From Clostridia bacterium (GTDB taxonomy: Bacteria; Bacillota; Peptococcia; DRI-13; UBA5745), in contig JAHDMJ010000014.1 of NCBI GenBank assembly GCA_018436095.1, forward strand, positions 62,001 through 126,000: 64,000 nt of DNA, written 5' to 3'. The notes under the pieces are model-generated. The model ran no database searches and was not told the DNA's origin. It saw only the letters and a program-made list of their open reading frames with translations. The position numbers and the translations under genes were made by a program. Positions within the stretch are counted from its first letter, which is position 1, and the number at the start of each line of letters is the position of its first letter. Shown one piece after another: positions 1-64,000 of this stretch.

Positions 1-631
1 GGATTTTGAATTGATCTGCCAGTTTACCGTCCAGCCCATCGGTGTTTTTGTACCGGCGGCAAGCCCCTACCAAACCCTGGACGATCTTCTGGCGGCAGCC
101 ACCAAAGAGCCTAATACCATAACCATGGCCACCACTCCTTTGGGCGGTTTCTTCCATCAGGCCATAACCTTGCTGGAAAACGCCTCGGATCAGGCCCGCT
201 TTGATGTGGTTCCCTACAAAGGCTCGGCGGAGATCATTGCCGCTTTAGTCGTCGGCAAAACTGACGCCGCGATCCAAACCCTCACCGGCATGGAGCAGTA
301 TATGACGGATAACGGCTTGCGGCTTTTAGCGGTTCTGACGGAAGACCGCCTGGCCAATTTCCCCCAGGTGCCTACGGCCAGGGAGTTGGGTTACGATGTC
401 GTTTACAAAAGCTGGCGGGGCTTCGGCGTTCCCAAAGATACTCCCGAGGATGTCCGGCAAATTTTAGTACAGGCCTTCGAACAGGCTTTCAATCATCCGG
501 AATTTCAAGAAAAGGCTAAAAAAGCCAAACTGGATCTGGTTTACCTGGGCCCTGAGGATTTCAAAGAGGCCTTGGACCAACAATATCCTTTTGTGGAAAC
601 CACATTAAAGCAGTTAGGATTTGTTAAATAA
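1..631 (+). CDS. tctC: Tripartite tricarboxylate transporter substrate-binding protein, 3' part
   Basis: C-terminal about 210 residues of a Bug/TctC-type periplasmic binding protein; the frame is open from base 2, so the gene starts left of the window. The reading aligns residue for residue with the following gene (QFTVQPIGVFVP versus QFTTQPVGVFVP; TPLGGFFHQA; PYKGSAEIIAAL; QTLTGMEQ; SWRGFGVPK), so the two are tandem paralogues. Family members capture carboxylates outside the membrane and hand them to the TctAB channel encoded downstream. Missing in the window are the signal peptide and the first lobe. The stop is followed after 47 bases by the start of the next copy with no terminator visible between them, so they are probably co-transcribed. 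Confidence 0.9.
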   Translation, partial: DFELICQFTVQPIGVFVPAASPYQTLDDLLAAATKEPNTITMATTPLGGFFHQAITLLENASDQARFDVVPYKGSAEIIAALVVGKTDAAIQTLTGMEQYMTDNGLRLLAVLTEDRLANFPQVPTARELGYDVVYKSWRGFGVPKDTPEDVRQILVQAFEQAFNHPEFQEKAKKAKLDLVYLGPEDFKEALDQQYPFVETTLKQLGFVK

Positions 632-678
632 TAAAAAGCATTCATACGATTTTTTTGATTGATGGAAGGAGCAAATCC

Positions 679-1701
679 ATGAAAAACCTGAAAAAAATCT
701 TAGCCATTATCTTAATTTGCTTACTCTCTTTTGCTTTAGCAGCCTGCGGCAGTCAGCCTGCCCAAAATAATCCGCCGGCTCAATCCGGCACACAGCCCGC
801 AGCATCCGCCCCTGCCTATCCTACCAAACCCATGGAAATGATTATCGTCTGGAGCGCCGGCGGCGGTTCCGATCTGGCCGCCCGGTTAATGGGCGATTAC
901 GCCGCTAAAGAGTTGGGCCAATCCTTCGTCTATCAAAATGTCACCGGCGCCAACGGCGCTATCGGCTGGGATCAGGCGGCCAATTCCCCTGCCGACGGCT
1001 ATACCGTAGCCAACCTCACCTTCGATGTGCTGACTAACCAGGCTATGGGACAAACCCCCATAAAATATGATGATTTTGATCTGATTATGCAGTTCACCAC
1101 CCAGCCCGTCGGCGTCTTCGTCCCCGGCGACAGCCCTTATCAGACCCTGGATGAACTTTTGGCGGCTGCCAAAGAAAAACCGGAAACCCTGCAAATGGGC
1201 ACTACTCCTTTGGGCGGTTTCTTCCACCAAGCCGCCGGCCTTTTGGAAGCCTCTGCCGATGGAGCCAAGTTCAAATATCTTCCCTTTAAGGGCAGCGCCG
1301 AAATCATTGCCGCTTTGTCCGGCAAGCATGTAGACGCCGGCATCCAGACCCTTACCGGTATGGAGCAGCACGTGGAAAACGGTTCCATCCGGGTACTGGC
1401 TATCCTTGCCGAAGAAAGATCCCAGCTCTTCCCCAATACTCCTACAGCCAAAGAGCTGGGTTATGATGTGGCTTGGGAAAGCTGGCGGGGCTTCGCCGTT
1501 CCCAAAGGTACGCCGGAAGAGGTAAGAGCCATTCTGGAGGATGCCTTCAAAAAAGCCTATGATAATCCGGAATTCCAGCAAAAAGCCAAAGAGGCCGGCC
1601 TGGATTTGTACTATCGGGGGGCCGCTGATTTTAAAACCATGCTGGATGAGCAATATCCCAATGTGGAAGCTGTTCTGAAGCAATTGGAATTTATTAAATA
1701 A
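679..1701 (+). CDS. tctC: Tripartite tricarboxylate transporter substrate-binding lipoprotein
   Basis: Complete 340-residue Bug/TctC binding protein. The ATG at 679 is preferred over an in-frame TTG at 655 because GGAAGGA lies 8 bases before it and because the product then begins with a proper lipoprotein signal: basic MKNLKK, hydrophobic stretch, and lipobox LAAC with the acylated cysteine near residue 23. A Pro/Ala/Gln-rich linker follows, then the family start YPTKPMEMIIVWSAGGGSD with the glycine-rich loop that binds the ligand carboxylate, and the motifs NVTGANGAIGW and PLGGFF. It is a tandem paralogue of the preceding binding protein, so one TctAB channel may be served by two receptors. 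Ligand not predictable; citrate-like or other small carboxylates are typical for the family. Confidence 0.93.
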   Translation: MKNLKKILAIILICLLSFALAACGSQPAQNNPPAQSGTQPAASAPAYPTKPMEMIIVWSAGGGSDLAARLMGDYAAKELGQSFVYQNVTGANGAIGWDQAANSPADGYTVANLTFDVLTNQAMGQTPIKYDDFDLIMQFTTQPVGVFVPGDSPYQTLDELLAAAKEKPETLQMGTTPLGGFFHQAAGLLEASADGAKFKYLPFKGSAEIIAALSGKHVDAGIQTLTGMEQHVENGSIRVLAILAEERSQLFPNTPTAKELGYDVAWESWRGFAVPKGTPEEVRAILEDAFKKAYDNPEFQQKAKEAGLDLYYRGAADFKTMLDEQYPNVEAVLKQLEFIK

Positions 1702-1714
1702 ATAGAAGGTCTGC

Positions 1715-1772
1715 GGGCCGGCTGCCCCGGCGTTCCAACGGGCCGCCGTACCTCCCTCTCGGCGGCCGGCCC
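1715..1772 (+). promoter_or_regulatory. GC-rich intercistronic stem-loop after tctC
   Basis: Arms GGGCCGGCTGCC (1715-1726) and GGCGGCCGGCCC (1761-1772) pair over 12 positions with one G-U. No T-run follows, so it is more likely a 3' stabiliser or partial attenuator that keeps binding-protein mRNA above that of the membrane genes than a full terminator (inference). Confidence 0.5.
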
Positions 1773-1795
1773 TTTGCCCAGAAAGGAATACTGCT

Positions 1796-2248
1796 ATGAA
1801 AGCCGATTTATTCGCCGGTATCAGCGGCCTCTTATTGTCCATCGTAGTTTGGCTGGTTTCTGCCTCATTTCCCGTCTTTGCCGTCAGCAAAGCCGGTCCG
1901 GCCTATTATCCCCGGACCATTGCTTTAATTTTTGCCTTGGTCTGCTTAGGCTTGATTTATGAAAGCCTGAAGAAAAAAGAAATTGGCAATCCCATGACCG
2001 GCTACCTCTGGCTGCGGCTGGCCACTATCGTAGGCATATTGGTTGTTTATTACTTTGGCATAAGAATTTTGGGCTATTTTTCTTCCACCTTTTTGGCCGG
2101 GATAGCTTTAGCCATGTATGTATTTCAAAAGTTCACCGCCAAAAACCTGCTGGTCAGCACCGCTAACGCCGCTATAATCTGCATCATTATTTATTTTATC
2201 TTTACTATATTGCTGAAAGCTCCGTTGCCGAAGGGGATCTTATTTTAG
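1796..2248 (+). CDS. tctB: Tripartite tricarboxylate transporter small membrane subunit TctB
   Basis: 150-residue TctB-type subunit with four predicted membrane segments: about residues 5-25 (IGSISG-like start GISGLLLSIVVWLVSASFPVF), 38-55, 78-98 and 125-145. The N-terminal motif with KAGPAYYPRTIALIFALV is typical of the family (small, fast-evolving, DUF1468). ATG at 1796 follows AGAAAGGAA with good spacing. It lies between the binding protein and TctA, with the TctA start only 11 bases after its stop, the standard tctCBA order. It probably plays the accessory role that DctQ plays in TRAP systems; its exact contribution to transport is not known for most members. Confidence 0.9.
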   Translation: MKADLFAGISGLLLSIVVWLVSASFPVFAVSKAGPAYYPRTIALIFALVCLGLIYESLKKKEIGNPMTGYLWLRLATIVGILVVYYFGIRILGYFSSTFLAGIALAMYVFQKFTAKNLLVSTANAAIICIIIYFIFTILLKAPLPKGILF

Positions 2249-2259
2249 GAGTGGATAAC

Positions 2260-3750
2260 ATGGAATTGGTTATTAATGCTATTGTGACTATTTTTCAACC
2301 AATCAACTTTTCCCTTACGCTTTTAGGGGTGTTGATCGGTACTTTATTTGGGGCCATTCCCGGCCTGACCGCCACTTTGGCCATCGCCTTACTGTCCCCG
2401 TTGACCTTCAATATGGACCCTATCTCCTCCATGCTGCTGCTTTTGGGCATCTATGCCGGCGGTATGTATGGCGGCAGCATTACCGCCATCACCATCCGGG
2501 CCCCCGGCGCTCCGGCTAATGCGGCTGTGGTAGATGACGGCTATGCTCTGACCCTGCAAGGCAAGGGCGGCGTGGCCATCGGCATATCCAACGTGGCCGG
2601 CGTTGTAGGCGGTCTTTTTAGCTGTATCGCCATGATATTTTTATCGCCTTTGCTGGCTAAATTCGCTTTGATGTTCGGGCCTGCCGAATATTTCTCCGTT
2701 ACCCTTTTCGGCCTTACCGCCGTGTTTGCCGTCAGCGGCAAGTCTTTTGTCAAAGGCGTCTTTTCGGCGCTCTTAGGCCTTTTACTAGCTACCGTGGGCT
2801 ATGATCCCATCCTGCCCTTCAGCCGCTTCAATTTCGGCGTAGGCTCTTTATCCAGGGGACTTTCTTTCCTGCCGGCGGTCATCGGAATGTTTGCTTTTGC
2901 CGAGGTAATACGGCTGGTTTTGGAATATAAAGAAGAGAATCAACAAATAGTAAAAGTGGATAGGGTTGTTCCCAATCTCCAGGAATTCAAAGAAAGCCTC
3001 CGCTTCATGATCCGGGGCGGTTTTATCGGCGTCCTTATCGGCATCCTGCCGGGGGCCGGCGGCACCATTGCCTCCTATGTGGCTTACGGCGACGTCCGCC
3101 GCAATGCCCGGCATCCGGAACTGGTAGGCAAAGGTTCCCTGGAAGCTATCGCCGGCCCGGAATCAGCCAACAACGCCGTCTCCGGCGGCGCCATGATCCC
3201 CATGCTGACCTTGGGCATACCCGGGGATTCCGTAACCGCCGTGCTGCTGGGAGCTATGATGATTCAGGGTATTCAGCCCGGTCCCCTGCTATTTAAAAAC
3301 CATTTGGACGTGGTTTATCCCATTTTTGCCGGTATGATCCTCTCTAATCTGGCTTTGCTTTTTATCGGCATGATCGTGGTAAAGCCGATTTCCCGGATTG
3401 CTCTGATCAAAAAGCCGCTGCTGATCAGCTTTCTGATGATCTTCGGCGTCATCGGCTCCTTTGCTTCTTCCAACAGCATTTTTGACGTTCTCGTAGCCAT
3501 TTGTTTCGGTGTGCTGGGCTTCTTTATGGACCGCTTCGATTTTCCCATTGCTCCTACGGTGCTGGCCATGATTCTAGGGCCTCTGCTGGAAAACTCCTTG
3601 CGCCAGGCTATGATCACCTCCAACGGCAGCCCCCTGATCTTCTTTACTAAACCGATCAGCGTAATTTTCCTGACTATCGCCGCGATTACCAGCCTTTCCA
3701 TGATCTATAGGGAAAGAAAACAGGCTAAGCCGCTGCCCAGCGGTTTTTAA
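2260..3750 (+). CDS. tctA: Tripartite tricarboxylate transporter large permease TctA
   Basis: 497-residue TctA permease, the sodium- or proton-driven channel of the TTT system. Two related halves carry the family signature: GTLFGAIPGLTATLAIALLSP near residues 25-45 and IGVLIGILPGAGGTIASYVAYG near 255-275, each a G-x-x-x-G-x-x-P-G re-entrant loop. About 11-12 hydrophobic segments are visible. The ATG at 2260 is chosen over a GTG at 2251 because the AGGAG at 2247-2251 is then correctly spaced, partly inside the tctB stop region, so translation is coupled. Length is normal for the family (about 500). It is the last gene of the operon and is followed by a strong terminator. Confidence 0.95.
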   Translation: MELVINAIVTIFQPINFSLTLLGVLIGTLFGAIPGLTATLAIALLSPLTFNMDPISSMLLLLGIYAGGMYGGSITAITIRAPGAPANAAVVDDGYALTLQGKGGVAIGISNVAGVVGGLFSCIAMIFLSPLLAKFALMFGPAEYFSVTLFGLTAVFAVSGKSFVKGVFSALLGLLLATVGYDPILPFSRFNFGVGSLSRGLSFLPAVIGMFAFAEVIRLVLEYKEENQQIVKVDRVVPNLQEFKESLRFMIRGGFIGVLIGILPGAGGTIASYVAYGDVRRNARHPELVGKGSLEAIAGPESANNAVSGGAMIPMLTLGIPGDSVTAVLLGAMMIQGIQPGPLLFKNHLDVVYPIFAGMILSNLALLFIGMIVVKPISRIALIKKPLLISFLMIFGVIGSFASSNSIFDVLVAICFGVLGFFMDRFDFPIAPTVLAMILGPLLENSLRQAMITSNGSPLIFFTKPISVIFLTIAAITSLSMIYRERKQAKPLPSGF

Positions 3751-3765
3751 GAAAGGTTTCTGTTA

Positions 3766-3821
3766 TAAAAAAACGGTAGAGATTCGCACATTTCAAAATG
3801 TACGGATTTTCTACCGTTTTT
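3766..3821 (+). terminator. Intrinsic terminator of tctCCBA
   Basis: Long hairpin: AAAACGGTAGA (about 3769-3780) pairs with TCTACCGTTTT (3810-3820), continued inward by an imperfect GATTCGCACATTT / AAATGTACGGAT stem, and ends in a T-run. It starts 16 bases after the tctA stop. Confidence 0.85.
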
Positions 3822-3885
3822 AATATGACTAAATTGATTTGATTAACCCGTTTTACTGTCCGCCCGTTCAAGCCCCCTCTATACA

Positions 3886-3912
3886 ATAAAAATGACTGGC
3901 TATCCAGTCATT
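3886..3912 (-). terminator. Intrinsic terminator of the tRNA-Asp/Val unit
   Basis: On the minus strand AATGACTGG-ATAG-CCAGTCATT forms a 9-bp perfect stem followed by TTTTTATT, 7 bases after the 3' end of tRNA-Val. Confidence 0.8.
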
Positions 3913-3918
3913 CCTTAG

Positions 3919-3992
3919 TGGGCAATGAGGGACTCGAACCCCCGACCCCATGCATGTGAGGCATGTACTCTAACCAGCTGAGCTAATTGCCC
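3919..3992 (-). tRNA. tRNA-Val (anticodon CAC)
   Basis: Full cloverleaf on the minus strand: acceptor GGGCAAT/ATTGCCC with discriminator A, D-arm GCTC..GAGT, anticodon stem CATGC/GCATG around loop CTCACAT (anticodon CAC), T-arm with GGTTCGAGTCC. The bases after the discriminator are CTA, so the 3' CCA is not encoded and must be added by the cell. Confidence 0.95.
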
Positions 3993-4011
3993 TTGTGGTA
4001 AAGAAATAAAA

Positions 4012-4088
4012 TGGCGGAGCCGACGAGAGTCGAACTCGCGATCTCCTGCGTGACAGGCAGGCATGTTAGGCCACTACACCACGGCTCC
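4012..4088 (-). tRNA. tRNA-Asp (anticodon GTC)
   Basis: Cloverleaf on the minus strand: acceptor GGAGCCG/CGGCTCC, discriminator G followed by CCA, D-arm around GGTGTAGTGGCC, anticodon stem CCTGC/GCAGG around loop CTGTCAC (GTC), T-arm GCGAGTTCGACTCTCG. Unlike the neighbouring tRNA-Val its CCA is encoded. It is upstream of tRNA-Val in the same transcript. Confidence 0.95.
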
Positions 4089-4107
4089 GCATCATTTGAC
4101 AAAACAT

Positions 4108-4137
4108 ATTTTAACCGAAAACGACTATGGTTGTCAA
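4108..4137 (-). promoter_or_regulatory. Promoter of the tRNA-Asp/tRNA-Val unit
   Basis: Minus strand TTGACA (4137-4132), 18-base spacer, TAAAAT (4113-4108). The predicted start lies about a dozen bases before tRNA-Asp. Confidence 0.7.
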
Positions 4138-4421
4138 TGATAAAATCGCAACTTTACAACTTTAGTTCAACTTAAATCCATTTTTCTTAAATTTCTTTAA
4201 ATTTGCAAACAAATCCCCCTACAAGTGCCAATGTAATTTATTAAAGAAAAGTGGCCTTGACCTGAGAGTGTCTGCAGGGTCCAATAGTTTCCTGAGATAA
4301 AATTGCACAAATCAGCGCCGTCGCCCAAAAAAGGCACAGAATCACCTCCGGGATTAATCGGGAATAACTGCCCTGCCCGCTTTCGTTTTTTGGCTCTTGA
4401 AACTAATGGATGGAATGAAAT
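4138..4421. other. Intergenic stretch without recognisable gene
   Basis: Between the tRNA promoter and the end of the aminotransferase gene. Short frames here have no ribosome sites or family resemblance. A CTCTCAGG motif on the minus strand (about 4258-4268) recalls part of a glycine aptamer, but the other conserved elements are absent and no gene follows it. Confidence 0.5.
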
Positions 4422-5708
4422 TTACTGCCTGCCGGCTATATCGGCAACCACCTTCAGAAATCGCCAGATATCCCCTTCGTCATGATAATGCATGGGAGAT
4501 ACGCGAAACAGCCAATCCAGACCGTAATCCTTTAATATATCACCGCAGTAAATACTATCTTGCTGCCGCAGGGAGAGAAAGACCTGGGCGCCCAGAAAGC
4601 TGTTCAATGCCTCATTACAGGATAAGGCCGGCAGAGAAAAGCTGACAATCAGATCCCGCTTTGAAAGATCCGGATGATCAAAATAAAGAAGAACTCCGGG
4701 GATGTTCCGTAATCCGGCTATTGCCCCTTGCCCCACCGAACCCTCAAGGCCGTCCAGCAGAAGCCTGAGAAGCTGTCTTTCATGAAGCTCCACCCGTTGT
4801 AAGCCTTGCCGGATCATCTCTCTATCCTTTTGCGGCGGCTCTCCTGAAGAAAATTGCCGGCCCAGCCAAAGAAAATAGTCTCCTACAGGCCCCATCAAAG
4901 CAAAAGAAAGAGGATCCTGACTGCCCAACTCCCAGGAAGGAACTCCCTGGCCAAGGAGACAGTCCCGGCTGGCTCTGCTTAGCCTGGGAGAACACCAGGC
5001 CAGACCGCTGCCTCGGGCGCTGAAAATTTTATAGGGGGCCATAATCAAGGCATCGGCTGGAAAAGATGACAGATCCACCGGTCCGTGAGGAATCTTCTGA
5101 ACCCCATCAATGATAATAGCAATCTCCGGATTAATCTGCCGGGCCTGTTTGGCAATTTCCGCCACAGGCAATACGGCCCCCGTAGTATTTGAAGTATAGG
5201 TCATCACCAGAAGACCGGTATTGGGATCCAGGCAATTAAGAATATCTGCCGGAGCTATGCTATGCAGAACCGGATCAAAAGGTACGATAATAGCATCTTT
5301 GCCATATAAGGCAGCGGCCCGCTTCACCCCATCAATGGCAGCGGGATGATCCAAGGCAGTAACCAGCAGCCTATTTCCGGAAGATAGACGGGTTCCCGCT
5401 TCAATTAAGGAAAATAAAAGCCGGGAGGCAGAAAGATCTTGAATGATTGCACCCGGCGGAGCATCCAAAAGCTCCGCCAGGCGAATCTTGCCGTATTCTA
5501 CGGCATCCCTGAGCAGCCGGGCTTGAGAGCCCTGGCCGGAGGGATAGTCAGGAATACCGCAGAGTTGTTGCTGTAAGGTCAAAACATCCCGAAGGCGTAA
5601 AGCGCCGGCGGCATTGTTAAAAAACAGCCGCTCGCTGTACTCCAAGCCTTGAAAACGGCGTCGAATTTTTTGCTGTAAGCTTAAGCCGAAAAGATTGGTT
5701 ACACTCAT
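4422..5708 (-). CDS. Aminotransferase class V / cysteine-desulfurase-like PLP enzyme
   Basis: 428 residues with the class-V fold-type I PLP pattern: FFNNAAGALRL near residue 28, a substrate/PLP-contact stretch DHPAAIDGVKRAAA near 120, TYTSNTTGAVLPV near 170, the cofactor-binding IIIDGVQKIPHGPVDLSSFPADAL near 200, and APYKIFSARGSG near 228 where the lysine is the probable Schiff-base residue. C-terminal small domain ends in FRVSPMHYHDEGDIWRFL, the typical SufS/CsdA-type ending. Whether it is a cysteine desulfurase is unclear: I do not see an obvious mobile-loop active cysteine, and class-V enzymes in catabolic operons often act on other amino acids or as lyases. Last gene of the RraA/dehydrogenase/TAXI/TRAP operon, 28 bases after the permease, so it may process the imported compound. 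Confidence 0.8.
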   Translation of the reverse strand: MSVTNLFGLSLQQKIRRRFQGLEYSERLFFNNAAGALRLRDVLTLQQQLCGIPDYPSGQGSQARLLRDAVEYGKIRLAELLDAPPGAIIQDLSASRLLFSLIEAGTRLSSGNRLLVTALDHPAAIDGVKRAAALYGKDAIIVPFDPVLHSIAPADILNCLDPNTGLLVMTYTSNTTGAVLPVAEIAKQARQINPEIAIIIDGVQKIPHGPVDLSSFPADALIMAPYKIFSARGSGLAWCSPRLSRASRDCLLGQGVPSWELGSQDPLSFALMGPVGDYFLWLGRQFSSGEPPQKDREMIRQGLQRVELHERQLLRLLLDGLEGSVGQGAIAGLRNIPGVLLYFDHPDLSKRDLIVSFSLPALSCNEALNSFLGAQVFLSLRQQDSIYCGDILKDYGLDWLFRVSPMHYHDEGDIWRFLKVVADIAGRQ

Positions 5709-5736
5709 ACTGTTTGTTCCTCGCTGATCAATTCAT

Positions 5737-7722
5737 TTACAATGCATTGCTTATGCTCTGTTTTTGCCTGCGATACTGTATAAGCAGTAAAGCCGCTCCT
5801 ATCCCCAATCCGGCAACTGTTTTAATGGGCTCAACATAATTGATGCGGGCATCGACACAGCTGAAAAATAAGAGCAGCGAAGCTGCAAAGCAACCCAGAC
5901 GCATCCAGGGGGGCGTAGCGGCAGACTGGAGAAAGCCTTCTATACCGGCTACAAACATATAGATAGCGGCGGTTCCAATGACAAAAGTCATCAGTATTTG
6001 GGGTATTGTACCGGAAATCAGCGGTGAAAATAAGAAAAACATGGGTAAAAAGTAAAACGAAGAGCCCATCTTCAATGATTGAAAGCCGGTAAGCATTGGG
6101 TCGGCATCAGCTACGCCGGCAGCTACAAAGGCGGTGATACAAACAGGAGGCGTCAAGCCTGCCACCTGGGAAAACCAAAAGATGACCAAGTGGGCTTCCA
6201 GGGGCTTAATGCCAAAATTGGCCAATGCCGGTGCGCAAAGGGTGGCTAATATAATATAGCAGGTGGCAGAAGGTAAACCGCAGCCGATAATGTAGGACAT
6301 TACCAGCATAATTAGAATGATCGGCATCAGCATACCGCCGGACAAGTACATAATGATTGAAGTAGACTTTATCATCAGGCCTGTTTTGGAGATTAATCCA
6401 ATGATAATTGATGCGCAGGCCACCACATTGATAATGGAGGTCATGCTGATGGCACAGTTTTCCATGGCCAGAAAAAATCTTTTAACCGTAAGGCGGGTAT
6501 CTTTCCGAAACAGAGTCACCAATAGAATCAATAAGGTACAGACAGAACCGCTCATAAACGGGGTATAACGTTTGTAAAGCATCCAGGTCAACACTGCAAT
6601 GGGAATCAATAGGGGCAAGGCTTTCCATAAAGCCTGCCTTTTAGAGGGCAGCTCTTCTCTTGGAATGCCTTTCATCTTTTTCTTTTTGGCCATACAATCG
6701 ACGAAAAGCCAAACAGTACAATAAAACATTAAAGCCGGTAAAAAAGAATATTTGACTATGTCAAAATAAGCATAGCCGATATTATCAGCGATCAGAAAAG
6801 CCACGGTGCCCATTACCGGCGGCGTAATCTGTCCCCCGGAAGAAGCTACCGCTTCTACCGCCCCTGCTTCATGAGGTTTAAATCCCATTTTCTTCATCAT
6901 AGGAATTGTCAACGTACCGGTGGTAACTACATTGGCTACGGAGCTTCCTGAGATCATACCCATAGCGCCGCTGGAAACTACCGCCACCTTAGCCGGGCCG
7001 CCGGCAGAGCGACCGGCCACAGCTAAGGCCAAATCCATAAAAAGCCGGTCGGCGCCGGTGGCGGAAAGCAAAGTGCCGAAAGAAACGAAAACAAACAGCA
7101 CACTGGCACATAAGGAGGTTAAAGAGCCAAAAAGTCCTTCCGTAGTCAGATACACCACATCAATAAACTTACTGGTTGTAAAGCCTCTATGCTGCAGCAT
7201 AGCAGGCATGTAGTTGCCCAGAAAGGCATAAAAGATAAAGATCAGAACAATAATGCAAATCGGTAAGCCAACGGTGCGGCGGGCCCCTTCCAAAACCATC
7301 AGGACTAAAGCAAAACCCACCAGTTTATCCATTAGCATTACCTCACTGTAGTAAGGGATCCGGGTAATGAACCGTTGGTTGTTTGTGAGGGTCCAGAACA
7401 AGCAAATAAAGCAGAGTACAATTAACAGCAAATCCAAAGGATCAGGTTGGTCCTGCCGGGATCCCCGAAAGCCGGGAATCCACAGAAAGGTAAGGGCTAA
7501 CAGTATACATAATGTTGTGCCGATTTGGATCATAGGCAAAAACACGCCATTGAACGAAGTATAAAAAACCATAGCTGTTAAGCCCGCACCCAGGACAAAA
7601 GCTAAATAGCGGTAAAATCCGGTTAACTGCCGTTTGGAATTGGTCTTGCGGATTTCCTCTTCTATATTTTGAGGGTTTTTATATTTATCAAAAAACTTTT
7701 TTATTCTATTAACTACGCCCAT
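5737..7722 (-). CDS. TRAP transporter fused permease subunit (4TM/12TM, TAXI type)
   Basis: 661-residue fusion of the small (DctQ-like) and large (DctM-like) TRAP permease subunits. The cytoplasmic N-terminus is charged (FFDKYKNPQNIEEEIRKTNSKRQ); four membrane segments lie at about 40-150, then the large domain with the conserved SGSSVANVVTTGTLTIPMMKKMGF (near 260) and SSGGQITPPVMGTVAFLIAD (near 292), which form the substrate/Na+ site of the family, plus a second pseudo-symmetric LPSATCYIILATLCAPAL near 500. Driven by an ion gradient and dependent on an extracytoplasmic receptor, here the TAXI lipoprotein encoded just upstream. It differs in detail from the two other fused permeases in the window (47176, 54771), which resemble each other more. 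Confidence 0.93.
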   Translation of the reverse strand: MGVVNRIKKFFDKYKNPQNIEEEIRKTNSKRQLTGFYRYLAFVLGAGLTAMVFYTSFNGVFLPMIQIGTTLCILLALTFLWIPGFRGSRQDQPDPLDLLLIVLCFICLFWTLTNNQRFITRIPYYSEVMLMDKLVGFALVLMVLEGARRTVGLPICIIVLIFIFYAFLGNYMPAMLQHRGFTTSKFIDVVYLTTEGLFGSLTSLCASVLFVFVSFGTLLSATGADRLFMDLALAVAGRSAGGPAKVAVVSSGAMGMISGSSVANVVTTGTLTIPMMKKMGFKPHEAGAVEAVASSGGQITPPVMGTVAFLIADNIGYAYFDIVKYSFLPALMFYCTVWLFVDCMAKKKKMKGIPREELPSKRQALWKALPLLIPIAVLTWMLYKRYTPFMSGSVCTLLILLVTLFRKDTRLTVKRFFLAMENCAISMTSIINVVACASIIIGLISKTGLMIKSTSIIMYLSGGMLMPIILIMLVMSYIIGCGLPSATCYIILATLCAPALANFGIKPLEAHLVIFWFSQVAGLTPPVCITAFVAAGVADADPMLTGFQSLKMGSSFYFLPMFFLFSPLISGTIPQILMTFVIGTAAIYMFVAGIEGFLQSAATPPWMRLGCFAASLLLFFSCVDARINYVEPIKTVAGLGIGAALLLIQYRRQKQSISNAL

Positions 7723-7793
7723 AGCTTCCTCCTGTCCAATTTAACAGCTAGCACTCTGTGCCCTCTAAAAGTTTACATCTGCTTAGCACTAGA

Positions 7794-8876
7794 CTATAGC
7801 AGTCCCATTTCCTGCCAATATTTTAAGGCGCCGGGGTGCATATCTACTACAGTGCCTTTGCACATTTCCTTGCGGTCGAAAGCTTTATACTGAGCTTGCA
7901 CCGTTTCCAGATAAGCCTTTTCTTCATAGCAAACCTTAGCCAGTACATAAGCCAATTCTTCAGGGACATCGGCCCGGACGGTTAATACTGATTTAAAGCC
8001 GATACTGGTTATCTCTTCGGCTTGCAAGGGATAGGTTTCGGCAGGAATCGTCATAGGGGACCAGCCGTACTTTTCCACTAAGGAATTGAGAACCTGCTCA
8101 TCCAGGCCCAGAATCTTTGAATCTCGTCCGGTCAGCATCTCTTTTGTGGCAGCATCCGGTATGGCTTTATTGATAACGATCATGTTGAAATGGCGGTCGG
8201 CATAAGCGTCATAAAGAGCCGTGCCTTCAGCTACATAAACGGAGGATCCGGACTCCTGAATTTCTTCAAAACTTTTTAGACCATATTCCTCCAAAGTCAT
8301 AACAGCGGCAATCGAGGATGCGGCAGAAGGAGGCATAACGCCCACTTTCATCTTTGTACCGGACTCAATCAACTCGCCTAGCGTATCGTAAGGGCAGGAG
8401 GCGTCTACAATGAAATACAGGGCGGTGCTGTCCAGAGAGGCAATTCCCTTGAGCTGATCGGAGGCTGCATCGTAAGGTTCCTCTCCCGCCAGCAGCTTAT
8501 TGAGAAACAATCCTTGGGTCAAGCCCACTTGGGCTTCTCCGGATACCATAACTACCGGATTAGCTACAGCGCCGCCGGTAGTAGCAGTGATCGGAAAACC
8601 TTCAAAATAAGCATTGGCTTTATCTGCAATAGCAGCAGCCACCATGGACCAGCCTCCATTGGCAGGACCGGCTACAAATTCCTGAACATCCAACTTACCG
8701 GGTTGCTCCGGAGACGGCATCGTATTTTCTGGCCCTCCGGCAGCAGGCTCTGTTTCATTACCCGTTGGAGCGGGAGCATTAGGGCTTGAGCCGCCGCAGC
8801 CGGCAAGCAGCCCCAAACAAAGCAGGATGATAAGAACCAAAAACGCCGTCTTTTTTAACAGATGAGTCCTCAACAT
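7794..8876 (-). CDS. TAXI family TRAP transporter solute receptor, lipoprotein
   Basis: 360 residues. Signal peptide with lipobox LLAGC (cysteine near residue 27), Ser/Pro/Glu-rich linker, then the TAXI fold: EFVAGPANGGWSMVAAAIADKAN, AQVGLTQGLFL, a domain-swap helix near 220, and the typical ending DMHPGALKYWQEMGLL. TAXI receptors deliver the ligand to fused TRAP permeases, encoded immediately downstream. Follows the dehydrogenase gene after 1 base. The ligand is not predictable from sequence; known TAXI ligands include glutamate and 2-oxoglutarate-like acids. Confidence 0.92.
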   Translation of the reverse strand: MLRTHLLKKTAFLVLIILLCLGLLAGCGGSSPNAPAPTGNETEPAAGGPENTMPSPEQPGKLDVQEFVAGPANGGWSMVAAAIADKANAYFEGFPITATTGGAVANPVVMVSGEAQVGLTQGLFLNKLLAGEEPYDAASDQLKGIASLDSTALYFIVDASCPYDTLGELIESGTKMKVGVMPPSAASSIAAVMTLEEYGLKSFEEIQESGSSVYVAEGTALYDAYADRHFNMIVINKAIPDAATKEMLTGRDSKILGLDEQVLNSLVEKYGWSPMTIPAETYPLQAEEITSIGFKSVLTVRADVPEELAYVLAKVCYEEKAYLETVQAQYKAFDRKEMCKGTVVDMHPGALKYWQEMGLL

Positions 8877-8877
8877 A

Positions 8878-9918
8878 TTATTTCCTCCTATCTTTTATGT
8901 CTAATTCAAAAGGTGACGAAATCCCTTTTGCCAAGGCAGCCTCCGCCAGCATCGCGGCAATTTGTCTGCTTACGCCCACACCTTTTTCCCGGTTGGCAGC
9001 TTTACGATTGGCTTCCATCTGACCGGGATAATAGACGGCTTCATAGCCCTCAGCCGGCGGGGTAGCATTTACCAAGGAAACGAACTCCTCTGCCCGAATT
9101 TGATAGTCAGAGGGCTGGCACAGAGCATCCAAACGGAAGGCTAAAAGAATCCAATTGAATTCCAAAGGCTGGCCCAGCAAACCATAACAGAGCAACTCAT
9201 TAATCATGGCTAAGCCGGAGCCTTTGGAACCTGCCGAGGGCAGCATAACGCCGCCGTCAAAAAAATCTTGGGGGTTAAGGGAAGGATGGCCCTGCTTATC
9301 TAAGATTTGACCGGGAGGCAGAAGGCTGCCTTTTCGCTGAGCTAAACGAATTTTGCCGCCGGCTGATGCGGAAGTGGCAAAATCCGCTGAAAGGGGAATA
9401 CCTTCCAGGGCCGGCAGAGCCAAGGCCAAAGGATTGGTGCTCATTACCCCTTTTTTACCGCCGAAAGGTGCAACAGTTTTAAATTTGCGATGGCCGCCGC
9501 CGCCAAAAATTTGCCCAAAACAATTGGCCTCAGCAAATCTCTCCGCGTAAGCGCCAATACGGCCGGTATGGCCCACGCCTTTAACGCCGGCTAAAGCCAT
9601 AGGTTGGTCTTGTAAAGCAAGGATCATAGCCTTTACGGTTTCTTCCATGGCGGTGATCCCAAAGCCTTGATTACCCTCCACCAGAAAAACGCCGGGCTTC
9701 ATTACGCTGATGACGGGTGTGGCGGCTCCCTTTACCTTACCGGAAATCATAAATTGAACGTATTCATAAAATCTCATGGCACCGTGGGCTTCAACGCCTT
9801 TTAAATCATTATCCACCAAATGAGCGGCAATTATTTTGGCGTTTGGAGCAGAAGCGCCATAGGCTTGCAGCAAAGCCTCCCCAAAAGAGGCCAGGGCTTC
9901 GGCAGACAGATAAATCAT
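8878..9918 (-). CDS. Malate/L-lactate/ureidoglycolate dehydrogenase family oxidoreductase (LDH2 type)
   Basis: 346-residue member of the LDH2/MDHG family of NAD(P)-dependent 2-hydroxyacid dehydrogenases, unrelated to classic Rossmann lactate dehydrogenases. Visible: N-terminal helix SAEALASFGEALLQAYGAS, LKGVEAHGAMRFYEYV (residues about 33-48), the active-site histidine motif GVGHTGRIGAYAER near 116, the cofactor region NPLALALPALEGIPLSADFATSASAGGKI near 160, and MLPSAGSKGSGLAMINELL near 225. Relatives oxidise malate, sulfolactate, ureidoglycolate or diketogulonate. Overlaps the upstream RraA gene by 4 bases (translational coupling), so both probably act on one pathway: the dehydrogenase interconverts a hydroxyacid and an oxoacid that the RraA-type enzyme may cleave or decarboxylate. 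Confidence 0.88.
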   Translation of the reverse strand: MIYLSAEALASFGEALLQAYGASAPNAKIIAAHLVDNDLKGVEAHGAMRFYEYVQFMISGKVKGAATPVISVMKPGVFLVEGNQGFGITAMEETVKAMILALQDQPMALAGVKGVGHTGRIGAYAERFAEANCFGQIFGGGGHRKFKTVAPFGGKKGVMSTNPLALALPALEGIPLSADFATSASAGGKIRLAQRKGSLLPPGQILDKQGHPSLNPQDFFDGGVMLPSAGSKGSGLAMINELLCYGLLGQPLEFNWILLAFRLDALCQPSDYQIRAEEFVSLVNATPPAEGYEAVYYPGQMEANRKAANREKGVGVSRQIAAMLAEAALAKGISSPFELDIKDRRK

Positions 9919-10592
9919 TTTTTTACCGGCACCCCCTTTCTGGCCGCAATGGTATTAATTGTGTCGAGACTTTCTTGAGCCGCAATGGCTAAAGGCAGCT
10001 TTTCTTCAATGTCCGCGATATCCGGCAGCTGGCGGCAAACATCCTCTAAGGCCCAGGGAGGAATAATACAAATGCCGTCCTCATCACCTACCAGAATGTC
10101 TCCCGGATTTACCCTGGCGCCGCAGGCATCTACGGGTACGTTGTAGGCCACACATTGAATTTCTTCGGCATAGGGCTTAGTTCCTGATCCCAAACAATAG
10201 ACGGGCATCAATTGGCCGGCTAATTCCTTTTTGTCCCGAATACAGCCGTCCACCACCATACCGCCCAGACCCTGAGTCATCATCATTTGTCCCACATTGC
10301 CGCCTGTAACCCAGCAAAGAGAGCCCAGGGAAGCAAATAACAAAATGGAACCGGCCGGGGTTTTGCGGACTAAATCAAAAGTTCCCAGCCCCTTTACCTC
10401 ATAGCCTGCTTGCTTCGGAATATAGGCAATTGTGATGGCGGGCCCTACCATATTGGCGGCCAATTCTTTTTGCAGGCAGCAAAGCCCCTTGAAATAACCG
10501 CTAACACCTAACCTGCGCATGGAATCACAGATATTGCCGGTGGGAGTATGGCGCAGCAGCTCAAAAAGCTCCTCCTGCCGCATATGATTCAT
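9915..10592 (-). CDS. RraA family protein (HMG/CHA aldolase or oxaloacetate-decarboxylase-like)
   Basis: 225 residues with the RraA fold. Conserved elements: TGNICDSMRRLG near 18 (the family D), GPAITIAYIP near 48, the pocket GGNVGQMMMTQGLGGMVVDGCIRD with catalytic Arg-Asp near 119, and VGDEDGICIIP near 180. Family members with this Arg-Asp pair are metal-dependent class II aldolases/decarboxylases giving pyruvate (4-hydroxy-4-methyl-2-oxoglutarate aldolase type); others are RNase E inhibitors, but the catabolic operon argues for an enzyme. ATG at 10592 is preceded by GGAGGAGAGG. First gene of the operon behind a candidate sigma-54 promoter. One of three RraA paralogues in the window. Confidence 0.87.
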   Translation of the reverse strand: MNHMRQEELFELLRHTPTGNICDSMRRLGVSGYFKGLCCLQKELAANMVGPAITIAYIPKQAGYEVKGLGTFDLVRKTPAGSILLFASLGSLCWVTGGNVGQMMMTQGLGGMVVDGCIRDKKELAGQLMPVYCLGSGTKPYAEEIQCVAYNVPVDACGARVNPGDILVGDEDGICIIPPWALEDVCRQLPDIADIEEKLPLAIAAQESLDTINTIAARKGVPVKK

Positions 10593-10628
10593 TTCCTCTC
10601 CTCCTTTGCGTTATGATAAAGCTTTCTA

Positions 10629-10645
10629 ATGCATATTCCATGCCC
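10629..10645 (-). promoter_or_regulatory. Candidate sigma-54 (-24/-12) promoter of the RraA-TRAP operon
   Basis: Minus strand reads GGGCATGGAATATGCAT: GG, exactly ten bases, then GC, as required for sigma-54 (consensus TGGCAC-N5-TTGCA). Predicted start about 28 bases before the RraA ATG, leaving room for the ribosome site. The NtrC-type activator encoded next door supports it. Confidence 0.55.
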
Positions 10646-10693
10646 GCAAATAAAAATAAAGAAAATAAGGTATTTGTTCCAAAATTACAAAAA

Positions 10694-10737
10694 ATACAGA
10701 AAATATTTCCGGATTACTTCGGAATTATTTTCTGTAT
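10694..10737 (-). promoter_or_regulatory. 44-bp palindrome: activator site and/or terminator
   Basis: ATACAGAAAATATTTCCG and CGGAATTATTTTCTGTAT are inverted copies matching at 17 of 18 positions around an 8-base centre. It sits 30-73 bases after the response regulator gene and about 70 bases before the -24 element. The position fits an upstream activating site of an NtrC-type dimer; the run TTTTTT after it on the minus strand also fits a terminator for the regulator transcript. It may do both. Confidence 0.6.
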
Positions 10738-10766
10738 CCCGTAAAACTGATAATAGAAACTTATGA

Positions 10767-12107
10767 CTAGCCTTGCAGGCGGTACTGCTCTAATTTATTG
10801 CGGAGAGTGCGGTCGGTAATACCCAGCAGTTGGGCAGCCTTTGTCCGGTTATTGCCGGTAAACGCCAAGGTCTCCATGATCGTTTGCTTTTCGATATCGG
10901 CAAGGCGGCAACCCGCCAATTCCCGGGAAAGGTTGGTGGCCATTTCCTGGCTGAGGCTGGGCAGGTCCGAGAATCGAATCAAGCTCCCCTCCGCTAAAGC
11001 AATACCCCGGACAATCAAATTTTCCAGCTCCCGCACATTACCGCGCAGGGGTGATTGCTCAATAGCCCTTAAGGCGGCCCCTTCAATGCCTCTAACATCT
11101 TTGTTAAACTCTGCATTATATTTATTTAAGAAATGCTGGATCAATAAAGGAATGTCCTCCCGGCGCTGCCGCAAAGCCGGGCTATGCAGGGTGATTACAC
11201 TGAGCCGATAATAAAGGTCTTCTCTGAAGGCGCCTTCTTCCATAGCCTTTTTCAAATCTTTATTGGTAGCAGCAATCAAACGGACATCAACCTGGATTTT
11301 TTCATTGCTGCCCACAGGGCTGATTTCTTTTTCCTGGAGCACCCGCAGCAGCTTAGCCTGAACGTTGATATCCATATCGCCGATTTCATCCAAAAACAGG
11401 GTGCCGCCGCTGCAGATTTCAAATTTTCCTTTACGGCTGCTATCCGCCCCGGTGAAGGAGCCTTTTTTATGCCCGAAGAACTCACTTTCCAAAAGTGGTA
11501 TTGGGATGGCCGAGCAATTAACGGCTTCAAAAGGTCCGTTGCTGCGATTGCTGCTATAGTGGATAGTTCGGGCAATTATTTCCTTGCCGGTACCGCTTTC
11601 GCCAGTGATCAGCACTGTCGTATTGATATCCTTGATTTTATCGATCAGCTTCAGCAAATCCTTAATCACCGGAGAATTACCGATGATGGCCGCCTGAACC
11701 TTTTGGGCATTGAGCCGGCAGTTTAAATCTTTGACTTGATTTTGCAAATGGATATGCTCCAAGGCTTTGGCAATTAAATTTCGCAGCTCATCCATTTCAA
11801 TAGGTTTGGCAATATAGTGGAAGGCCCCGGCTTTAAGGGCTTCTACAGAGCTTTTAATACTGCTGTAGCCGGTCATGATGATTACCGGCAGCGAAGGATA
11901 AATTTCCAGGATCTGCTTCAGCACCTCTATACCGTTGTGGCGGCCGATACGCAAGTCAAGTAAAACAAGATCCGGCGGCTCTTCTTTAATCATGGCCAGA
12001 CCCTCTTGGGCATCCTGGCTCCAGCGAATAGAGTAGAGTTTATCAAGGGCAAGACTTAGGGTAACGCAAATATGCTTATCATCATCTATGATAAAAAGAT
12101 TATCCAT
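10767..12107 (-). CDS. Sigma-54-dependent response regulator, NtrC/AtoC type
   Basis: 446 residues from the ATG at 12107 (preceded by GAGGGG and lying inside the end of the kinase gene; an ATG 10 codons upstream lacks support). Receiver domain 1-120 with acidic pocket FIIDDDK, phospho-acceptor in LVLLDLRIG (about D52), T and K in IIMTGYSS and YIAKPI. AAA+ domain about 135-370: Walker A GESGTGKEI, sigma-54 contact loop GSFTGA (usual GAFTGA, with Ser for the first Ala), Walker B GGTLFLDEIGDM, and the arginine-finger region. C-terminal Fis-type helix-turn-helix NRTKAAQLLGITDRTLRNKL. Expected to activate sigma-54 promoters after phosphorylation by the neighbouring kinase; the nearest target is the adjacent RraA-TRAP operon. 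Confidence 0.95.
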   Translation of the reverse strand: MDNLFIIDDDKHICVTLSLALDKLYSIRWSQDAQEGLAMIKEEPPDLVLLDLRIGRHNGIEVLKQILEIYPSLPVIIMTGYSSIKSSVEALKAGAFHYIAKPIEMDELRNLIAKALEHIHLQNQVKDLNCRLNAQKVQAAIIGNSPVIKDLLKLIDKIKDINTTVLITGESGTGKEIIARTIHYSSNRSNGPFEAVNCSAIPIPLLESEFFGHKKGSFTGADSSRKGKFEICSGGTLFLDEIGDMDINVQAKLLRVLQEKEISPVGSNEKIQVDVRLIAATNKDLKKAMEEGAFREDLYYRLSVITLHSPALRQRREDIPLLIQHFLNKYNAEFNKDVRGIEGAALRAIEQSPLRGNVRELENLIVRGIALAEGSLIRFSDLPSLSQEMATNLSRELAGCRLADIEKQTIMETLAFTGNNRTKAAQLLGITDRTLRNKLEQYRLQG

Positions 12108-14157
12108 CTCCGTTGTCCCCCTCTCTTTCTTTGCCAATCAAGATGATTTCAATACGGGTGCCTTTAGGTTCTCTTTGCTTCACTTGAATAGAACCGCTAT
12201 TAGCAATGGCCAATTGGTTGCAGATGTATAAACCCAGACCGGTACCGGACTGCCGTGTAGTAAAAAAGGGTTCAAAAATCCGCTCCAGATTGGCCGCCGC
12301 AATACCTTCTCCGTCATCTTCAACTAGGATAATTGCCATTCCCTTATCCTGGCGGGCCAAGAGGCGGATAGTTCCCGGCTCATTAAAGGCATCGATAGAG
12401 TTATTGATCAGATTGATTAAAATCTGAATTAAGTGCATCTTATCAACGTAAATCAATAATCCCTCAGGAATGAAGCATTCCAGTTCAATGCCTTTGGCCG
12501 CCAAGCGGGAAGACAGCAAGAGCTGAAGATTATTGACTAAAGGCAACAACTCACAATAGTCCATTTGATTAGGCCGGGGGTTGGCATAATTCTCTAAAGC
12601 TCCTACCATTTTGCTTATGCGGTCCATTTCACTATTGATGATTTCTGCCAGTTGAGTTTGAAATTGAGGATCGGCTATCCTTTCCGGTAATAAATCGGCC
12701 AGGGTCTTAATGGATGTCATGGGGGTACGGATTTCATGGATAAATTCAGAAACCTGCATACGCATAATCCGGCTCTGATCCTGCCGCAAAAGCTCCTCCT
12801 CCAGCCTCTTTTCCTTACTGATATCTTTGAAACTGATGACGGCTCCGGTGGAATCACCCTTGTCTCTGCCTAGGGCGCCGATCTGGTAGATGATAAATTT
12901 CACTTCATCCGCCCCTTGTATTTTAGCTTTAATGCCAAGATAAGGGCCTTGCCCACTCAGTACGGCAGCTAATTTTTCTTTATTCAGCCAATAAAATAAA
13001 GGCGATTGAAAAATCATAGACCCTAAAAGCTCTCCCGGCGAAAGTTCCAGAATATCTGCCGCCCGGTTATTAATAAACGTAAGGGCGCCTTGAGCGTCTA
13101 AGGTAATAATGCCGTTTTGTACACTATTTAGTATCTCCTCTTTAAAATGGTTGGCCGCATTAATTTCATTTCTCTGCCGGAGCAGCTCCTGATTTGCTTG
13201 ATTTAACGCCAGCGTCCGGCTATCTACTTCTTTTTTTAACCGATTATTAAAAATCAAGGCAATAATGGCCAAAAGCAGGAACAGCACTAAACAAGCTAAA
13301 GCGATATAAATGATCTGCCTGATCTGCTTTTCGTATGATTTTATCGATTGCCCAAACCATTTTCCCCCCACTTTATCATAAGTGCCGTTTTGCTTGGCAA
13401 TAGATAAACTGCTGTTTAGCAAAGCCAGCAGTTCCTCATGCTCGGCAGCGGCAAAAAATCGAAAATCCCCTATATTAAAGGATTCTCCCACCGACTTGAA
13501 AAAGTCCTCCTGATCCCATTTTTGCAGCAAATAGTGACCGGAGGCTTTATTGCCGATGTATGCCTCCACCTCCATATTCAGCAGCAATAAGAATCCGTGT
13601 TCCTGATTAATAACAATTTTCAACTTATCCTGAGAATGCTCATTGATATAACTGCCTATAGATGAGGTAAGACTAATCGTGTTGATCGCTACTGAGAGGT
13701 TGCGCAATTCCTCCAAAGCAGAAATATAGGTATTATCCCTGCGGACAAAAATAGTGTCTTCACTGCTGATCAGCACATCGGAAGTAAGATAGCCTTCGGG
13801 AGGAACTGCATTACTGATCACCAAGTCCAAATCTCCCTTATTCAGACTTGCCATCATTTCTTCCCGCTGCCGGCTGTAAAGCTCTACATCCAGGCCGTAT
13901 TCCAAAGCTAAAGCGTAGACCAGATCCGCAAGAAAGCCCTTAATGACTCCATTGCTATCCACATAAGCATAGGGAGGCAAGGCCTGGTCTAAACCCACCC
14001 GCAGGGGCTGGTCATAACGGGATGATATTGCCCCTCTTTCAATTCTGGCAGTTGAACCGCCAGGACTTTCTTGAGCAAATAGAAAAGCAGCCGCAAGCAG
14101 AACCAACACTAGCAGGATAGCCATGATATAAATTTGTTTTTTCTTTTTTATCTCCAT
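12100..14157 (-). CDS. Sensor histidine kinase with periplasmic solute-binding (SBP_bac_3) domain and PAS
   Basis: 685 residues. Transmembrane segment at about 8-27, then an extracytoplasmic type-3 amino-acid-binding-like domain (LRVGLDQALPPYAYVDSNGVIKGFLADLVYALA near 52, DLVISNAVPP near 112) as in BvgS/GltI relatives, second transmembrane segment near 283-307, coiled-coil linker, PAS domain about 335-450 (NGIITLDAQGALTFINNRA), HisKA H-box EFIHEIRTPMTSIKTL (phospho-histidine about 473), and HATPase with N-box LINNSIDAF, DDGEGIAAANLERIFEPFF and GTGLGLYICNQLA. Overlaps the upstream TAXI-like gene by 10 bases and the downstream regulator by 8, so the three are one coupled operon. Ligand sensed outside the cell is presumably the carboxylate imported by the adjacent TRAP system. 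Confidence 0.93.
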   Translation of the reverse strand: MEIKKKKQIYIMAILLVLVLLAAAFLFAQESPGGSTARIERGAISSRYDQPLRVGLDQALPPYAYVDSNGVIKGFLADLVYALALEYGLDVELYSRQREEMMASLNKGDLDLVISNAVPPEGYLTSDVLISSEDTIFVRRDNTYISALEELRNLSVAINTISLTSSIGSYINEHSQDKLKIVINQEHGFLLLLNMEVEAYIGNKASGHYLLQKWDQEDFFKSVGESFNIGDFRFFAAAEHEELLALLNSSLSIAKQNGTYDKVGGKWFGQSIKSYEKQIRQIIYIALACLVLFLLLAIIALIFNNRLKKEVDSRTLALNQANQELLRQRNEINAANHFKEEILNSVQNGIITLDAQGALTFINNRAADILELSPGELLGSMIFQSPLFYWLNKEKLAAVLSGQGPYLGIKAKIQGADEVKFIIYQIGALGRDKGDSTGAVISFKDISKEKRLEEELLRQDQSRIMRMQVSEFIHEIRTPMTSIKTLADLLPERIADPQFQTQLAEIINSEMDRISKMVGALENYANPRPNQMDYCELLPLVNNLQLLLSSRLAAKGIELECFIPEGLLIYVDKMHLIQILINLINNSIDAFNEPGTIRLLARQDKGMAIILVEDDGEGIAAANLERIFEPFFTTRQSGTGLGLYICNQLAIANSGSIQVKQREPKGTRIEIILIGKEREGDNGDG

Positions 14158-15197
14158 ATGATACCCTGCTCCCTATAATACTCCAATGCTCCCTGGTGCA
14201 GGTCGCCAATAGCGCTGTTGTTAAAGCTGGTCGTTTTATATACCCGATCCATAGGAAACACCTTTTTTATCTCCGACAAATTGCCGTAAATAGCTTTGGT
14301 TATATCATACACGATATCCCTGCCGGCAGTTTTAGGAGTACAGAGTAAAACATCAGTGGCTACCGACAGAATCAGAACATCTTGCCCTTTATAAGTGCCG
14401 GCATTTATACGGGCAATCCGGCAACCCGGCAGATAACGCTCCAAGTGATCGATGATATCATGGCCTTCAACAGGAAGAAGCTCGATTTCCAAATTGGCTG
14501 CCAAATTAGCTATCTGTTGATTGGGCAGCACCGAGGAAAGCACCAGGCAATCGATTGTTTTGTCCTCCAAGGCCCGGACAGCTTTATCCAAATCCAGGTA
14601 AACGGCCTCGTAGTCAGAGGGGTCAAGCCCCTGAATGCTCAGGAAGCTTCGATTTAGCAAAGTGGTATCCGCTTTAGGTTCACCCAGGGAAACTCTCTTG
14701 CCTTTCAAATCCTGAAGACTATGGATATCACCTTTACGAACGATGCATTGAGTCACCGCAGAATAAAGAGGCGAGATCAAAGCCTCGCCTTCTTCTTCAG
14801 TCAATGATAATTTCTCTGTCTCTTGCCGGAATCTGGTAGTTAAACGTAAGCTTGCCGGTTGATCAAGGGAGCCAGGAAAGTAGCGGCCTTGATAGCTTTT
14901 AATATATTTGGTGATCATGACCCCTACTGCCGTAGCCGGAGTATAGACCTCCCGCTCCTCCAGATTAGAAGCAATCCAAAGAATATTATCACTTTCTAAG
15001 ATCTCGACTATGGATGAGGCCTCTTCAGACAAGGGCTGAAGGGCAGGGCCATTAACCCAGCCTGCCTCAGCCCTTTCTCGAAATGAAACCCGCAGGTATA
15101 TAACCAAACCAAAGATAATTAATAGGACCAGCAAGATAGCGGTGATCACTCTGACAAGGCTTAGATGAAAAAGACCCCTGAATCGGCGTGCTTCCAT
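14148..15197 (-). CDS. Membrane-anchored TAXI-like solute-binding protein, putative sensory receptor
   Basis: 349 residues. Instead of a lipoprotein signal it has a single uncleaved-looking anchor (LVRVITAILLVLLIIFGLVIYL, about 15-36) after a basic N-terminus. The rest resembles TAXI receptors: ALISPLYSAVTQCIVRKGDIHSLQDLKGKRVSLGEPKADTTLLNRSFLSIQGLDPSDYEAVYLDLDKAVRALEDKTIDCLVL, and the C-terminal signature TSFNNSAIGDLHQGALEYYREQGII. It is first in an operon with the kinase and sigma-54 activator (10-base overlap with the kinase), not with a permease. I infer that it presents ligand to the kinase rather than to a TRAP channel. Known parallels are binding-protein partners of kinases such as those sensing C4-dicarboxylates or citrate-like compounds. 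Confidence 0.75.
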   Translation of the reverse strand: MEARRFRGLFHLSLVRVITAILLVLLIIFGLVIYLRVSFRERAEAGWVNGPALQPLSEEASSIVEILESDNILWIASNLEEREVYTPATAVGVMITKYIKSYQGRYFPGSLDQPASLRLTTRFRQETEKLSLTEEEGEALISPLYSAVTQCIVRKGDIHSLQDLKGKRVSLGEPKADTTLLNRSFLSIQGLDPSDYEAVYLDLDKAVRALEDKTIDCLVLSSVLPNQQIANLAANLEIELLPVEGHDIIDHLERYLPGCRIARINAGTYKGQDVLILSVATDVLLCTPKTAGRDIVYDITKAIYGNLSEIKKVFPMDRVYKTTSFNNSAIGDLHQGALEYYREQGIIWR

Positions 15198-15243
15198 GAA
15201 ACCTCCATCATTTTAAGCATAAGTAAAGGCTTACAGAAAGAAA

Positions 15244-15933
15244 TCAGTCAATACCGACCAAGCTGTCTACAGGCAGCGAAAAGATCAACCCTTTACAGGC
15301 GGTATTTAACCCGGCAACCTGGCTGATAGCCTTCATGATTGCCTGCTTATGCTCACGTTTGACGATAATCCCAATAATATCTTTTTCCGGCTGGATACAA
15401 ATACCTAAGAAACGTTCCGTCTCCTGCCCCACATTTCTGGCATGAATCACCGTGCCGCCGGTAGCTCCCGCCTCCCGGGCCGCTGCCATTACCTCTTCTT
15501 TATGCCCCTGATTAATTACAGCAAGGATCAGGTCATGCTTAACCGATTCTTCCATCTTATTCACTTCCTTTTCAAACCTATCTCGTTCTTCTTCCGTCAA
15601 TACCCGGGCAAAAGGGCCGCTGATGCCGGATAAAGGCATCGTAAAAATAATCCCTTTGCCGGGCCTTTTTAACTGCATTTCCGTATTAATAGCTTCAAAC
15701 ATTTTTGGTATCTTAAACTGGGGCGCCATACTTATGACTACGTCTTTATCCGTTTCTCCCAGTCCCAAATAATCCAGGATCTCCGAATTGGCGGTACCCA
15801 TCCCCAAACAAATGAAATGCACATGAATGTTGTGTTTAAGGCAAATATCCACAACCCGCTGGCCTTTGCCCCGATCAACGATAGTAACGATCATTTTAAT
15901 CATTTTTTCTTGTGGGCTCAATTGCTCACTCAT
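15244..15933 (-). CDS. Double PII-like signalling protein
   Basis: 229 residues made of two PII-type ferredoxin-like units. First, about 10-105: MIKMIVTIVDRGKGQRVVDICLKHNI ... IHVHFICLGMGTA and an FTMPLSGISG segment. Second, about 122-225: HDLILAVINQGHKEEVMAAAREAGATGGTVIHARNVG, FLGICIQPEKDIIGIIVKREHKQAIMKAI, ending in IFSLPVDSLVG, which resembles canonical PII (GxxGGTVIxGRG; E-K-x-x-x-I-x-V). No uridylylated T-loop tyrosine motif is evident. PII-like proteins sense nucleotides or metabolites and bind partner transporters. It follows the DUF1538 membrane protein gene with an 8-base overlap, so the natural hypothesis is that it gates that transporter. Confidence 0.82.
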   Translation of the reverse strand: MSEQLSPQEKMIKMIVTIVDRGKGQRVVDICLKHNIHVHFICLGMGTANSEILDYLGLGETDKDVVISMAPQFKIPKMFEAINTEMQLKRPGKGIIFTMPLSGISGPFARVLTEEERDRFEKEVNKMEESVKHDLILAVINQGHKEEVMAAAREAGATGGTVIHARNVGQETERFLGICIQPEKDIIGIIVKREHKQAIMKAISQVAGLNTACKGLIFSLPVDSLVGID

Positions 15934-17455
15934 TTACCATATCCCCCTCGTACAGGATGATTTCTTCTTCCGTCTGAGAAGCTTTGTCCGCTTCTTGACC
16001 CGCCTTTTTCACTCGCCTTACATAGATAAGGCCCAGTATTTGAATAGTGATTAACGGCGTCATCGCCACCATGGCCACAATACCGAAGGCTTCCGTTAAA
16101 ATATTGCCGCCCAGAGCCTCGCAGGCCCCCATGGCAAAGGGCAGTAAAAAGGTAGCCGTCATCGGGCCGCTGGCCACACCGCCGCTATCAAAAGCTACAC
16201 CGGTAAAAATTTTCGGTACAAAGAAAGATAAGCTTAAGGCCAGGGTATAGCCGGGAATCAAAAGCCAAAAGATCGAAATCCCCGTCAGCAGCCGGGTCAT
16301 AGCCAAACCCAAAGAGATGGCTACACCGATAGAGAGACTAATTTGCATATATTTTTGGGGAATAGCGCCGGCGGATATCTCCTCGACTTGTTTATTTAAG
16401 ACGTGGACTGCCGGCTCTGCCGCCACAATGAAATAGCCGATCAGCATACCTAGAGGAATCAACAGCCATTTAAAAGAGCTGCCGGCAATAGCCGTTCCCA
16501 TAAATTGACCGGCAGGCATAAAGCCCACATTGACTCCGGTAAGAAAAAGCACCAAGCCGATCAGGGTATAGCCCAGTCCAATCGATATCCGGATTACTTC
16601 TCTGCGGGAACAATAGCGGCATGACCACTGAAAAAAGATAAATGCCGCAGCAATAGGCAATATAGCCAATGTCACCTCTTTTAAAAACTGGGGCAGCTCA
16701 AAAGCAAATTGGCGGGCCACATCAGCCATGGTGGTTACTTCGGGAAAGTCTAGACCTTCGTAATTGACCGTTGAGGGATTGTATAAAATCCCCAGAATCA
16801 AGACGGCCAAAATTGGGCCGATACTGCATAAAGCTACCATGCCAAAGCTGTCGTCCTGAGACCCGGGGTCGCTGCGAACGGAAGAAATACCTAAACCCAT
16901 GGCCATGATAAAGGGCACCGTGATAGGCCCCGTAGTGACGCCGCCGCTGTCAAAAGCCACAGCAATAAAGCTTTTTGGCGTGAATATAGCCAAAAGGAAA
17001 ATACCGACATAGAAAAAAATCAGCATTTTGGACAAGCTGATTTGAAATAATGTCCTGAGCATAGCAATCACTAAAAAAATACCTACGCCCACGGCCACTG
17101 TAATAATCAACGTAAAATCCGGTATGGCCGGAACTTGGCGGGCCAGCACCTGCAAATCAGGCTCTGCAATAGTAACGAAAATGCCCATACATAAAAAAAC
17201 CAAAATAATAAGCCAGACTTTTTTCGATTGAGTCATTTTGGCGGCAATACCCTCGCCTATGGGCATCATAGCGATATCCGCACCCAAAGAGAAAAAACCC
17301 ATTCCCAAGATAAGTAATACGGCGCCGGCTAGAAACAGCATCATCGTACCAATAGGCATGGGTGTTATAGAAATACTCATGACAAATACGATAAGTGTGA
17401 TTGGCAGTACGGAAGTCAAGGCTTCCTTGATCTTTTCTTTTAAAATTTTATTCAA
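15926..17455 (-). CDS. DUF1538 family membrane protein, duplicated (putative cation antiporter)
   Basis: 509 residues from TTG at 17455, chosen because AAGGGGTGG precedes it and a longer reading (from 17563) would overlap rlmH. Two homologous halves, each of six or so membrane segments, repeat the signature VAFDSGGVxxGPxT (about residues 180 and 420) and a GMGFFSLGADIAMMPIGE / GYFIVAAEPAVHVLNKQVEE motif pair. In Halomonas a two-gene DUF1538 system has been reported as a Na+/K+:H+ antiporter (from memory, moderate certainty), here both halves are fused. Co-translated with the double PII-like protein downstream. No terminator is visible between it and rlmH, but the 79-base gap could hold a promoter. 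Confidence 0.85.
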   Translation of the reverse strand: MNKILKEKIKEALTSVLPITLIVFVMSISITPMPIGTMMLFLAGAVLLILGMGFFSLGADIAMMPIGEGIAAKMTQSKKVWLIILVFLCMGIFVTIAEPDLQVLARQVPAIPDFTLIITVAVGVGIFLVIAMLRTLFQISLSKMLIFFYVGIFLLAIFTPKSFIAVAFDSGGVTTGPITVPFIMAMGLGISSVRSDPGSQDDSFGMVALCSIGPILAVLILGILYNPSTVNYEGLDFPEVTTMADVARQFAFELPQFLKEVTLAILPIAAAFIFFQWSCRYCSRREVIRISIGLGYTLIGLVLFLTGVNVGFMPAGQFMGTAIAGSSFKWLLIPLGMLIGYFIVAAEPAVHVLNKQVEEISAGAIPQKYMQISLSIGVAISLGLAMTRLLTGISIFWLLIPGYTLALSLSFFVPKIFTGVAFDSGGVASGPMTATFLLPFAMGACEALGGNILTEAFGIVAMVAMTPLITIQILGLIYVRRVKKAGQEADKASQTEEEIILYEGDMVNE

Positions 17456-17534
17456 TAAAAACCACCCCTTTTGTTTTAATCCCTCGTCTTGGCTTACCTC
17501 GCCTATAAATAAGGTCCAGGCAGGAGATGGCCGG

Positions 17535-18020
17535 CTACTTGTGGTAGAGCCGGCCCTGGGCAATCATCTGGCCCCGATAAAGCTGTTCCAGCAGCATCAC
17601 CCGGGCTAATTGATGGGGAAAGGTCATAGGCCCAAAGCTAAGTTGCCAACGGCTTCTGACATAGACCTCAGGAGACAGGCCGTGAGAGCTTCCTATAACA
17701 AAAACCATACGTTTGCTTTCGGGGCTGGAGGCAGGGTCAATAGCCTGGGAAAAGGCGGGAGAATCCATGGTCTTGCCGGCCGGTGACAGCGCCACCACTA
17801 AATCGTCAGGCCGAATCCGGCTCACTATACGCTGGCCTTCCCGGCTCAGGGTCTGCCCGATCAAAGCCGGCACTGCCTCAGCCTTTAAAGGTTCCTCGGC
17901 AATCTCAACGATCTCCACCGGCCGCATGACCGTCATTCTTTTAAGATATTCGGCGCAGGCTTCCCGGTAATACTTCTCTTTAAGACTGCCCACGGCTATA
18001 ACCGCCAGCTTCACTGCCAA
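17535..18020 (-). CDS. rlmH: 23S rRNA (pseudouridine1915-N3)-methyltransferase
   Basis: 161-residue SPOUT methyltransferase. The start MAVKLAVIAVGSLKEKYYREACAEYLKRM is typical; the SAM-binding trefoil knot region shows VFVIGSSHGLSPEV (about 108-121) and LSFGPMTFPHQLARVMLLEQLYRGQMIAQGRLYHK at the C-terminus, the RlmH hallmark ending. It methylates helix 69 of 23S rRNA as a dimer on the 70S ribosome. Length is normal (155-162). It is 13 bases downstream of the YycJ-type hydrolase gene, an arrangement common in Firmicutes. Confidence 0.97.
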   Translation of the reverse strand: MAVKLAVIAVGSLKEKYYREACAEYLKRMTVMRPVEIVEIAEEPLKAEAVPALIGQTLSREGQRIVSRIRPDDLVVALSPAGKTMDSPAFSQAIDPASSPESKRMVFVIGSSHGLSPEVYVRSRWQLSFGPMTFPHQLARVMLLEQLYRGQMIAQGRLYHK

Positions 18021-18033
18021 TTCCTCCGTTTTC

Positions 18034-18810
18034 TTAGATGCTTATACACTCTCCCGGTGTGCAGCGGGGCGCCACCGATAACATCAGCCCTTTGCCCAGA
18101 AGCATTTCGCTTACGGCTTTTAATGCCTTTTCCGGTGTATTGTTTTCCTGACTCAAATGAGCCAGCACTACTTGCCTTGTCTTCCGGCCCAGAATTCTCA
18201 GCAAGCCGGCAGCCGCATCTTCATTGGATAAATGGCCGTCAATGCCGGCTATCCGCTTCTTTAAATAAAAAGGATAGCGGCCTTTGCGCAGCATCTCCAC
18301 GTCGTGATTAGCTTCCAGTACCAGAAGGGGCAGATCCTGCAATATCCGCTCCATCCGGTTGGTAAAAACACCGCAATCCGTGGCGATACCAATGCCCCTA
18401 TCATCATCTTGCCGCAGCACATAACCCACGGATTCCAAGGCATCGTGGGAAGTAGGGAAAGCTTCTAAGTCAATTGAACCGATACGCCATTTTTCCGAGG
18501 GATCAATAATATGTTTATACTCCTGAGGAATCTCCTCAGCGATAGCTCCCATTTCAAACCAGGTGCCTTCCGTAGCGTAAACAGGCAGCTTCAGCCGCCG
18601 GGCCAAGACGCCTACACCGGCAATATGATCCCGATGGGCATGGGTAACTAAAATTGCCGACAACGAAGAGCCATCACCGTAGCCGGCCATGGCCATGTTA
18701 GTCAAAATCCGTTTTCCTGATTGACCGGCATCAATCAAAAGACTGGTTTCACCGGCCCTGACAAAGTGGCAATTGCCCCAGCTCCCACTCATCAAACTGC
18801 AATAATCCAT
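18034..18810 (-). CDS. MBL-fold metallohydrolase, YycJ/WalJ type
   Basis: 258 residues of metallo-beta-lactamase fold. Metal ligands: THAHRDHIAGV (HxHxDH, about 55-62), D in IGIATDCGVF near 140, EANHD near 163 and a C-terminal H in VVLAHLSQENN near 220. The YycJ family start YCSLMSGSWGNCHFV is clear. These enzymes are probable 5' exonuclease-like hydrolases linked to the WalKR region and DNA replication/cell wall control in Firmicutes; here the gene is with rlmH and not with walKR, which is also common in Clostridia. Confidence 0.92.
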   Translation of the reverse strand: MDYCSLMSGSWGNCHFVRAGETSLLIDAGQSGKRILTNMAMAGYGDGSSLSAILVTHAHRDHIAGVGVLARRLKLPVYATEGTWFEMGAIAEEIPQEYKHIIDPSEKWRIGSIDLEAFPTSHDALESVGYVLRQDDDRGIGIATDCGVFTNRMERILQDLPLLVLEANHDVEMLRKGRYPFYLKKRIAGIDGHLSNEDAAAGLLRILGRKTRQVVLAHLSQENNTPEKALKAVSEMLLGKGLMLSVAPRCTPGECISI

Positions 18811-18868
18811 AAGTTATCGGCCTCCATCCTTTTATTGTAGAGGATTTGAGCCGAAAAGGGAAGCCCAT

Positions 18869-19681
18869 CTATTGATAGGAATAAAAAAACTTTTCCTGCC
18901 AAAAGGAAAAGGGCATTCCTGTAGCCTCCTGGAAAGCCTGATCCCAACCCTTTCCCTGCTCTTGCAGCTCAAGAATACCAACGATCCCCTGCCAATCCCA
19001 ATCTGCCAGCATTTGCTCAAAGGCAGCATAAGACATATGGTAAGCGCAAAGCTGGGTAGCATGACGGTCAAACATGGAATCCAAACCGGATAAATGGGGG
19101 ACCTGTACGCCTTCATCAATTTCTTTCATCGGCATTACCAAATCTTCCCCTGCCGGCACCGGCAAGGCATAGCCCGTCAGCCTGTATTCTGCGTATTGGG
19201 CAAAACCTTCCGAAAACCAACGGGGGGCCCGGCCGCCGGAAGCCCGGTCTATCACCCAATGCCCCAGTTCGTGGCTGAGAGGGGGATTCTCCCCCTCCAC
19301 ATCCAAAATAACCACATTACCCAGCCAATAATAACCGGCCGTACGCCGCTGGGTACTGTTAAAAACAGACCCCGGCAATTGCGGCCCGCCCAAAAAAATC
19401 CGCACCGGCGAATTGGCGCCTTTGGGCGCCTCTTCATTTGCCGTCTCCGGATTTGCCTCCGCAGAAAGCCAGCCCTGCATTTCTTCCAGCCAGGCCTGGC
19501 CCTGGATTAAAAACGTCTCCGCCTCCGCACCATAACGCTGGGGATAGATAATCATGATATCCCCCTGGAGCTGATGGTTAAAGTCCCTGGGCCACATTGC
19601 CGTAAAAAAACACAAGGCAGCTATACCGCCGATCAGCAGCCATAATTTCTTTTTCAATAATTTTTTTTTCGAATTTGTCAT
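18869..19681 (-). CDS. Membrane-anchored gluzincin peptidase (peptidase MA-like)
   Basis: 270 residues. N-terminal KKKLLKKKLWLLIGGIAALCFFTAMW is a signal anchor; the domain is outside. The zinc motif is PLSHELGHW (about 132-140, HExxH) with the third ligand in WFSEGFAQYAEY about 22 residues later, the gluzincin arrangement. A C-terminal helical part includes SYAAFEQMLADW. Substrate unknown; related proteins in Clostridia are often predicted cell-surface peptidases. Monocistronic-looking: 58 bases before the hydrolase gene and 137 after the next gene on the left. Confidence 0.82.
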   Translation of the reverse strand: MTNSKKKLLKKKLWLLIGGIAALCFFTAMWPRDFNHQLQGDIMIIYPQRYGAEAETFLIQGQAWLEEMQGWLSAEANPETANEEAPKGANSPVRIFLGGPQLPGSVFNSTQRRTAGYYWLGNVVILDVEGENPPLSHELGHWVIDRASGGRAPRWFSEGFAQYAEYRLTGYALPVPAGEDLVMPMKEIDEGVQVPHLSGLDSMFDRHATQLCAYHMSYAAFEQMLADWDWQGIVGILELQEQGKGWDQAFQEATGMPFSFWQEKFFYSYQ

Positions 19682-19818
19682 GACGGCACACCTCTTTTAG
19701 GTTCATGTCTTCATGCTTTCTTATAAAAACGGGATAAAACTGAATGATGTAATTATATCATAATTTTCAATTTCTTTCTTACGGTAAGTTATGGGAACAC
19801 GGTTATCATTGCCGTTAT

Positions 19819-21621
19819 TCAGAGCCGGTCTCCGGGATAGATATTCTCAAATGCGGCGACGTATTCCCGCCCAAAGATGCAGGTGAATTCAAAGACAGCC
19901 GCATCCACGGCGTCTTCTCCCTCCGCACCCAGCAAATAGATGATCTCGCCGCCAACACTGTGTACTACGTGCCCGATGTGATAATTAAAATCGTGCACAC
20001 AGCTGTTTCCAAGCTCTGCTTTTTTTCGAGCAATCTGCGCTTCCTCCTCCGGCGTCAGCTTTACCTTCCAGTCAAATTGGCAGGATTCCGCTCCCCAGGT
20101 GAGGTTGGAAATTACCTCACAATCAAATGAAGAATTGAAGCCTCGAATCACAGCCGCATCAATACAAGTGCAAAAGTACTTGCCGTATTCCAGCAGACCG
20201 TGCTTTCTCCAGTAGTCGTTCCACCCGCATTTTGGAGAACGGGAGACGGCTGTGGCCGGTGTGGAAAAGGTGCCAAATTCCATTTCTCCAGGTGCTGCCC
20301 GCCATTCCCCATAGGCCTGGCTGTTGATAAAATCCAGCCGGTCACCGCGAAGAATCACCCGGGCTGCCATTCGTGTTCCACGTTCCTCCCCCAGACGCTT
20401 TACCCCTACTACAAAGGCATTACGTCCCCCATCCCCGGCATAGGTAATTGCATATTTAGCAAGGAGCCCCAGCATTACCGCATGTTGTTCCAACCCATTA
20501 TCCCGTTTTTCCGAATGCTGCGCCAGACGGCTGCCATGCTCCGCCACATCCTGGGTCAGATCATGATACAAGGCTTCCAGCGTGCGGTATACCTGTGCAG
20601 GGTCAGTGTCATTGATAGCCCCAAAGAACAGGGAGAGCTGCGGTTTAATTTTCTGGGTCAGAAAAATTTCCGCCCGTTCGGTTATGCCGCCTTTGGTAGC
20701 ATGCTTGCGGGTATTATACAAAATGGTTCGCCTGGTTTCCAAAGCCGTTACCCGGAACTGCTGTGAAATGGTTGCCGCCTGATTGGCCCTTGCTTCTTCC
20801 GGGGGCACCCCTTTTTCAGCCAGGGCCCGCACCGTTCCGTCAAAGATGCCCCGCCGGACTGAATCCAGCATCTGCCTTAACTTTTGTTCTCTGCCTTCTT
20901 TTGGCACAACGGGGTCTCCTTGCTGAAGCCCGTATAGTATGCAAGCTAAATGATGAACTGCCCCTTCATCGCCGTCAAAGAGAATATCGGCAATGGCAAA
21001 GATGGTATCCGGTATCACATAACTTGCGATGACTCCCGCAAGGGTTTCCAGTAGCAGCGCAGGCTGTTGGATATTCAACATGCCGAATGGCGCAAAAAAA
21101 TCGTAGAGGCGGGCGAGGTTTTCGCCGCTCCACTGTTCACCCTCAGGAAAGGACAGCAGTGTAAATCCTGCCCGTGAAATATCCACATCGCCTGCTGTAC
21201 GAAACATATTAGGAATGATGTTAACCACATTGATATCCTCCCCCAGCAGTTTCTGATATGCGCTGCCAGAGGGCTTGGGTGGAAATGCATAAATATCAGG
21301 CAGTGATTCCCCCGCTTGCCGCAGTTCCTGAAAATACGGCATTAGGATATCTTCGATTAAAGCAGGGGCTGCCGTGGGAGGCGGTGCAAAAATAATAATA
21401 TCCGGCTTGCCATCCCGCAAAGCTCCGGCATTGTCTCCCAGATACACCGGAAAGCCCAGTTCTTTGCGCTTGCGTTCAATATCCGCCTCGTCTAACGTGA
21501 CGCCGATCATATGGGTCCCGGTCTGATCCCCCAGCAGAGCCTGATAGCCAGGCAGTACATATTCTGCGATATAGCCCAGGCCAATAATCACAATCCTTGG
21601 CGCCTGCACGTTTTTGTTCAT
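19819..21621 (-). CDS. Fusion: pyrroline-5-carboxylate-reductase-like domain + L-2-amino-thiazoline-4-carboxylate hydrolase-like domain
   Basis: 600 residues. N-terminal part (about 1-270) is ProC-like: Rossmann start RIVIIGLGYIAEYVLPGY, DIIIFAPPPTAA, NVVNIIPNMFRTAGDVDISRAGFTLL and a helical section QPALLLETLAGVIASYVIPDTIFAIADIL. The C-terminal part (about 340-590) resembles the ATC hydrolase family: GLEQHAVMLGLLAKYAITYAGD..NAFVVGVKRLGEERGTRMA near 375-415, the cysteine-rich FCTCIDAAVIRGFN near 495, LTWGAESCQFDWKV near 523 and HDFNYHIGHVVHSV near 555. In Pseudomonas that enzyme opens the thiazoline ring to N-carbamoyl-L-cysteine. It lies 28 bases after a genuine proC and an ABC importer operon. 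The combination is unusual; the ATC assignment rests on recalled motifs (moderate confidence). Confidence 0.68.
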   Translation of the reverse strand: MNKNVQAPRIVIIGLGYIAEYVLPGYQALLGDQTGTHMIGVTLDEADIERKRKELGFPVYLGDNAGALRDGKPDIIIFAPPPTAAPALIEDILMPYFQELRQAGESLPDIYAFPPKPSGSAYQKLLGEDINVVNIIPNMFRTAGDVDISRAGFTLLSFPEGEQWSGENLARLYDFFAPFGMLNIQQPALLLETLAGVIASYVIPDTIFAIADILFDGDEGAVHHLACILYGLQQGDPVVPKEGREQKLRQMLDSVRRGIFDGTVRALAEKGVPPEEARANQAATISQQFRVTALETRRTILYNTRKHATKGGITERAEIFLTQKIKPQLSLFFGAINDTDPAQVYRTLEALYHDLTQDVAEHGSRLAQHSEKRDNGLEQHAVMLGLLAKYAITYAGDGGRNAFVVGVKRLGEERGTRMAARVILRGDRLDFINSQAYGEWRAAPGEMEFGTFSTPATAVSRSPKCGWNDYWRKHGLLEYGKYFCTCIDAAVIRGFNSSFDCEVISNLTWGAESCQFDWKVKLTPEEEAQIARKKAELGNSCVHDFNYHIGHVVHSVGGEIIYLLGAEGEDAVDAAVFEFTCIFGREYVAAFENIYPGDRL

Positions 21622-21649
21622 AAAACAAATCTCTCCTTGTCTAATTGTA

Positions 21650-22453
21650 TCAATGTTTGTTTAAGCGTTTGGATTTCTCTGAACTGCTCACCACGGCATC
21701 CGCCACCGCAGCCCGCATTCCCTTGCGTTCCAGGGCCAGAATTCCCTCAATGGTGGTGCCTCCCGGGGAGCACACTGCATCCTTAACCGCAGCGGGATGC
21801 ATCCCGGCGTCCAGAATAAGCTTGGCGGTTCCCAGCACGGTCTGCGCCGCAAGCCGGTATGCAGATTCGCGTTTCAGCCCCTGCTGAACACCGCCGTCCG
21901 CCAAGGCCTCTACAAACATGGCAACATAGGCGGGAGCGCCTCCCGAAAGACCGGTTACCGCATCCATCAGTTCCTCGCCGACCCATTCCACCATTCCGAT
22001 TTCGGAAAGCCAACGTTCAACCGTTTCCTGTTCCGCCTGGGTCAGCGTAGTGTCCAATGAAAAGCCGAACACTCCCGCACTTACCAGAGCGGGTGTATTG
22101 GGCATAATGCGCAAAATGCGCACCGGTGTTCCTGCCCATTCCAACAACGATTTATGATCTACGCCCGCAACAATTGACAGCAGCGCCTTGCCCGAAGCAG
22201 CGCCTCGGGTGGCTTCCAGCGCCCCTCGGGCAACATTCGGCTTAACCGCCAAAAGGATATAATCCACGCTCTCGCATAGCGCATGTTCACTGTCCGCAAT
22301 CACCGCACCCAGCTCTTTGGCAGCTTGCACGGCAGGCTGTGCTATATCGTAAACTATAAGGCTGGAAGCCTTCACGGCGTCTGCCTTAACCAGTCCCTGG
22401 GCTATGGCCTTTCCCATATTGCCAAAGCCGAGGAATCCCAACGTACCGCTCAT
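21650..22453 (-). CDS. proC: Pyrroline-5-carboxylate reductase
   Basis: 267 residues. Rossmann start LGFLGFGNMGKAIAQGLVKA, the NADP-site DYILLAVKPNVA near 68, RILRIMPNTPALVSAGV near 110 (family I-M-P-N-x-P), and the dimerisation domain ending with LSGGAPAYVAMFVEALADGGV (about 167-187) and VCSPGGTTIEGILALERKGMRAAVADAV (about 225-252). Reduces pyrroline-5-carboxylate to proline with NAD(P)H; length is standard. Its place between an ABC importer and a ProC/ATC-hydrolase-like fusion suggests it may act on a related cyclic imine (a thiazoline- or pyrroline-type acid) and not only in proline synthesis (inference). Confidence 0.9.
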   Translation of the reverse strand: MSGTLGFLGFGNMGKAIAQGLVKADAVKASSLIVYDIAQPAVQAAKELGAVIADSEHALCESVDYILLAVKPNVARGALEATRGAASGKALLSIVAGVDHKSLLEWAGTPVRILRIMPNTPALVSAGVFGFSLDTTLTQAEQETVERWLSEIGMVEWVGEELMDAVTGLSGGAPAYVAMFVEALADGGVQQGLKRESAYRLAAQTVLGTAKLILDAGMHPAAVKDAVCSPGGTTIEGILALERKGMRAAVADAVVSSSEKSKRLNKH

Positions 22454-22486
22454 AATAGAAAATCCTCCTTGAAGTGAATCGGGCGC

Positions 22487-23374
22487 TTAGCGCCACTTAA
22501 TTAAGGCGTTGCGCAGCAAACGAATGAGCACATTGAGCATCGTAACCACAAAGCCGATCACAATAATGCCCGCTACAACACGCGTATAGTCTGCAAAGTC
22601 CGAATAATATTTGACATACCAGCCAAGCCCCGAGGTTGCGCCGATCATCTCTGCAGCGGTAAGCACCATAAACGAGGTGGATACCGATACGGTCAAGCTG
22701 TTAAACAGCATAGGCAAGCTATTGGGAAGCAGCACATAGGCAAACATGCCAATAGTTTTGATGTTTAGCGTGCGTGCGGAGTCCATAATTTTTTTATCCA
22801 CACTTGACACACTTAGAATCATATTCATGAAGACGCTCCAAAAGATGCTGCTGAAAATAACAAAGATGGAGGCGCTGCGAAAGCTTGGCAGGAGGGCCAC
22901 CGCATAGGGTGAATAGATGATGGGCGGAATGGGACTGAGCACCTTGGCAATGGGGAACAGTGCCTTGCGGGCATTCTCAAACCAACCAACCAGCATGCCC
23001 AGCACAATACCTAATGTAAGCGCCAGAAAAAAGCTCAGGAACAGCAGACGCAGGGACGACACTACTCCCATGGAAATCCGCTGAAAATCAGTGATATAAA
23101 GGGCAAATACCTTCTGGGGGATGGGGTAAAGCATGGTATTAACACCGTCCACGCGGGTGGTGTAATATTCCCACAGATCAAGAAATGCCATGACGATAAT
23201 ACCGATGTTGGTTGCCGCAGAGGAGTGGCGTTTCAAAATCAGAACGACTTCAATAGCGCCCGCCGCAAGCAAGAACTCCCAATAGCTGGGCACCTCCACA
23301 TTGGAGGGAAGCAGTATCAGGGCAACAAGTAAAAGAAATAACAAATGGGGAAGCAGGCGATAGAGCTTTTTCAC
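22487..23374 (-). CDS. ABC transporter permease, SsuC/TauC/ThiX type
   Basis: 295 residues with about seven hydrophobic segments; the family motif for ATPase contact (EAA loop) is at MDSARTLNIKTIGMFAYVLLPNSLP near 195-218. N-terminal LLPHLLFLLLVALILLPSNVEVPSYW is the first membrane span. Typical single-permease importer of the nitrate/sulfonate/taurine/thiamin-precursor group. Start overlaps the ATPase gene by 4 bases. Substrate unknown; in the context of an ATC-hydrolase-like enzyme, a small sulfur or nitrogen heterocycle is a reasonable guess. Confidence 0.9.
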   Translation of the reverse strand: MKKLYRLLPHLLFLLLVALILLPSNVEVPSYWEFLLAAGAIEVVLILKRHSSAATNIGIIVMAFLDLWEYYTTRVDGVNTMLYPIPQKVFALYITDFQRISMGVVSSLRLLFLSFFLALTLGIVLGMLVGWFENARKALFPIAKVLSPIPPIIYSPYAVALLPSFRSASIFVIFSSIFWSVFMNMILSVSSVDKKIMDSARTLNIKTIGMFAYVLLPNSLPMLFNSLTVSVSTSFMVLTAAEMIGATSGLGWYVKYYSDFADYTRVVAGIIVIGFVVTMLNVLIRLLRNALIKWR

Positions 23375-24171
23375 AGGTACACCTCCGCTCCCCCAATTTG
23401 GTTGGCAACATTCTGATAAAATAAAGACATGATCTGGCGGCGCAGCGCACGGTATTCATCAGTATCAAAAATTTCATTGCGTATGCGGGGACGACTAAAG
23501 GGGACAGCGATTTCCTGCCCTATGCGTTTATTATTCATGAAAAATATCCGGTCTGAAAGTAAAATCCCTTCGTCCACATCATGAGTGACAAACACGATTG
23601 TTTTTACATGCTCATCCCTTTGCAGCAGGTTCAGCAACAGGTCCTGAAGCACCATTTTGTTTTTTGCATCTACTGCGCCGAAGGGCTCATCCATTAGAAG
23701 AATTTCCGGCTGCATGGCAAGCGTCCGCGCAATGGCTACCCGCTGCTGCATACCTCCCGAAAGCTGATAGGGATATTTATTTTCAAAGCCCTCCAGCCCC
23801 ACTTTGTTTAGGTATTCCTGGGCCAGACTTTCCGCTTCCCGCTTAGGGATCTTCTCCCTTGCATGATTGATGCCCAAGATAACATTGCATCGTGCCGTCA
23901 TCCATGGGAACAGGGAATAGTGCTGAAACACAACCCCCCGGTCGGAACCCGGGCTTTTTATTTGATGGCCGTCAATCAGGACTTTGCCTTCGGAGGGATG
24001 GTTAAGGCCCGAAAGCACACCCAGTGCGGTACTTTTTCCGCAGCCGCTTGAACCGATCAGGGACACAAACTCCCCCTCTTTCACGGAAAAGCTGAGTCTG
24101 TCCAGTGCGTGAAATCGCTTTCCGTTATCCATATAATCCAGACTGATGTCAATTACTTCAATTTTATTCAT
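23371..24171 (-). CDS. ABC transporter ATP-binding protein, SsuB/TauB type
   Basis: 266 residues from ATG at 24171, chosen because GTGGAGAG precedes it at suitable distance (an in-frame GTG at 24189 would place it in that site). Walker [10 protein letters not shown] (about 37-45), Q-loop [11 protein letters not shown] near 82, signature [16 protein letters not shown] near 140, Walker [16 protein letters not shown] near 160, switch histidine [18 protein letters not shown] near 197. The C-terminal part [10 protein letters not shown] is typical of taurine/sulfonate-type ATPases. Follows the receptor gene after a strong stem-loop. Confidence 0.93.
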
Positions 24172-24214
24172 TGCTTTGGCACTCTCCACATTTTGGCTGC
24201 ATTATCCTTTCCTG

Positions 24215-24262
24215 AAAGACAAATGGGAAGATTGCGGCAGCGTGATCTTCCCATTTGTCTTT
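24215..24262 (-). promoter_or_regulatory. Intercistronic stem-loop between receptor and ATPase genes
   Basis: AAAGACAAATGGGAAGAT (24215-24232) and ATCTTCCCATTTGTCTTT (24245-24262) are a perfect 18-bp inverted repeat with a 12-base loop. On the transcribed minus strand only three T follow, so it is probably a partial attenuator or 3' stabiliser raising receptor expression. Confidence 0.75.
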
Positions 24263-24275
24263 TTGCTGCAAGAAA

Positions 24276-25439
24276 TCAGTTTGTGGCTTCGTAAATATCC
24301 CGCAGTTCAAGATACACTGCGTCATCCGGATTTTCCGCAATCAGCGAGTCCAGCGCATCCTTAAACAAAGAGGTATCCGTATGATCTTCGATTGCCACAT
24401 TACCCTTGGCGTATTTTACATCCACCATGCCCTGAAAGAATTTCTTGACGTCACTTAGCGCGGGATTAGGTGTGATGCCGAGATGGCCGTAATCATAAAT
24501 CTGCTGGCGGATAATCTGATCGTCAACCAGAATGAACTTTTTGGCGATCTCGAGGGTTTTTGCCTGGTCAGTCTTATATAGGCGGTATGCTTTAATATTA
24601 GCTCGCACCAGTTTGACAAAGGCGGCCCGGTCCGCATCCAGCTTTTCCTGTGTTGTTACAAGACGGCAGCACAGAAAGCCAGGAAACAGCTCATCAATAT
24701 GTTTAACTACAGTAAGCCCTTGCTGTTCCGCAGTCTGGCGGAAGGTCATAAATACACTGCCCAAGTCAACGGAGCCATTCTTGATTGCTTCAATAATGGT
24801 GGGGCAGGAATCCAGCTCCACAAATTCAATTGTCGAAAGATCGATACCTTGTTCCTGCAAGTAGACTCTCAGTGCGATATCGCCGCTTTGCAGACGGGTA
24901 ATACCGATTTTTTTGCCCTGAAGAGCCTCCTGTGTCAGCTCCTTAAACTCATCCGCACGTTCCGGAAGCGCGAATAGTGCGGCGCCCTCCGTCATCTGCC
25001 CGCCGATGATAACAATATCATTGCCCTCATCTATGTAGTTCAGCACAGCGGTTGCACCTGCAGAGGTTGCGTCCAGCTTATCGGTGATCAGTGCGGTCAG
25101 ATTCTCCGGATTGGAATTGTTGGGGGTAAGCTCCACATTCAGACCTTCCTCGGCATAAAATCCGGCTTCTGAGGCCAGTATCGAGAGAAGATGGGGAACA
25201 GCATTATTCCAAGCAGCCATTCTCAACTTAACGGGTTCTGCCGCCTCCGGTGATTTGCCGCTATCCTGTGCTTCTTCGCCGCCTTGGGGCAAACTTTGAG
25301 ACGGCTTGGTGCTGGAAGCAGAGCCGTTACTGTCTGCACAACCCGCCAAAATCCCCATAGACAGCAACAAGACCAGCCCAATTACTATAATCTTTTGATG
25401 TTGTTTCACTGATCCAATTCTTCTTGCAACTCTTGACAT
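24276..25439 (-). CDS. ABC transporter substrate-binding lipoprotein, NMT1/SsuA-like
   Basis: 387 residues. Basic N-terminus, hydrophobic segment and lipobox ILAGC (cysteine about 34), Ser/Pro/Glu linker, then an NMT1/THI5/SsuA-type domain: VKLRMAAWNNAVPHLLSILASEAGFYAEEGLNVEL near 68-102, TSAGATAVLNYID near 128, GKKIGITRLQSGDIALRVYLQEQGID near 170 and a VDLGSVFMTFR pocket segment near 215. ATG at 25439 follows GGAGGTAATTTAG. First gene of the importer operon, transcribed away from the M20 gene; the shared 127-base region has two direct-repeat operator candidates. Relatives bind aliphatic sulfonates, taurine, nitrate or pyrimidine precursors. Confidence 0.9.
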   Translation of the reverse strand: MSRVARRIGSVKQHQKIIVIGLVLLLSMGILAGCADSNGSASSTKPSQSLPQGGEEAQDSGKSPEAAEPVKLRMAAWNNAVPHLLSILASEAGFYAEEGLNVELTPNNSNPENLTALITDKLDATSAGATAVLNYIDEGNDIVIIGGQMTEGAALFALPERADEFKELTQEALQGKKIGITRLQSGDIALRVYLQEQGIDLSTIEFVELDSCPTIIEAIKNGSVDLGSVFMTFRQTAEQQGLTVVKHIDELFPGFLCCRLVTTQEKLDADRAAFVKLVRANIKAYRLYKTDQAKTLEIAKKFILVDDQIIRQQIYDYGHLGITPNPALSDVKKFFQGMVDVKYAKGNVAIEDHTDTSLFKDALDSLIAENPDDAVYLELRDIYEATN

Positions 25440-25471
25440 CTAAATTACCTCCCAATATAATATAGTAAATC

Positions 25472-25549
25472 TATATGTTTTATATGCATTATATTTTCTT
25501 GAAATCGATTTGTCAACTACTATTTTTATATGTTTAGTATGCTTTATAT
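25472..25549. promoter_or_regulatory. Paired 23-bp direct repeats in divergent promoter region
   Basis: Two copies, 25472-25494 and 25527-25549, begin TATATGTTT and end TTATAT and match at 20 of 23 positions, 55 bases apart start to start (about five helical turns). They lie between the importer operon and the M20 gene, so a regulator binding both could control the two sides together. No regulator gene is adjacent. Confidence 0.5.
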
Positions 25550-25566
25550 GAAATGAGGTATCTGAT

Positions 25567-26718
25567 ATGAAAGCTAACCGCCTATATGAAACCTTTCGGG
25601 AACTGATCACTATATACAGCCCAACTTTTGGGGAAGGAGAATTTAGTTACCTGCTGCAAAGCAAGCTGACCGGCTTGGGCATAGTCTGCGAGGAGGATGA
25701 TGCCGGAATGCAGATTGGCGGAAACTGCGGCAACCTGTACGGCTTTTTGGAAGGCGCATTGCCGGGGCCGCCGCTTCTGTTCAGCGCGCATATGGACACA
25801 GTAGAGCCTGCCCGGGGAAAAGAAGCCATCCTTCATGAGAACGGCAAAATCACATCAGGCGGCGGGACCATTTTAGGCGCCGACGATGTATCGGGCATCA
25901 CGATTATTTTGGAGGCCTTGACCCGTCTGAAAGAAACCAAAATACCCCATAAGTCAATAGAGCTTCTATTCCCCGTAGCGGAGGAGCGCTACGGCCTTGG
26001 CTCTGCCATCGCCAACTACAGCAAGCTCCAGGCAAAGGAGGCTTATGTGCTGGATCTGAGCGGTGAAATCGGCGAGGCGGCAAATGCGGCGCCCACGCTC
26101 ATCTCCTTTATGGCATCCGTACAGGGCCGGGCGGCCCATGCCGGTTTTGCTCCCAAGGACGGCATCCATGCGATTTCCGCAGCCGCAAAGGCGATTACCC
26201 GCGTCCCCATGGGCGAGCCGGAACCTGGCGTTACCTGCAACATCGGAATCGTCTCCGGCGGAGAGGCCGGGAATATCGTCCCTGAAAGCTGTATCGTCAC
26301 CGGGGAAATCCGCAGCCTCTCCCACAGTACTGCCCTTGAATGGCTGGAACGGGTACACGGTATCTTTAAGGAAGAAGCAAAGGCGGCGGGAGCGTCTGTC
26401 TCCTTTATGCACCGCTGCGAAATCACCGCCTACGAAACTCCGGCAGACAGCGCTGTTGTCCGGCGTTTTAAGCGGGCCTGTGAAGCGGCGGGTGTTGCCT
26501 TCAAGCTTCACTCCACGTTGGGCGGAAGCGACAACAATCATTTTGCGCTGCATGGGATAGAGGGGCTTGTGATTGCCTGCTCCATGCACCAGGTCCATAG
26601 CACCCGTGAATATGCCGATATTCACGAAATGGAGCGATGCGTCGGGCTTGTGATGAATTTGATGACGGAGGAAGAGCTGTGCACACCGGAAAAAGGAGCT
26701 GCCGCAAATAATTTGTGA
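25567..26718 (+). CDS. M20 family metallopeptidase/amidohydrolase, PepT-like
   Basis: 383 residues, di-zinc M20 hydrolase. Ligand motifs: FSAHMDTVEPA (about 77-87), GADDVSGITI (about 105, bridging Asp), PVAEERYGLGS (about 138, catalytic Glu pair), VLDLSGEIGE near 160 and the C-terminal MHQVHSTREYADIHEM near 343; dimerisation domain with GRAAHAGFAPKDGIHA near 195. The start ATG has GAGGTATCTGAT before it. Closest in style to tripeptidase T, but M20 enzymes also include N-carbamoyl-L-amino-acid and N-carbamoylcysteine hydrolases. Divergent from the ABC/ATC-hydrolase-like operon, so a role in releasing the final amino acid of that pathway is plausible (inference). Confidence 0.9.
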   Translation: MKANRLYETFRELITIYSPTFGEGEFSYLLQSKLTGLGIVCEEDDAGMQIGGNCGNLYGFLEGALPGPPLLFSAHMDTVEPARGKEAILHENGKITSGGGTILGADDVSGITIILEALTRLKETKIPHKSIELLFPVAEERYGLGSAIANYSKLQAKEAYVLDLSGEIGEAANAAPTLISFMASVQGRAAHAGFAPKDGIHAISAAAKAITRVPMGEPEPGVTCNIGIVSGGEAGNIVPESCIVTGEIRSLSHSTALEWLERVHGIFKEEAKAAGASVSFMHRCEITAYETPADSAVVRRFKRACEAAGVAFKLHSTLGGSDNNHFALHGIEGLVIACSMHQVHSTREYADIHEMERCVGLVMNLMTEEELCTPEKGAAANNL

Positions 26719-26735
26719 CAGCCCTCAGATTAAAG

Positions 26736-26775
26736 AAAAATAACCCGTTTGGCAGAAGCCAAAGGGGTTATTTCT
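26736..26775. terminator. Bidirectional terminator between M20 and M23 genes
   Basis: AATAACCCGTTTGGC pairs with GCCAAAGGGGTTATT (14 of 15) with A-run before and T-run after; serves the M20 gene on plus and the convergent M23 gene on minus. Confidence 0.8.
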
Positions 26776-26841
26776 TAGGAAGCGTAAATTATGTTGTTGT
26801 TCTCGAATAAATTCGAAGAACTTGCTGAGCTTTATTTAGTC

Positions 26842-28455
26842 TTAATTGAGATAGTTTACCGGATTGACGGGACTGCCGCCGATCCTTACCTCAAAATGCA
26901 AGTGGGGTCCTGTACTCCTGCCGGTAGTACCCGCTAAACCTACCAACTCCTGACTGCCTACGGTCTGGCCCACGGAAACATTGAATTGGCTTAGATGGGC
27001 GTATAAGGTAGTCACCCCGTCGCCATGGTCAATGGTTACCAGATTGCCATAACCGCCGCTATAAGAAGCTGACACCACCGTACCGGCAGCAGCGGAGTAA
27101 ATAGGATCACCGGTACTGGCCTGGATGTCGATACCGCTGTGGAAGCCTCTGCTGCGATTGCCAAAGGGGGAGTTGATCTTTCCCCTGATGGGCCAGGCAA
27201 AACTGCCGCCGCCCACATTGCTGCCATCGCCTCTGGAAGCGACAATGGTTTTGGTGCCGCTTTCCACTACCCGGTCAACGGGTTCGGCAATGATAGTCTC
27301 CGATAATACTTTCTTGTCCACAAGAACGCCATTGATCTGAGCGATCTCATATTTGACTTCCTTAGTCCCTGCTGCGCCGGCAGCAAGGACTTTGCTTTGC
27401 CCTTGCCAGGCATCGCCATTGGGCTTATAAACGGTCTGATAAGGAATATCTTCCTTATCAACGGCACTGATAGTCATTTTCACCGACAGTAAAGGCTGAG
27501 GACTATTAAGCTTAAGCACCTGGCCTATCTTGAGGCTGTTGCCGGTGATACCGTTGATCTCTTTTAGCTGCTCTACCGTCAAATTGTTTTTGTTGGCAAT
27601 AGACCAGAAAGAGTCGCCGCTTTGAACCTTATACTCCCTCATGGGCTCTTTGCCCTCGGTGAGGGTTTTCAGGGCCTGCTCGCTGCTGCCCAAGCTGGTA
27701 ATAGGGATTTCTTCTTTGACCAATTCTATGGGCTGAACAAACTCCGTGCTGAGGATGGTGACTTGATCCCCTTCGGGCAGATAAGATTTCTTTACGTTTT
27801 CTAAAACTGCCTCGGCCTCAGATTTGGAGGGGAGGAATACCGTGCGTTCCTTACCGACGGCAATAGACCAGCCGTCAACTAACCAGGTAATTCCGCTCTT
27901 TAAGCTTTCCAAAATGGTCTGCTCGTCAGTAGGCTTGGTCTTAATGGCCACGCCTTCCTGCGTATAGCTGATCTCGGCTTTTTGACGGAAATTGGCTTCC
28001 GCAGGATAAGGGGAGGACAATTCCAGGCTTGCTTGCTCCAGCAGCTTCTGGCCAGCTTCTTTATTTTGGACGTAAGCGATAGGCTTGCCGTCCACCAGCA
28101 TAAGGTAGGGCTTGCTAATCTGCACAAAAACCATACAAAATACCAGAAGACCCAGTACGAAGACAGGTCCGGCGTTGGCCCAGGACGCCTTGTTGCGGCT
28201 GAAGGCTTTTAGCCAGGCTTTGAAGTCGAAACCATTTTTCGATAGCCTCTCCTTTGTACCAAAGGGGAATTCCTCTCTGGCCTTCGGCAAAGGCAAGGAT
28301 ACCTTCTCCTCTGCCTGCACAGCTTCCACTGCCGCAAATGCAGCTACTGCTTCTTCAATAGCATCATTGGCTTCCATTGCTGCCATCCCGGCTTCAGCGT
28401 CGGCCTCAATCCGGCCCGCCGCTTCATCCGCTTCAATTTCATCTGCTTCAATCAT
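26842..28455 (-). CDS. M23 family peptidase with LysM and G5-like domains
   Basis: 537 residues as read from ATG 28455. Cytoplasmic acidic Ala/Glu/Ile-rich stretch (1-60), one membrane segment GPVFVLGLLVFCMVFVQI near 95-112, YabE/spore-type N-terminal extracellular part, LysM motif YKVQSGDSFWSIANKNNLTVEQLKEINGI near 275-303, G5-like segment with DIPYQTVYKPN and KYEIAQINGVLVDKKVLSETI near 350-390, then the lytic endopeptidase with zinc ligands FHSGIDIQA and GPHLHFEVR near the C-terminus. It probably cuts peptidoglycan cross-links. The ATG at 28455 lacks a ribosome site; the frame stays open to 28563 where CTG follows AAAGGTGG, so a further 36 basic/polar residues may belong to it. Confidence 0.88.
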   Translation of the reverse strand: MIEADEIEADEAAGRIEADAEAGMAAMEANDAIEEAVAAFAAVEAVQAEEKVSLPLPKAREEFPFGTKERLSKNGFDFKAWLKAFSRNKASWANAGPVFVLGLLVFCMVFVQISKPYLMLVDGKPIAYVQNKEAGQKLLEQASLELSSPYPAEANFRQKAEISYTQEGVAIKTKPTDEQTILESLKSGITWLVDGWSIAVGKERTVFLPSKSEAEAVLENVKKSYLPEGDQVTILSTEFVQPIELVKEEIPITSLGSSEQALKTLTEGKEPMREYKVQSGDSFWSIANKNNLTVEQLKEINGITGNSLKIGQVLKLNSPQPLLSVKMTISAVDKEDIPYQTVYKPNGDAWQGQSKVLAAGAAGTKEVKYEIAQINGVLVDKKVLSETIIAEPVDRVVESGTKTIVASRGDGSNVGGGSFAWPIRGKINSPFGNRSRGFHSGIDIQASTGDPIYSAAAGTVVSASYSGGYGNLVTIDHGDGVTTLYAHLSQFNVSVGQTVGSQELVGLAGTTGRSTGPHLHFEVRIGGSPVNPVNYLN

Positions 28456-28666
28456 TATTTCGCTATCGTCATTTTTGTTTTCATCTTTGTTCCGGTGCTT
28501 TTCAGAGGTAAAAACCAGCTTGGACGCCTTGGCTTTGTCTCCCGATTGTCGCTTCCTCTTCAGATGAACACCACCTTTTTTTCAAGAAGTTTTGCCTTTG
28601 CTGCACATGCTTCTTACCAAAGGCATTATCCCGTGTTTCCATTAAACTTCCACTTGCACAGCCAAG

Positions 28667-28695
28667 ATTATACCACTTTTCTTTCCAATTTACAA
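28667..28695 (-). promoter_or_regulatory. Promoter of the M23 peptidase gene
   Basis: Minus strand TTGTAA (28695-28690), 17-base spacer, TATAAT (28672-28667). Leader of about 100 bases to the upstream CTG start; contains an 8-bp stem TGCCTTTG/CAAAGGCA. Confidence 0.7.
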
Positions 28696-28750
28696 TCCTT
28701 TAACATTTAGAATATGCCCTATTGGAAAAATTTGGTCTATTGTCCATCAA

Positions 28751-30154
28751 TTACGCTTCCTTAGCCTTGATCCAAATGGCGCATTCCAGCCGTTTTTTCT
28801 CTAATTCGCAGCCTAAATCATAAGGTTCTTTCAAATCGTGATTAAAGTTCCAGGCGTTGGCGTGACAGCCGCCGCTGCAATAAAATCTGGCCCAGCAGGC
28901 CCGGCACTTTTCTTTTGCCAGAACATGACACTCACGGAAATTATTGCCGATAGATGGTTTTTCTATACCTTTATCCACATTGCCCACGGCAAAGTCAGGA
29001 TTGCCGACAAATTGGTGGCAGGGGTACAAGGTTCCTTCCGGAGCCACGGCCAAATATTCATGGCCGGCGCCGCAGCCGCTGAGGCGTTTAGGCAAACAAG
29101 GGCCATGATTCAAATCCAGATTAAAATGGAAGAAGGTGAAAGGCTTACCGGCCCGGGCCCTCGCTACATAATAACGGGCCAGCTCATCGTACTGCCGGAA
29201 AAGCTCCGGCAGGTCTTCTTCATGAAAAGCGTATTCCTCCTGGGGCTGGGCCACCACCGGCTCCACAGAAACCAAATCAAAGCCGGACTCCACCATGTGG
29301 CGGATATCTTCATAAAAATCTTTATTGAATCTGGTATATGTACCCCGCAGATAATAATTGTCTCCGCCCCTGGCCTCTACCGTTTCTTTAAAATGGGGCA
29401 GAATCACGTCGTAGCTGCCTTGACCGCCGATAGCCGGGCGCATTCTGTCGTTGACCTCTTTGCGGCCGTCAAGGCTCAATACTAAAGCGATATCATGTTC
29501 ATTGAGAAAGTCCAGTATCTGGCCTTGCAGCAGCAGGCCATTGGTGGTCAGCGTCTGCTTTAGTTCTTTGCCCCGGCGGCGGCTCTCCGCCTCCCCATAA
29601 AGAACCAATTCTTTGACTACCGGGAAATTCATCAGCGGCTCACCGCCAAAATAGTCTATTTCCACATGCTTTCGGCTGCCGGAAGCCTCAAACAAAAAGT
29701 CCATGGCTTTTTTGCCGGTCTCCAGGGACATCAGGCTGCGGTCACCGCCAAAAGCTCCCGTACCGGCAAAACAATAACGGCAGCGCAGGTTGCAATCATG
29801 GGCTACATGAAGGCAGAGCGCCTTTACCACATAATCCTTGGGAAACCGGTAGTTTTCCAGCTCCGGCGCCTCCGACATCAGCATCCCTGCCGCCGCCAGC
29901 TCCGTCAAGCCTTGGCAAACTTCTTTTATATCACCGGCAATGTCCTGGCTGCCATCAATGGCCTTGGCAGATAAAGCCGCTGCCAGATTAGGGGAAGCCG
30001 GCAGCTCTTTTAAGTCACAGCCGGATTGCCGCCAGAACTGCACCATCTCATAAGCCAATGGGCTTAATTGATGGACAATGCCGCTATTAACGTCAAGTAA
30101 GATATGATCTTCTCCAAAGGTGAATACATGGGTCAAGTTTTCCGCAAATTTCAT
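28751..30154 (-). CDS. scfB: Radical SAM/SPASM maturase of the SCIFF peptide
   Basis: 467 residues, the length of SCIFF maturases. N-terminal RiPP-recognition-like part (residues 1-100; VFTFGEDHILLDVNSGIVHQLSPLAYEMV), the radical SAM cluster motif CNLRCRYCFAGTGAFGG near 117-133 (CxxxCxxC), EIDYFGGEPLMNF near 168, and a C-terminal SPASM region with many cysteines: CHQF, CHVLAKEKCRACWARFYCSGGCHANAW. Known family members install Cys-thioether cross-links in the SCIFF precursor, which is encoded directly upstream at 30306. GAAGAGGAAC precedes the ATG. Function of the mature peptide is unknown although the pair is nearly universal in Clostridia. Confidence 0.95.
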   Translation of the reverse strand: MKFAENLTHVFTFGEDHILLDVNSGIVHQLSPLAYEMVQFWRQSGCDLKELPASPNLAAALSAKAIDGSQDIAGDIKEVCQGLTELAAAGMLMSEAPELENYRFPKDYVVKALCLHVAHDCNLRCRYCFAGTGAFGGDRSLMSLETGKKAMDFLFEASGSRKHVEIDYFGGEPLMNFPVVKELVLYGEAESRRRGKELKQTLTTNGLLLQGQILDFLNEHDIALVLSLDGRKEVNDRMRPAIGGQGSYDVILPHFKETVEARGGDNYYLRGTYTRFNKDFYEDIRHMVESGFDLVSVEPVVAQPQEEYAFHEEDLPELFRQYDELARYYVARARAGKPFTFFHFNLDLNHGPCLPKRLSGCGAGHEYLAVAPEGTLYPCHQFVGNPDFAVGNVDKGIEKPSIGNNFRECHVLAKEKCRACWARFYCSGGCHANAWNFNHDLKEPYDLGCELEKKRLECAIWIKAKEA

Positions 30155-30224
30155 TTAAGTTCCTCTTCCATTTCGGATTCCCTAATTTTATCCGTTTACT
30201 AACATTTCTCAATAATCCCATAAA

Positions 30225-30278
30225 ATAAAGAAAGGCTGCACCCAATCGCTATTTCCTTGATTGATGCGCAAGCCTTTT
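30225..30278 (-). terminator. Attenuator/terminator between scfA and scfB
   Basis: On the minus strand AAAGGCTTGCGCATCAATC and GATTGGGTGCAGCCTTT form an imperfect stem of about 17 pairs, followed by CTTTATTTTA. Likely lets scfA be made in excess over scfB. Confidence 0.55.
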
Positions 30279-30305
30279 CATTGTAATCTTCCCAAAACCG
30301 GAGCT

Positions 30306-30455
30306 CTACGCTTCCTTGCGGCAAACCTGGTTGCCTACGGTGCAAGAGGTTTTGCAGGCAGACTGACAGGAGGTCTGGCATTCGCCGCAGCCGCCGCTGC
30401 TGATGGTCTTAACTAAATTTTGCTTATTGATGGTTTTAATATGTTTTGTAGACAT
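30306..30455 (-). CDS. scfA: SCIFF peptide (six cysteines in forty-five residues) precursor
   Basis: 49-residue small gene, too short for ordinary ORF calling. Start ATG at 30455 preceded by GAGGAG. Product begins MSTKHIKTINKQNLVKTI, then ISSGGCGECQTSCQSACKTS and CTVGNQVCRKEA: exactly six cysteines in the C-terminal half, the SCIFF pattern. The cysteines become thioether donors after modification by ScfB, encoded 151 bases downstream. The conserved leader (STKHIKTINKQNL) is the maturase recognition part. Confidence 0.95.
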   Translation of the reverse strand: MSTKHIKTINKQNLVKTISSGGCGECQTSCQSACKTSCTVGNQVCRKEA

Positions 30456-30526
30456 AGGTGCATCTCCTCTATCTTTTAAAAATTTACCCCAATTCAGACA
30501 ACCCGGGCTTTTTTTACCGTGCGGTT

Positions 30527-30555
30527 ATTATAACACAGGAGATTCCGCCAAACAA
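30527..30555 (-). promoter_or_regulatory. Promoter of scfA-scfB
   Basis: Minus strand TTGTTT (30555-30550), 17-base spacer, TATAAT (30532-30527), about 70 bases before the scfA start. Confidence 0.6.
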
Positions 30556-31080
30556 GACTTGGCAGTTCCCTAATTTTCGACGTGTTTGATAACTCTGCGA
30601 TGGTTGCCTTCCATGTCTTGGCGGGGGCGTGTTCGCGAAAAAAGTCTACTGCATTTGTGGAGCCGGGTCATCTCTGGGTCCTGGTCCAGTTCTGATGGCG
30701 CCGATTCTCAGATGTACAAAAAACGAAGTATTGTGTACTAACTAGGAATTCTTTCTATTTAAAAAGATACTTTTTGAATAGTTACGCGCATAACTTCATC
30801 TATTATATATATTTATGCTGACATTTACATGTTGATTGCGCAATATCTCAAATTTTGTACACTTTGTACACTAGTCTTTTGGTCAACTGGCCTCGCCGGC
30901 CTCCACCCCTGTTCAGCCTGTGATGAACTGCCCTGGATATTAGGATCATGGTCAGCGGAGGGTAAGGGCAGTGAGGATGAGGCGTTGTCGGCAGGCCTGT
31001 GCAAAAATTACGTTTGTACGTAAATTGGCGAGGTCGGGTGAGCAAAAATTGCACAGGCTAAAACCTGAAACCACACAGAA
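30556..31080. other. Gene-free AT-rich stretch with small repeats
   Basis: No supported reading frame. Contains one divergent copy of the 22-nt interspersed repeat (30713-30737), a 10-bp inverted repeat GCCTGTGCAA (30995-31004) / TTGCACAGGC (31049-31058), and the downstream exon flank of the group II intron. Confidence 0.6.
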
Positions 31081-31767
31081 GTAGGGGTTGGGGTTGCCCC
31101 CAACCTCCCTCCTCAGAACCGGACGTGCCCGATTAAGGCATCCGGCTCCCCGGGCGTCATTAGGTGATCTTAAGTCCTAAGTCACTTATTCCCTTCATTT
31201 CCGCTAACAATGTTCTTCAGCTCCTGTCTGCATCCTTACTTCCTTTCCGCGATCGACGCTTCGTACGCCCCTTCCCTCCACCTGCATTACCAGGCTTCTT
31301 CAGTACTATGAACGTATCCGACTCCCTACCTGCCTTCCGGTTTCCTTACGTGTCTGCGCTTGTACGCCGTTCTGCCGTCGCGGAGCATTTAGGGTCTCAT
31401 CTGTCCCCCCGCTTCCCTTCTCATTCCTCCTCGCCATCCTCTTTGACCCCGGAGAGTGCGATACGTCCTTGCCTTGGCGGTCGTATCGCTTCTGCCTGCT
31501 ACACGGTTGACTGCATCGGCACTCTCGTTTTATTCCTTTCGTGGCTCAATCGGTTCAGTTTCCTTACGGCTCGGTGGACTCGCCCCCATACGCTTAACCT
31601 TGGCGTTACCGCTTTCGGCCCAATGGGTAGCTACCGGCTGCTGGCTAGGCTTTACCGGGCAGGGTTTCCCTGCTGGGTCACGGGAGTTTACCAATGAGAT
31701 CTTCCGTCCTCAAGGGCAATACCCACGTGCTTATTTATTTTAAGCTCGCTGTACTGACAGCTCGCAC
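31081..31767 (-). mobile_element. ORF-less group II intron
   Basis: About 687 bases on the minus strand. The 5' end GTGCGAG (31767-31761) matches the GUGYG consensus; the 3' end is CCCCTAC at 31081. Domain V is at 31148-31116: GAGCCGGATGCC, loop, GGGCACGTCCGGTTC, with the AGC triad and CG bulge. Domain VI follows with stem GGTTGGGG-GCAA-CCCCAACC. The domain I-III part carries typical blocks such as GAGCCGTAAGGAAACTGAACC and, before domain IV, CATAGTACTGAAGAAGCC and GGTGGAGGGAAGGG. The segment where a reverse transcriptase/maturase would sit (about 31150-31290) is only about 140 bases, so no protein is encoded; splicing or mobility would need a maturase supplied in trans. Exact ends are inferred. 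Confidence 0.75.
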
Positions 31768-31840
31768 CAAACGCAAAAGTGGAACAAAACTGCTGCCGAA
31801 ACTGAGGGCACTGAAAAAGTCGGCGGCAAATCAGGCGAGG

Positions 31841-32062
31841 TGCACAAAAATCGAAGTTGTGTCGCAGCGAACCTCAAATTTAGACTAAAAGCAGAGGCTA
31901 ACTGCACAAAAATCGAGGTTGTGTTGTACTATGACCTTTAAATTGGCTCAGATTACGAAAAACTGCCCTATAATCCATCACACAACTTCGATTTTTGTGC
32001 ATCTGGAAACGAAAACAGGTGAAATCTCCTGCTTGCCGTCACACAACCTCGTTTTTTGTGCA
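31841..32062. repeat. Four copies of a 22-nt interspersed repeat, two direct and two inverted
   Basis: TGCACAAAAATCGAAGTTGTGT at 31841-31862 and a GAGG variant at 31903-31924, then inverted copies at 31980-32001 and 32041-32062; a looser copy lies at 30713-30737. Each unit has CACAA/TTGTG arms. Spacing between copies is 40, 55 and 39 bases with unrelated sequence. Not a CRISPR array (orientation flips, too few units). Confidence 0.75.
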
Positions 32063-32210
32063 GTTGGCAACAGCGAATCCGATTTTAGCCATTATACGGA
32101 CATAACCCTGCGACTTTTTCAGCAGCCTCGCCGAAACGGAGAATGATAACCTATTTCTTCGAGTAAATTAAGGCATAAAATACGCCCTGCCTTTTCTTGG
32201 TATATTCCCA

Positions 32211-32239
32211 TTGACAGCACCCTCTGCAGAAGGTAAAAT
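32211..32239 (+). promoter_or_regulatory. Promoter of tRNA-Gly
   Basis: Perfect TTGACA (32211-32216), 17-base spacer, TAAAAT (32234-32239); tRNA begins 21 bases later. Confidence 0.85.
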
Positions 32240-32260
32240 AGCTCTGTGATTAATAAACTA

Positions 32261-32331
32261 GCGGGTGTAGCTCAATGGCAGAGCTCCAGCTTCCCAAGCT
32301 GGCTACGTGGGTTCGATTCCCATCACCCGCT
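32261..32331 (+). tRNA. tRNA-Gly (anticodon CCC)
   Basis: Acceptor GCGGGTG/CACCCGC, discriminator T, D-arm GCTC..GAGC, anticodon stem CCAGC/GCTGG around TTCCCAA (CCC), T-arm GTGGGTTCGATTCCCAT. CCA not encoded (CTG follows). The last 18 bases are repeated at 32503. Confidence 0.93.
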
Positions 32332-32337
32332 CTGCAC

Positions 32338-32377
32338 AGAAAAACCACTTGAATGAATAAAAACAAGTGGTTTTTCT
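32338..32377 (+). terminator. Terminator of tRNA-Gly
   Basis: AGAAAAACCACTTG (32338-32351) and CAAGTGGTTTTTCT (32364-32377): 14-bp perfect stem with T-rich 3' arm. Confidence 0.85.
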
Positions 32378-32502
32378 ATGTAGAGAATTTAATCGAGGGA
32401 ATCGAACGGGCGGATCAGCAAGGCCGGCCTATGGAGAGGGCTTGCCCGCCCTGGCGTGATAGCGAGTTGCCAGGCTCTGCTCCTGTGCACCGGCCAGCGG
32501 CG

Positions 32503-32520
32503 CGATTCCCATCACCCGCT
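32503..32520 (+). repeat. Second copy of the tRNA-Gly 3' end (possible att site or tRNA remnant)
   Basis: CGATTCCCATCACCCGCT is identical to tRNA-Gly positions 32314-32331, 189 bases downstream and in the same orientation. The bases before it do not resemble a tRNA, but it is followed by its own terminator-like hairpin. Such 3'-end duplications are left by tRNA-targeting integrases or by partial deletion of a tandem tRNA. Confidence 0.65.
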
Positions 32521-32528
32521 TTATAGGA

Positions 32529-32570
32529 GACATAGTTCCTCCTCTACCAGGGAGGCCCTATGTCTTTTTT
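32529..32570 (+). terminator. Terminator after the tRNA-Gly 3' fragment
   Basis: GACATAG...CTATGTC outer stem with inner CCTCC/GGAGG, followed by TTTTTT. Confidence 0.7.
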
Positions 32571-32678
32571 CATGCGCAAAAGTCTGGTATGCTGGTACGA
32601 TAGATGCAGGCTTACATATAATTATGCTGATAAACAAGGCTTTTCCGTACTAATTATTTATATTGCAGTTAACGCAGC

Positions 32679-33030
32679 ATGGAAGCAGATAAACACTACA
32701 ATCCTATCCACACCATTATGATTATTTACCTGGCCTGCTTCCTATTCAGGGCAATTGAGTACATGATTCTCCGTACAGATCAAAGTATTTTTGGCGAGGC
32801 ATTTATTCATAAACTGCTCGGTATCGGCGTGCTTGTACTGGCAGTACGGTGTTTCTCGTTCAACTAGGCGGTTGCTTATTACGAATTTGCTTTGGTGAAC
32901 TATATCGGGTTTCATGATAGGGCAGACTGCTGGCCGGCGGCTGTGGCGATACCAATGGCAAGCCGCAGATTGGCCAAACGTCCCACTTGACCAAAGCATA
33001 TGAATTTGGCAAAACCATCTACGATTGATT
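32679..33030 (+). pseudogene. Decayed small membrane protein gene, possibly CPBP-type intramembrane protease
   Basis: An open stretch of 62 codons (TTG at about 32679) reads [26 protein letters not shown], then [19 protein letters not shown], which recalls the N-terminus of CPBP/CAAX-protease-like proteins; it stops at 32867. Further pieces in other frames (LLRICFGELYRVS, GKPQIGQTSHLTKAYEFGKTIYD) look like the continuation with frameshifts and stops. No catalytic EExxR motif remains. The family call is tentative. Confidence 0.35.
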
Positions 33031-33041
33031 TTCATCAATGC

Positions 33042-33073
33042 AAAACCATCTGTGACTGACAGGTGGTTTTTTA
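33042..33073. terminator. Terminator between the decayed gene and tetR-like gene
   Basis: AAAACCATCTGT-GACTG-ACAGGTGGTTTT stem with T-run on plus and four T on minus; probably bidirectional and used by the TetR-family gene. Confidence 0.65.
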
Positions 33074-33083
33074 TTTATGGCAA

Positions 33084-33653
33084 CTAAACTACCGGTTCAA
33101 TAACCGCCATAAAGTAATCGGCCAGCTCCTCCGGGGTTTTCTTCAAGCGGTTTTTAATCCACCATTGCACCAAACCCACAAAGCTGCTGGATATATGATT
33201 GACGAGAAAATCATAGGGGATATTTTTGCCGCAGGAACCGGTATCCCCCAGCAGCCGGGGTGCCATTAGCTCATTCAGATATTGTTTAAAAAAGCCTAAA
33301 AACAGCTCGCCGCTTTCGCCGGTCAAAATGCCGATAATGTTTTGTTTATTGTCAAGCAAATGGTACAGGATATGGGTGATCATTGCCTGGGGATTCCCTG
33401 TTCTCATCGAGAAATCATGGGTGCTTTCCGCACTCAAATTTTCTGAGAAAACGTGAGAAAATAAATCGCTGCACAGTTCCTTTAACAACTGATCCTTTGT
33501 TTCAAAGTGGGCATAAAATGTGGTTCTTCCCACATTCGCTTCATCAATAATATTCTGAACGGTGATCTTCGAATAACTCTTTGAGGAGAGCAATCTCCCA
33601 AACCCTTCAAAGATTGCGGTTCTTGTTTTCTGCTGCCGCCTATCCATTATCAT
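33084..33653 (-). CDS. TetR/AcrR family transcriptional regulator
   Basis: 189 residues. Basic start RRQQKTRTAIFEGFGRLLSSKSYSKITVQNIIDEANVGRTTFYAHFETKDQLLKELC is a full TetR helix-turn-helix (about 5-62; the recognition helix is GRTTFYAHF). The C-terminal ligand domain is of the TetR_C type seen in DhaS-like regulators (MITHILYHLLDNKQNIIGILTGESGELF, ISSSFVGLVQWWIKN). Divergent from the P-type ATPase with a long palindrome in between, which is the likely operator for autoregulation and ATPase control. Confidence 0.92.
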   Translation of the reverse strand: MIMDRRQQKTRTAIFEGFGRLLSSKSYSKITVQNIIDEANVGRTTFYAHFETKDQLLKELCSDLFSHVFSENLSAESTHDFSMRTGNPQAMITHILYHLLDNKQNIIGILTGESGELFLGFFKQYLNELMAPRLLGDTGSCGKNIPYDFLVNHISSSFVGLVQWWIKNRLKKTPEELADYFMAVIEPVV

Positions 33654-33731
33654 AACCTCCCGAACAAAACAGCCTCAACTGTGCCGTAGCAAACAATCCG
33701 TCAAAATTATCCGTTGCTGCAGGCCATAGCC

Positions 33732-33776
33732 CAATCTATAATTAAAGAAACAAAATGTTCTTTATAAAATAGATTG
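33732..33776. promoter_or_regulatory. Extended palindrome, likely TetR operator
   Basis: CAATCTAT at 33732 and ATAGATTG ending at 33776 enclose TAAAGAA-N8-TTCTTTA (33743-33764), a nested dyad in the divergent region 50-100 bases before the ATPase start. Confidence 0.6.
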
Positions 33777-33828
33777 TACTGCCGCTTGGAAAAAACAGCA
33801 AGCGGTTGTTTGCAAGGAGGTTTTGCAT

Positions 33829-35697
33829 ATGCTGAAACGAATAAACGATTTTTTGTCCGGTGTGCTCATGACTATTATTGGCGGTCTGTTTCTCGTGGTA
33901 AGCCTTATACTTATGCTCACTGATAGAGCCTTTCCCGTTGACCCGGCCTGGGCGGCCATCCTTATCTGCGGTATTCCTCTTGCTTACCTCTCTGTATGGC
34001 GCATCCTTCACAATCCGGGCATGAAAAAAATATCTTCCGCCCTGCTGATCTCCATTGCCATGGTTGCCGCCATTGCTATTGGCGATATTTTTGCGGCGGG
34101 GGAAGTTGCTTTTATTATGGCCATTGGCGCCATACTGGAAGACAAAACTGCCGAGAGGGCCAAAAAGGGATTGAGAAAACTGATCAGCCTTTCCCCCCAA
34201 CAGGGCCGGCGCATTGTCAATGACCGGGAGGAAATCATAGGGCCTGAGGAAATCCGAATAAACGATATCTTGCGTATACTTCCCGGCGAAACGGTTCCGG
34301 TGGACGGTGTAATCATAAGCGGCAATACCTCCATAGACCAGGCGGTTATGACCGGTGAATCCCTGCCCATTGACAGGACCGTGGGCGATGAAGTCTTCAG
34401 CGGTACAATCAACCGCTTCGGCGCCATTGAGATAAAGGCCATGCGGGTTGGTGAGGACAGTTCCCTGCAAAAGCTCATCCGTATGGTGGAGGACGCCGAA
34501 AACAAGAAAGCCCCTATGGAACGGATTGCCGACAAATGGGCCACCTGGCTTGTGCCGGTTGCCTTGCTGATTGCGATTATCACGGGGTTTGCTACAAGTA
34601 ATATTGTCCGTGCCGTTACCGTCCTTGTGGTGTTCTGTCCCTGCGCTTTGATACTGGCTACCCCCACGGCAGTGATGGCGGCTATCGGCCAGGCAACAAA
34701 ATACGGCGTTATCATCAAGTCTGGAGATGCGCTGGAGCGCATGGGCAAGGTGGACACTATTGCCTTTGATAAAACAGGAACGCTTACCAATGGCAATCTT
34801 ATTGTCACAGACCTATATCCTTTTACTGCCGATATAGATGAACATCAATTATTGCAGCTGACGGCTTCTGCTGAAAGCTATTCCGAACACCCGCTGGCCA
34901 AGGCCATAACTTCCTTTGCGAAAGAGCAGCAACCGGAGCTTCTGCCGGTCAATGATTTTCAGATGATACCGGGCAAAGGAATTAAGGCCTGTGTTGACGG
35001 GCAGCCGCTATTATCCGGTAATCTGGATTTTATGAAGGAACATCAGATACCTATTAATGAAGGGGTAAATACCACATTAAGCAGGTTCCGCAACCAGGGC
35101 AAGGCTGTGGTCCTCGTTGCAAGGCAAAGCCAATTGCTGGGGGCAATTACTCTGTCGGACACCTTGCGTAGCACGGCGAAAGACATGGTGCGGGAGTTGA
35201 AAGAAGCCCGTACAAGGTTGGTATTGCTCACCGGTGACCATACAGAAGCAGCCCGCTATTTTGCAGATCAGGTGGGGATTGAGGATATTCATGCCGAAAT
35301 GCTTCCTGCCCAAAAGGTAGAGGAAATCCGGAAATTACAAGAGACAGGCCGCAATATCTGTATGGTTGGCGACGGCGTCAACGATGCGCCGGCCCTCAAA
35401 ACCGCTAATGTCAGCGTTGCCATGGGCACCATGGGAAGCGACATCGCCGTTGACGCCGCCGATATTGCCTTAATGGGCGATGACGTCAGCAAAATCCCTT
35501 ACCTTAAACGGCTGTCCAATGCGGCGGTTAAAACCATAAAATTAAGTATCGGCCTGTCCCTTTGTATCAACTTCGTTGCTATCTCTCTTTCTATTGCCGG
35601 AGTTTTGACCCCCACCACCGGCGCCCTGGTCCATAACGCGGGCTCCATATTCGTGGTGCTGATTGCCGCGCTGCTCTATGACCGTAAGTTTATTTAA
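33829..35697 (+). CDS. Heavy-metal translocating P-type ATPase (P1B)
   Basis: 622 residues from ATG at 33829 (AAGGAGG at 33814-33820; the TTG at 33823 would be inside the spacer). Actuator motif VMTGESLPIDR near 175, membrane metal site FCPCALILATPTA near 267-279 (CPC), phosphorylation site FDKTGTLTNG with Asp about 314, HP dipeptide SEHPLAKA near 358, nucleotide/hinge MVGDGVNDAPAL near 510. No N-terminal CxxC metal-binding domain, so the protein is shorter than CopA/ZntA types. CPC with these flanks fits Zn/Cd/Co or Cu export; the ion cannot be fixed from sequence. Controlled probably by the divergent TetR protein, which is unusual since MerR/ArsR regulators are the norm. Confidence 0.93.
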   Translation: MLKRINDFLSGVLMTIIGGLFLVVSLILMLTDRAFPVDPAWAAILICGIPLAYLSVWRILHNPGMKKISSALLISIAMVAAIAIGDIFAAGEVAFIMAIGAILEDKTAERAKKGLRKLISLSPQQGRRIVNDREEIIGPEEIRINDILRILPGETVPVDGVIISGNTSIDQAVMTGESLPIDRTVGDEVFSGTINRFGAIEIKAMRVGEDSSLQKLIRMVEDAENKKAPMERIADKWATWLVPVALLIAIITGFATSNIVRAVTVLVVFCPCALILATPTAVMAAIGQATKYGVIIKSGDALERMGKVDTIAFDKTGTLTNGNLIVTDLYPFTADIDEHQLLQLTASAESYSEHPLAKAITSFAKEQQPELLPVNDFQMIPGKGIKACVDGQPLLSGNLDFMKEHQIPINEGVNTTLSRFRNQGKAVVLVARQSQLLGAITLSDTLRSTAKDMVRELKEARTRLVLLTGDHTEAARYFADQVGIEDIHAEMLPAQKVEEIRKLQETGRNICMVGDGVNDAPALKTANVSVAMGTMGSDIAVDAADIALMGDDVSKIPYLKRLSNAAVKTIKLSIGLSLCINFVAISLSIAGVLTPTTGALVHNAGSIFVVLIAALLYDRKFI

Positions 35698-35719
35698 CAC
35701 AATCAATACATCGGCTTGA

Positions 35720-35747
35720 TTGGTATTTTACTTTCCATCTATATAAT
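35720..35747 (+). promoter_or_regulatory. Candidate promoter of the alkaline phosphatase gene
   Basis: TTGGTA (35720-35725), 16-base spacer, TATAAT (35742-35747), 36 bases before the ATG. No clear Pho box seen. Confidence 0.45.
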
Positions 35748-35783
35748 ACGTCCTGGAATATAAAATAAATTGGAGGGACAGTC

Positions 35784-37373
35784 ATGTTAAAAAGCTTAAT
35801 GTCGTCAAAGAAACCATTAGCGGCTTTGTTGAGCGTAATACTGGCGATATCGGTTTTCGCAGCATTCTCACCGGCCGCTGACTTATTGCCGGCCCAAGCC
35901 GCAGTGACACAGGCAACAAGCGCAGCGGTACAAGTAACTAAAACCCCCAAATACATCTTTATGTTTATCGGCGACGGCATGGCGGCCGTACAAGTAAATT
36001 CAGCCCAAATTTACGGCGGCACCAACAAACATAACCAAATGGCTTTGGATAAAATGAATTTCCAAAGCTTTGAGGCAGTCGGCTACCAAACCACCCAGGA
36101 CGCCACCTCCTTTGCTCCCGACTCGGCCTCCACAGCCACTTCCCTTTCTTCAGGCTTTAAGACCTGGAGCGGCACCATCGGCCTGAAGCCGGCGGGCGAT
36201 AAATCCGGCAACAAACCGGCAAATGTGGAGGGCAGCCCCATCCCCAAAACTATCGCTGAAAGACTTAAAGCAGAAAAAGGCATGAAAATCGGCATTATCT
36301 CGAATGTAACCATCAACCACGCCACGCCGGCGGCTTACTATGCTCACGTAGCTTCCAGAAACGACTATTATGATATTGCTCTGCAAATGGCCAACTCCGG
36401 CTTCGATTTCTTCGGCGGCGGCACCATCAACCAGCCTACCGGCAAGGATAAGGATCAAAAGGACGCCTACAAAGTCATGGAGGAAAAAGGCTATAAAGTA
36501 GTAAAAACCAAAGAAGATATTTTAGCCCTCAACAGCAACTCCGGTAAAGTCTATGCGGTGACTCCCGTGGTTCAAGACAGCGGCGCCATGCCCTACGCCA
36601 TCGATAACAAGCCGGGAGACTTAACTCTGGCAGATTTCGTCAAAAAGGGCATCGAGGTTCTTGACAACGAAAAAGGCTTCTTCATGATGGCCGAATCAGG
36701 AAAAATCGACTGGGCCGGCCATGCCAATGACGCCAAAGCTAATATCGGCGACGTTATCGCCCTTGAAGAAGCTGTTCAGGTAGCTTTAGATTTTGCGAAA
36801 AAGCACCCGGAAGAGACTCTGATCATCGTTACGGGAGACCATGAAACCGGCGGCATGACCATTGGACAGGCAACCACTAATTACGATACCGCCTTTCATC
36901 TTTTGGAAAACCAAAAAATATCCTATGTGGCCTTTGATGCTTTACTGGATGAGATGACCGCCAAGAATCCCAAGCTGACCTTTGCCGATGTCATGCCGGT
37001 AATCACGGAAAACTTCGGCCTTGTTAACAATACCATAGGCGATATCAGCCGCCCCGGGGAACCAAGCTATATGACTTTGGAGTTATCCGACCGGGAGGTA
37101 GAAAAGCTTAAAGCAGCCTTTGCCGAAACAATGGCAGCGGAGCCTGCCGATAACGAAGAAACGGATTTACTCTACGGCGGATATAACCCCCTTTCCGTAA
37201 CCTTAACCCATATTTTGAACAACAAAGCGGGTATAGGCTGGACATCCTATTGGCATACGGGAGTTCCCGTGCCGGTATACGCAACGGGAGCAGGATCAGA
37301 GTTGTTTAACGGCGCTTATGAAAATACGGAAGTATACGACAAATTAGTTGCCGCTACAAAACTCAGCTGGTAA
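35784..37373 (+). CDS. Secreted alkaline phosphatase (PhoA family)
   Basis: 529 residues. Long N-terminus with signal sequence (SSKKPLAALLSVILAISVFAAFSPA), then the PhoA-type catalytic core: metal site FIGDGMA near 59, nucleophile in PDSASTATSLSSG (Ser about 114 following Asp 113, as D-S-A in E. coli), NVTINHATPAAYYAHV near 175, ESGKIDWAGHANDA near 303 and IIVTGDHETGG near 350. A C-terminal loop WTSYWHTGVPVPVYATGAGSELF with the third metal histidine is present. It releases phosphate from organic esters outside the cell using zinc and magnesium. GGAGGG precedes the ATG and a strong terminator follows. Confidence 0.95.
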   Translation: MLKSLMSSKKPLAALLSVILAISVFAAFSPAADLLPAQAAVTQATSAAVQVTKTPKYIFMFIGDGMAAVQVNSAQIYGGTNKHNQMALDKMNFQSFEAVGYQTTQDATSFAPDSASTATSLSSGFKTWSGTIGLKPAGDKSGNKPANVEGSPIPKTIAERLKAEKGMKIGIISNVTINHATPAAYYAHVASRNDYYDIALQMANSGFDFFGGGTINQPTGKDKDQKDAYKVMEEKGYKVVKTKEDILALNSNSGKVYAVTPVVQDSGAMPYAIDNKPGDLTLADFVKKGIEVLDNEKGFFMMAESGKIDWAGHANDAKANIGDVIALEEAVQVALDFAKKHPEETLIIVTGDHETGGMTIGQATTNYDTAFHLLENQKISYVAFDALLDEMTAKNPKLTFADVMPVITENFGLVNNTIGDISRPGEPSYMTLELSDREVEKLKAAFAETMAAEPADNEETDLLYGGYNPLSVTLTHILNNKAGIGWTSYWHTGVPVPVYATGAGSELFNGAYENTEVYDKLVAATKLSW

Positions 37374-37420
37374 TTCCTAAAGCAACTCCGGATCTCAACA
37401 GCCGGATTATCATAAATAGC

Positions 37421-37455
37421 TAAAACAAGGCTGAAGCTGTTTCAGCCTTGTTTTA
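37421..37455 (+). terminator. Terminator after alkaline phosphatase
   Basis: TAAAACAAGGCTGAA (37421-37435) and TTCAGCCTTGTTTTA (37441-37455): 15-bp perfect stem, 5-base loop, T-rich 3' arm. Confidence 0.85.
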
Positions 37456-37478
37456 GTGATTAGTGAAAGGAGTATCTC

Positions 37479-38615
37479 TTGAAAAAGCTATTAAGTAACA
37501 CAAACCGTAAAGATACTGTTTTTATCACGGTTTTATTGATTCTGACAGCAATTCTCGCCCTCTTGCCCACAGGCTTTCAGAAGCAGGAATACCTCTTTAC
37601 CGAAGGCGTCCGGGCTAAGGTCATTTCCGTCAATAACCTGGGTATTCACAACTCAGGTATTTTTAAATTGGGCGATCAAAGCGTATTAATTGAGATAGAA
37701 ACCGGTCCCCGCAAGGGGGAACAGGTTCAGGCCAATAATATGCTCACCGGCAGCTTAACGGTGGATAAGCTATTTAAGGCTGGGGACAAGGCTTGGGTAT
37801 TGATCGGTTTTAATGAGAATCAGGAGATCAATTTTGCCAATATGATCGACCATTACCGGGCCGATAAGGAATTGCTTTTAATCGGCTGCTTTGCCCTTGT
37901 TATCGTCATATTTTCCGGCTATACCGGAGTCCGCACCTTGCTTTCTTTTGGCTTTGCCCTGCTAAGCATCTGGAAAATTCTCATCCCGGCAATGCTCCAC
38001 GGTTATCACCCTCTGCTTGTAGCCTTGGTTGTGGGCAATGGGCTGACCATCATCACCCTTTTGCTGGTGGCCGGCTTTTCCAAAAAGGCCTATGCCGCTA
38101 TTATCAGCGCTATGACTTGTTCCCTGGCGACCTGCCTTTTGGCAGTGGCCTTCGGCAATATCTTTAATATACACGGGGCCGTAATGGAAGGAGCCGAATC
38201 ACTGTTATATGCAGGATTTATGCAGCTTGACCTGACCGCTATCTTTCAGGCGGGGATATATCTTGCCAGCTCAGGGGCTATCCTTGACCTGGCCGTGGAT
38301 ATTTCCTCGGCATTGGAGGAAATCGTCAAAAACAGCCCGGGCATAACTCAGGCCGGGCTGATGAAATCAGGACTTAATATCGGCAAATCCGTAGTCGGCA
38401 GTCAAACCACTACCTTGCTGTTTGCTTATATGGGAGGCTATATAACTGTCATGATGGTCTATATGGCTCAAGGTACGCCGCTGCTGAATATTCTCAATTC
38501 AAAGCCCATAGCGGCAGAGATATTGCATACCTTTGCAGGCTGTATCGGCCTTGTTTTGGTGTCGCCTTTAACATCCTTGATTTCCGGGTTGATGTTCCGC
38601 AAGGACATAAAATAG
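37479..38615 (+). CDS. YibE/F family membrane protein
   Basis: 378 residues starting at TTG 37479 behind GAAAGGAG. N-terminal membrane segment (VFITVLLILTAILALLP), an extracytoplasmic beta domain (VRAKVISVNNLGIHNSGIFKLGDQSVLIEIETGPRKGEQVQANN, about 45-110), then seven or so membrane spans beginning LLLIGCFALVIVIFSGYTGVRTLLSFGFALLSIWKILIPAM, with family motifs SGAILDLAVDISSALEEI near 265 and GSQTTTLLFAYMGGYI near 310. YibE/F proteins are uncharacterised predicted transporters. Single gene between the phosphatase terminator and the next promoter. Confidence 0.9.
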   Translation: MKKLLSNTNRKDTVFITVLLILTAILALLPTGFQKQEYLFTEGVRAKVISVNNLGIHNSGIFKLGDQSVLIEIETGPRKGEQVQANNMLTGSLTVDKLFKAGDKAWVLIGFNENQEINFANMIDHYRADKELLLIGCFALVIVIFSGYTGVRTLLSFGFALLSIWKILIPAMLHGYHPLLVALVVGNGLTIITLLLVAGFSKKAYAAIISAMTCSLATCLLAVAFGNIFNIHGAVMEGAESLLYAGFMQLDLTAIFQAGIYLASSGAILDLAVDISSALEEIVKNSPGITQAGLMKSGLNIGKSVVGSQTTTLLFAYMGGYITVMMVYMAQGTPLLNILNSKPIAAEILHTFAGCIGLVLVSPLTSLISGLMFRKDIK

Positions 38616-38685
38616 ACCTGATTTTGACTCGACAAGAGCGTGAGTGCAACAACTATCTTTGTCGAAATAATTTTTATCAAAGTTA

Positions 38686-38738
38686 TTGACATATGCCGAA
38701 AATAATATATGATAAAAAATATAAATGACATATGTCAT
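38686..38738 (+). promoter_or_regulatory. Promoter and palindromic operator of the NifX-like/permease operon
   Basis: TTGACA (38686-38691), 16-base spacer, TATGAT (38708-38713), then a perfect 14-bp palindrome ATGACATATGTCAT (38725-38738) near the expected start. The -35 region itself reads TTGACATATG, half of the palindrome. A repressor site is likely; which regulator is unknown. Confidence 0.7.
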
Positions 38739-38828
38739 AAACAGTGTTATCAATGCCTGAGAAGAGGTAGTACCAGCGAAAATTGCAGCCCAACGGTTGG
38801 CCAAATTAATTGAATAGGAGGAACAGTC

Positions 38829-39254
38829 ATGAGAATAGCAGTAACTTACGAAAGCGGACAGATATTTCAGCATTTTGGCCACACAGAACGGTTCAAAATC
38901 TACGACGCAGAAGACGGAGAGGTTAAAATATCCACAACCGTCAACACAAACGGCAGCGGCCATGGCGCCCTGGCGGATATTCTAAAAAAGCTTGATGTTG
39001 ATGCTCTGATCTGCGGCGGCATCGGCGGCGGCGCCAAAAGGGCGCTGGCAGAAGCAAACATTAAGCTGTACGGCGGCGTGTCCGGCAGTGCGGATAAAGC
39101 GGTGCAAGAATTGCTTGGAGGCACGCTTTCATTTGACTCGGAGGCCTCCTGCGAGCATCACGGCCAGCACCATGATGCAGAATGCGGGGAGCACGGCCTA
39201 AGGGAGCACGACTGCGGGGATCATGGCTGCGGCGGCCATGAGCATGCCCGATGA
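38829..39254 (+). CDS. NifX/NifB-C-terminal family protein with His/Cys-rich tail
   Basis: 141 residues. First about 105 residues form the NifX/NifB/VnfX fold (MRIAVTYESGQIFQHFGHTERFKIYDAEDGEV, GGIGGGAKRALAEANIKLYGGVSGSADKAVQELL), which binds metal-sulfur clusters in nitrogenase assembly but is widespread in anaerobes without nitrogenase. The last about 30 residues are CEHHGQHHDAECGEHG followed by further HDCGDHGCGGHEH, a probable metal-binding tail. GGAGGAACAGTC precedes the ATG. It overlaps the following permease gene by 4 bases, suggesting joint metal or oxyanion handling. Confidence 0.9.
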   Translation: MRIAVTYESGQIFQHFGHTERFKIYDAEDGEVKISTTVNTNGSGHGALADILKKLDVDALICGGIGGGAKRALAEANIKLYGGVSGSADKAVQELLGGTLSFDSEASCEHHGQHHDAECGEHGLREHDCGDHGCGGHEHAR

Positions 39255-39724
39255 CAATCGCCTTATATATTTTTGCGGCGGCCTCCCTCGCCGTTTCCGC
39301 AATGAAAAGCAGGGAAAAAACGATCCTCGCCTTGAAAAAAGCCTGGAAAGCTTTTGAAAATATCTTGCCGCAGTTTTTTTCTATTTTAATTATCATCGGG
39401 ATTATGCTGGCAACCTTTACCCCCCGTCAGATTTCCGGATTGCTGGGCCAGGAGTCGGGTTTTACCGGTTTGCTAATTGCCGCCATGATTGGCTCGATTA
39501 CCCTGATTCCCGGCTTTGTAGCATTTCCCTTAGCGGCGGCTCTGCTTCAAAGCGGCGCGGGGTATATGCAGATTGCAGCCTTTGTTTCGACTCTTATGAT
39601 GGTTGGCATTGTCACCTTACCTCTTGAAATCGGCTATTTTGGAAAGAAAGCGGCTATTGCCCGCAACGCAGCCGCATTTTTCTTTTCGCTGGCCCTTGCC
39701 TTAGTAATGGGGGTGGCGATGTGA
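39251..39724 (+). CDS. Permease, half of a split DUF318/ArsP-like pair (N half)
   Basis: 157 residues, five hydrophobic segments: MTIALYIFAAASLAVSAM, NILPQFFSILIIIGIMLATF (about 38-58), GLLIAAMIGSITLIPGFVAFPLAAALL (about 75-102), MQIAAFVSTLMMVGIVTLPLE and a C-terminal span. GSITLIPGFVAFPLA recalls the ArsP/UPF0718 permease half-repeat. Start overlaps the NifX-like gene by 4 bases and its stop overlaps the next permease by 4, so the two halves are co-translated and probably form a heterodimer. Confidence 0.85.
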   Translation: MTIALYIFAAASLAVSAMKSREKTILALKKAWKAFENILPQFFSILIIIGIMLATFTPRQISGLLGQESGFTGLLIAAMIGSITLIPGFVAFPLAAALLQSGAGYMQIAAFVSTLMMVGIVTLPLEIGYFGKKAAIARNAAAFFFSLALALVMGVAM

Positions 39725-40266
39725 AACCGCAAATAAGAAATCAATTGAAGCGCTACCGGTTTTTTCTTATGCTAGCGGCCGTTAACCTGGCCATCTTGGC
39801 CTTCTTCCCTGAAACAGGCCGCAAATCGGTGACAATAACAGGGTCAAATCTTTTGGAGATGTTGTCCGTCATTCCGCCTATCTTTATTCTGCTAGGCCTT
39901 CTTGACGTATGGGTGAAACGGGAGACGATGATAAAATATATGGGGGAAGGCTCCGGTATTATCGGCGTATTGCTTGCATTTTTCATCGGCTCAGCGGCGG
40001 CAGGCCCTCTGTACGCGGCATTTCCCGTGGCCATTGCATTGCTTCGCAAGGGCAGCAAGCTGTCAAATGTATTTATTATGCTGGGCGCCTGGTCAACAAC
40101 AAAAATTCCTCTTGTATTATTTGAGGCATCCGCCCTGGGATTAAAATTCATGCTGCTGCGCTTAGGCATGAACATACTCGGAATTGCCGTCATTGCTTAT
40201 TTTACTGAGCAGGTTCTATCTAAAGAGGAAAAAGAACTAATCTGTCAAAAAGCGTCATTAAGTTAA
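39721..40266 (+). CDS. Permease, half of a split DUF318/ArsP-like pair (C half)
   Basis: 181 residues starting at GTG 39721, overlapping the previous gene by 4 bases. Motif VIPPIFILLGLLDVWVKRETMIKYMGEGSGIIGVLLAFFIGSAAAGPLYAAFPVA (about 50-105) is the second half-repeat with the glycine-rich G-S-A-A-A-G-P-L-Y-A turn; then GAWSTTKIPLVLFEASALG and a last span. In single-chain family members both repeats are fused, for example in organoarsenical permease ArsP. Substrate unknown. Its stop codon overlaps that of the convergent M56 gene, so there is no terminator between the two operons. Confidence 0.85.
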   Translation: MKPQIRNQLKRYRFFLMLAAVNLAILAFFPETGRKSVTITGSNLLEMLSVIPPIFILLGLLDVWVKRETMIKYMGEGSGIIGVLLAFFIGSAAAGPLYAAFPVAIALLRKGSKLSNVFIMLGAWSTTKIPLVLFEASALGLKFMLLRLGMNILGIAVIAYFTEQVLSKEEKELICQKASLS

Positions 40267-42389
40267 TACCCTTGGTTGACAATCTCCCAGGCCCCGTCCT
40301 GCCCCTTTCTTGCTATGCTGATGGAGCGCTCCTGATTGCCATCCTTCTGATCTTTGACCGTAAGGACCTTATAAATGATGATATCCCCTGCCGGATATTC
40401 CCCTTCAATCCCTTGATTACGGTACAATTGATCATCATCGGGGGCAGGGTAAATGGAGATAACCCCCTCATAATAGGGCGCTTCCTCAGTAAAATAATAT
40501 CTGGCCAGTTCTTCCGTATCTTTAAGCTCAGCCTCGGTAAGGCTGCCCCTGTAGCTTGGCGGCGCAAATATCTGCTCTGCGCCGCCGGTACCGATATAGA
40601 CAATCTGAAACCCGCCGGTTTCTTGAGCTTTCAACGAAAGCTCCCGGAATAGGCCCTGAAATGTGCCCTTGCCGGAAACGCCGTCACCCGGTGCGAAGTA
40701 ATCCTCCGTTGCCGTGGTAATATTGTAATTCACCCGGACCACGTATTGGTATTTCATATCCGCCCACTGCTCCCCGGCCCGGGGTTCGCCGGCTATCACG
40801 CTGACGCCGGTGATTTCATAAGCGGCAATGCGTTGCTCGGCGGGAGTCTCCGCATCCATCAGGGATTTCAGCCACACCTCGGCAGCGGTCCGGCCAATCA
40901 CCTCCGCCGGCTCGTCAGGCTTCACAAAAAAGGTTACATTACTCTGTCCGGGTTCCAACTGCCAGCGTTTGATCTGCTCTTCTATTTCATTGCCTATTTT
41001 GGCCGATATCCCTTTGACCAATTCCTCAAAGGCGGCCTTTGTCTCAGACCTGGCAAACAAGCTGCCGCCGCCCAGGAAATCCTCGGCCCAAGAGCGGGTA
41101 TATTCAATAGTATAGGGATTTTCTCCATCGTCCAGCGTAAATTCAATTTGCTGCGCATTCTCGATTAATGAGAACATAATGATGGCATTCTTTTCAAAGG
41201 GTGCCTGATTTAGGGCTCCAGTGTAATAATTGCGGCTTTCGGTATCCGTCTTAAATTTGACTTCAAGGCCATAGGGGGGCTCTGCAGTATAAAGGGCAAA
41301 GCCCTCTTGCTGCAAATTATCAGGGAAGCTTAATGCCGTGATGATCCTGCCCACTGCGGAGTTATCGCCGATATATTGGGTACGGCTTGCCCACAAGCCC
41401 TCTATATCTATTTCCGTTGCAGCCCCGGCCATAGGCTCAAAATCGGGAGCGGCGGCTTCTCGAGGGTTGGCCATCAGCCCTGCCACCACAACGGCCACCA
41501 CCAGGACAGCGACTGCCGCCACCCAAACCGCCGGCTTTTTATAATTTAGAACATTTTTAACCCGGCTTTTGGTATCACCTTCCCCGAAAGCCAAAGGCGT
41601 GCCGCCGACAATTGCCCTGCCTGTGGCCAGGTTTAAAAGGGAAGAGGAATACTCCTTTTTCACCTCATGGCCCAGACTTTTAATAACCGCCTCATCACAA
41701 GACATTTCCATATCCTTGGCGCTTAAGAAAAAGGCCAGCCAGGCCAAGGGATTAAACCAATGAAGGCACAAGACCAAAAAACTGACAATTTTGATGATAT
41801 GGTCAAAACGCCTAATATGGGTTTCTTCGTGGAGCAGGATGTATTCCTGCTCTTTTTCTGTTAGATTAGCGGGCAGATAAATCTTCGGCTGGAAGAGGCC
41901 GATTACAAATGCCGTCTCAATCCTGTCGGATAAATAAATATTTCCCCGGAAATAGACCGCCTCTTGCAAGCGCCGGTTCAGCTTAAGCAAAGTGACAATG
42001 CTGTAAATCAGCATTACCGCCATCCCCGCCAGCCAAATCAGGCTGCCGATAAACAGCCAGATCTGCAAGGGGTTTATGCTGGTAGCCGGCGACGCCGGCG
42101 GCAACGAGCCATTTACCACATTATTGATTGCGAAAACCCCTGTATCCACCTGAGGCTGGGCCATATAAACAATATCCTGGGAAATGGGATTTGCCTTTGT
42201 GGGCAAAAGGCTTAAAGCGCTTTCAAAAGAAAAGGGGCAAATAAGGCGGAACAAAACCACGCTCCACAAAACATAAGAATAGATCTTGGGGGCCTTTTTC
42301 ATAGGCAGACGGACTGCCAGCACAAATAAAATGACAATGCCGCCGGTAAAGCTCATATTCAGAAGCTGCAAAAATAGCTTATCCAACAT
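40263..42389 (-). CDS. BlaR1/MecR1-type M56 peptidase, sensor for a BlaI-type repressor
   Basis: 708 residues. Four N-terminal membrane spans and the gluzincin site LLHEETHIRRFDHI (about 186-199, HExxH) followed by CDEAVIKSLGHEVKKEYSSSLLNLA, all typical for M56; then GEGDTKSRVKNVLNYKKPAVWVAAVAVLVVAVVVAGLM (last span near 295). The C-terminal 390 residues lie outside the cell and do not show a convincing penicillin-binding domain (a lone SETK occurs but no SxN or KTG partner), so the signal is probably not a beta-lactam; this half is unlike BlaR1. Starts 2 bases after the BlaI-type gene; signal-induced proteolysis of the repressor is the expected mechanism. Confidence 0.9.
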   Translation of the reverse strand: MLDKLFLQLLNMSFTGGIVILFVLAVRLPMKKAPKIYSYVLWSVVLFRLICPFSFESALSLLPTKANPISQDIVYMAQPQVDTGVFAINNVVNGSLPPASPATSINPLQIWLFIGSLIWLAGMAVMLIYSIVTLLKLNRRLQEAVYFRGNIYLSDRIETAFVIGLFQPKIYLPANLTEKEQEYILLHEETHIRRFDHIIKIVSFLVLCLHWFNPLAWLAFFLSAKDMEMSCDEAVIKSLGHEVKKEYSSSLLNLATGRAIVGGTPLAFGEGDTKSRVKNVLNYKKPAVWVAAVAVLVVAVVVAGLMANPREAAAPDFEPMAGAATEIDIEGLWASRTQYIGDNSAVGRIITALSFPDNLQQEGFALYTAEPPYGLEVKFKTDTESRNYYTGALNQAPFEKNAIIMFSLIENAQQIEFTLDDGENPYTIEYTRSWAEDFLGGGSLFARSETKAAFEELVKGISAKIGNEIEEQIKRWQLEPGQSNVTFFVKPDEPAEVIGRTAAEVWLKSLMDAETPAEQRIAAYEITGVSVIAGEPRAGEQWADMKYQYVVRVNYNITTATEDYFAPGDGVSGKGTFQGLFRELSLKAQETGGFQIVYIGTGGAEQIFAPPSYRGSLTEAELKDTEELARYYFTEEAPYYEGVISIYPAPDDDQLYRNQGIEGEYPAGDIIIYKVLTVKDQKDGNQERSISIARKGQDGAWEIVNQGY

Positions 42390-42391
42390 GG

Positions 42392-42778
42392 CTATCCCTC
42401 CTTATGCCCGTCGATGAGCCGGCGGATTTCCTCTATTTCTTTTTTGCTCAACTTCTTCCGGCGGCTAAAGGCAGCCAAAAATCCGGGCAGTGAGCCATCG
42501 AAGCTTTCCTTGAGAAATTGTTCCCCCTGGGCGGCGCCGAACTCGCTTTTGGACATTAAAGCAGTAACCGTACCGCCATCATTCTGAAAGATGCCCCGGT
42601 CGCATAAGCGCTTGAGCATAGTGTAAGTGGTAGTGCGCTTCCAGGCAAAGGCCTGGGCGCACAGCTCCGTGAGGGTACGGGAATTAACCGGTTGATTTGC
42701 CCAAATAATATCGGCGAATTTTTGCTCCATTTCACCCAATTTATATTGCTCCATGAGACGCCTCCTGTCGTATGCCAT
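42392..42778 (-). CDS. BlaI/MecI/CopY family transcriptional repressor
   Basis: 128 residues. Winged-helix N-terminal domain with LGEMEQKFADIIWANQPVNSRTLTELCAQAFAWKRTTTYTMLKRLCDRGIFQNDGG (about 15-70), the BlaI/MecI pattern, and a helical dimerisation end (ARSRRKKLSKKEIEEIRRLIDGHKEG-like). Binds as a dimer and is inactivated by the co-transcribed M56 peptidase. A dyad overlapping its own promoter (42778-42827) is the likely operator. Confidence 0.94.
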   Translation of the reverse strand: MAYDRRRLMEQYKLGEMEQKFADIIWANQPVNSRTLTELCAQAFAWKRTTTYTMLKRLCDRGIFQNDGGTVTALMSKSEFGAAQGEQFLKESFDGSLPGFLAAFSRRKKLSKKEIEEIRRLIDGHKEG

Positions 42779-42827
42779 TAGACCATTAAGTTGGTTTTAG
42801 TCTAACGCAATTAGACAGCGTTGTCAA
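42778..42827 (-). promoter_or_regulatory. Promoter with overlapping BlaI-type operator
   Basis: Minus strand TTGACA (42827-42822), 17-base spacer, TAGACT (42804-42799). The dyad GTCTAA-TTGCG-TTAGAC (42816-42800) covers spacer and -10, and a third TTAGAC half-site lies at 42778-42783. Occupancy would block polymerase, fitting autorepression. Confidence 0.75.
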
Positions 42828-42852
42828 TCCCAATCGAGTAAGGCTTTTAAGT

Positions 42853-42985
42853 CAAAAATGCAAGTTTAAAGTCTGTCCCTCCATCAGAATGGTGTGCTCG
42901 CCATGATCCCGACACCAGATACAGCCAAAAAGAAGTGTTCGGCCCCATTAACAAGAAGGCCGAACACTTTAAACTTGCATTTTTG
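42853..42985 (-). terminator. Nested inverted repeats: terminator of por/DUF169 operon inside a 133-bp outer inverted repeat
   Basis: Inner hairpin on the minus strand AAGTGTTCGGCC / GGCCGAACACTT (42969-42958, 42944-42933) followed by CTTTTTGG is an intrinsic terminator after the DUF169 gene. An outer pair, CAAAAATGCAAGTTTAAAGT at 42853-42872 and its exact inverse at 42966-42985, encloses it; the right outer arm overlaps the inner arm by four bases, so the two folds compete. Confidence 0.75.
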
Positions 42986-43021
42986 TCTATTCTCCGCTCC
43001 GCTTTATCCCGGCGCCGGCCA

Positions 43022-43813
43022 TTACTCTTCCTTTAAACCGCAATAGACTTCCAGATCATGATAATACTTAGGAAAATCGGGCTGGGATGCCAGGCCCGCC
43101 ACAGGCGTGGGAATCCGGGCAACGCCGCCTTTATGGGTGGCCTCCAAGCCCGCCATCACATCCTGGATTTTGCCGGCGGGCATGGCAAAGGCCAGCTCGT
43201 CGTCGGCGGTAAGGGCAAAGACCCGTTCGCCGCCGCCGGGGATGATGACGTTGCAGCGGTTTTGGTTATAGGGAACCGTGATCTCGCCGCCGCAGGCTCC
43301 CCTGCCGGCAAAACGGGATTCGATATAGCCGCCGGTTTTATAGAGAGCCCCCTGGACAAAACGGGTAATCTGGGCGGCATTGCCGTAGCAGACCACCACA
43401 TCGGGATCAAAGGCTGCATTATGCAAAGGGGCAACCACTAAGCAATGAGTATCGGCATTGGGCATCTTTGGCGTAGATTCCTGAGTTTTTATGGCCGCCT
43501 CATCGTTGTCCGTATAAAGATTCTTGATTACGCTGCCGTCTTTGATAAAATCCGGCTCCTCTTTATAGCCCAGAATGATCTGGGCCAAGGGGCAGGCTTG
43601 GTCCTTCTGATAAAAAGCCAGGCTCCAGCCATATTTCCGGGCGATGCTAATACCCTGGCAGATGGCTATGGGATGGCCGAAAGCTTCCGTGGGCACCTTG
43701 ACCTTAGGCGGCAGGGCTTCTCCTTCTTTGAAAAACTTCACGGCCACCGGAAAGGTTAAGGGCCGGATATACTTGGAGATTACCCCGTCTAAACGCAGGC
43801 AAATATCTGACAT
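43022..43813 (-). CDS. DUF169 domain-containing protein
   Basis: 263 residues. Family pattern: PLTFPVAVKFFKEGEALPP near 18-36, CQGISIARKYGWSLAFYQKDQACPLAQIILGY near 52-83 (two conserved cysteines), VVVCYGNAAQITRFVQGALYKTGGYIESRFAGRGACGGEITVPYNQNRCNVIIPGGGERVFA near 135-200. DUF169 proteins are cytosolic, of unknown function, frequent in anaerobes near oxidoreductases and often suspected of metal or cofactor binding because of their cysteines. Last gene of the por operon, 91 bases after porB; the spacer contains an imperfect 21-bp direct repeat (43837-43857 and 43865-43885). Confidence 0.9.
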   Translation of the reverse strand: MSDICLRLDGVISKYIRPLTFPVAVKFFKEGEALPPKVKVPTEAFGHPIAICQGISIARKYGWSLAFYQKDQACPLAQIILGYKEEPDFIKDGSVIKNLYTDNDEAAIKTQESTPKMPNADTHCLVVAPLHNAAFDPDVVVCYGNAAQITRFVQGALYKTGGYIESRFAGRGACGGEITVPYNQNRCNVIIPGGGERVFALTADDELAFAMPAGKIQDVMAGLEATHKGGVARIPTPVAGLASQPDFPKYYHDLEVYCGLKEE

Positions 43814-43904
43814 GCTTATTCACTCCTTTTCTAACTGCTGGCCCCAGGGCGCCGGCTCCAGGACGCTGGTCCCAAAGCGCCGGCCTTGGCCTTTTATCTC
43901 CCGC

Positions 43905-44837
43905 TTATTCGCCGCATTTTTTCAGCAGTTCTTCCCAGCGCCGGTCCACTTCCTGCTGAAATTCTTCAATCATCCATTCGTTGCCTTGTTTGAACATATG
44001 CTTAAAACGGCCCTGGGGCTTGAGGTATTCCTCAATAGGCAGCTTCTTTTTAGGCTTGTAGCTTAAATGGAACTTGCCTTCCACCACCTCAAAAAGAGGC
44101 CAGAAGCAGGTTTCCACAGCAGCTTTTGTCATGTCCATGAGCTGGTCTGTTTCATAGCGCCAGCCCCGGGGACAGGGGGCCAAAATATTGAGAAAGGCCG
44201 GGCCGGGAGTATGGATTGCCCTCCTGGCCTTTTCGTTAAGATCCTTCATATTGCTCAGAAGGGTTGTTTGGGCCACGTAAGGAATGTTATGGGCGATCAT
44301 CACCTGGGTCAGGTCCTTCTTATTCTGAGGCTTGCCGGGTATAACGCTGCCGGCGGGAGAGGTGGTGGTGTCGGCAAAGCGGGAAGTGGAAGAAGACCGC
44401 TGGATGCCGGTATTCATATAGGCCTCGTTGTCGTAACAGATATACACCATATCATGGCCCCGCTCCATAGCCCCGGAAAGGGACTGGAAGCCAATATCAT
44501 AGGTGCCGCCGTCACCGCCAAAGGCCAGCAGCTTGTATTCCTCTTTCACCTTCCCCCGCTTGCGCAGCGCCCTATAGGCTGCCTCCACGCCGCCGCAGGT
44601 GGCTCCGGCATTTTCAAAAGCACTGTGGAGCCAGGAGTCCTCCCAGGTAATATAAGGATAGGGAAAGGTGGCAGCCTGCAGGCAGCCTGTGGCATTGACT
44701 ATGGCCACCCGTTCCTCCGGCTCCAAAGACCGCAGCACATTGCGGGCCATTACGGCAGCGCCGCAGCCGGCGCAGAGTCTGTGGCCGCCGGCAAAGCGCT
44801 CAGGTTTATTCATCTCTTGCACAAAATTATAGGTCAT
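43905..44837 (-). CDS. porB: 2-oxoacid:ferredoxin oxidoreductase, beta subunit (thiamine-diphosphate binding)
   Basis: 310 residues. Cluster-ligand cysteines at the start CAGCGA (about 22-27), TPP motif LAFGGDGGTYDIGFQSLSGAMERGHDMVYICYDNEAYMNTGIQRS (about 105-147, G-D-G...N), and C-terminal PCPRGW plus extra cysteine. Together with alpha, gamma and delta it forms the pyruvate- or 2-oxoisovalerate-type ferredoxin oxidoreductase that converts a 2-oxoacid, CoA and oxidised ferredoxin to acyl-CoA, CO2 and reduced ferredoxin. The sequence resembles pyruvate synthase beta chains; substrate not certain. 12 bases after porA. Confidence 0.94.
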   Translation of the reverse strand: MTYNFVQEMNKPERFAGGHRLCAGCGAAVMARNVLRSLEPEERVAIVNATGCLQAATFPYPYITWEDSWLHSAFENAGATCGGVEAAYRALRKRGKVKEEYKLLAFGGDGGTYDIGFQSLSGAMERGHDMVYICYDNEAYMNTGIQRSSSTSRFADTTTSPAGSVIPGKPQNKKDLTQVMIAHNIPYVAQTTLLSNMKDLNEKARRAIHTPGPAFLNILAPCPRGWRYETDQLMDMTKAAVETCFWPLFEVVEGKFHLSYKPKKKLPIEEYLKPQGRFKHMFKQGNEWMIEEFQQEVDRRWEELLKKCGE

Positions 44838-44849
44838 TGCCCTTCCCCC

Positions 44850-46034
44850 CTACTCTCTTACCGCCAAATAGCGGTAGTTGGCTGCCGTCTTGGCTGCCGG
44901 CGTCTTGCCCTCTATATCGTCTTTCAAATGTTCAAAGACCTCTTTTATATGTAAGGGACGGACATCCCGGCCCCCCAGGCCATAAATGTAGTTCACAAGC
45001 CGGGGTCCCCTGCCGCCGAGAGCGGCGCAAACATCGGCAAATAACGGGCCGCCATTGGCGGACATGCCCTCGGACTTATCCAGTACGGCAACGATTTTGG
45101 CATTGCCCAAGGCCTGAACCAAGGCCTGAACCGGGAAAGGCCGGAAAGCTCTGATTTTGATAAGACCCACTTTTTCTCCGGCTTTACGCAGCTCATCTAC
45201 CACCTGTTTGGCGGTGCCGGCAGTAGATCCCAGTACAACCAGCAACCGGTCGGCATCCTCAGCCCGGTAAGCCTCCAGCAGATCATAATAGCGGCCCGTC
45301 AAATCCCCAAAGCTTTGAGAAACCGCGTTAATCACTTCTAAAGAATCGATCATAGCCTGAGCCTGCTGCCGTTTATGCTCCATGAAATAAACCGGGGAAT
45401 CGTAAGGGCCGTAAGCCACTTTTTCCCGGGAGTTAAACAAATAGTTCTCCGGTTCATAAAAGCCTGCAAATTTGCGAATTTCGTCCTCCGCCAGCAGGAT
45501 GATGTTTTCCACGGCATGGCTGGTGATAAAACCATCCTGGCAGACCATTACCGGCAGCAGCGCCTTGGGATCCTCGGCAATCCGCACCGCCATGATGTAA
45601 TTATCGTAGGCCTCCTGAGCGTTTTCGGCATAGAGCTGAATCCAGCCGCAATCCCTCACGCCCATGGCGTCACTGTGATCGTTGTGAATATTGATAGGGC
45701 CGGTAAGCGCCCGGGTCACGCAACACATGGTAATCGGCAGCCGCAAGGATGAGGCCACGGAAAGGACCTCGTTCATCAGAGCCAGGCCGCAGGAAGAGGT
45801 GGCCGTACAGCTTCTGGCCCCGGCAGCCTGGGCGCCGATGCAGGCTGACATGGCGCTATGCTCCGATTCCACAGGAACGAAAATCGTTTCCGTAGCTCCG
45901 TCGGCTACGAATTGGGAAAAATATTGGGGAATCTCGGTGGAAGGGGTAATCGGGAAAGCCGCCATAACGTCCATATTCATGGACTTCATGGCCAGGGCCA
46001 CCGCCTCGTTGCCGGAAAGCCTGTCTTTAATCAT
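44850..46034 (-). CDS. porA: 2-oxoacid:ferredoxin oxidoreductase, alpha subunit
   Basis: 394 residues from ATG at 46034 (GAGGTGG just upstream; an open frame extends to 46121 but overlaps porD). N-terminal pyrimidine-binding domain: LSGNEAVALAMKSMNMDVMAAFPITPSTEIPQYFSQFVADG (1-46) with the conserved ITPST, EHSAMSACIGAQAAGARSCTATSSCGLALMNEV near 64-96 and RALTGPINIHNDHSDAMGVRDCGWIQ near 115-140. C-terminal domain has VLGSTAGTAKQVVDELRKAGEKVGLIKIRAFRPFP near 275. Overlaps porD by 8 bases. Confidence 0.95.
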   Translation of the reverse strand: MIKDRLSGNEAVALAMKSMNMDVMAAFPITPSTEIPQYFSQFVADGATETIFVPVESEHSAMSACIGAQAAGARSCTATSSCGLALMNEVLSVASSLRLPITMCCVTRALTGPINIHNDHSDAMGVRDCGWIQLYAENAQEAYDNYIMAVRIAEDPKALLPVMVCQDGFITSHAVENIILLAEDEIRKFAGFYEPENYLFNSREKVAYGPYDSPVYFMEHKRQQAQAMIDSLEVINAVSQSFGDLTGRYYDLLEAYRAEDADRLLVVLGSTAGTAKQVVDELRKAGEKVGLIKIRAFRPFPVQALVQALGNAKIVAVLDKSEGMSANGGPLFADVCAALGGRGPRLVNYIYGLGGRDVRPLHIKEVFEHLKDDIEGKTPAAKTAANYRYLAVRE

Positions 46035-46341
46035 CGCTAACCACCTCTTTTTCCATATAAATCGCATCAAAAGGGCAGACCCTGGCACAAATACCACAGC
46101 CTTTGCAGTGATCGTAATCAAATTCCTGCCGCTTTCCCCGGGTCACCGCAATGGAGGAGTCGGGACAGACCGGCGCGCACAGCAAGCACTGCTTGCATTT
46201 TTCCAAAACCAATACCGGCCGCAGATTGCGCCAATCTCCGGTATGAAATTCCTTAGAGGTACCGCCCCCGGTGATATGGCCGGCTACAGAAATATCCCGC
46301 CAGCCGATTTTCTCGTTAATTTCTACATTTTTATGCTTCAC
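46027..46341 (-). CDS. porD: 2-oxoacid:ferredoxin oxidoreductase, delta subunit (2[4Fe-4S] ferredoxin)
   Basis: 104 residues with two ferredoxin motifs: CKQCLLCAPVCPDSSIAV (about 51-68) and CKGCGICARVCPFDAIYM (about 80-97). It passes electrons from the catalytic cluster to ferredoxin. The N-terminal part GWRDISVAGHITGGGTSKEFHTGDWRNLRP is the family-specific lead. Start overlaps the porG stop by 4 bases, end overlaps porA by 8: tightly coupled operon. Confidence 0.96.
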   Translation of the reverse strand: MKHKNVEINEKIGWRDISVAGHITGGGTSKEFHTGDWRNLRPVLVLEKCKQCLLCAPVCPDSSIAVTRGKRQEFDYDHCKGCGICARVCPFDAIYMEKEVVSDD

Positions 46342-46916
46342 AGCCCCTGCACCTCCCCCAGCGATCTCTCCAAAACCTTCATGTTTCCCGTGATCATTTG
46401 GGGCTTGCTGGCAAATTTATGTTTAAGGGAAATATTCATATTATCCAGAAAAACCTGCTCATCCATTACCCGGCTCATTTTGATTACGCCGGCCAGCATA
46501 GGCATATTGGGGAAATAAGCTCCCAGCAGCTCTTCGGAGATTTTGCGGGCGTCAATGGTCAGCACCTTGCCGGCATAACCTTTCAGTTTGGCCGCAATTT
46601 TCTCCGGCCCCTGATCCGTGTTAACCAAAATAGCCCCTTCCGGTTTCAAACCTTTAATAACATTCACACTTTTCAATAAGGTCTCATCTACCACCACTAC
46701 AAAATCTGGTTCGTAAATATTGGAGTGATCTCTGATTACCTCGTCGCAGATCCGGTTATAAGCCGTAACAGGTGCCCCCATACGTTCAGGCCCATACTCC
46801 GGAAAGCCTTGAACATATTTCCCCGTGTTAAAGGCCACATCGGCCAGCAAAAGGGCTGCAGTCTTTACTCCCTGCCCGCCCCGGCCGTGCCAGCGGATTT
46901 CCAGCATATCGCTCAC
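46338..46916 (-). CDS. porG: 2-oxoacid:ferredoxin oxidoreductase, gamma subunit
   Basis: 192 residues. MLEIRWHGRGGQGVKTAALLLADVAFNTGKYVQGFPEYGPERMGAPVTAYNRI (about 4-56) is the gamma-subunit hallmark (G-R-G-G-Q-G and the F-P-E-Y-G-P-E-R-x-G-A-P motif); it contributes the CoA site. First gene of the operon; AAGGAGGGAGCC precedes the start and a textbook promoter with LacI-type operator lies just upstream. Confidence 0.95.
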   Translation of the reverse strand: MSDMLEIRWHGRGGQGVKTAALLLADVAFNTGKYVQGFPEYGPERMGAPVTAYNRICDEVIRDHSNIYEPDFVVVVDETLLKSVNVIKGLKPEGAILVNTDQGPEKIAAKLKGYAGKVLTIDARKISEELLGAYFPNMPMLAGVIKMSRVMDEQVFLDNMNISLKHKFASKPQMITGNMKVLERSLGEVQGL

Positions 46917-46939
46917 CTGGCTCCCTCCTTATTCTTTAT

Positions 46940-46995
46940 GTTAACCGTTTTCGTAAATCGATTAATATGATAACACGAGCCAAAAATGCTGTCAA
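46940..46995 (-). promoter_or_regulatory. porG promoter with LacI-type operator
   Basis: Minus strand TTGACA (46995-46990), 17-base spacer, TATCAT (46972-46967), immediately followed by the element whose plus-strand reading is TGTTAACCGTTTTCGT (46939-46954), followed by AAATCGATTAA. The operator overlaps the transcription start, so binding would repress. Confidence 0.8.
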
Positions 46996-47062
46996 TAGAC
47001 AGGAGGGCTGCCTCAGCAAAACTTCGCAGAAATTAATTTTACATTATCTGTTAAATAAATTG

Positions 47063-47131
47063 TTGACAATGGAAATCTTCTGTGTTTTTATTATATTGAG
47101 ATTGTTAATCGTTTTCGTTATCCGGTTTCAA
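47063..47131 (+). promoter_or_regulatory. Promoter of TRAP-TAXI operon with LacI-type operator
   Basis: TTGACA (47063-47068), 17-base spacer, TTTTAT (47086-47091; TATTAT 3 bases on), then TGTTAATCGTTTTCGTTAT (47103-47121) and CGGTTTCAATG. The same layout, including TCT-TGTTTTTATTAT, recurs at 51496. Divergent with the por promoter. Confidence 0.8.
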
Positions 47132-47175
47132 TGACCGCCGCCAGGCAGCGGCAGAAAGGATTAAGGAGAAATAAT

Positions 47176-49176
47176 ATGCTTGAGAAAAACGACGCAATTA
47201 TGCAAGACCCGCCCATACCCGGCAGCGGCCTGGACCCCGTTGCAGAAGGAATAGATGAAGACGGTGCGGCAGTCCGTAGCTACAGGCATCAAGGGGCCAA
47301 ACGGATTGTTGCTCTGATTGCCGTCTCCATGACGCTTTTTCACATATATGGCCTGATCATCAGCATCGTTGATCCCACCATATTTTATATGTGGCACTGG
47401 GGCTTTGGGCTTACACTCATCTTCCTGATGTACCCCGGCCGCCAAAAAGAAGACCGCAGAACTATACCCTGGTACGATATGCTTGCCGCCGCCATGGTTG
47501 CAGCAATTACCATCTATGTCGTTGCCAATAGCACAAAATACCTCTACCGCTGCATGATCAACGCTCCCTCACCATTGGATCTGCTCTTTGGTACCCTGGC
47601 CATTTTATTGACTCTGGAGGCAGCCCGGCGCACAATCGGCAAAGGCCTGCCTGTTGTAGCAATTGTCCTGATTATCTACGCCTTTGCAGGCAACTATCTG
47701 CCCGGCTTCATCGCTAACAAAGGCTATGGGTTTTCCCGGGTTATCTCTTACCTGTTTAGTATGGAGGGGCTCTTCGGCACCGCCATGAAGATGTCCGCAA
47801 CCAACGTTTTCCTGATGGTGCTCTTCGGTTCCTTCCTGACGTTTTCCGGAACGGGAGACATATTCATGCGGCTTGCTATTGCACTGGCCGGCGGCAAGCG
47901 GGGCGGTCCTGCTAAAGTTTCCGTAGTATCCAGCGGCCTCTTCGGCAGCATCTCCGGCAGCGCCGTAGCCAATGTGGTGAGTACCGGCACTTTGACGATC
48001 CCGCTGATGAAGCGGGTGGGATATAAACCGGAATTTGCAGCGGCAGTGGAAGCGGTGGCTTCCACCGGCGGCCAGATTATGCCTCCCGTTATGGGAACAG
48101 GCGCCTTCCTGATGGCGGAAATGCTCAACATACCTTATTCCACCATATGTCTGGCAGCTATTATTCCGGCTTTGCTATACTATTTCAGTGTTTTTATCTC
48201 CATCGATTTAGAAGCGGCTAAAAGTAATCTGCAGGGAATGGATCAGTCGGAAATTGAAAATCCCGTCAGTGTCCTTAAAGAGGGCTGGCTGCTGATCATC
48301 CCCATTTTTATTCTCATTTACTTCATCGCTATCCGGCAATTGAGCATCAGCCGGTCCGCAATTTACTCCATCATATCCTGTGTCCTGTGCAGTTGGTTTA
48401 CCAAGGATCACCGGATGGGTTTTAAGGAAATCCTTAAAACCTGCGAAATCGGCGCTTACCGGACTCTTACGATCATCTCGGCAGTGGGTTGTGCCGGCCT
48501 GGCTATCGGTATTGTGATGCTGACCGGTGTGGGCGTTAAATTCACTCTTTTAGTAAGCCTTCTGGCAGGAACCAACCTGTTTCTGGCCCTTCTGTTTACG
48601 GCCTTGTCCTCCATCGTTCTCGGCATGGGCCTGCCCACCGTTGCCGCCTACATCATCTGCGCCACTATCATGGTATCCGGCCTTACCGGCTTAGGTATTC
48701 AGCCCATTGCCGCTCACATGTTTATCTTCTATTATGCGATCCTGTCTATGCTGACGCCGCCGGTGGCCCTGGCCGCTTATACGGCAGCCGGGATTTCCGG
48801 CAGCAATCCCACCAGAGTGGGCTGGCTCTCCGTCCGTCTGGGGATGGTGGCTTTCGTATTACCCTTTATCTTTATCTATGGGCCGGCCCTGCTTTTTGTC
48901 GGCACAGGGGCAGAGATTGCCATTGCCTGCGCTACCTCCGTTATCGGCATCTATTGCTTTACCGTGGCCTTATATGGCTGGCATGCAGGCTCTGCTCTTA
49001 AGCCGGGGCTGAGAGGCCTTCTATTGGCAACGGGCCTATGTATGACTATTCCCGGCACCCTCACCGATCTGGCCGGAATCCTATTGTTAGTTATATACGT
49101 ATCGGTTTATAAACCGGCCCGTATATGGATGGTAAACAAAATCAAAAAACAAGGAGGCCACTATGAGAAAATTTAA
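47176..49176 (+). CDS. TRAP transporter fused permease subunit (TAXI type)
   Basis: 666 residues from ATG 47176 (AAGGAG upstream; the frame opens at 47131 but inside the operator). Charged N-terminal tail, four spans of the DctQ-like part (about 40-150), then the DctM-like part with GSISGSAVANVVSTGTLTIPLMKRVGY near 265 and ASTGGQIMPPVMGTGAFLMAEMLN near 297, pseudo-repeat GMGLPTVAAYIICATIMVSG near 495 and the ITPPVALAAY-type SMLTPPVALAAYTAAG near 538. Close relative of the permease at 54771. Overlaps its TAXI receptor gene by 14 bases, so the operon order is permease then receptor, reverse of the other two systems. Confidence 0.95.
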   Translation: MLEKNDAIMQDPPIPGSGLDPVAEGIDEDGAAVRSYRHQGAKRIVALIAVSMTLFHIYGLIISIVDPTIFYMWHWGFGLTLIFLMYPGRQKEDRRTIPWYDMLAAAMVAAITIYVVANSTKYLYRCMINAPSPLDLLFGTLAILLTLEAARRTIGKGLPVVAIVLIIYAFAGNYLPGFIANKGYGFSRVISYLFSMEGLFGTAMKMSATNVFLMVLFGSFLTFSGTGDIFMRLAIALAGGKRGGPAKVSVVSSGLFGSISGSAVANVVSTGTLTIPLMKRVGYKPEFAAAVEAVASTGGQIMPPVMGTGAFLMAEMLNIPYSTICLAAIIPALLYYFSVFISIDLEAAKSNLQGMDQSEIENPVSVLKEGWLLIIPIFILIYFIAIRQLSISRSAIYSIISCVLCSWFTKDHRMGFKEILKTCEIGAYRTLTIISAVGCAGLAIGIVMLTGVGVKFTLLVSLLAGTNLFLALLFTALSSIVLGMGLPTVAAYIICATIMVSGLTGLGIQPIAAHMFIFYYAILSMLTPPVALAAYTAAGISGSNPTRVGWLSVRLGMVAFVLPFIFIYGPALLFVGTGAEIAIACATSVIGIYCFTVALYGWHAGSALKPGLRGLLLATGLCMTIPGTLTDLAGILLLVIYVSVYKPARIWMVNKIKKQGGHYEKI

Positions 49177-50242
49177 AATTTTTGCATTAACATTGTCTTT
49201 TGCCCTGCTTCTGGGAAGCCTGACTGCCTGCGGAAACAGCGGACAGTCTTCTTATTCCGCTGCTCCTGCCGGCACGGCTCCCTCTGACCCTCAATCAACC
49301 GGTGATCAAGCGCCTGCAGCCGGCCAGGTTGTCCCTTTCCCCGATAAGAAGACGACGATTTCCATGGGCAGCGCCACCTCCGGCGGCACCTTCTATATTT
49401 ACTGCGGCGGTGTGGCCACCGTTGTGGGGCAGAATGCAAAGAATATTGAAATCGCCATTGAGGCCACCCAAGGTTCGGGAGCTAACCTGGAATTGCTGCG
49501 CAACGGCTCCGTGGACATCTGCATCTCTGAAGCCAGCATGGGTTATGACATCATGTCAGGGCAAGGCGACTATGAAGGAGCTGAGCCTTTTAGCGGCTTG
49601 CGGGCTATCGCCGCTTGCTACGCCAATAAGTGGATGGCGGTTACCCTCGATAAGAATATTACGGATACCACCCAGCTGGACGGCAAAAACATTGCCGTGA
49701 GCACTTACATGAGCGGTTCCCACTTGGGTTCAATGAAAGTTTACGATGCCCTGGGCATGAAAAATGTTTCTTATACTACCATGGCTTATGCCGACGGCTT
49801 TACGGAGATGTTCGAAGGCCGTCTGGATGCCTGCTCCATGCTGACGGGCCATCCCTCCTCCCCCATCATTGAGCTGGAAACCAAGACCGACGTCAACTAT
49901 GTCAAGCTTACCGAGGATCAGATCAATAACGTGCTGACCGCTGTTCCCGCCTACTCCAGAGATGTGATTGAAGCCGGCACTTACAAAGGCCTGTCGGAAG
50001 ACTACGATACCATCTCAAACTGGGTAGTCCTTTATGTCCGCCAGGATATGGACGATAACCTGGTCTACCATATTGTCAAAGCCATCATGGAAAACAACGA
50101 AACTATGGTCAATACCCACGCTGTGGCCGCCGCCAGCATTCCTGCAAATGCTGTCAAGCAGGTGATGCCCCTTCATAAGGGCGCCATCAAGTATTACGAG
50201 GAAACCGGCATTAAAATTCCCGATAATCTGAAAATAGACTGA
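49163..50242 (+). CDS. TAXI family TRAP transporter solute receptor, lipoprotein
   Basis: 359 residues. Signal MRKFKIFALTLSFALLLGSLTAC with lipobox SLTAC (cysteine about 23), Ser/Pro/Ala/Gln linker, then TTISMGSATSGGTFYIYCGGVATVVGQNAKNIEIAIEATQGSGANLELLRNGSVDICISEASMGYD, the TAXI N-lobe (TATQGSxxN motif). C-terminal QVMPLHKGAIKYYEETGIKIP is the family ending. Resembles the receptor at 53589 (ATKGSGENLVLLQNGEMDIA), so the two systems may take related ligands. AGGAGGCCACT precedes the ATG within the permease gene. Confidence 0.94.
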   Translation: MRKFKIFALTLSFALLLGSLTACGNSGQSSYSAAPAGTAPSDPQSTGDQAPAAGQVVPFPDKKTTISMGSATSGGTFYIYCGGVATVVGQNAKNIEIAIEATQGSGANLELLRNGSVDICISEASMGYDIMSGQGDYEGAEPFSGLRAIAACYANKWMAVTLDKNITDTTQLDGKNIAVSTYMSGSHLGSMKVYDALGMKNVSYTTMAYADGFTEMFEGRLDACSMLTGHPSSPIIELETKTDVNYVKLTEDQINNVLTAVPAYSRDVIEAGTYKGLSEDYDTISNWVVLYVRQDMDDNLVYHIVKAIMENNETMVNTHAVAAASIPANAVKQVMPLHKGAIKYYEETGIKIPDNLKID

Positions 50243-50259
50243 TTTTCTTTCAAATACAG

Positions 50260-50288
50260 TTGACGGAATCTGTCTATTTCTATACAAT
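50260..50288 (+). promoter_or_regulatory. Promoter of the LacI-type regulator
   Basis: TTGACG (50260-50265), 17-base spacer, TACAAT (50283-50288). No terminator separates it from the TAXI gene 18 bases upstream, so read-through is also possible. Confidence 0.65.
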
Positions 50289-50325
50289 TCAACTAAAATA
50301 TGATAGCGAGGTGATTGATCATAAG

Positions 50326-51384
50326 ATGGACAGCCGTATCACCATCCGCGATATTGCGGCTAAGTCTGGCGTCTCCACGACAACGATTTCCAGATATCTC
50401 AACGGTAAATATGAGTTCATGTCAGATGATACCCGGCAGCGTATTAAAATGGTCATCCAAAAAACCGGTTACCGCCCTAATAAGCTGGCCGGCAGCTTAA
50501 AAACGGCGCGAACCAATACCCTGGGCCTGGTGCTTTCCAATCCCGCCTCTAACCTGTATCCCTTTTTGATCGGCAGCATCTGCAACAGCGCTACGCTTTT
50601 AGGCCAGAAAATTATCGTTATTACCACCGATGAGGATGAAGAAAAAGAACGCAACCAGGTAGAGGAGCTGATCGACAGCCAGGTAGATGGTCTTCTTGTA
50701 TTTACCGGCACCAACATCAGCTTCTATGAAAAGCTCAGGCAAAAATACGGCCTGCCTATTGTGCTGGCGGACCGGGTACCCATCAGCACTCAATTGGACT
50801 GGGTGGCCATTAACCATTATGCCGGCACCGCAAATGTCATCAAATATTTGATTTCTAAGGGCTATGAAAAAATCGTTTTGGTAGTGCGCTCTAATCGCAG
50901 CCATCGGGGTACCGTTGCCATCAGAGAACAAAGCGCCGAGGAAACCTGCCGGCTGCATTTTGGGGATGACAGCCATTTCAAGCGGATCCTGATCCGGGAA
51001 GACAACGCCGGAGCTCTGGTTCACGGCAATAACGAGCACATCCTTGACTGCCTGAAGCTTTGTTATGAAGAAAGCCGGCAATCTCCCACAGCGGTTTTCG
51101 TTGCTGACGGCATTTTAATGGGCCGGTTTATTTGCGGTATATACCGTCTCGGCTTAGAACTCTCCCCCAGCTTCAACTTGGCAGGATATGATATTTGGAA
51201 TTTTAGCACTCTGATGCCCCAACCTATCTGTACAATCGAACAACCCCTGTTTGATCTGGGAACTCTGGCTACTGAAATGCTGGTTTCCCGTATTTCTCAA
51301 GGTTTTTCCGATCAGGAGGATCAGGATGGACCCCATTTTCCGCTGCATCAACTGCTGGATTGCTCTATCTCTTATCCTTCATGA
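50326..51384 (+). CDS. LacI family transcriptional regulator
   Basis: 352 residues from ATG 50326 (GAGGTGA at 50308-50314). LacI helix-turn-helix ITIRDIAAKSGVSTTTISRYLNGKYEFMSDDTRQRI (5-40), hinge helix YRPNKLAGSLKTARTNTLGLVLSN (48-71), then a periplasmic-binding-type effector domain (DGLLVFTGTNISFYEKLRQKYGLPIVLADRVP, AVFVADGILMGRFICGIYRLG, NLAGYDIWN). The effector is probably a sugar acid or other metabolite of the flanking operons. Stop is followed by a hairpin. Likely binds the shared element found at 46940, 47103 and 51536. Confidence 0.93.
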   Translation: MDSRITIRDIAAKSGVSTTTISRYLNGKYEFMSDDTRQRIKMVIQKTGYRPNKLAGSLKTARTNTLGLVLSNPASNLYPFLIGSICNSATLLGQKIIVITTDEDEEKERNQVEELIDSQVDGLLVFTGTNISFYEKLRQKYGLPIVLADRVPISTQLDWVAINHYAGTANVIKYLISKGYEKIVLVVRSNRSHRGTVAIREQSAEETCRLHFGDDSHFKRILIREDNAGALVHGNNEHILDCLKLCYEESRQSPTAVFVADGILMGRFICGIYRLGLELSPSFNLAGYDIWNFSTLMPQPICTIEQPLFDLGTLATEMLVSRISQGFSDQEDQDGPHFPLHQLLDCSISYPS

Positions 51385-51388
51385 CCTT

Positions 51389-51440
51389 TAAGGGTGTCTC
51401 CCAGTAGTCCTGTAAAAGGAATAAAAGGGACACCCTTTGT
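51389..51440 (+). terminator. Terminator of the LacI-type gene
   Basis: AAGGGTGTCTCCC and GGGACACCCTT arms (51390-51402, 51427-51437) with about 24-base loop, ending CCCTTTGT. T-run is short. Confidence 0.55.
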
Positions 51441-51495
51441 AAAGGCCGGAATATTTCATTAGAAAGAAAATTTATAATCTTTAGGGAATAGGTTA

Positions 51496-51580
51496 TTGAC
51501 AAAGGTCACAATCTATGTTTTTATTATGTTAAGTTTGTTAACCGATTTCGTTATACGGTTTCGTTATCCGTTTTCGTTGA
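51496..51580 (+). promoter_or_regulatory. Promoter of RraA-enolase-TAXI-TRAP operon with triplicate operator
   Basis: TTGACA (51496-51501), 17-base spacer, TTTTAT (51519-51524), then TGTTAACCGATTTCGTTAT (51536-51554) and two further CG-TTTCGTT units: CGATTTCGTTATA, CGGTTTCGTTATC, CGTTTTCGTTGAA, repeated with a 13-base period (51543-51581). Same -35/-10/operator order as at 47063. Confidence 0.8.
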
Positions 51581-51639
51581 AAAATAATGGAAATCGATTG
51601 ACTAACTGCAATCAAATAATAAAGAATGGTGTGAGTGGA

Positions 51640-52320
51640 ATGTATAACGTATTCAAGCACTATAAGAAGGTTCCCGGCGAAATTGTAGAAGCCTACGCCA
51701 AGCTTGAAGAAAGCGCCTCCATCAATGAATCTATGCCGCAAAAAGATGGGGCTCTTCATTCAAGCATCCGCCCGGTCTGGCCGGAAAGCCGGATGTGCGG
51801 TACAGCTTTGACCGTACAATGCGGCGTAGCAGACAACATTATGCTGCATAAAGCCATCACTATGGCCGGCCCCGGGGATGTGCTGCTGGTGGTCAACAAG
51901 GGCTACAGCGAAGCCGGCGGCATGTTTGGCGGTATGATGGCCGCCACATTAAAAAGCCGGGGGGCTGCCGGGTTGGTCATCGAAGGGGGCTGCCGGGACA
52001 CCGTGCTGATTAAAGAGTTGGGATTCCCCGTATTTTCCCAAACCATCTCAATTAAGCCCGCCACAAAAATATCTTCCGGCGCTATCAATGTCCCTATTAT
52101 AATAGGCGGCGTTTTAGTCCATCCCGGAGACTTGGTATATGGAGATAATGACGGAGTGGTAGTGGTACCGAGAGAGCAAGCCGCAAAAGTACTGAAAACA
52201 GCTCAGGAAAGAGAGGAGCGTGAAAGCGGGCAGTTAGAAAAAATATTAAGAGGCGAGATGACTACCTTTGACTTTTTTGCTGAAGAGTATGCTCGGCTGG
52301 ATTTAAAAGAAGAACCGTGA
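51640..52320 (+). CDS. RraA family protein
   Basis: 226 residues from ATG 51640; upstream in-frame codons run through the promoter and operator, so the shorter form is right, although the ribosome site (GTGAGTGGA) is weak. RraA pattern: CGTALTVQCGVADNIMLHKAI near 48-68, the pocket GGMFGGMMAATLKSRGAAGLVIEGGCRD (Arg-Asp catalytic pair about 119-120), and VHPGDLVYGDNDGVVVVPREQA near 168. First gene of the long operon. Distinct from the other two RraA paralogues; product of the reaction could be pyruvate plus an aldehyde or oxoacid. Confidence 0.86.
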   Translation: MYNVFKHYKKVPGEIVEAYAKLEESASINESMPQKDGALHSSIRPVWPESRMCGTALTVQCGVADNIMLHKAITMAGPGDVLLVVNKGYSEAGGMFGGMMAATLKSRGAAGLVIEGGCRDTVLIKELGFPVFSQTISIKPATKISSGAINVPIIIGGVLVHPGDLVYGDNDGVVVVPREQAAKVLKTAQEREERESGQLEKILRGEMTTFDFFAEEYARLDLKEEP

Positions 52321-52348
52321 CAAATAAGAAAAAGAGGGTAAACGAACA

Positions 52349-53524
52349 ATGAAAATTACCAGTATCAAACCTTATCTCTTTTTCCCGGGGCAAGCCAAAA
52401 ATCTCTGCCTCTGCCGGGTGGACACCGACGAGGGCCTGTATGGCTGGGGCGAAGCTTATGTGGTTCAGGGCAAAGAGAAAGCTGTGGAAACTTACATTGA
52501 GGCCATGGCCCCCTATCTGATTGGGCGCAGCCCCTTCGATATTAAACATAGCGCAACGGCAATGTTTGACGATTTTGCTATCCGGCGCAGCAGTTGTGAT
52601 TTCTATGCCGCCTGGAGCGCTATTGAGATTGCCCTGTGGGACATCGCCGGTAAAGCCTGCGGCCAGCCGGTTTATAATCTTCTGGGCGGCCGCTGCCGTG
52701 AAAAAATCCGGGTTTATGCCAACGGCTGGTGGGGCGGTGCGCAAAATATCGATGAATTAGTGGAGCGGGCCCTGGCGGTCAAGGCCCAGGGCTTTACCGC
52801 AATGAAGTGGGATCCTTTCAAAGGCTATTGGCGCACTTACATCACCAAGCAGCAAGAAGATTATGCGGTAAATTCGGTCAAAGCTATCCGGGAAGCCGTA
52901 GGGCCGGATGTAGACCTTCTTGTTGAAGTCCACCGCCGTTTATCGCCCTGGCATGCCATTCATTTCAGTCAGCGCATCGAAGAATTCAACCCCTTCTGGA
53001 TTGAAGAGCCTTGCCTGGCCGACAACATTGATTTGGTAGTTGAAGCCAAAAAAGGAATCAAAGCCCCGGTTGTTACCGGTGAAACCCTTTACAGCAAATA
53101 TGATTTCATTCCCGTTTTTGAGAAAAGGGCTGCCGATATCATCAACCCCGATATCTGTGTAAGCGGCATCCAGGGCATGATGGAAATTGCATCTATGGCA
53201 GATCCCTATAACATTCTGGTCAGTCCCCATAATTTCAACAGCAATCTTGTAGGCTTAGCGGCGATGGTTCATATGTCCGTGGCTATCCCCAACTTCCTGA
53301 TCGGTGAAATGTTCCTGACCGTAGATGAGGGCTCAACGGCCATCGCCTCAGAAAGACTGGCCATCAAGGACGGCTTCATTGACCTGCCTACCAAGCCGGG
53401 CTTGGGCATAGACGTGGATATGGACGCCCTGGCCAAACACCCCTACAAATATTTCGAGCGCAAGTTCCCCTTCAAGGGAGCAGCCATGTACAGCGATGAA
53501 TTCCCCAGGAAGGAAGACTATTAA
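52349..53524 (+). CDS. Enolase-superfamily acid-sugar dehydratase, galactonate-dehydratase-like
   Basis: 391 residues of the mandelate racemase subgroup. N-terminal capping domain (KITSIKPYLF ... EGLYGWGEAYV). Barrel residues match D-galactonate dehydratase in spacing: metal ligands E193 and E219 (IEEP) and E245 (TGET), general acid/base H195 (VEVH motif) and H294 (SPHNFN) with Asp in NPDICVSG; the first ligand is Glu in place of Asp. A Lys at the KWDPFKG strand end (about 150) suggests substrate contact. It probably dehydrates an aldonate or aldarate to a 2-oxo-3-deoxy acid, the kind of product that RraA-type aldolases cleave. Starts 28 bases after the RraA gene. Confidence 0.88.
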   Translation: MKITSIKPYLFFPGQAKNLCLCRVDTDEGLYGWGEAYVVQGKEKAVETYIEAMAPYLIGRSPFDIKHSATAMFDDFAIRRSSCDFYAAWSAIEIALWDIAGKACGQPVYNLLGGRCREKIRVYANGWWGGAQNIDELVERALAVKAQGFTAMKWDPFKGYWRTYITKQQEDYAVNSVKAIREAVGPDVDLLVEVHRRLSPWHAIHFSQRIEEFNPFWIEEPCLADNIDLVVEAKKGIKAPVVTGETLYSKYDFIPVFEKRAADIINPDICVSGIQGMMEIASMADPYNILVSPHNFNSNLVGLAAMVHMSVAIPNFLIGEMFLTVDEGSTAIASERLAIKDGFIDLPTKPGLGIDVDMDALAKHPYKYFERKFPFKGAAMYSDEFPRKEDY

Positions 53525-53588
53525 TCCGGAGGTATCAGGTTCCACTTAAGGAGTCCCAAATAAGCGCTATATTATGGAGGGATATTTT

Positions 53589-54662
53589 ATGAAGAAAAAA
53601 CTTATAGCTTTGATTCTGATTTCAGTATTTGTGCTTTCCTTATCTGCCTGCGGCGGCAACGGCTCATCAGCTCCTACAGCCGCTCCCACCCAGCCCGCCG
53701 CTCCATCCGAACCCGCCTCTGCCGGCGATAGCGATCCCGTATTCAATAACATTAAGGTCTCAGCCGGTTCCGGCACTGCCGGCGGCGGCCAATACGTCTA
53801 CGTTGGCGGTATAACCAACATCATCAACACCAACCTTCCCGGTGTAGAGGTCATTCTGGAAGCCACTAAGGGCTCCGGCGAGAATCTGGTTCTGCTTCAG
53901 AACGGGGAAATGGATATCGCCTCTATCGAATCCTCAATTGCTTATAATGCTTATATCGGTGAAAATCTGGCCGAGGGCGAAGAAGCCTTTCCCGAGGTAC
54001 GCAGCCTGTTTGCCTCCCTGCCTACTCACTTTATTATTACTACACTGGATCAATCGGCTTCCAATGTGGAGGATTTTGCCGGCAAGATCGTGGCCTTCGG
54101 CCCTTATACCGGTTCAACGGATATTTCCAGCCGGGCTGTATTCGGACCCCAGGGGTTAAACCTTATTGAGTCCTTTACTGTTACCAACGCCGGCTGGGGC
54201 GATTGCTTCACCTCCATGGCCGATGGCCAGGTTTATGCCGTTACCGGCGGCTCCATCCATCCCGCCAGTGCCATTACGGAGCTGGAAGCTACCAAGAAGG
54301 TTAATTTTGTTCGCTTTACCGAAGAGCAGATGAATACCCTGACCACCAATTTCCCTTATTATAAAAGAGTCTCCCTGCCTGCCGACATGTACAACGGCTT
54401 GACCGAGGAGTATGAAACCATCGGCGCCTGGCAAGCGATGTACGCCCATAGTTCTATGGACGATGATCTGGCCTACATGATCACGAAAACCGTTTTTGAG
54501 CATATTGACGTACTTCAAAGCACCCATAACGGCGGTTACACCACCACCCTGGAAAATATCGGCGAGCAGCCTGTGCCTCTGCACATGGGCGCCTACCGTT
54601 ATTATCAGGAAATGGGTATTGATGTTCCGGCCGAGCTGCTCCCTCCCGAGCTTAATAAGTAA
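53589..54662 (+). CDS. TAXI family TRAP transporter solute receptor, lipoprotein
   Basis: 357 residues from ATG 53589 (GGAGGG at 53576-53581; an in-frame ATG at 53574 overlaps that site). Signal MKKKLIALILISVFVLSLSAC with lipobox SLSAC (cysteine about 21), Pro/Ala/Thr linker, TAXI N-lobe IKVSAGSGTAGGGQYVYVGGITNIINTNLPGVEVILEATKGSGENLVLLQNGEMDIASIESSIAYN and ending EQPVPLHMGAYRYYQEMGIDVPAEL. Paralogue of the receptor at 49163. Followed by a stem-loop and then its own fused permease. Confidence 0.94.
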   Translation: MKKKLIALILISVFVLSLSACGGNGSSAPTAAPTQPAAPSEPASAGDSDPVFNNIKVSAGSGTAGGGQYVYVGGITNIINTNLPGVEVILEATKGSGENLVLLQNGEMDIASIESSIAYNAYIGENLAEGEEAFPEVRSLFASLPTHFIITTLDQSASNVEDFAGKIVAFGPYTGSTDISSRAVFGPQGLNLIESFTVTNAGWGDCFTSMADGQVYAVTGGSIHPASAITELEATKKVNFVRFTEEQMNTLTTNFPYYKRVSLPADMYNGLTEEYETIGAWQAMYAHSSMDDDLAYMITKTVFEHIDVLQSTHNGGYTTTLENIGEQPVPLHMGAYRYYQEMGIDVPAELLPPELNK

Positions 54663-54687
54663 TTGCTTTTTACTTCTCTCCCTCTCA

Positions 54688-54715
54688 GGGGCTGGATACA
54701 GAAGTATCCGGCCCC
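54688..54715 (+). promoter_or_regulatory. Intercistronic stem-loop after TAXI receptor gene
   Basis: GGGGCTGGATAC / GTATCCGGCCCC with loop AGAA, 12 pairs including one G-U; no T-run. Comparable hairpins follow the binding-protein genes at 1701 and 24276. Confidence 0.65.
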
Positions 54716-54770
54716 GTATATAACGTGACGCTATAAAGCTGAGTACCGAAAGCAAGGAGGTACAACTTAA

Positions 54771-56783
54771 TTGGACGAGAATAAAAACACCATCGATAAG
54801 AACGAACTGGCCAATCTTTTGGACAGTTACGAAGAAAGCGCCAAGGTAATAGACGAGGAAAAAGACGAAGAAGGCTCTTCAATCCGGGTATTTAAAAACA
54901 AGAGCATTAAAACCGGCCTAACGGTTTTTTGTGTGGCTTTGGTAATCTATCACGTCTATGCCCTGCTGTTTCGTCTGACAACGCCGCTGGTGCTTTACTC
55001 CATTCACTGGGGAATGGGGCTTTTTCTGGTCTTCCTCTATTATCCTATCTCCAAAAAAGCCAAAAAGAAATCAAAGGACACCCTGCCTTTTTATGACGCT
55101 CTGTTAGCCCTGTTGGTGATCGTTGTGGTTGCCTATATAATGCTGGACCCGGATGGACTGATGTACCGCCTGTCCTTGAACCGAACCAGCAATATAGATC
55201 TGGTTTTCGGCACCATTGCTATGGTGCTGTCTTTGGAAGCAGCCCGCCGCACCATTGGCCTGGGCCTGCCCATTGTGGCAATTGTTTTCCTGGCCTATGC
55301 CTTCTGGGGCAACCACCTTCCTCCTTTGATCGCCAGCAGAGGTTACTCTTACAAACGGGTAATCAGTTTTATTTTCAGTGTGGAGGGGATTTTCGGCGCT
55401 CCCACTAAAATGAGCGCCCAGTTTGTATTTTTGCTGATCATTTTTGGCGCCTTTTTGGGCGTTAGCGGCGCCGGCGAATTTTTTATGAAAGTGGCCATGA
55501 AAGCCGCCGGCGGCAGCCGGGGCGGCCCTGCCAAGGTTGCGGTAATCGCCAGCGGCCTCTTTGGCAGTATTTCCGGCAGCGCCGTAGCCAATGTGGTAGG
55601 CACCGGGGTATTCACCATCCCCCTGATGAAAAAAACAGGCTATAAACCCCATTTTGCCGGAGCGGTTGAAGCGGTGGCTTCTACCGGCGGACAGATCATG
55701 CCGCCGGTCATGGGCAGCGGCGCCTTTATCATGGCTGAGCTTTTGGGCATGAAATATTCCACTATTGCCATCTGCGCCCTGATCCCGGCCCTCCTTTATT
55801 ATTTGAGCGTCATTATTATGGTGGATCTGGAAGCCGCCCGTACAGGGCTAAAGGGCGTGGACACCAGCGCCTTGGAAAAAATCAGCGCCCAGCTCAAGCA
55901 TGGTTGGAATTTGCTTTTGCCGCTGCTGGTCTTGATTGTCTTCCTGGTGGTCTTCCAGGATACGGTCAGCCGCTCCGCCGTCTATGCAATTTTGGCAGCC
56001 ATCATCGGCTGCGCCCTTAAAAAGTGCTCCCGCATGAGCTGCAAGCAAATTATTGCCGCTATTGAGTTGGGCGTAGTCCGCTCTATCTCCGTAATCGCGG
56101 CGGTGGCCTGCGCCGGCGTGGCCATCGGCGCCATCATGCTTTCCGGTGTAGGGGCAAAATTCACCTACGTAGTAGTTCAGCTAGCCCAAGGCAATCTTTT
56201 AGCCACCCTGATTCTCTCGGGATTAGCTGCCTCAGTATTAGGCATGGGGCTGCCTACCGTTGCGGCCTATATTATTTCCGCTTCTCTATTGGCTCCCTCC
56301 ATCATTCAGCTAGGCGTACTGCCCTTTGCCGCCCATATGTTTTTGCTGTATTACTCCATCCTGTCCCAGATTACGCCTCCCGTAGCCTTGGCAGCTTATG
56401 CCGCCGGCAATCTGGCCAATGCTGATCCCAATAAGGTCGGGTTTACGGCAATGCGCCTGGGAACCATCGCCTTTATTTTGCCCTTCTTTTTTGTATATGG
56501 TAACGCCCTGTTATTGATTGGCAGCACTTCCGAAGTTATCCTGGCAACCATAACCGCCTTAATTGGCACCTTCTGTCTGGCGGTTGGCCTGCAGGGCTGG
56601 TTCTTCGGCCAGGCGGTAAATTGGGTTCTGCGCTTAGTTATCCTAACGGCGGCTTTACTCTGCATTATACCGGGAAGTACAACTGATCTCATCGGCATTG
56701 GGCTGATTGTAATCTTCTTTGTCTTCCACAAAGGCACCCGCCAATGGGCTGTGGGCAATCTTAAAAAAAGTCAAAGCATTTAA
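54771..56783 (+). CDS. TRAP transporter fused permease subunit (TAXI type)
   Basis: 670 residues from TTG 54771 (AAGGAGG 10 bases upstream). Acidic tail, DctQ-like spans about 45-155, then DctM-like core with GSISGSAVANVVGTGVFTIPLMKKTGY near 268, ASTGGQIMPPVMGSGAFIMAELLG near 300, GMGLPTVAAYIISASLLAPSI near 498 and QITPPVALAAYAAGNLA near 542. Nearly the same architecture as the permease at 47176. Works with the receptor encoded just upstream. Confidence 0.95.
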   Translation: MDENKNTIDKNELANLLDSYEESAKVIDEEKDEEGSSIRVFKNKSIKTGLTVFCVALVIYHVYALLFRLTTPLVLYSIHWGMGLFLVFLYYPISKKAKKKSKDTLPFYDALLALLVIVVVAYIMLDPDGLMYRLSLNRTSNIDLVFGTIAMVLSLEAARRTIGLGLPIVAIVFLAYAFWGNHLPPLIASRGYSYKRVISFIFSVEGIFGAPTKMSAQFVFLLIIFGAFLGVSGAGEFFMKVAMKAAGGSRGGPAKVAVIASGLFGSISGSAVANVVGTGVFTIPLMKKTGYKPHFAGAVEAVASTGGQIMPPVMGSGAFIMAELLGMKYSTIAICALIPALLYYLSVIIMVDLEAARTGLKGVDTSALEKISAQLKHGWNLLLPLLVLIVFLVVFQDTVSRSAVYAILAAIIGCALKKCSRMSCKQIIAAIELGVVRSISVIAAVACAGVAIGAIMLSGVGAKFTYVVVQLAQGNLLATLILSGLAASVLGMGLPTVAAYIISASLLAPSIIQLGVLPFAAHMFLLYYSILSQITPPVALAAYAAGNLANADPNKVGFTAMRLGTIAFILPFFFVYGNALLLIGSTSEVILATITALIGTFCLAVGLQGWFFGQAVNWVLRLVILTAALLCIIPGSTTDLIGIGLIVIFFVFHKGTRQWAVGNLKKSQSI

Positions 56784-56816
56784 GTAAAATTTAACTACTG
56801 GAAGGAAGGACAATAT

Positions 56817-57689
56817 ATGATTATTGCATTTATCGGTTTAGGTGAAGTGGGCTCGGCTTACGCTTCCGGCATGGCCAAAAACGGGGCGAAAGTAAAGGGC
56901 TATGATTTGAAATTCCACAGCGAGGGTCTGAACCAGTTTCTGCCCTGCAAAGAAGCCGGCGTGGAATTAGTCAATTCTCCCCAGGAGCTTATCGAAGGCT
57001 CCGATATCATTATCGCAGTAACCTCCTGCACCCAGGCTATGGAAACCGCCCAAATGTATAAACCCTTTTTGACCAAAAATCAGCGCTACATTGATCTCAA
57101 CTCCACGGTGCCTCAATTGGTAAACGAGGTAGAAAAATTCCTGGGCGATAGCTGCATCTTCGTGGACGGCTCCACCCTATGCTCTCCCAGTCAGTTTGGC
57201 GTAGCTACCCCCGTAACCATGGCCGGCCCTGCCGGCGAACAAACCGCCAAGGATCTCAATGCTTGCGGCATGAACATCCGCTATCTGGGTGATAAAAATG
57301 GCCAGGCCTCCGCTTTCAAGGTTATCCGCAGCATTTTTACCAAGGGCCTGGAGTCGGTTTTGATTGAGAGCATGACGGCTGCCCGCTTCTATGGTGTGGA
57401 GGATGATATTTTTGCATCCATTGTCTCCTTCCTGGCCGATGAGCCTACCGATGAGACTTTGGCCTTGATGGTGCGCACTAACGTGCTCCATGCCAAGCGC
57501 CGGGGCGACGAGATCTGTGAAATCGACGAGATGCTCAAAAACGAAGGCTTAGATCATACCATGTCGGAAGCCGCTACCAAGAAATTGTATTGGCTCAGTG
57601 AAATGGGTCTCAAAGAAGAATTCGGCGGCAAAAAGGCCGATACCATGTATGACGCTTTGGACGCCATGTTAAAAAAGCAAGGCAAATAG
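56817..57689 (+). CDS. Beta-hydroxyacid dehydrogenase-like NAD(P)-binding protein (DUF1932 C-terminal domain)
   Basis: 290 residues. Rossmann start IIAFIGLGEVGSAYASGMAKNG (G-L-G-E-V-G), SDIIIAVTSC near 61, then the DLNST and VDGSTLCSPSQF elements that correspond to the substrate-contact region of 3-hydroxyisobutyrate/6-phosphogluconate dehydrogenases, VFKVIRS-type lysine (AFKVIRSIFTKGLESVLIES, about 162-181; the Lys is the family catalytic residue) and a DUF1932-like helical domain. Substrate unknown; would interconvert a hydroxyacid and an oxoacid in the pathway. 33 bases after the permease. Confidence 0.86.
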   Translation: MIIAFIGLGEVGSAYASGMAKNGAKVKGYDLKFHSEGLNQFLPCKEAGVELVNSPQELIEGSDIIIAVTSCTQAMETAQMYKPFLTKNQRYIDLNSTVPQLVNEVEKFLGDSCIFVDGSTLCSPSQFGVATPVTMAGPAGEQTAKDLNACGMNIRYLGDKNGQASAFKVIRSIFTKGLESVLIESMTAARFYGVEDDIFASIVSFLADEPTDETLALMVRTNVLHAKRRGDEICEIDEMLKNEGLDHTMSEAATKKLYWLSEMGLKEEFGGKKADTMYDALDAMLKKQGK

Positions 57690-57724
57690 CTTTAACTGAA
57701 GAATCCTAAGGGAGGCATAGCAAA

Positions 57725-58429
57725 ATGAAAACCACCGCAGGCTTTCGTATTTATACGAAACTAAACCGGGCGGAGCCGGCATTAGTGGAGCTATTCCGGG
57801 ATTTGGCCGTTTGCGATATTGACGACGTAATGCAAAAGATCGCTGCCGCCAATTCAGGAATTAAGCCCATGAACCAAGTGAAGCTTCTCGGTACGGCAGT
57901 TACGGTTAAAGCGCCTATGGGCGACAATCTTATGTTTCATCAGGCCATCGACATGGCCCAGGCCGGCGACGTTATCGTGGCAGACGGCAACGGATGTACG
58001 GAGCGGGCTATCTGCGGCGAAAATATGATGCAGATTGCCCGGCAAAAGGGTATAAAAGGCTTTCTCATCGACGGCACTATCCGTGATTCCGAAGCAACCG
58101 GCGGCCTTGAGGATTTCGCCGTCTTTGCCCGGGGCGCTATGGCCAATGCATCTTTCAAGGGGCTGGGTCCCGGGGAAATCAACGTTCCCGTAAGCATCGG
58201 CGGCATCGTCGTTTACCCCGGCGATATTATTGTGGGTGACAGGGACGGCGTAGTGGCTGTCCGCCCAAAAGACGCCAAGGCTATTGCCGAGGCCGCCGCT
58301 AATCTGCGGGACGCCCAGGCCGCCAATCTGGAGCTTATCCTCAAAGGCCAATCAGACCGTAGCTGGGTAATGAAAGCGCTGGAAGCCAAAGGCTGCTCTT
58401 TTATTGAAAAAACATGGGATGAAGATTAA
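57725..58429 (+). CDS. RraA family protein
   Basis: 234 residues. VCDIDDVMQKIAA near 30 (family Asp pair), TAVTVKAPMGDNLMFHQAID near 58-78, IKGFLIDGTIRDSEATGG (Arg-Asp about 119-120), VYPGDIIVGDRDGVVAVRPKDA near 165-185. Same operon as the RraA protein at 51640, which is unusual: two different RraA-type enzymes in one pathway suggest either two cleavage steps or a heteromeric enzyme. 35 bases after the dehydrogenase-like gene, AGGGAGGC before the ATG. Confidence 0.88.
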   Translation: MKTTAGFRIYTKLNRAEPALVELFRDLAVCDIDDVMQKIAAANSGIKPMNQVKLLGTAVTVKAPMGDNLMFHQAIDMAQAGDVIVADGNGCTERAICGENMMQIARQKGIKGFLIDGTIRDSEATGGLEDFAVFARGAMANASFKGLGPGEINVPVSIGGIVVYPGDIIVGDRDGVVAVRPKDAKAIAEAAANLRDAQAANLELILKGQSDRSWVMKALEAKGCSFIEKTWDED

Positions 58430-58443
58430 CAGGAGGGATTATT

Positions 58444-58749
58444 ATGATTAAGCATCTGGTATTTTGGAAATTGCATGATTTTGCCGAAGGCAACACAAAA
58501 GAAAAGAATATTGAGTACCTTTTTGCGGAGATGGCCGAGATCAAAAAAGAATTCCCTCTGCTGAGAAATTTCTCCTGCCACAAATCCATCCGCACCGGCG
58601 GTCATTTCTGGGACCTGGTACTGGATATGGAGTTTGACAGCCTGGAGGATCTGGAGAAATATCAGGTTTATCCCCGTCACAAGGTTTTGCATGAATTTGC
58701 CGTAAAGGTGCGGACAGACCGGGCAGTTGTTGACTATGTGATGGACTGA
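58444..58749 (+). CDS. Dabb (stress-responsive A/B barrel) domain protein
   Basis: 101 residues: IKHLVFWKLHDFAEGNTKEKN start (family H-x-x-F-W-K-L), LRNFSCHKSIRTGGHFWDLVLDMEFDSLEDLEKYQVYPRHKVLHEFA (the Y-x-x-H-P-x-H-type end), DRAVVDYVMD. Dimeric alpha-beta barrels of this kind occur in small catabolic operons, sometimes as cyclases or chaperone-like subunits. AGGAGGGATTATT before the ATG; ends on the first base of the AEC gene. Confidence 0.9.
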   Translation: MIKHLVFWKLHDFAEGNTKEKNIEYLFAEMAEIKKEFPLLRNFSCHKSIRTGGHFWDLVLDMEFDSLEDLEKYQVYPRHKVLHEFAVKVRTDRAVVDYVMD

Positions 58750-59702
58750 TGGCAGACTTGCTGTTCAGCATTAACGCCACCATGCCGGTAGTTCTTCTGA
58801 TTCTGGCCGGCTACTTTCTGGGGCGTATAAAGGTAATGGATACAGCCTTCACTGCCGCCCTGAATAAATTTGCCTACAACGTAACCTTGCCTTTTTTACT
58901 GTATTCCAATATGTCTACGGTGAAAATCAGCGACCTTTGGAATATCAATTATGTTGTGTTATGTATGGGGGCCACTCTTTTCTGTTTTTTGATTGCGGCT
59001 CTGGTATCCATACCTCTGCTGAAAAACAATAAGCTGCTGCGGGGAGAATTTATTCAGGGTTCTTACCGGGGCAGCGCCATCTTGCTGGCCTTTGCCTTTG
59101 TGCAAAGCTTCTATGGCCAGGTAACCGTCACCTCTCTGATGATACTGGCAACGGTTCCCCTTTATAATTTGCTGGCGGTATTGGTATTATCCTTAGCCGA
59201 CGGCCAAGGCAGCGGGGGAATCAGCCGGGAGGCCTGGAAGGAAATACTGCTCAACCTGCTGAAAAACCCCATCATCATCGGTATTGCCATCGGTATGCTG
59301 GGCTCGGCCCTGCAGCCGCCTCTGCCCCTTTTTATCAAAGAAACCATAAAAAGCCTGGGCTCTTTAATGACCCCTCTGGCCCTGCTTTGCCTGGGGGCAT
59401 CCTTTGAAGGACGCAAGGCCAGGGGCTACCTTGTCCCTACGGCTGTGGGCTGCCTGCTGAAACTGGCAGTCTTTCCGGCCCTCTTGCTGCCCGTGGCTAT
59501 CCGCTTAGGACTCCATGGCGAGGAAATGGCGGCCTTTCTGGTTATGCTGGCTTCTCCCACAACGGTTTCCTGCTATGTGATGGCCCGCAATACCGGCCAT
59601 GAAGGGGTTTTATCCTCTAGCATGGTTCTCATCTCCACTATCGTAAGCAGCGTTACTTTGACCTTTTGGGTCTACTTGCTGCGGACCTTGGGCCGAATCT
59701 AA
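58749..59702 (+). CDS. AEC family transporter (auxin efflux carrier-like)
   Basis: 317 residues, ten hydrophobic segments in two five-span halves: VVLLILAGYFLGRIKVMDTAFTAALNKFAYNVTLPFLLYSNMS (with the N-terminal P-F-L-L motif), then a half with NLLKNPIIIGIAIGMLGSALQPPLP and SLMTPLALLCLGASFEG. Bacterial AEC proteins carry malate, malonate or other carboxylates. As last gene of the operon it may export an acid end product or be a second entry route. Its ATG (start 58749) overlaps the Dabb stop by one base. Confidence 0.9.
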   Translation: MADLLFSINATMPVVLLILAGYFLGRIKVMDTAFTAALNKFAYNVTLPFLLYSNMSTVKISDLWNINYVVLCMGATLFCFLIAALVSIPLLKNNKLLRGEFIQGSYRGSAILLAFAFVQSFYGQVTVTSLMILATVPLYNLLAVLVLSLADGQGSGGISREAWKEILLNLLKNPIIIGIAIGMLGSALQPPLPLFIKETIKSLGSLMTPLALLCLGASFEGRKARGYLVPTAVGCLLKLAVFPALLLPVAIRLGLHGEEMAAFLVMLASPTTVSCYVMARNTGHEGVLSSSMVLISTIVSSVTLTFWVYLLRTLGRI

Positions 59703-59710
59703 ATAAATAA

Positions 59711-59763
59711 AAAAAGAACACTGCCGGCAGATTTGCAAAAAGTCTGCCGGCAGTGTTCTTTTT
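59711..59763. terminator. Bidirectional terminator between convergent operons
   Basis: 21-bp perfect stem: AAAAAGAACACTGCCGGCAG... (59711-59731) against its inverse (59743-59763), 11-base loop, A-run and T-run on the two sides. Confidence 0.95.
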
Positions 59764-59768
59764 AATTA

Positions 59769-60887
59769 TTATAGAATAGCAAACAAAATTTGGGCGCCGG
59801 CGACTACGAGAATCAAGGCAAAGGGATAAGTTGCGGCATAGGCCACGGTTACTTGATCCGTCTTGGCGGACGAAATCAGCGCTCCCAAAGCCGGGGTACT
59901 GGTCATACCGCCGCATATGGCCCCCAATACGGCGATAATATTCAGCTTCAGCAGCTTGATGGCCACCAGGGAACCGATAATCATCGGCACCAGCGTAATC
60001 AGCATGCCCTGGGCAAACAACTGCCAGCCATAATCCCTGACCACGGCCAGAAAGCCTTGGCCCGCCTCCACCCCTGCGCCGATTAGAAACAACATCAAAC
60101 CTAATTCTCGTAAGGCGCCCAAGGTTTGGACATCCGGTAAGGCCATTGAAGTTTTTTGCAGGAAATGGCCTGCCAAAATCCCCAAAAACAAGGGTCCCCC
60201 CGTCATGCCAAGGCTAAACCGGATGCCGCCGGGCAGCGCAATGCTGATTCGCCCCAGCAAAAGACCCAATAGTAAGACAAGCGTTATTACCGGCAGGCCG
60301 GCAGCTTCCGGCGATTCCTTTCGTTTATCTGCCCCTTTTGCTCCGGCAGGGTCCCCGCCTAAAGAAGCCGTAAACCTGACTGCCTCCTCTTGAAGGTCCT
60401 TACGTAAAAGTTTAGGAAAAACCTGCACATAAAGCACTACGCCGATCACTCCAAAAAGATAGGCAATGCCGTACCCTACGGGAATAAGGGGATCCGCCGC
60501 AATTTCCATGGCCGCTGCCAAAGCGGGTGTGCTGGTCAGTGCGCCGCTGAAGATCCCTGCACCTAAGCCCGCCGGCGTATCCAGCAGGCGGCAGACAGCC
60601 CAGGTTGTGCCTACGCCAGCGGTAATGATAATTGCGCCTAAGATAATATAGGCAAAGGCCTTGCGTTTGAAATTTTCAAAAAAGACGGGGCCGGCAATCA
60701 GCCCAACGGCACCGACAAAGATAACCAAACCGAAATCTTTAATCACCCCGGGTACTTCAAAGCCAAAGTGACCAAAGACTAAGGCTACCATCAGTACCAT
60801 TGACGTACCCAAACTAATTCCTTTGATCTGGATGCTGCCCAATAAATAGCCGATTGCCGCTATGCAAAAAATAACTAAGATTACCAA
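59769..60887 (-). CDS. AspT/YidE/YbjL-like putative transporter (duplicated domain)
   Basis: 372 residues, ten or so membrane spans in two repeats. Each carries the family signature: GIFSGALTSTPALAAAM near 112-128 and AICGGMTSTPALGALISSA near 335-353 (T-S-T-P-A-L). A soluble loop (FPKLLRKDLQEEAVRF..DKRKESPEA) separates them, without the two TrkA-C domains usual in the longer AspT antiporters. Aspartate:alanine exchange is the known activity of AspT; other substrates such as succinate are possible. Co-transcribed with the hydroxyacid dehydrogenase 15 bases upstream. Confidence 0.88.
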   Translation of the reverse strand: MVILVIFCIAAIGYLLGSIQIKGISLGTSMVLMVALVFGHFGFEVPGVIKDFGLVIFVGAVGLIAGPVFFENFKRKAFAYIILGAIIITAGVGTTWAVCRLLDTPAGLGAGIFSGALTSTPALAAAMEIAADPLIPVGYGIAYLFGVIGVVLYVQVFPKLLRKDLQEEAVRFTASLGGDPAGAKGADKRKESPEAAGLPVITLVLLLGLLLGRISIALPGGIRFSLGMTGGPLFLGILAGHFLQKTSMALPDVQTLGALRELGLMLFLIGAGVEAGQGFLAVVRDYGWQLFAQGMLITLVPMIIGSLVAIKLLKLNIIAVLGAICGGMTSTPALGALISSAKTDQVTVAYAATYPFALILVVAGAQILFAIL

Positions 60888-60902
60888 GATGACCTCTCCA
60901 TT

Positions 60903-61892
60903 CTAACCCTCAGTTTCACCTATTTCCTGTAAGACCTCTTTGTTTACGACCCGGGCTTGATGAGGCTCGCCTTTGATAACCGCCAACACATCCCGGGCCG
61001 ATAACAACGACATTCTGTTAATGCTGTCTGCCGCATTGGCGCCAATATGGGGCGTGGTAATTACGGAAGGCAGCGTAAACAAGAGGTTCTCTTTTGCAGG
61101 GGGTTCAGGGTCATAGACATCCAGACCTGCACCGGCGATGCTCCCATTTTTTATGGCCTGGTACAGAGCCTGTTCGTCCAGAAGCTGGCCCCGGGCGCAA
61201 TTGATTAAATAGGCTGTGGACTTCATTAAGGCAAGCTTCGTCTGGTCCATCAGATGATGCAGCCCGGCAGTATAAGGGCAATTTATGGAGACGAAATCTG
61301 CAGCCGGCAGCATTTCCTCTATGGTCTCCGCCTTGATTACCCCCAGCTTGGCCATCTGCGCACCGTTAACATAAGGATCAAAGCCCAGAACTCTCATGGA
61401 GAATCCATCCAGGCAGATTTTGGCCAGCTTCCGTCCGATTACTCCCATGCCAATAATAGCAATGGTTTTTTCGTTGATGTCCTGGCCCAGGCATTGGTTG
61501 CGTGCATAATAATCCTTATTTACACGGAGGGCGTTATCGGCGGGAATCAGCTTCCGGCTTAAGGCCAGCATCATTGATATAACTAATTCCGCTACGGACT
61601 GAGCATTGGCCCCCGGCGTGTTCACTACGCAGACACCATGCCTGGTAGCCGCATCAATATCGATATGGTCATAGCCTACGCCGTGGCTGGCTACCGCCTT
61701 AAGCCTGGGGGCTTTTGCAAAAACTCTCTCATCAATTCTGGTGTTGCGGGAAATAATACCGTCCACATCACCTACTAATTCCAGAACCGCTTCTATGCCG
61801 GGATCTTTAGCCCGTATGATCTCCGCTTCTTTTTCCAGCGCCTCTATACCGGCAGGCATAATTTCATCGGTTAACAGCACCTTAATCGGCAT
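60903..61892 (-). CDS. D-isomer-specific 2-hydroxyacid dehydrogenase
   Basis: 329 residues. N-terminal substrate part, then NAD Rossmann fold with IAIIGMGVIGRKLAKICLDGFSMRVLGFDPY near 142-173, catalytic Arg in INCARGQLLDEQAL near 230, Glu in DVYDPEPP near 258 and His in ITTPHIGANA near 278: the R-E-H triad of the SerA/GyaR/LdhA family. Likely reduces a 2-oxoacid or oxidises a 2-hydroxyacid. Between AbgT and the AspT-like carrier. Confidence 0.93.
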   Translation of the reverse strand: MPIKVLLTDEIMPAGIEALEKEAEIIRAKDPGIEAVLELVGDVDGIISRNTRIDERVFAKAPRLKAVASHGVGYDHIDIDAATRHGVCVVNTPGANAQSVAELVISMMLALSRKLIPADNALRVNKDYYARNQCLGQDINEKTIAIIGMGVIGRKLAKICLDGFSMRVLGFDPYVNGAQMAKLGVIKAETIEEMLPAADFVSINCPYTAGLHHLMDQTKLALMKSTAYLINCARGQLLDEQALYQAIKNGSIAGAGLDVYDPEPPAKENLLFTLPSVITTPHIGANAADSINRMSLLSARDVLAVIKGEPHQARVVNKEVLQEIGETEG

Positions 61893-61915
61893 TATTCTTC
61901 TCTCCTAAAATGATT

Positions 61916-63451
61916 TTATAGAAAGGGACCATAGCCGGGGCCCATGGGCAATCCGATAAACACCCATAAAACCATGAAGATAATCCAAACTAAAGCGGCA
62001 ACCAGCGAGTAAGGCATCATATAAGCCACGCAAGTGCCGAATCCGGCCTTTTTGTCATATTGAGCGGCGTAGCCCAGTACAACCGCCATGGTAGCTGAGG
62101 TAGGAGCCAGATTATTGGTCAGACTATCGCCGATACGGTAAGCAACCTGCGTAAAGGCGGGGTCGATACCGGCAATCATGAACATGGGCACAAATACAGC
62201 CGCCAGCAGGCCCCACTTGCCATTGGCGCTTGACATAAACATATTAATAAAAGCAACCATAAATACGAACAGTATCATAAGGACAATACTGGGTACTTGG
62301 AGAGATTGCAGCAGGCTGCCGCCATTGATGGCAATAACCGTTGCAATCTGGCTGGTGGTAAATAGCGCGATAAATTGAGAGCTGAAAAAGGATACCAGGA
62401 AAAAGCTGGATATGCTGCTAATTTCCTTGGTCATCATGGGAATGGTACTGCCAAAGCTCTTCACCGAGCCCGTCACTTTACCATAGCTGAAGCCCATCAC
62501 ATAGAACATCAGGAAAATCAGAGTAGGAATCGACTTAAACAGCGCACCGCTAAGGAGACTGCCGCCTTCCGGTGCAGCAAAGGGCAGGCCCGGCAGGGTC
62601 AATGCCGCAACGGCAACGAAGAACAAAATCAGCGAAATCAGAGAGACCTTCAGACCTTTTAACTGCTGAGGCGTCAGAGGCTCCATATCTTCGGCTTTAA
62701 GCAAAATGGCAGACGCATCCTTGCCCAGTCCCATCCGGTCAAGCTTTGGTTCAACAATCAGCAAGTTAACAGCAGCACAGACAACAGTTAGCACAAAAGT
62801 GGATGCGAAGAGAAAATACCAGCCCATGGCAGGGTTAGCCACATAATCCGGATTAATGATTACGGCTGCTTCCTGGGTCAGGCCGGCCAGGGAGGCGTCG
62901 GCTGAACCCATAAGCAAGTTAGCGCCAAAACCTACGCTGCGGCTGGAATAGCCCAGGAACAGCCCCGCCAAAGGATTACGGCCCAGGCCCATAAACAAAA
63001 TGGCGATGAGGGGAGGAAAAATAATACCGGAAGCATCGCCTACAATGTTGGCATTAACACCTACAAAAGCAACGATCAGGGTTGCAATCCATTTGCTTTT
63101 GCTAGATCCTGTAAGCTTAAGAGTTGCCGGCAGCATCCCGCTATGATTGGCAACGCCAAGTCCTAAGGTACAAATGGGAACAGTCAGCATAGGCGCAAAA
63201 TTCATCCAAACGGAACCCATGTTTTGCAGAAAAGTTGCAATAGCGCCGGAGGTAAGCAAATTGACAATGGCCACTTCTTTTCCCGTAGTCGGATGCTGCA
63301 CCGTCATACCGGCTTTGCTTAGGATAAAGGAAAAAATCAATACAATAACCGACATCCATATAAATAGGTAGGCCGCATGGGGGATCTTGTTTCCCCATTT
63401 TTCAACCCAACCAAAAAACCCCTTGGGCTGATATGTTTCTTGCTTTAGCAT
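61916..63451 (-). CDS. AbgT family transporter (p-aminobenzoyl-glutamate transporter-like)
   Basis: 511 residues from ATG 63451 (GGAAGGG upstream), preferred over GTG 63496 since relatives begin near KGFFGWVEKWGNKIPHAAYLF. Twelve to thirteen spans; family motifs MNFAPMLTVPICTLGLGVANHSGMLPATL near 95-125, SASIMSSADA-like LMGSADASLAGLTQEAAVI near 200 and a C-terminal re-entrant LAPTSATMAVVLGYAAQYDKKAGFGTCVAYMMPYSL. AbgT proteins import aminobenzoyl-glutamate or act as drug/sulfonamide antiporters. In an operon with an M20 amidohydrolase 54 bases upstream, the classical combination for uptake plus hydrolysis of an N-acyl or N-aryl amino acid. Confidence 0.94.
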   Translation of the reverse strand: MLKQETYQPKGFFGWVEKWGNKIPHAAYLFIWMSVIVLIFSFILSKAGMTVQHPTTGKEVAIVNLLTSGAIATFLQNMGSVWMNFAPMLTVPICTLGLGVANHSGMLPATLKLTGSSKSKWIATLIVAFVGVNANIVGDASGIIFPPLIAILFMGLGRNPLAGLFLGYSSRSVGFGANLLMGSADASLAGLTQEAAVIINPDYVANPAMGWYFLFASTFVLTVVCAAVNLLIVEPKLDRMGLGKDASAILLKAEDMEPLTPQQLKGLKVSLISLILFFVAVAALTLPGLPFAAPEGGSLLSGALFKSIPTLIFLMFYVMGFSYGKVTGSVKSFGSTIPMMTKEISSISSFFLVSFFSSQFIALFTTSQIATVIAINGGSLLQSLQVPSIVLMILFVFMVAFINMFMSSANGKWGLLAAVFVPMFMIAGIDPAFTQVAYRIGDSLTNNLAPTSATMAVVLGYAAQYDKKAGFGTCVAYMMPYSLVAALVWIIFMVLWVFIGLPMGPGYGPFL

Positions 63452-63505
63452 ATTCCTTACCCTTCCTTTCATTAATTGAGTTGTTGAATTATCCACTACC
63501 CTCCT

Positions 63506-64000
63506 TTACTTTTTTTTGACGCTTGCTTCTGCCAAATAGTCGAAAGCAACCTGGGCATGAAGAGCGCTTAAAAGAGGCAACGCATCCTCATCCACCATGA
63601 ATTGATCGCTATGCAGAGGATGTACCGCTCCCTTCCCGGGATTTCTGATCCCCATTTGATAAAAGCTGCCCGGAGCATGTTCCAGGAATGCGCCAAAATC
63701 CTCTGTCCCCATACTGGGTTTATCCATATGTATCAAACTGCTTTCCCCCAAAAGCTTTCTTACGGAATTACCCACTAATTCCGTCATTGCGGGATCATTT
63801 ACAATGCCGGAGGCAGAAGTAATGATATTAATGCTTGCCTCACCCCCCAAGGCTCTGGCAATGCCGGAGACAATTTCAGGCAGAGTCTCAACGGTCCTTT
63901 TGCGCAGAGCGGGATCCAGGGTCCGAATAATGCCGGTCATTTTTACTTCCTGAGCCAAAATATTGCGCTGGGTGCCCCCGTGTATGGTACCGACGGTGAT
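63506..64000 (-). CDS. M20 family amidohydrolase, 3' part (cut at right window edge)
   Basis: C-terminal about 160 residues of an M20D-type hydrolase; on the minus strand the frame is open from the window edge (ITVGTIHGGTQRNILAQEVKMTGIIRT), so the start lies beyond 64000. Visible: dimerisation-domain end, DKPSMGTEDFGAFLEHAPGSFYQMGIRN and PLHSDQFMVDEDALPLLSALHAQVAFDYL, with the last metal histidine (HPLHS). Members cleave amide bonds of N-acyl amino acids, hippurate or p-aminobenzoyl-glutamate. Upstream of AbgT and probably its partner. Confidence 0.9.
   Translation of the reverse strand: MTVGTIHGGTQRNILAQEVKMTGIIRTLDPALRKRTVETLPEIVSGIARALGGEASINIITSASGIVNDPAMTELVGNSVRKLLGESSLIHMDKPSMGTEDFGAFLEHAPGSFYQMGIRNPGKGAVHPLHSDQFMVDEDALPLLSALHAQVAFDYLAEASVKKK

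Follow-up and report, generated by a model that had tools for sequence, protein, structure and literature searches.

An accessory gene cassette encoding a predicted fusion of a diverged P5C reductase-like module with an ATC_hydrolase-family domain in a Clostridia bacterium

Our analysis concerns a window of 64,000 nucleotides from a Clostridia bacterium (contig JAHDMJ010000014.1, positions 62,001 to 126,000), in which an ABC importer, a pyrroline-5-carboxylate reductase (P5CR), a fusion protein and an M20 hydrolase are encoded side by side. The features of the locus, in window coordinates, are as follows.

19794-26834, no strand: accessory insert of about 7.04 kb, in place of which congener G004 has about 97 bp
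19819-21621, minus strand: fusion open reading frame, 600 aa
21650-22453, minus strand: proC2, a complete pyrroline-5-carboxylate reductase gene
22487-23374, minus strand: ABC permease, BPD_transp_1
23371-24189, minus strand: ABC ATPase, NtrC/D-SsuB-TauB type
24215-24262, no strand: perfect 18-nt inverted repeat, terminator- or attenuator-like, between the binding-protein and ATPase genes
24276-25439, minus strand: substrate-binding protein, a lipoprotein of NMT1/SsuA type
25433-25461, plus strand: perfect sigma-70-type site, TTGACA-17-TATAAT, beginning inside the binding-protein gene and facing the M20 gene
25440-25566, no strand: divergent regulatory region of 127 bp between the binding-protein and M20 genes
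25463-25494 and 25518-25549: imperfect 32-nt direct repeat within the 127-bp divergent region
25516-25488, minus strand: perfect sigma-70-type site, TTGACA-17-TATAAT, facing the binding-protein gene
25567-26718, plus strand: M20 metallohydrolase, peptidase-T-like

The minus-strand genes are arranged in the order binding protein, ATPase, permease, proC2 and fusion, with the M20 gene divergent on the plus strand. Their successive spacings are 86 bases (with the hairpin), -4 (the ATPase and permease genes overlap by 4 bases), 33 and 28 bases, the last of these separating the fusion from proC2, and a Shine-Dalgarno-like sequence is found 5′ of most of the cassette gene starts. Together with the perfect promoter-type site before the binding-protein gene, these spacings and Shine-Dalgarno-like sequences fit a single transcript for the minus-strand genes. 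A first-pass annotation of this DNA had placed a 600-residue fusion 28 bases from proC, closing an ABC importer operon, with an M20 hydrolase gene running the opposite way. The positions of the open reading frames and their arrangement are as it described, and the importer is of SsuABC/NitT type. No Rfam families were found in the cassette region.

Comparison with congeners defines the boundaries of the locus. The genome of G004 matches the window at 15241-19793 and 26835-30173 with 83-85% DNA identity, collinear on both sides, and between these flanks it carries about 97 bp where the window has about 7.04 kb; in G002, another congener, the flanks also enclose no island. The earlier suggestion that the genes form one unit is borne out, since all six lie within this clean insert. 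They constitute one accessory cassette, which was probably acquired.

The C-half of the fusion comprises two segments.

20071-20484, minus strand: ATC_hydrolase domain, fusion residues 380-517 (approximate bounds)
19819-20070, minus strand: C-terminal extension of about 80 residues, fusion residues 518-600

The Pfam ATC_hydrolase model, PF14196, matches the fusion at 57.5 bits (E 3.5e-15, cut-off 28.1) over model positions 6-144 of 145, and scores 59.9 bits when the C-half is scanned alone. All of the family-invariant residues, which show full or almost full conservation across ten sequences, are kept: R414-G415, C465, C484, D488, G494 and C514. Judged by its sequence, the C-half is a genuine member of this family, and the previous reading of it as ATC-hydrolase-like stands. 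Its nearest relatives (28-34% identity, E down to 1e-32) make up a 'long' ATC_hydrolase subfamily whose members are standalone proteins in the genomes where they were found; the C-terminal extension is common to these proteins and the fusion, and in it H551, F579 and G584 do not vary across seven members. A sequence search returned no PDB relatives of the family. The domain belongs to the same family as the L-ATC hydrolase of Pseudomonas and has the same conserved Cys, Asp and Gly residues, although the likeness runs through the family profile and not through the sequence of a characterised enzyme. In contrast to the Pseudomonas protein, it is fused behind a P5CR-like half, carries the 80-residue C-terminal extension and is accompanied by an extra ProC and an importer. 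In the literature searched, we found no experimental work on PF14196 beyond ATC hydrolysis in Pseudomonas.

The N-half (approximately residues 1-335), previously described as ProC-like, is predicted to consist of an NAD(P)-Rossmann part followed by a helical part. As a statement about fold the description probably holds, but the resemblance is fainter than it implied. PF03807 scores the N-half at 15.4-16.7 bits, below its cut-off of 21.6, with the NAD(P) Rossmann match at residues 9-92; profile searches of the N-half gave no match to P5CR_dimer/PF14748 or to TIGR00112, and an HMM of ProC proteins of the class gives it a score no higher than that of shuffled sequence. An hhalign comparison with the same proteins, 20 in number, however, reaches E 8e-5 over residues 7-217, and the predicted secondary structure is Rossmann, then all-helical, as in P5CR. 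In Foldseek searches, the best match of an N-half model (pLDDT 48) was ProC 3tri at E 1.4e-5, with ProC2 as the second row of the alignment behind that model, and a full-length model (pLDDT 41) obtained with no ProC in its alignment placed PYCR1 second at E 0.04. Structure prediction was poor because no adequate alignment could be had, and the fold matches therefore serve as support only. Rows of the VIA-align comparison span residues 4-185, where P5CR cannot be told apart from prephenate dehydrogenase, KARI or glycerol-3-phosphate dehydrogenase; a MAFFT alignment of the full fusion misplaced ProC. One short element lies where a P5CR would have it.

20671-20700, minus strand: P5CR-type substrate-loop core ATKGGITERA, fusion residues 308-317, in the expected place

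A core of this type arises in only 21 of 20,000 shuffles of the N-half. The full P5CR signature (PROSITE PS00521) is matched by ProC2 but not by the N-half, which has the ten-residue core only. The N-half has the G-G-x-T core of the P5CR (ProC/PYCR) substrate loop and appears to share the Rossmann and helical architecture of that enzyme, but differs in being about 70 residues longer, in its fusion to another domain and in the loss of the AVKP and PNTPA motifs, which alignments show altered to APPP and PNMFR. Its closest relatives appear to be the P5C reductases, only remotely, and we read it as a diverged P5CR-like module whose catalysis is putative. The fusion brings known families together in a new domain architecture; we found no description of it in the literature searched, as the first-pass annotation had supposed.

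ProC2 is a full member of the P5CR family, matching the equivalog TIGR00112 at 264.9 bits against a cut-off of 196.75, and so is the complete proC neighbour that had been claimed. It is the second proC of the genome, the other being the housekeeping copy on contig 34, which has the same length as the proC of G004; ProC2 shares 42% identity with proteins of another family and 33% with the ProC of the congener. The importer's binding protein, ATPase and permease belong to the same families as those of SsuABC, TauABC and NitT-type systems, but all score below the curated cut-offs set for characterised systems, the nearest models for the permease being TauC/NtrB. The single homologue of the binding protein in the class, at 30% identity, is found in G005, one of the eight other genomes of the family, where its neighbours are a Cys/Met PLP enzyme and a pair of nitrogenase-component-1-like genes.

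The M20 enzyme had been likened to the M20-type N-carbamoyl-L-cysteine amidohydrolase of Pseudomonas, and here our results differ. It scores 262.5 bits with the PepT-like model TIGR01883 (under the cut-off of 274) versus 51 with the allantoate amidohydrolase model, its best PDB match is 'Peptidase T' (3gb0, E 1e-58), and its best match falls outside the hydantoinase/carbamoylase branch. The M20 motifs HMD75, GADD104, AEE138, VLDLSG161 and MHQVHS340 are present. These comparisons place it as peptidase-T-like and not of carbamoylase type. In Pseudomonas, a hydantoinase/carbamoylase-type M20 enzyme makes cysteine from N-carbamoylcysteine; an M20-superfamily hydrolase is encoded nearby in both systems, although the one described here is peptidase-T-like. 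At E 1e-40, no counterpart occurs in eight other genomes of the family, and 27 other genomes of the class have a match.

Beyond the window's own, no second fusion with both halves was found among about 490 genomes, in a search that covered relatives, the class, the phylum (queried with the family, the N-half and the full length), two further classes and plasmids. Viral contigs gave no match, and no protein with both halves came from two additional contig scans with short exact-peptide patterns, which reach only close relatives. A match to the N-half in G242 was rejected as a sigma-54-type regulator. PF14196 itself is present in 61 of 398 genomes of the phylum (about 15%). In about 50 neighbourhoods of ATC_hydrolase genes there was no ProC, and neither M20 nor ProC occurred within about 6 kb save for a distant M20 homologue (22% identity, about 2 kb away) in G065; a clear M20 match in G334 lies about 8 kb off. 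SsuABC-type importers are occasional neighbours. In G423, a standalone long ATC_hydrolase follows an Opp-type importer by 60 bp and shares its operon with genes for an amidohydrolase and for a linalool-dehydratase/isomerase-like (Ldi-like) protein, and in G256 and the f72 genomes a long ATC_hydrolase adjoins a saccharopine-dehydrogenase-like or FAD oxidoreductase (NAD(P)- or FAD-dependent). Combinations of importer with hydrolase and of oxidoreductase with ATC_hydrolase thus recur, with different partners each time. Conserved co-occurrence of the five genes had been set beforehand as a refutation test of the proposed pathway; the gene set is kept in no other genome examined.

There is about an even chance that the locus is, in general terms, an import, redox and ring-opening cassette. 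A more specific and tentative proposal, to which we give well under an even chance as to substrate and order of steps, is that it imports and breaks down a cyclic imino acid, most likely one that contains sulfur, for example L-thioproline (thiazolidine-4-carboxylate). By analogy with proline, the product of thioproline oxidation is delta2-thiazoline-4-carboxylate, that is, ATC without its 2-amino group. The ABC importer would take up a thioproline-type compound, and ProC2, working in the oxidative direction, would yield the delta2-thiazoline. The ATC-hydrolase-like half could then add water to C2 and open the ring to N-formyl-L-cysteine, which would be the reaction of ATC (2-amino-delta2-thiazoline-4-carboxylate), except that the substrate has H where ATC has NH2, and the M20 enzyme might strip the formyl group to leave cysteine and formate. 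The N-half may hold the hydrolase and ProC2 together, or it may bind the cyclic intermediate. Thioproline, in its L-form a cysteine-formaldehyde adduct, is oxidised by the ProC of E. coli (PMC12899673), an activity that in chemical terms connects the genes more closely than ATC does, and bacteria and mitochondria convert thioproline to N-formylcysteine (PMC9814826). Under the thioproline proposal, which we prefer, every cassette enzyme would have a step. It is backed by the PF14196 C-half with its invariant residues, the clean insert, the extra proC and the divergent promoters, by the lack of M20 matches in the eight family genomes and the single 30% match to the binding protein, and by the substrate-loop core of the N-half, the analogous neighbourhoods in G423, G256 and f72 and the Cys/Met PLP neighbour in G005. 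It is weakened by the closeness of the M20 enzyme to peptidase T, by the kinship of ATC_hydrolase with a V4R/HNOB-like group that has sensors among its members, by an importer that matches broad models only and by the finding of no second cassette, among the approximately 490 genomes, to show selection holding the six genes together. The opening of delta2-thiazoline to N-formylcysteine can also proceed non-enzymatically, so that an enzyme is not strictly needed, which counts against thioproline.

Other interpretations give the same genes different work. The first-pass annotation envisaged a route from ATC, the cyanide-cystine product, to cysteine: imported ATC would be opened by the fusion to N-carbamoylcysteine, from which the M20 enzyme would release cysteine as a carbamoylase, with the ProC parts accessory. 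The membership of the C-half in the family named for ATC hydrolase and the co-acquisition of an M20 enzyme with metal-site motifs agree with this, and the gene unit it supposed is real; our comparisons do not support a carbamoylase-type M20 or a conserved gene set, and ProC2 and the P5CR-like half are left without a role, so that we consider this specific route improbable, one possibility among several. Alternatively, the cassette may act on some other cyclic imine or a lactam and not on a thiazoline, with ProC2 reducing an imported or derived cyclic imine and the fusion and the M20 enzyme carrying out other ring or amide hydrolysis. Piperideine and further analogues of proline are also substrates of ProC (PMC12899673), and the varied company of ATC_hydrolase relatives, which includes Ldi-like, saccharopine-dehydrogenase-like, FAD-oxidoreductase and OYE-type genes, argues for varied chemistry; we regard this as a serious contender, still short of even probability, but nothing points to any particular alternative substrate.

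It is also conceivable, though hardly probable, that the fusion is not a hydrolase but serves ProC2 as a sensor or an allosteric subunit, in which a V4R-like ligand-sensing C-half is joined to a ProC-like partner. A three-cysteine cluster, which the phenol sensors PoxR and MopR also carry, is the feature by which ATC_hydrolase has been grouped with the V4R and HNOB domains (PMC5847659). Since this group includes sensors, the C-half need not be catalytic, and the loss of AVKP and PNTPA from the N-half would suit such a function. Against it, the fusion has no DNA-binding or signalling domain, and the long relatives occur in operons of metabolic genes that also encode importers and hydrolases.

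Returning to thioproline, the intermediates would, if our proposal is true, be those of the mitochondrial and bacterial route through N-formylcysteine to cysteine and formate. As it is known, that route depends on proline dehydrogenase or on moonlighting by ProC, and the literature searched describes neither a dedicated importer nor a thiazoline hydrolase nor a gene cluster for it. The predicted benefit is that the cell may recover cysteine from a ring compound such as thioproline. A further elaboration, which we think unlikely, is that ProC and the fusion form a channelling complex for oxidising and opening thioproline-type rings, making the cassette a dedicated, horizontally acquired system that turns imported formaldehyde-cysteine adducts into cysteine and formate; in that event no enzymatic thiazoline-4-carboxylate hydrolase would have preceded the fusion except in the ATC pathway. 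The fusion and its co-acquired ProC, importer and M20 enzyme hint at a natural substrate class for PF14196, namely cyclic thio-imino acids tied to formaldehyde and cysteine metabolism.

Between the binding-protein and ATPase genes of the cassette's importer operon lies a hairpin sequence, and the insert is adjoined at its left edge by a protein gene:

24215-24262, inverted repeat whose two 18-nt arms match perfectly and enclose a 12-nt loop
18869-19681, gene for a 270-aa protein

The inverted repeat is probably an attenuator that lifts expression of the binding protein above that of the remaining genes. The 270-aa protein, for which no Pfam match was found, is kept at the DNA level in the congener.

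Two further ATC_hydrolase genes are present in the window's own genome (G000:C17:73148-73549 and G000:C2:14079-14480); judged by eye, one directly adjoins an ABC-exporter-like gene and the other an FtsH-like gene. Gene rows in two other genomes are as follows:

L176 (G423:C143) 358-11054, one operon encoding an Opp-type importer, a long-subfamily ATC_hydrolase, an amidohydrolase and a linalool-dehydratase/isomerase-like (PF18566) protein
L101 (G005:C119) 13-6008, consecutive genes, of which two encode nitrogenase-component-1-like proteins, one a Cys/Met PLP enzyme and one a binding protein of the NMT1 type

The former is a catabolic cluster of uncommon make-up; the latter may be a nitrogenase-like cluster that reduces organosulfur compounds.

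Elsewhere in the window, inspection by eye picked out several TRAP-type-transporter-like clusters with lipoprotein binding proteins (4422-10592 and 47131-58429), adjoined by RraA-like and dehydrogenase-like genes, and a protein resembling a radical SAM/SPASM peptide maturase (28751-30154).

Follow-up and report, generated by a model that had tools for sequence, protein, structure and literature searches.

The window, a 64,000-nucleotide stretch of DNA, contains an intergenic region occupied by a group II intron copy devoid of an open reading frame. What we take from its sequence to be a radical-SAM gene (28751–30154) lies 0.9 kb downstream of the intron on the minus strand, and a tRNA gene (32261–32331) lies upstream on the opposite strand, followed farther upstream by a presumed TetR-like gene, also named by reading of the sequence. 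The final 18 bases of this tRNA gene (32314–32331) recur exactly at 32503–32520, 189 bases on, and this repeat might have the look of an integration scar. No host gene seems to be interrupted, and no gene seems to depend on removal of the intron.

The intron has two kinds of repeat as neighbours. A MITE-like palindromic element (31803–32129), adjacent to the intron and not part of it, comprises four 22-nt repeats in the order + + − − with spacings of 62, 77 and 61; its ends are like GAGGGCACTGAAAAAGTCG and it is flanked by an 8-bp duplication, GCCGAAAC. At least seven of the eight flank bases match in 6 of 8 measured copies of the element, compared to 33 of 2000 random places. The 22-nt repeat has 146 matches in the genome to which the window belongs (G000) and nine in a congener (G004), with none in the eight other genomes searched. 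The original prediction placed such repeats on both flanks of the intron, but they occur on one side only, at 31841–32062 by its 5′ end, and the 3′ side has a weak match (67%) farther off, at 30705–30734. The 3′ flank proper carries another interspersed repeat (30995–31052; TGTGCAAAAATTACGTTTGTACG...) that differs from the 22-nt repeat but is related to it in form, and that has many copies in both genomes; a hand count gives about 19 other occurrences in G000, complete or partial, and about 25 in G004.

The intron lies entirely on the minus strand, a point not specified in the original prediction, and extends from 31767 to about 31078 (690 nt, GUGCG... to ...CUUC). Its transcript starts with GUGCGAG at 31767, which is a 5′ end of the GUGYG type at the position proposed. 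The covariance-model search suggested as a check returned a match of RF02005 (group-II-D1D4-6) at 31669–31437 on the minus strand, scoring 126.9 bits (cut-off 49; E-value 1.2e-35), while RF00029 (DV–DVI) matched 31150–31081 on the same strand with 37.8 bits, just below its cut-off of 40 (E 2.7e-5 with 2.2 kb searched). Domain V (33 nt, 31116–31148, minus strand) was assigned from the latter match and from a near-identical domain V in relatives, and domain VI (31078–31114, minus strand) from its isolated fold, which has a bulged A at 31082 and was equalled in stability by none of 200 shuffled sequences (z −3.8). Folded in isolation, domain V (z −2.0; 9 of 200 shuffles equally stable) and the domain IV remnant (z −0.95; 37 of 200) give weak signals, and the 692-nt intron transcript as a whole is more stable than all 20 shuffles (z −2.4). 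When the 5′ portions of four relatives are aligned, 97 pairs are predicted, and for 41 of these at least one sequence has both partners changed with pairing retained. As judged by covariance matches, folds and covarying pairs, the intron structure is not due to chance, and the identification of an ORF-less group II intron holds on the strength of the RF02005 match, domain V, the bulged-A domain VI, the GUGCG start and the lack of a reverse transcriptase.

Comparison with two further copies of this intron reveals how the frame was lost. The copy in G004 is 86% identical to the window intron over the 5′ 590 nt and has the same start of domain IV (TTG TTA GCC GAG...), from where it continues into a group II reverse transcriptase frame of 144 codons (TIGR04416, E 1.5e-28) that is then cut off; the 3′ half of the copy is missing, and a C-terminal reverse transcriptase query gave no match in G004 at E 1e-20. 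The second copy is located on contig C4 of G000 (383200–384005; L004 1701–2506), where the initial 48 intron nucleotides are joined to the second half of the reverse transcriptase. It has domains V and VI and a complete CUUCAC 3′ end; the greater part of its 5′ ribozyme is missing, as is half of its reverse transcriptase, and a TAG crosses its maturase part. The window copy follows the G004 frame for ten codons (31210–31181) and, beyond roughly 13 bases of unclear origin, continues with the 3′ portion of domain IV as in the C4 copy; hence, an ORF of about 1.2 kb was deleted, the length being deduced from the 411-codon reverse transcriptase of a more distant relative (L036). These ten codons, the roughly 13 bases and a stop make up the maturase-frame remnant (31160–31210, minus strand). 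As proposed, no reverse transcriptase lies between the 5′ end and domain V, so that the window copy has no intact reverse transcriptase/maturase in domain IV of the kind that marks a mobile retroelement; that the ORF was removed by a deletion inside domain IV had not been recognized. All three known copies are thus broken: the window copy lacks the ORF and the terminal AC, the C4 copy the bulk of the 5′ ribozyme together with half of the reverse transcriptase, and the G004 copy its 3′ half. Neither the missing AY nor the broken state of the other two copies had been noticed in the original prediction. The ribozyme core of the window copy scores 126.9 bits, compared to 125.3 bits for the ORF-bearing G004 copy, and since it is not visibly worse, the window copy may have decayed little.

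G001, a genome of the same genus, carries another intron, with a reverse transcriptase that is 49% identical, and reverse transcriptase relatives were found at nine loci in named genomes and at one locus in viral contigs, with identities of just 46–54%, indicating that there is no close intact donor. A related intron with nearly the same domain V is present in at least six copies in G038 (L011, L015–L019), five of them at contig starts and one near a contig end, from which we conclude that the intron is multi-copy there and breaks that assembly. A search of solved structures matched the L036 protein to group II reverse transcriptases in general and the C4 fragment to one maturase reverse transcriptase. 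A large related element on plasmids was considered and rejected, as the matches were short core matches of which none covers 80% of the query.

The 3′ end of the intron could be set by comparison with other copies and with intron-free repeats (the slash marks the boundary between intron and exon). All six G038 copies share TTTACTCGAC before they diverge, and the end of the C4 copy is ...CUUCAC, as fixed by an intron-free site in the same genome. The window intron stops at ...CUUC, and TGTGTGGTTTC comes immediately after it, in agreement with the 3′ side of the repeat itself. Over 51 repeat sites, counted by hand and related rather than independent, a 16-base count favours CUUC/TGTGTGG in 44, is tied in 5 and favours CUUCUG/TGTGG in 2, by which the latter end was rejected. 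An end at ...CCUAC/ (31081), the boundary first proposed, was likewise rejected, since the C4 empty site places the end at CUUCAC/, and the C4 copy together with the intron-free sites moves the boundary to about 31078. Whether the intron ends with CUUC or with CUUCUG, AY is lacking at the 3′ end; with the last two intron bases absent, the window copy has no AY 3′ splice site and is for that reason filed as a relic rather than as a working intron. Two copies in G139 have CTCAAGA in common at their 3′ ends, and the AY rule may therefore be loose in this group of introns.

An ORF-less intron may still function if a maturase is supplied in trans, and the original prediction noted that the window encodes no related one. 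This extends to the whole assembly of G000 (a draft of 3.7 Mb in 38 contigs, 98.5% complete), in which PF00078 and PF08388 have a single match each, located in the C4 copy in both cases, and neither model detected an intact maturase. The proposed genome search for a full-length relative did return a relative, namely the broken copy on C4, and none of full length, and RF02005 matched G000 at the window copy alone (31437–31669, minus strand). As G000 is a draft, an intact intron could be missing from the assembly. We consider it unlikely that the window copy is a working ORF-less intron which is spliced, and perhaps moved, by a related maturase, as are the TeI3 introns of Thermosynechococcus elongatus. 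Its ribozyme domains are nearly complete and deletion of the domain IV ORF is, by the account in PMC2882425, a known route to such introns; however, the sole reverse transcriptase in the genome is a C-terminal fragment, a second ORF-less copy is lacking and AY is missing. In place of the related intact IEP that accompanies TeI3-type introns, PF00078 and PF08388 disclosed in the draft only that fragment, and the lack of an intact IEP that characterizes an orphan of the C.te.I1 type holds within the 98.5%-complete draft.

The positions at which the copies reside point to the repeats themselves as targets. Beside the radical-SAM gene, the G004 region matches the window only to about 30559, short of the intron, and has no intron there; synteny with a G004 empty site was thus unusable, and repeat copies elsewhere served as empty sites. 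When the joined flanks of the window intron were searched against ten genomes, matches spanning the join occurred at many places in G000 and G004, and alignment of 20 stretches among these matches defined a module of the form TG-N-N-CAA-N9-TTG/TRTG, often present as two copies 41 bases apart. With its flanks joined, the C4 copy is 93.5% identical over 92 nt to an intron-free site in G000 (L129), which sets its ends exactly (...ACGTTTG / GUGCG ... CUUCAC / TATATA). The 5′ exon of the G004 copy, GAGCACAAACTCGATTTTTG/, is a variant member of the 22-nt repeat family, and its sole match among the sequences searched is on C4, with 24 of 26 bases. In all three copies the intron therefore follows TTG/ at one and the same position of a short interspersed inverted-repeat module, whose left arm carries one mismatch in the window (TGTTCCA) and one in G004 (AGCACAA). 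On contig C4 and the window, TG..CAA with at most one mismatch occurs at that distance from 125 of 6718 TTTG sites (1.9%), so that, for independent copies, the probability of finding three of three at the motif would be about 6e-6, a generous figure because the motif was defined after the sites had been seen. Where the original prediction suspected a sink for mobile elements, the shared position identifies short repeats as the landing site of the intron rather than as a vague sink.

The EBS1 of the window intron, CAACCG (31504–31509, minus strand), has the same loop offset as in four other introns and, read by eye, pairs at five of six positions with IBS1, CGTTTG, in the 5′ exon (31768–31773, minus strand). 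The TTGAGC...CGAAA core was found in eight rows, six of which (five distinct introns) have a usable 5′ end and two of which (L067, L037) do not; by eye, EBS1 pairs with the last six 5′-exon bases at 6/6 in G057 and at 5/6 each in G139, L057, G004 and the window. The window EBS1 would pair at all six positions with CGGTTG, a variant counted in 18 of 51 candidate repeat sites; the site of the window copy itself has CGTTTG. We tentatively propose, and see a little less than an even chance for it, that the lineage uses the scattered inverted-repeat modules of the genus as landing pads, inserting after TTG/ at a fixed position in TGNNCAA-N9-TTG/T with an EBS1 adapted to the module variant (CAACCG for CGGTTG in G000, CAAAAU for ATTTTG in G004). 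Such an EBS1 would offer many harmless targets and, if true, repeat landing would constitute a further means by which introns could spread without harm to the host. A literature search on group II introns and repetitive extragenic palindromic sequences gave no match, which is not proof that repeat targeting of this kind is unpublished.

Taken as a whole, the window stretch is, in our judgement, quite likely the minus-strand relic of a mobile group II intron whose ORF has been deleted, whose AY has been lost and whose ancestor inserted into a host repeat module. That ancestor would have encoded a reverse transcriptase/maturase within domain IV and propagated through reverse splicing, with EBS1 pairing with the 5′ exon and directing insertion after TTG/ at the fixed module position; a later deletion inside domain IV would then have removed nearly all of the ORF from the window copy, which, having no last two intron bases, lacks an AY 3′ splice site. 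On these sequence features, the copy has probably ceased to splice, and it would have lost its mobility. Points against a relic are the core score, which is no lower than that of G004, the intact domains V and VI, the possibly loose AY rule, the draft state of the genome and the sub-threshold RF00029 match.

Some of these features would also suit a self-splicing orphan independent of any maturase, like C.te.I1 of Clostridium tetani: no intact IEP was found in the genome, and domain V, the bulged-A domain VI and EBS1 are present. Yet no host gene is interrupted, no promoter-like site was seen just upstream of the intron and the missing terminal AY argues against splicing; we regard such an orphan as decidedly improbable, and give equally small weight to the further step, beyond repeat landing, that the window copy still splices without a maturase. 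Slightly less probable again is an intron remnant retained as a structured RNA that has taken on another function, as has been suggested for RmInt1-like fragments that persist in rhizobia (PMC5894124); the core structure is kept, but the locus is not conserved in G004. Practically no probability attaches to a protein-coding stretch on the plus strand with an accidental intron match, since the frames of 177 and 95 codons that exist there (31164–31694 and 31456–31740) have no Pfam match at E 0.01 and the larger has no NCBIfam match either, in keeping with their original designation as by-products, and the covariance match contradicts it.

As a relic, the window intron invites comparison with several known systems. 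At 690 nt without an ORF, its ribozyme is longer than usual for group IIC introns. In PMC4424553, group IIC introns at terminators and attC sites are described as preferring inverted-repeat DNA in intergenic positions, which is alike. The same 2015 review presents ORF-less bacterial introns as rare and nearly always accompanied by a related IEP in the genome, with C.te.I1 named as the sole exception. C.te.I1, reported in PMC3919590 to splice in vivo and in vitro, resembles the window intron in being ORF-less in a genome with no intact IEP found; by these accounts it resides in a surface-layer protein gene and splices, whereas the window copy is intergenic and without AY, and the genome of the latter holds IEP fragments of the intron's own family. 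The window intron is a second candidate for a state without ORF and maturase, one that looks like decay and not like a stable ribozyme. T. elongatus, as described in PMC2882425, has 17 ORF-less introns that derive from one deletion and are moved by driver IEPs; a domain IV deletion that removed the ORF and left a remnant of its start is common to both cases, but here there is one ORF-less copy and no intact IEP was found. In Sinorhizobium, according to PMC5894124, RmInt2 has the inverted repeats of ISRm17 as its targets, and relics survive in the form of intron fragments; RmInt2 and fragments such as FRE652 share with the window intron the insertion into inverted repeats of other elements and the decayed pieces left behind, although RmInt2 targets the ends of one IS and the window intron a short interspersed repeat module. 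Set beside these systems, the window intron is of a kind already known and fits at the extinct end of the described landscape, with an unusual choice of target.
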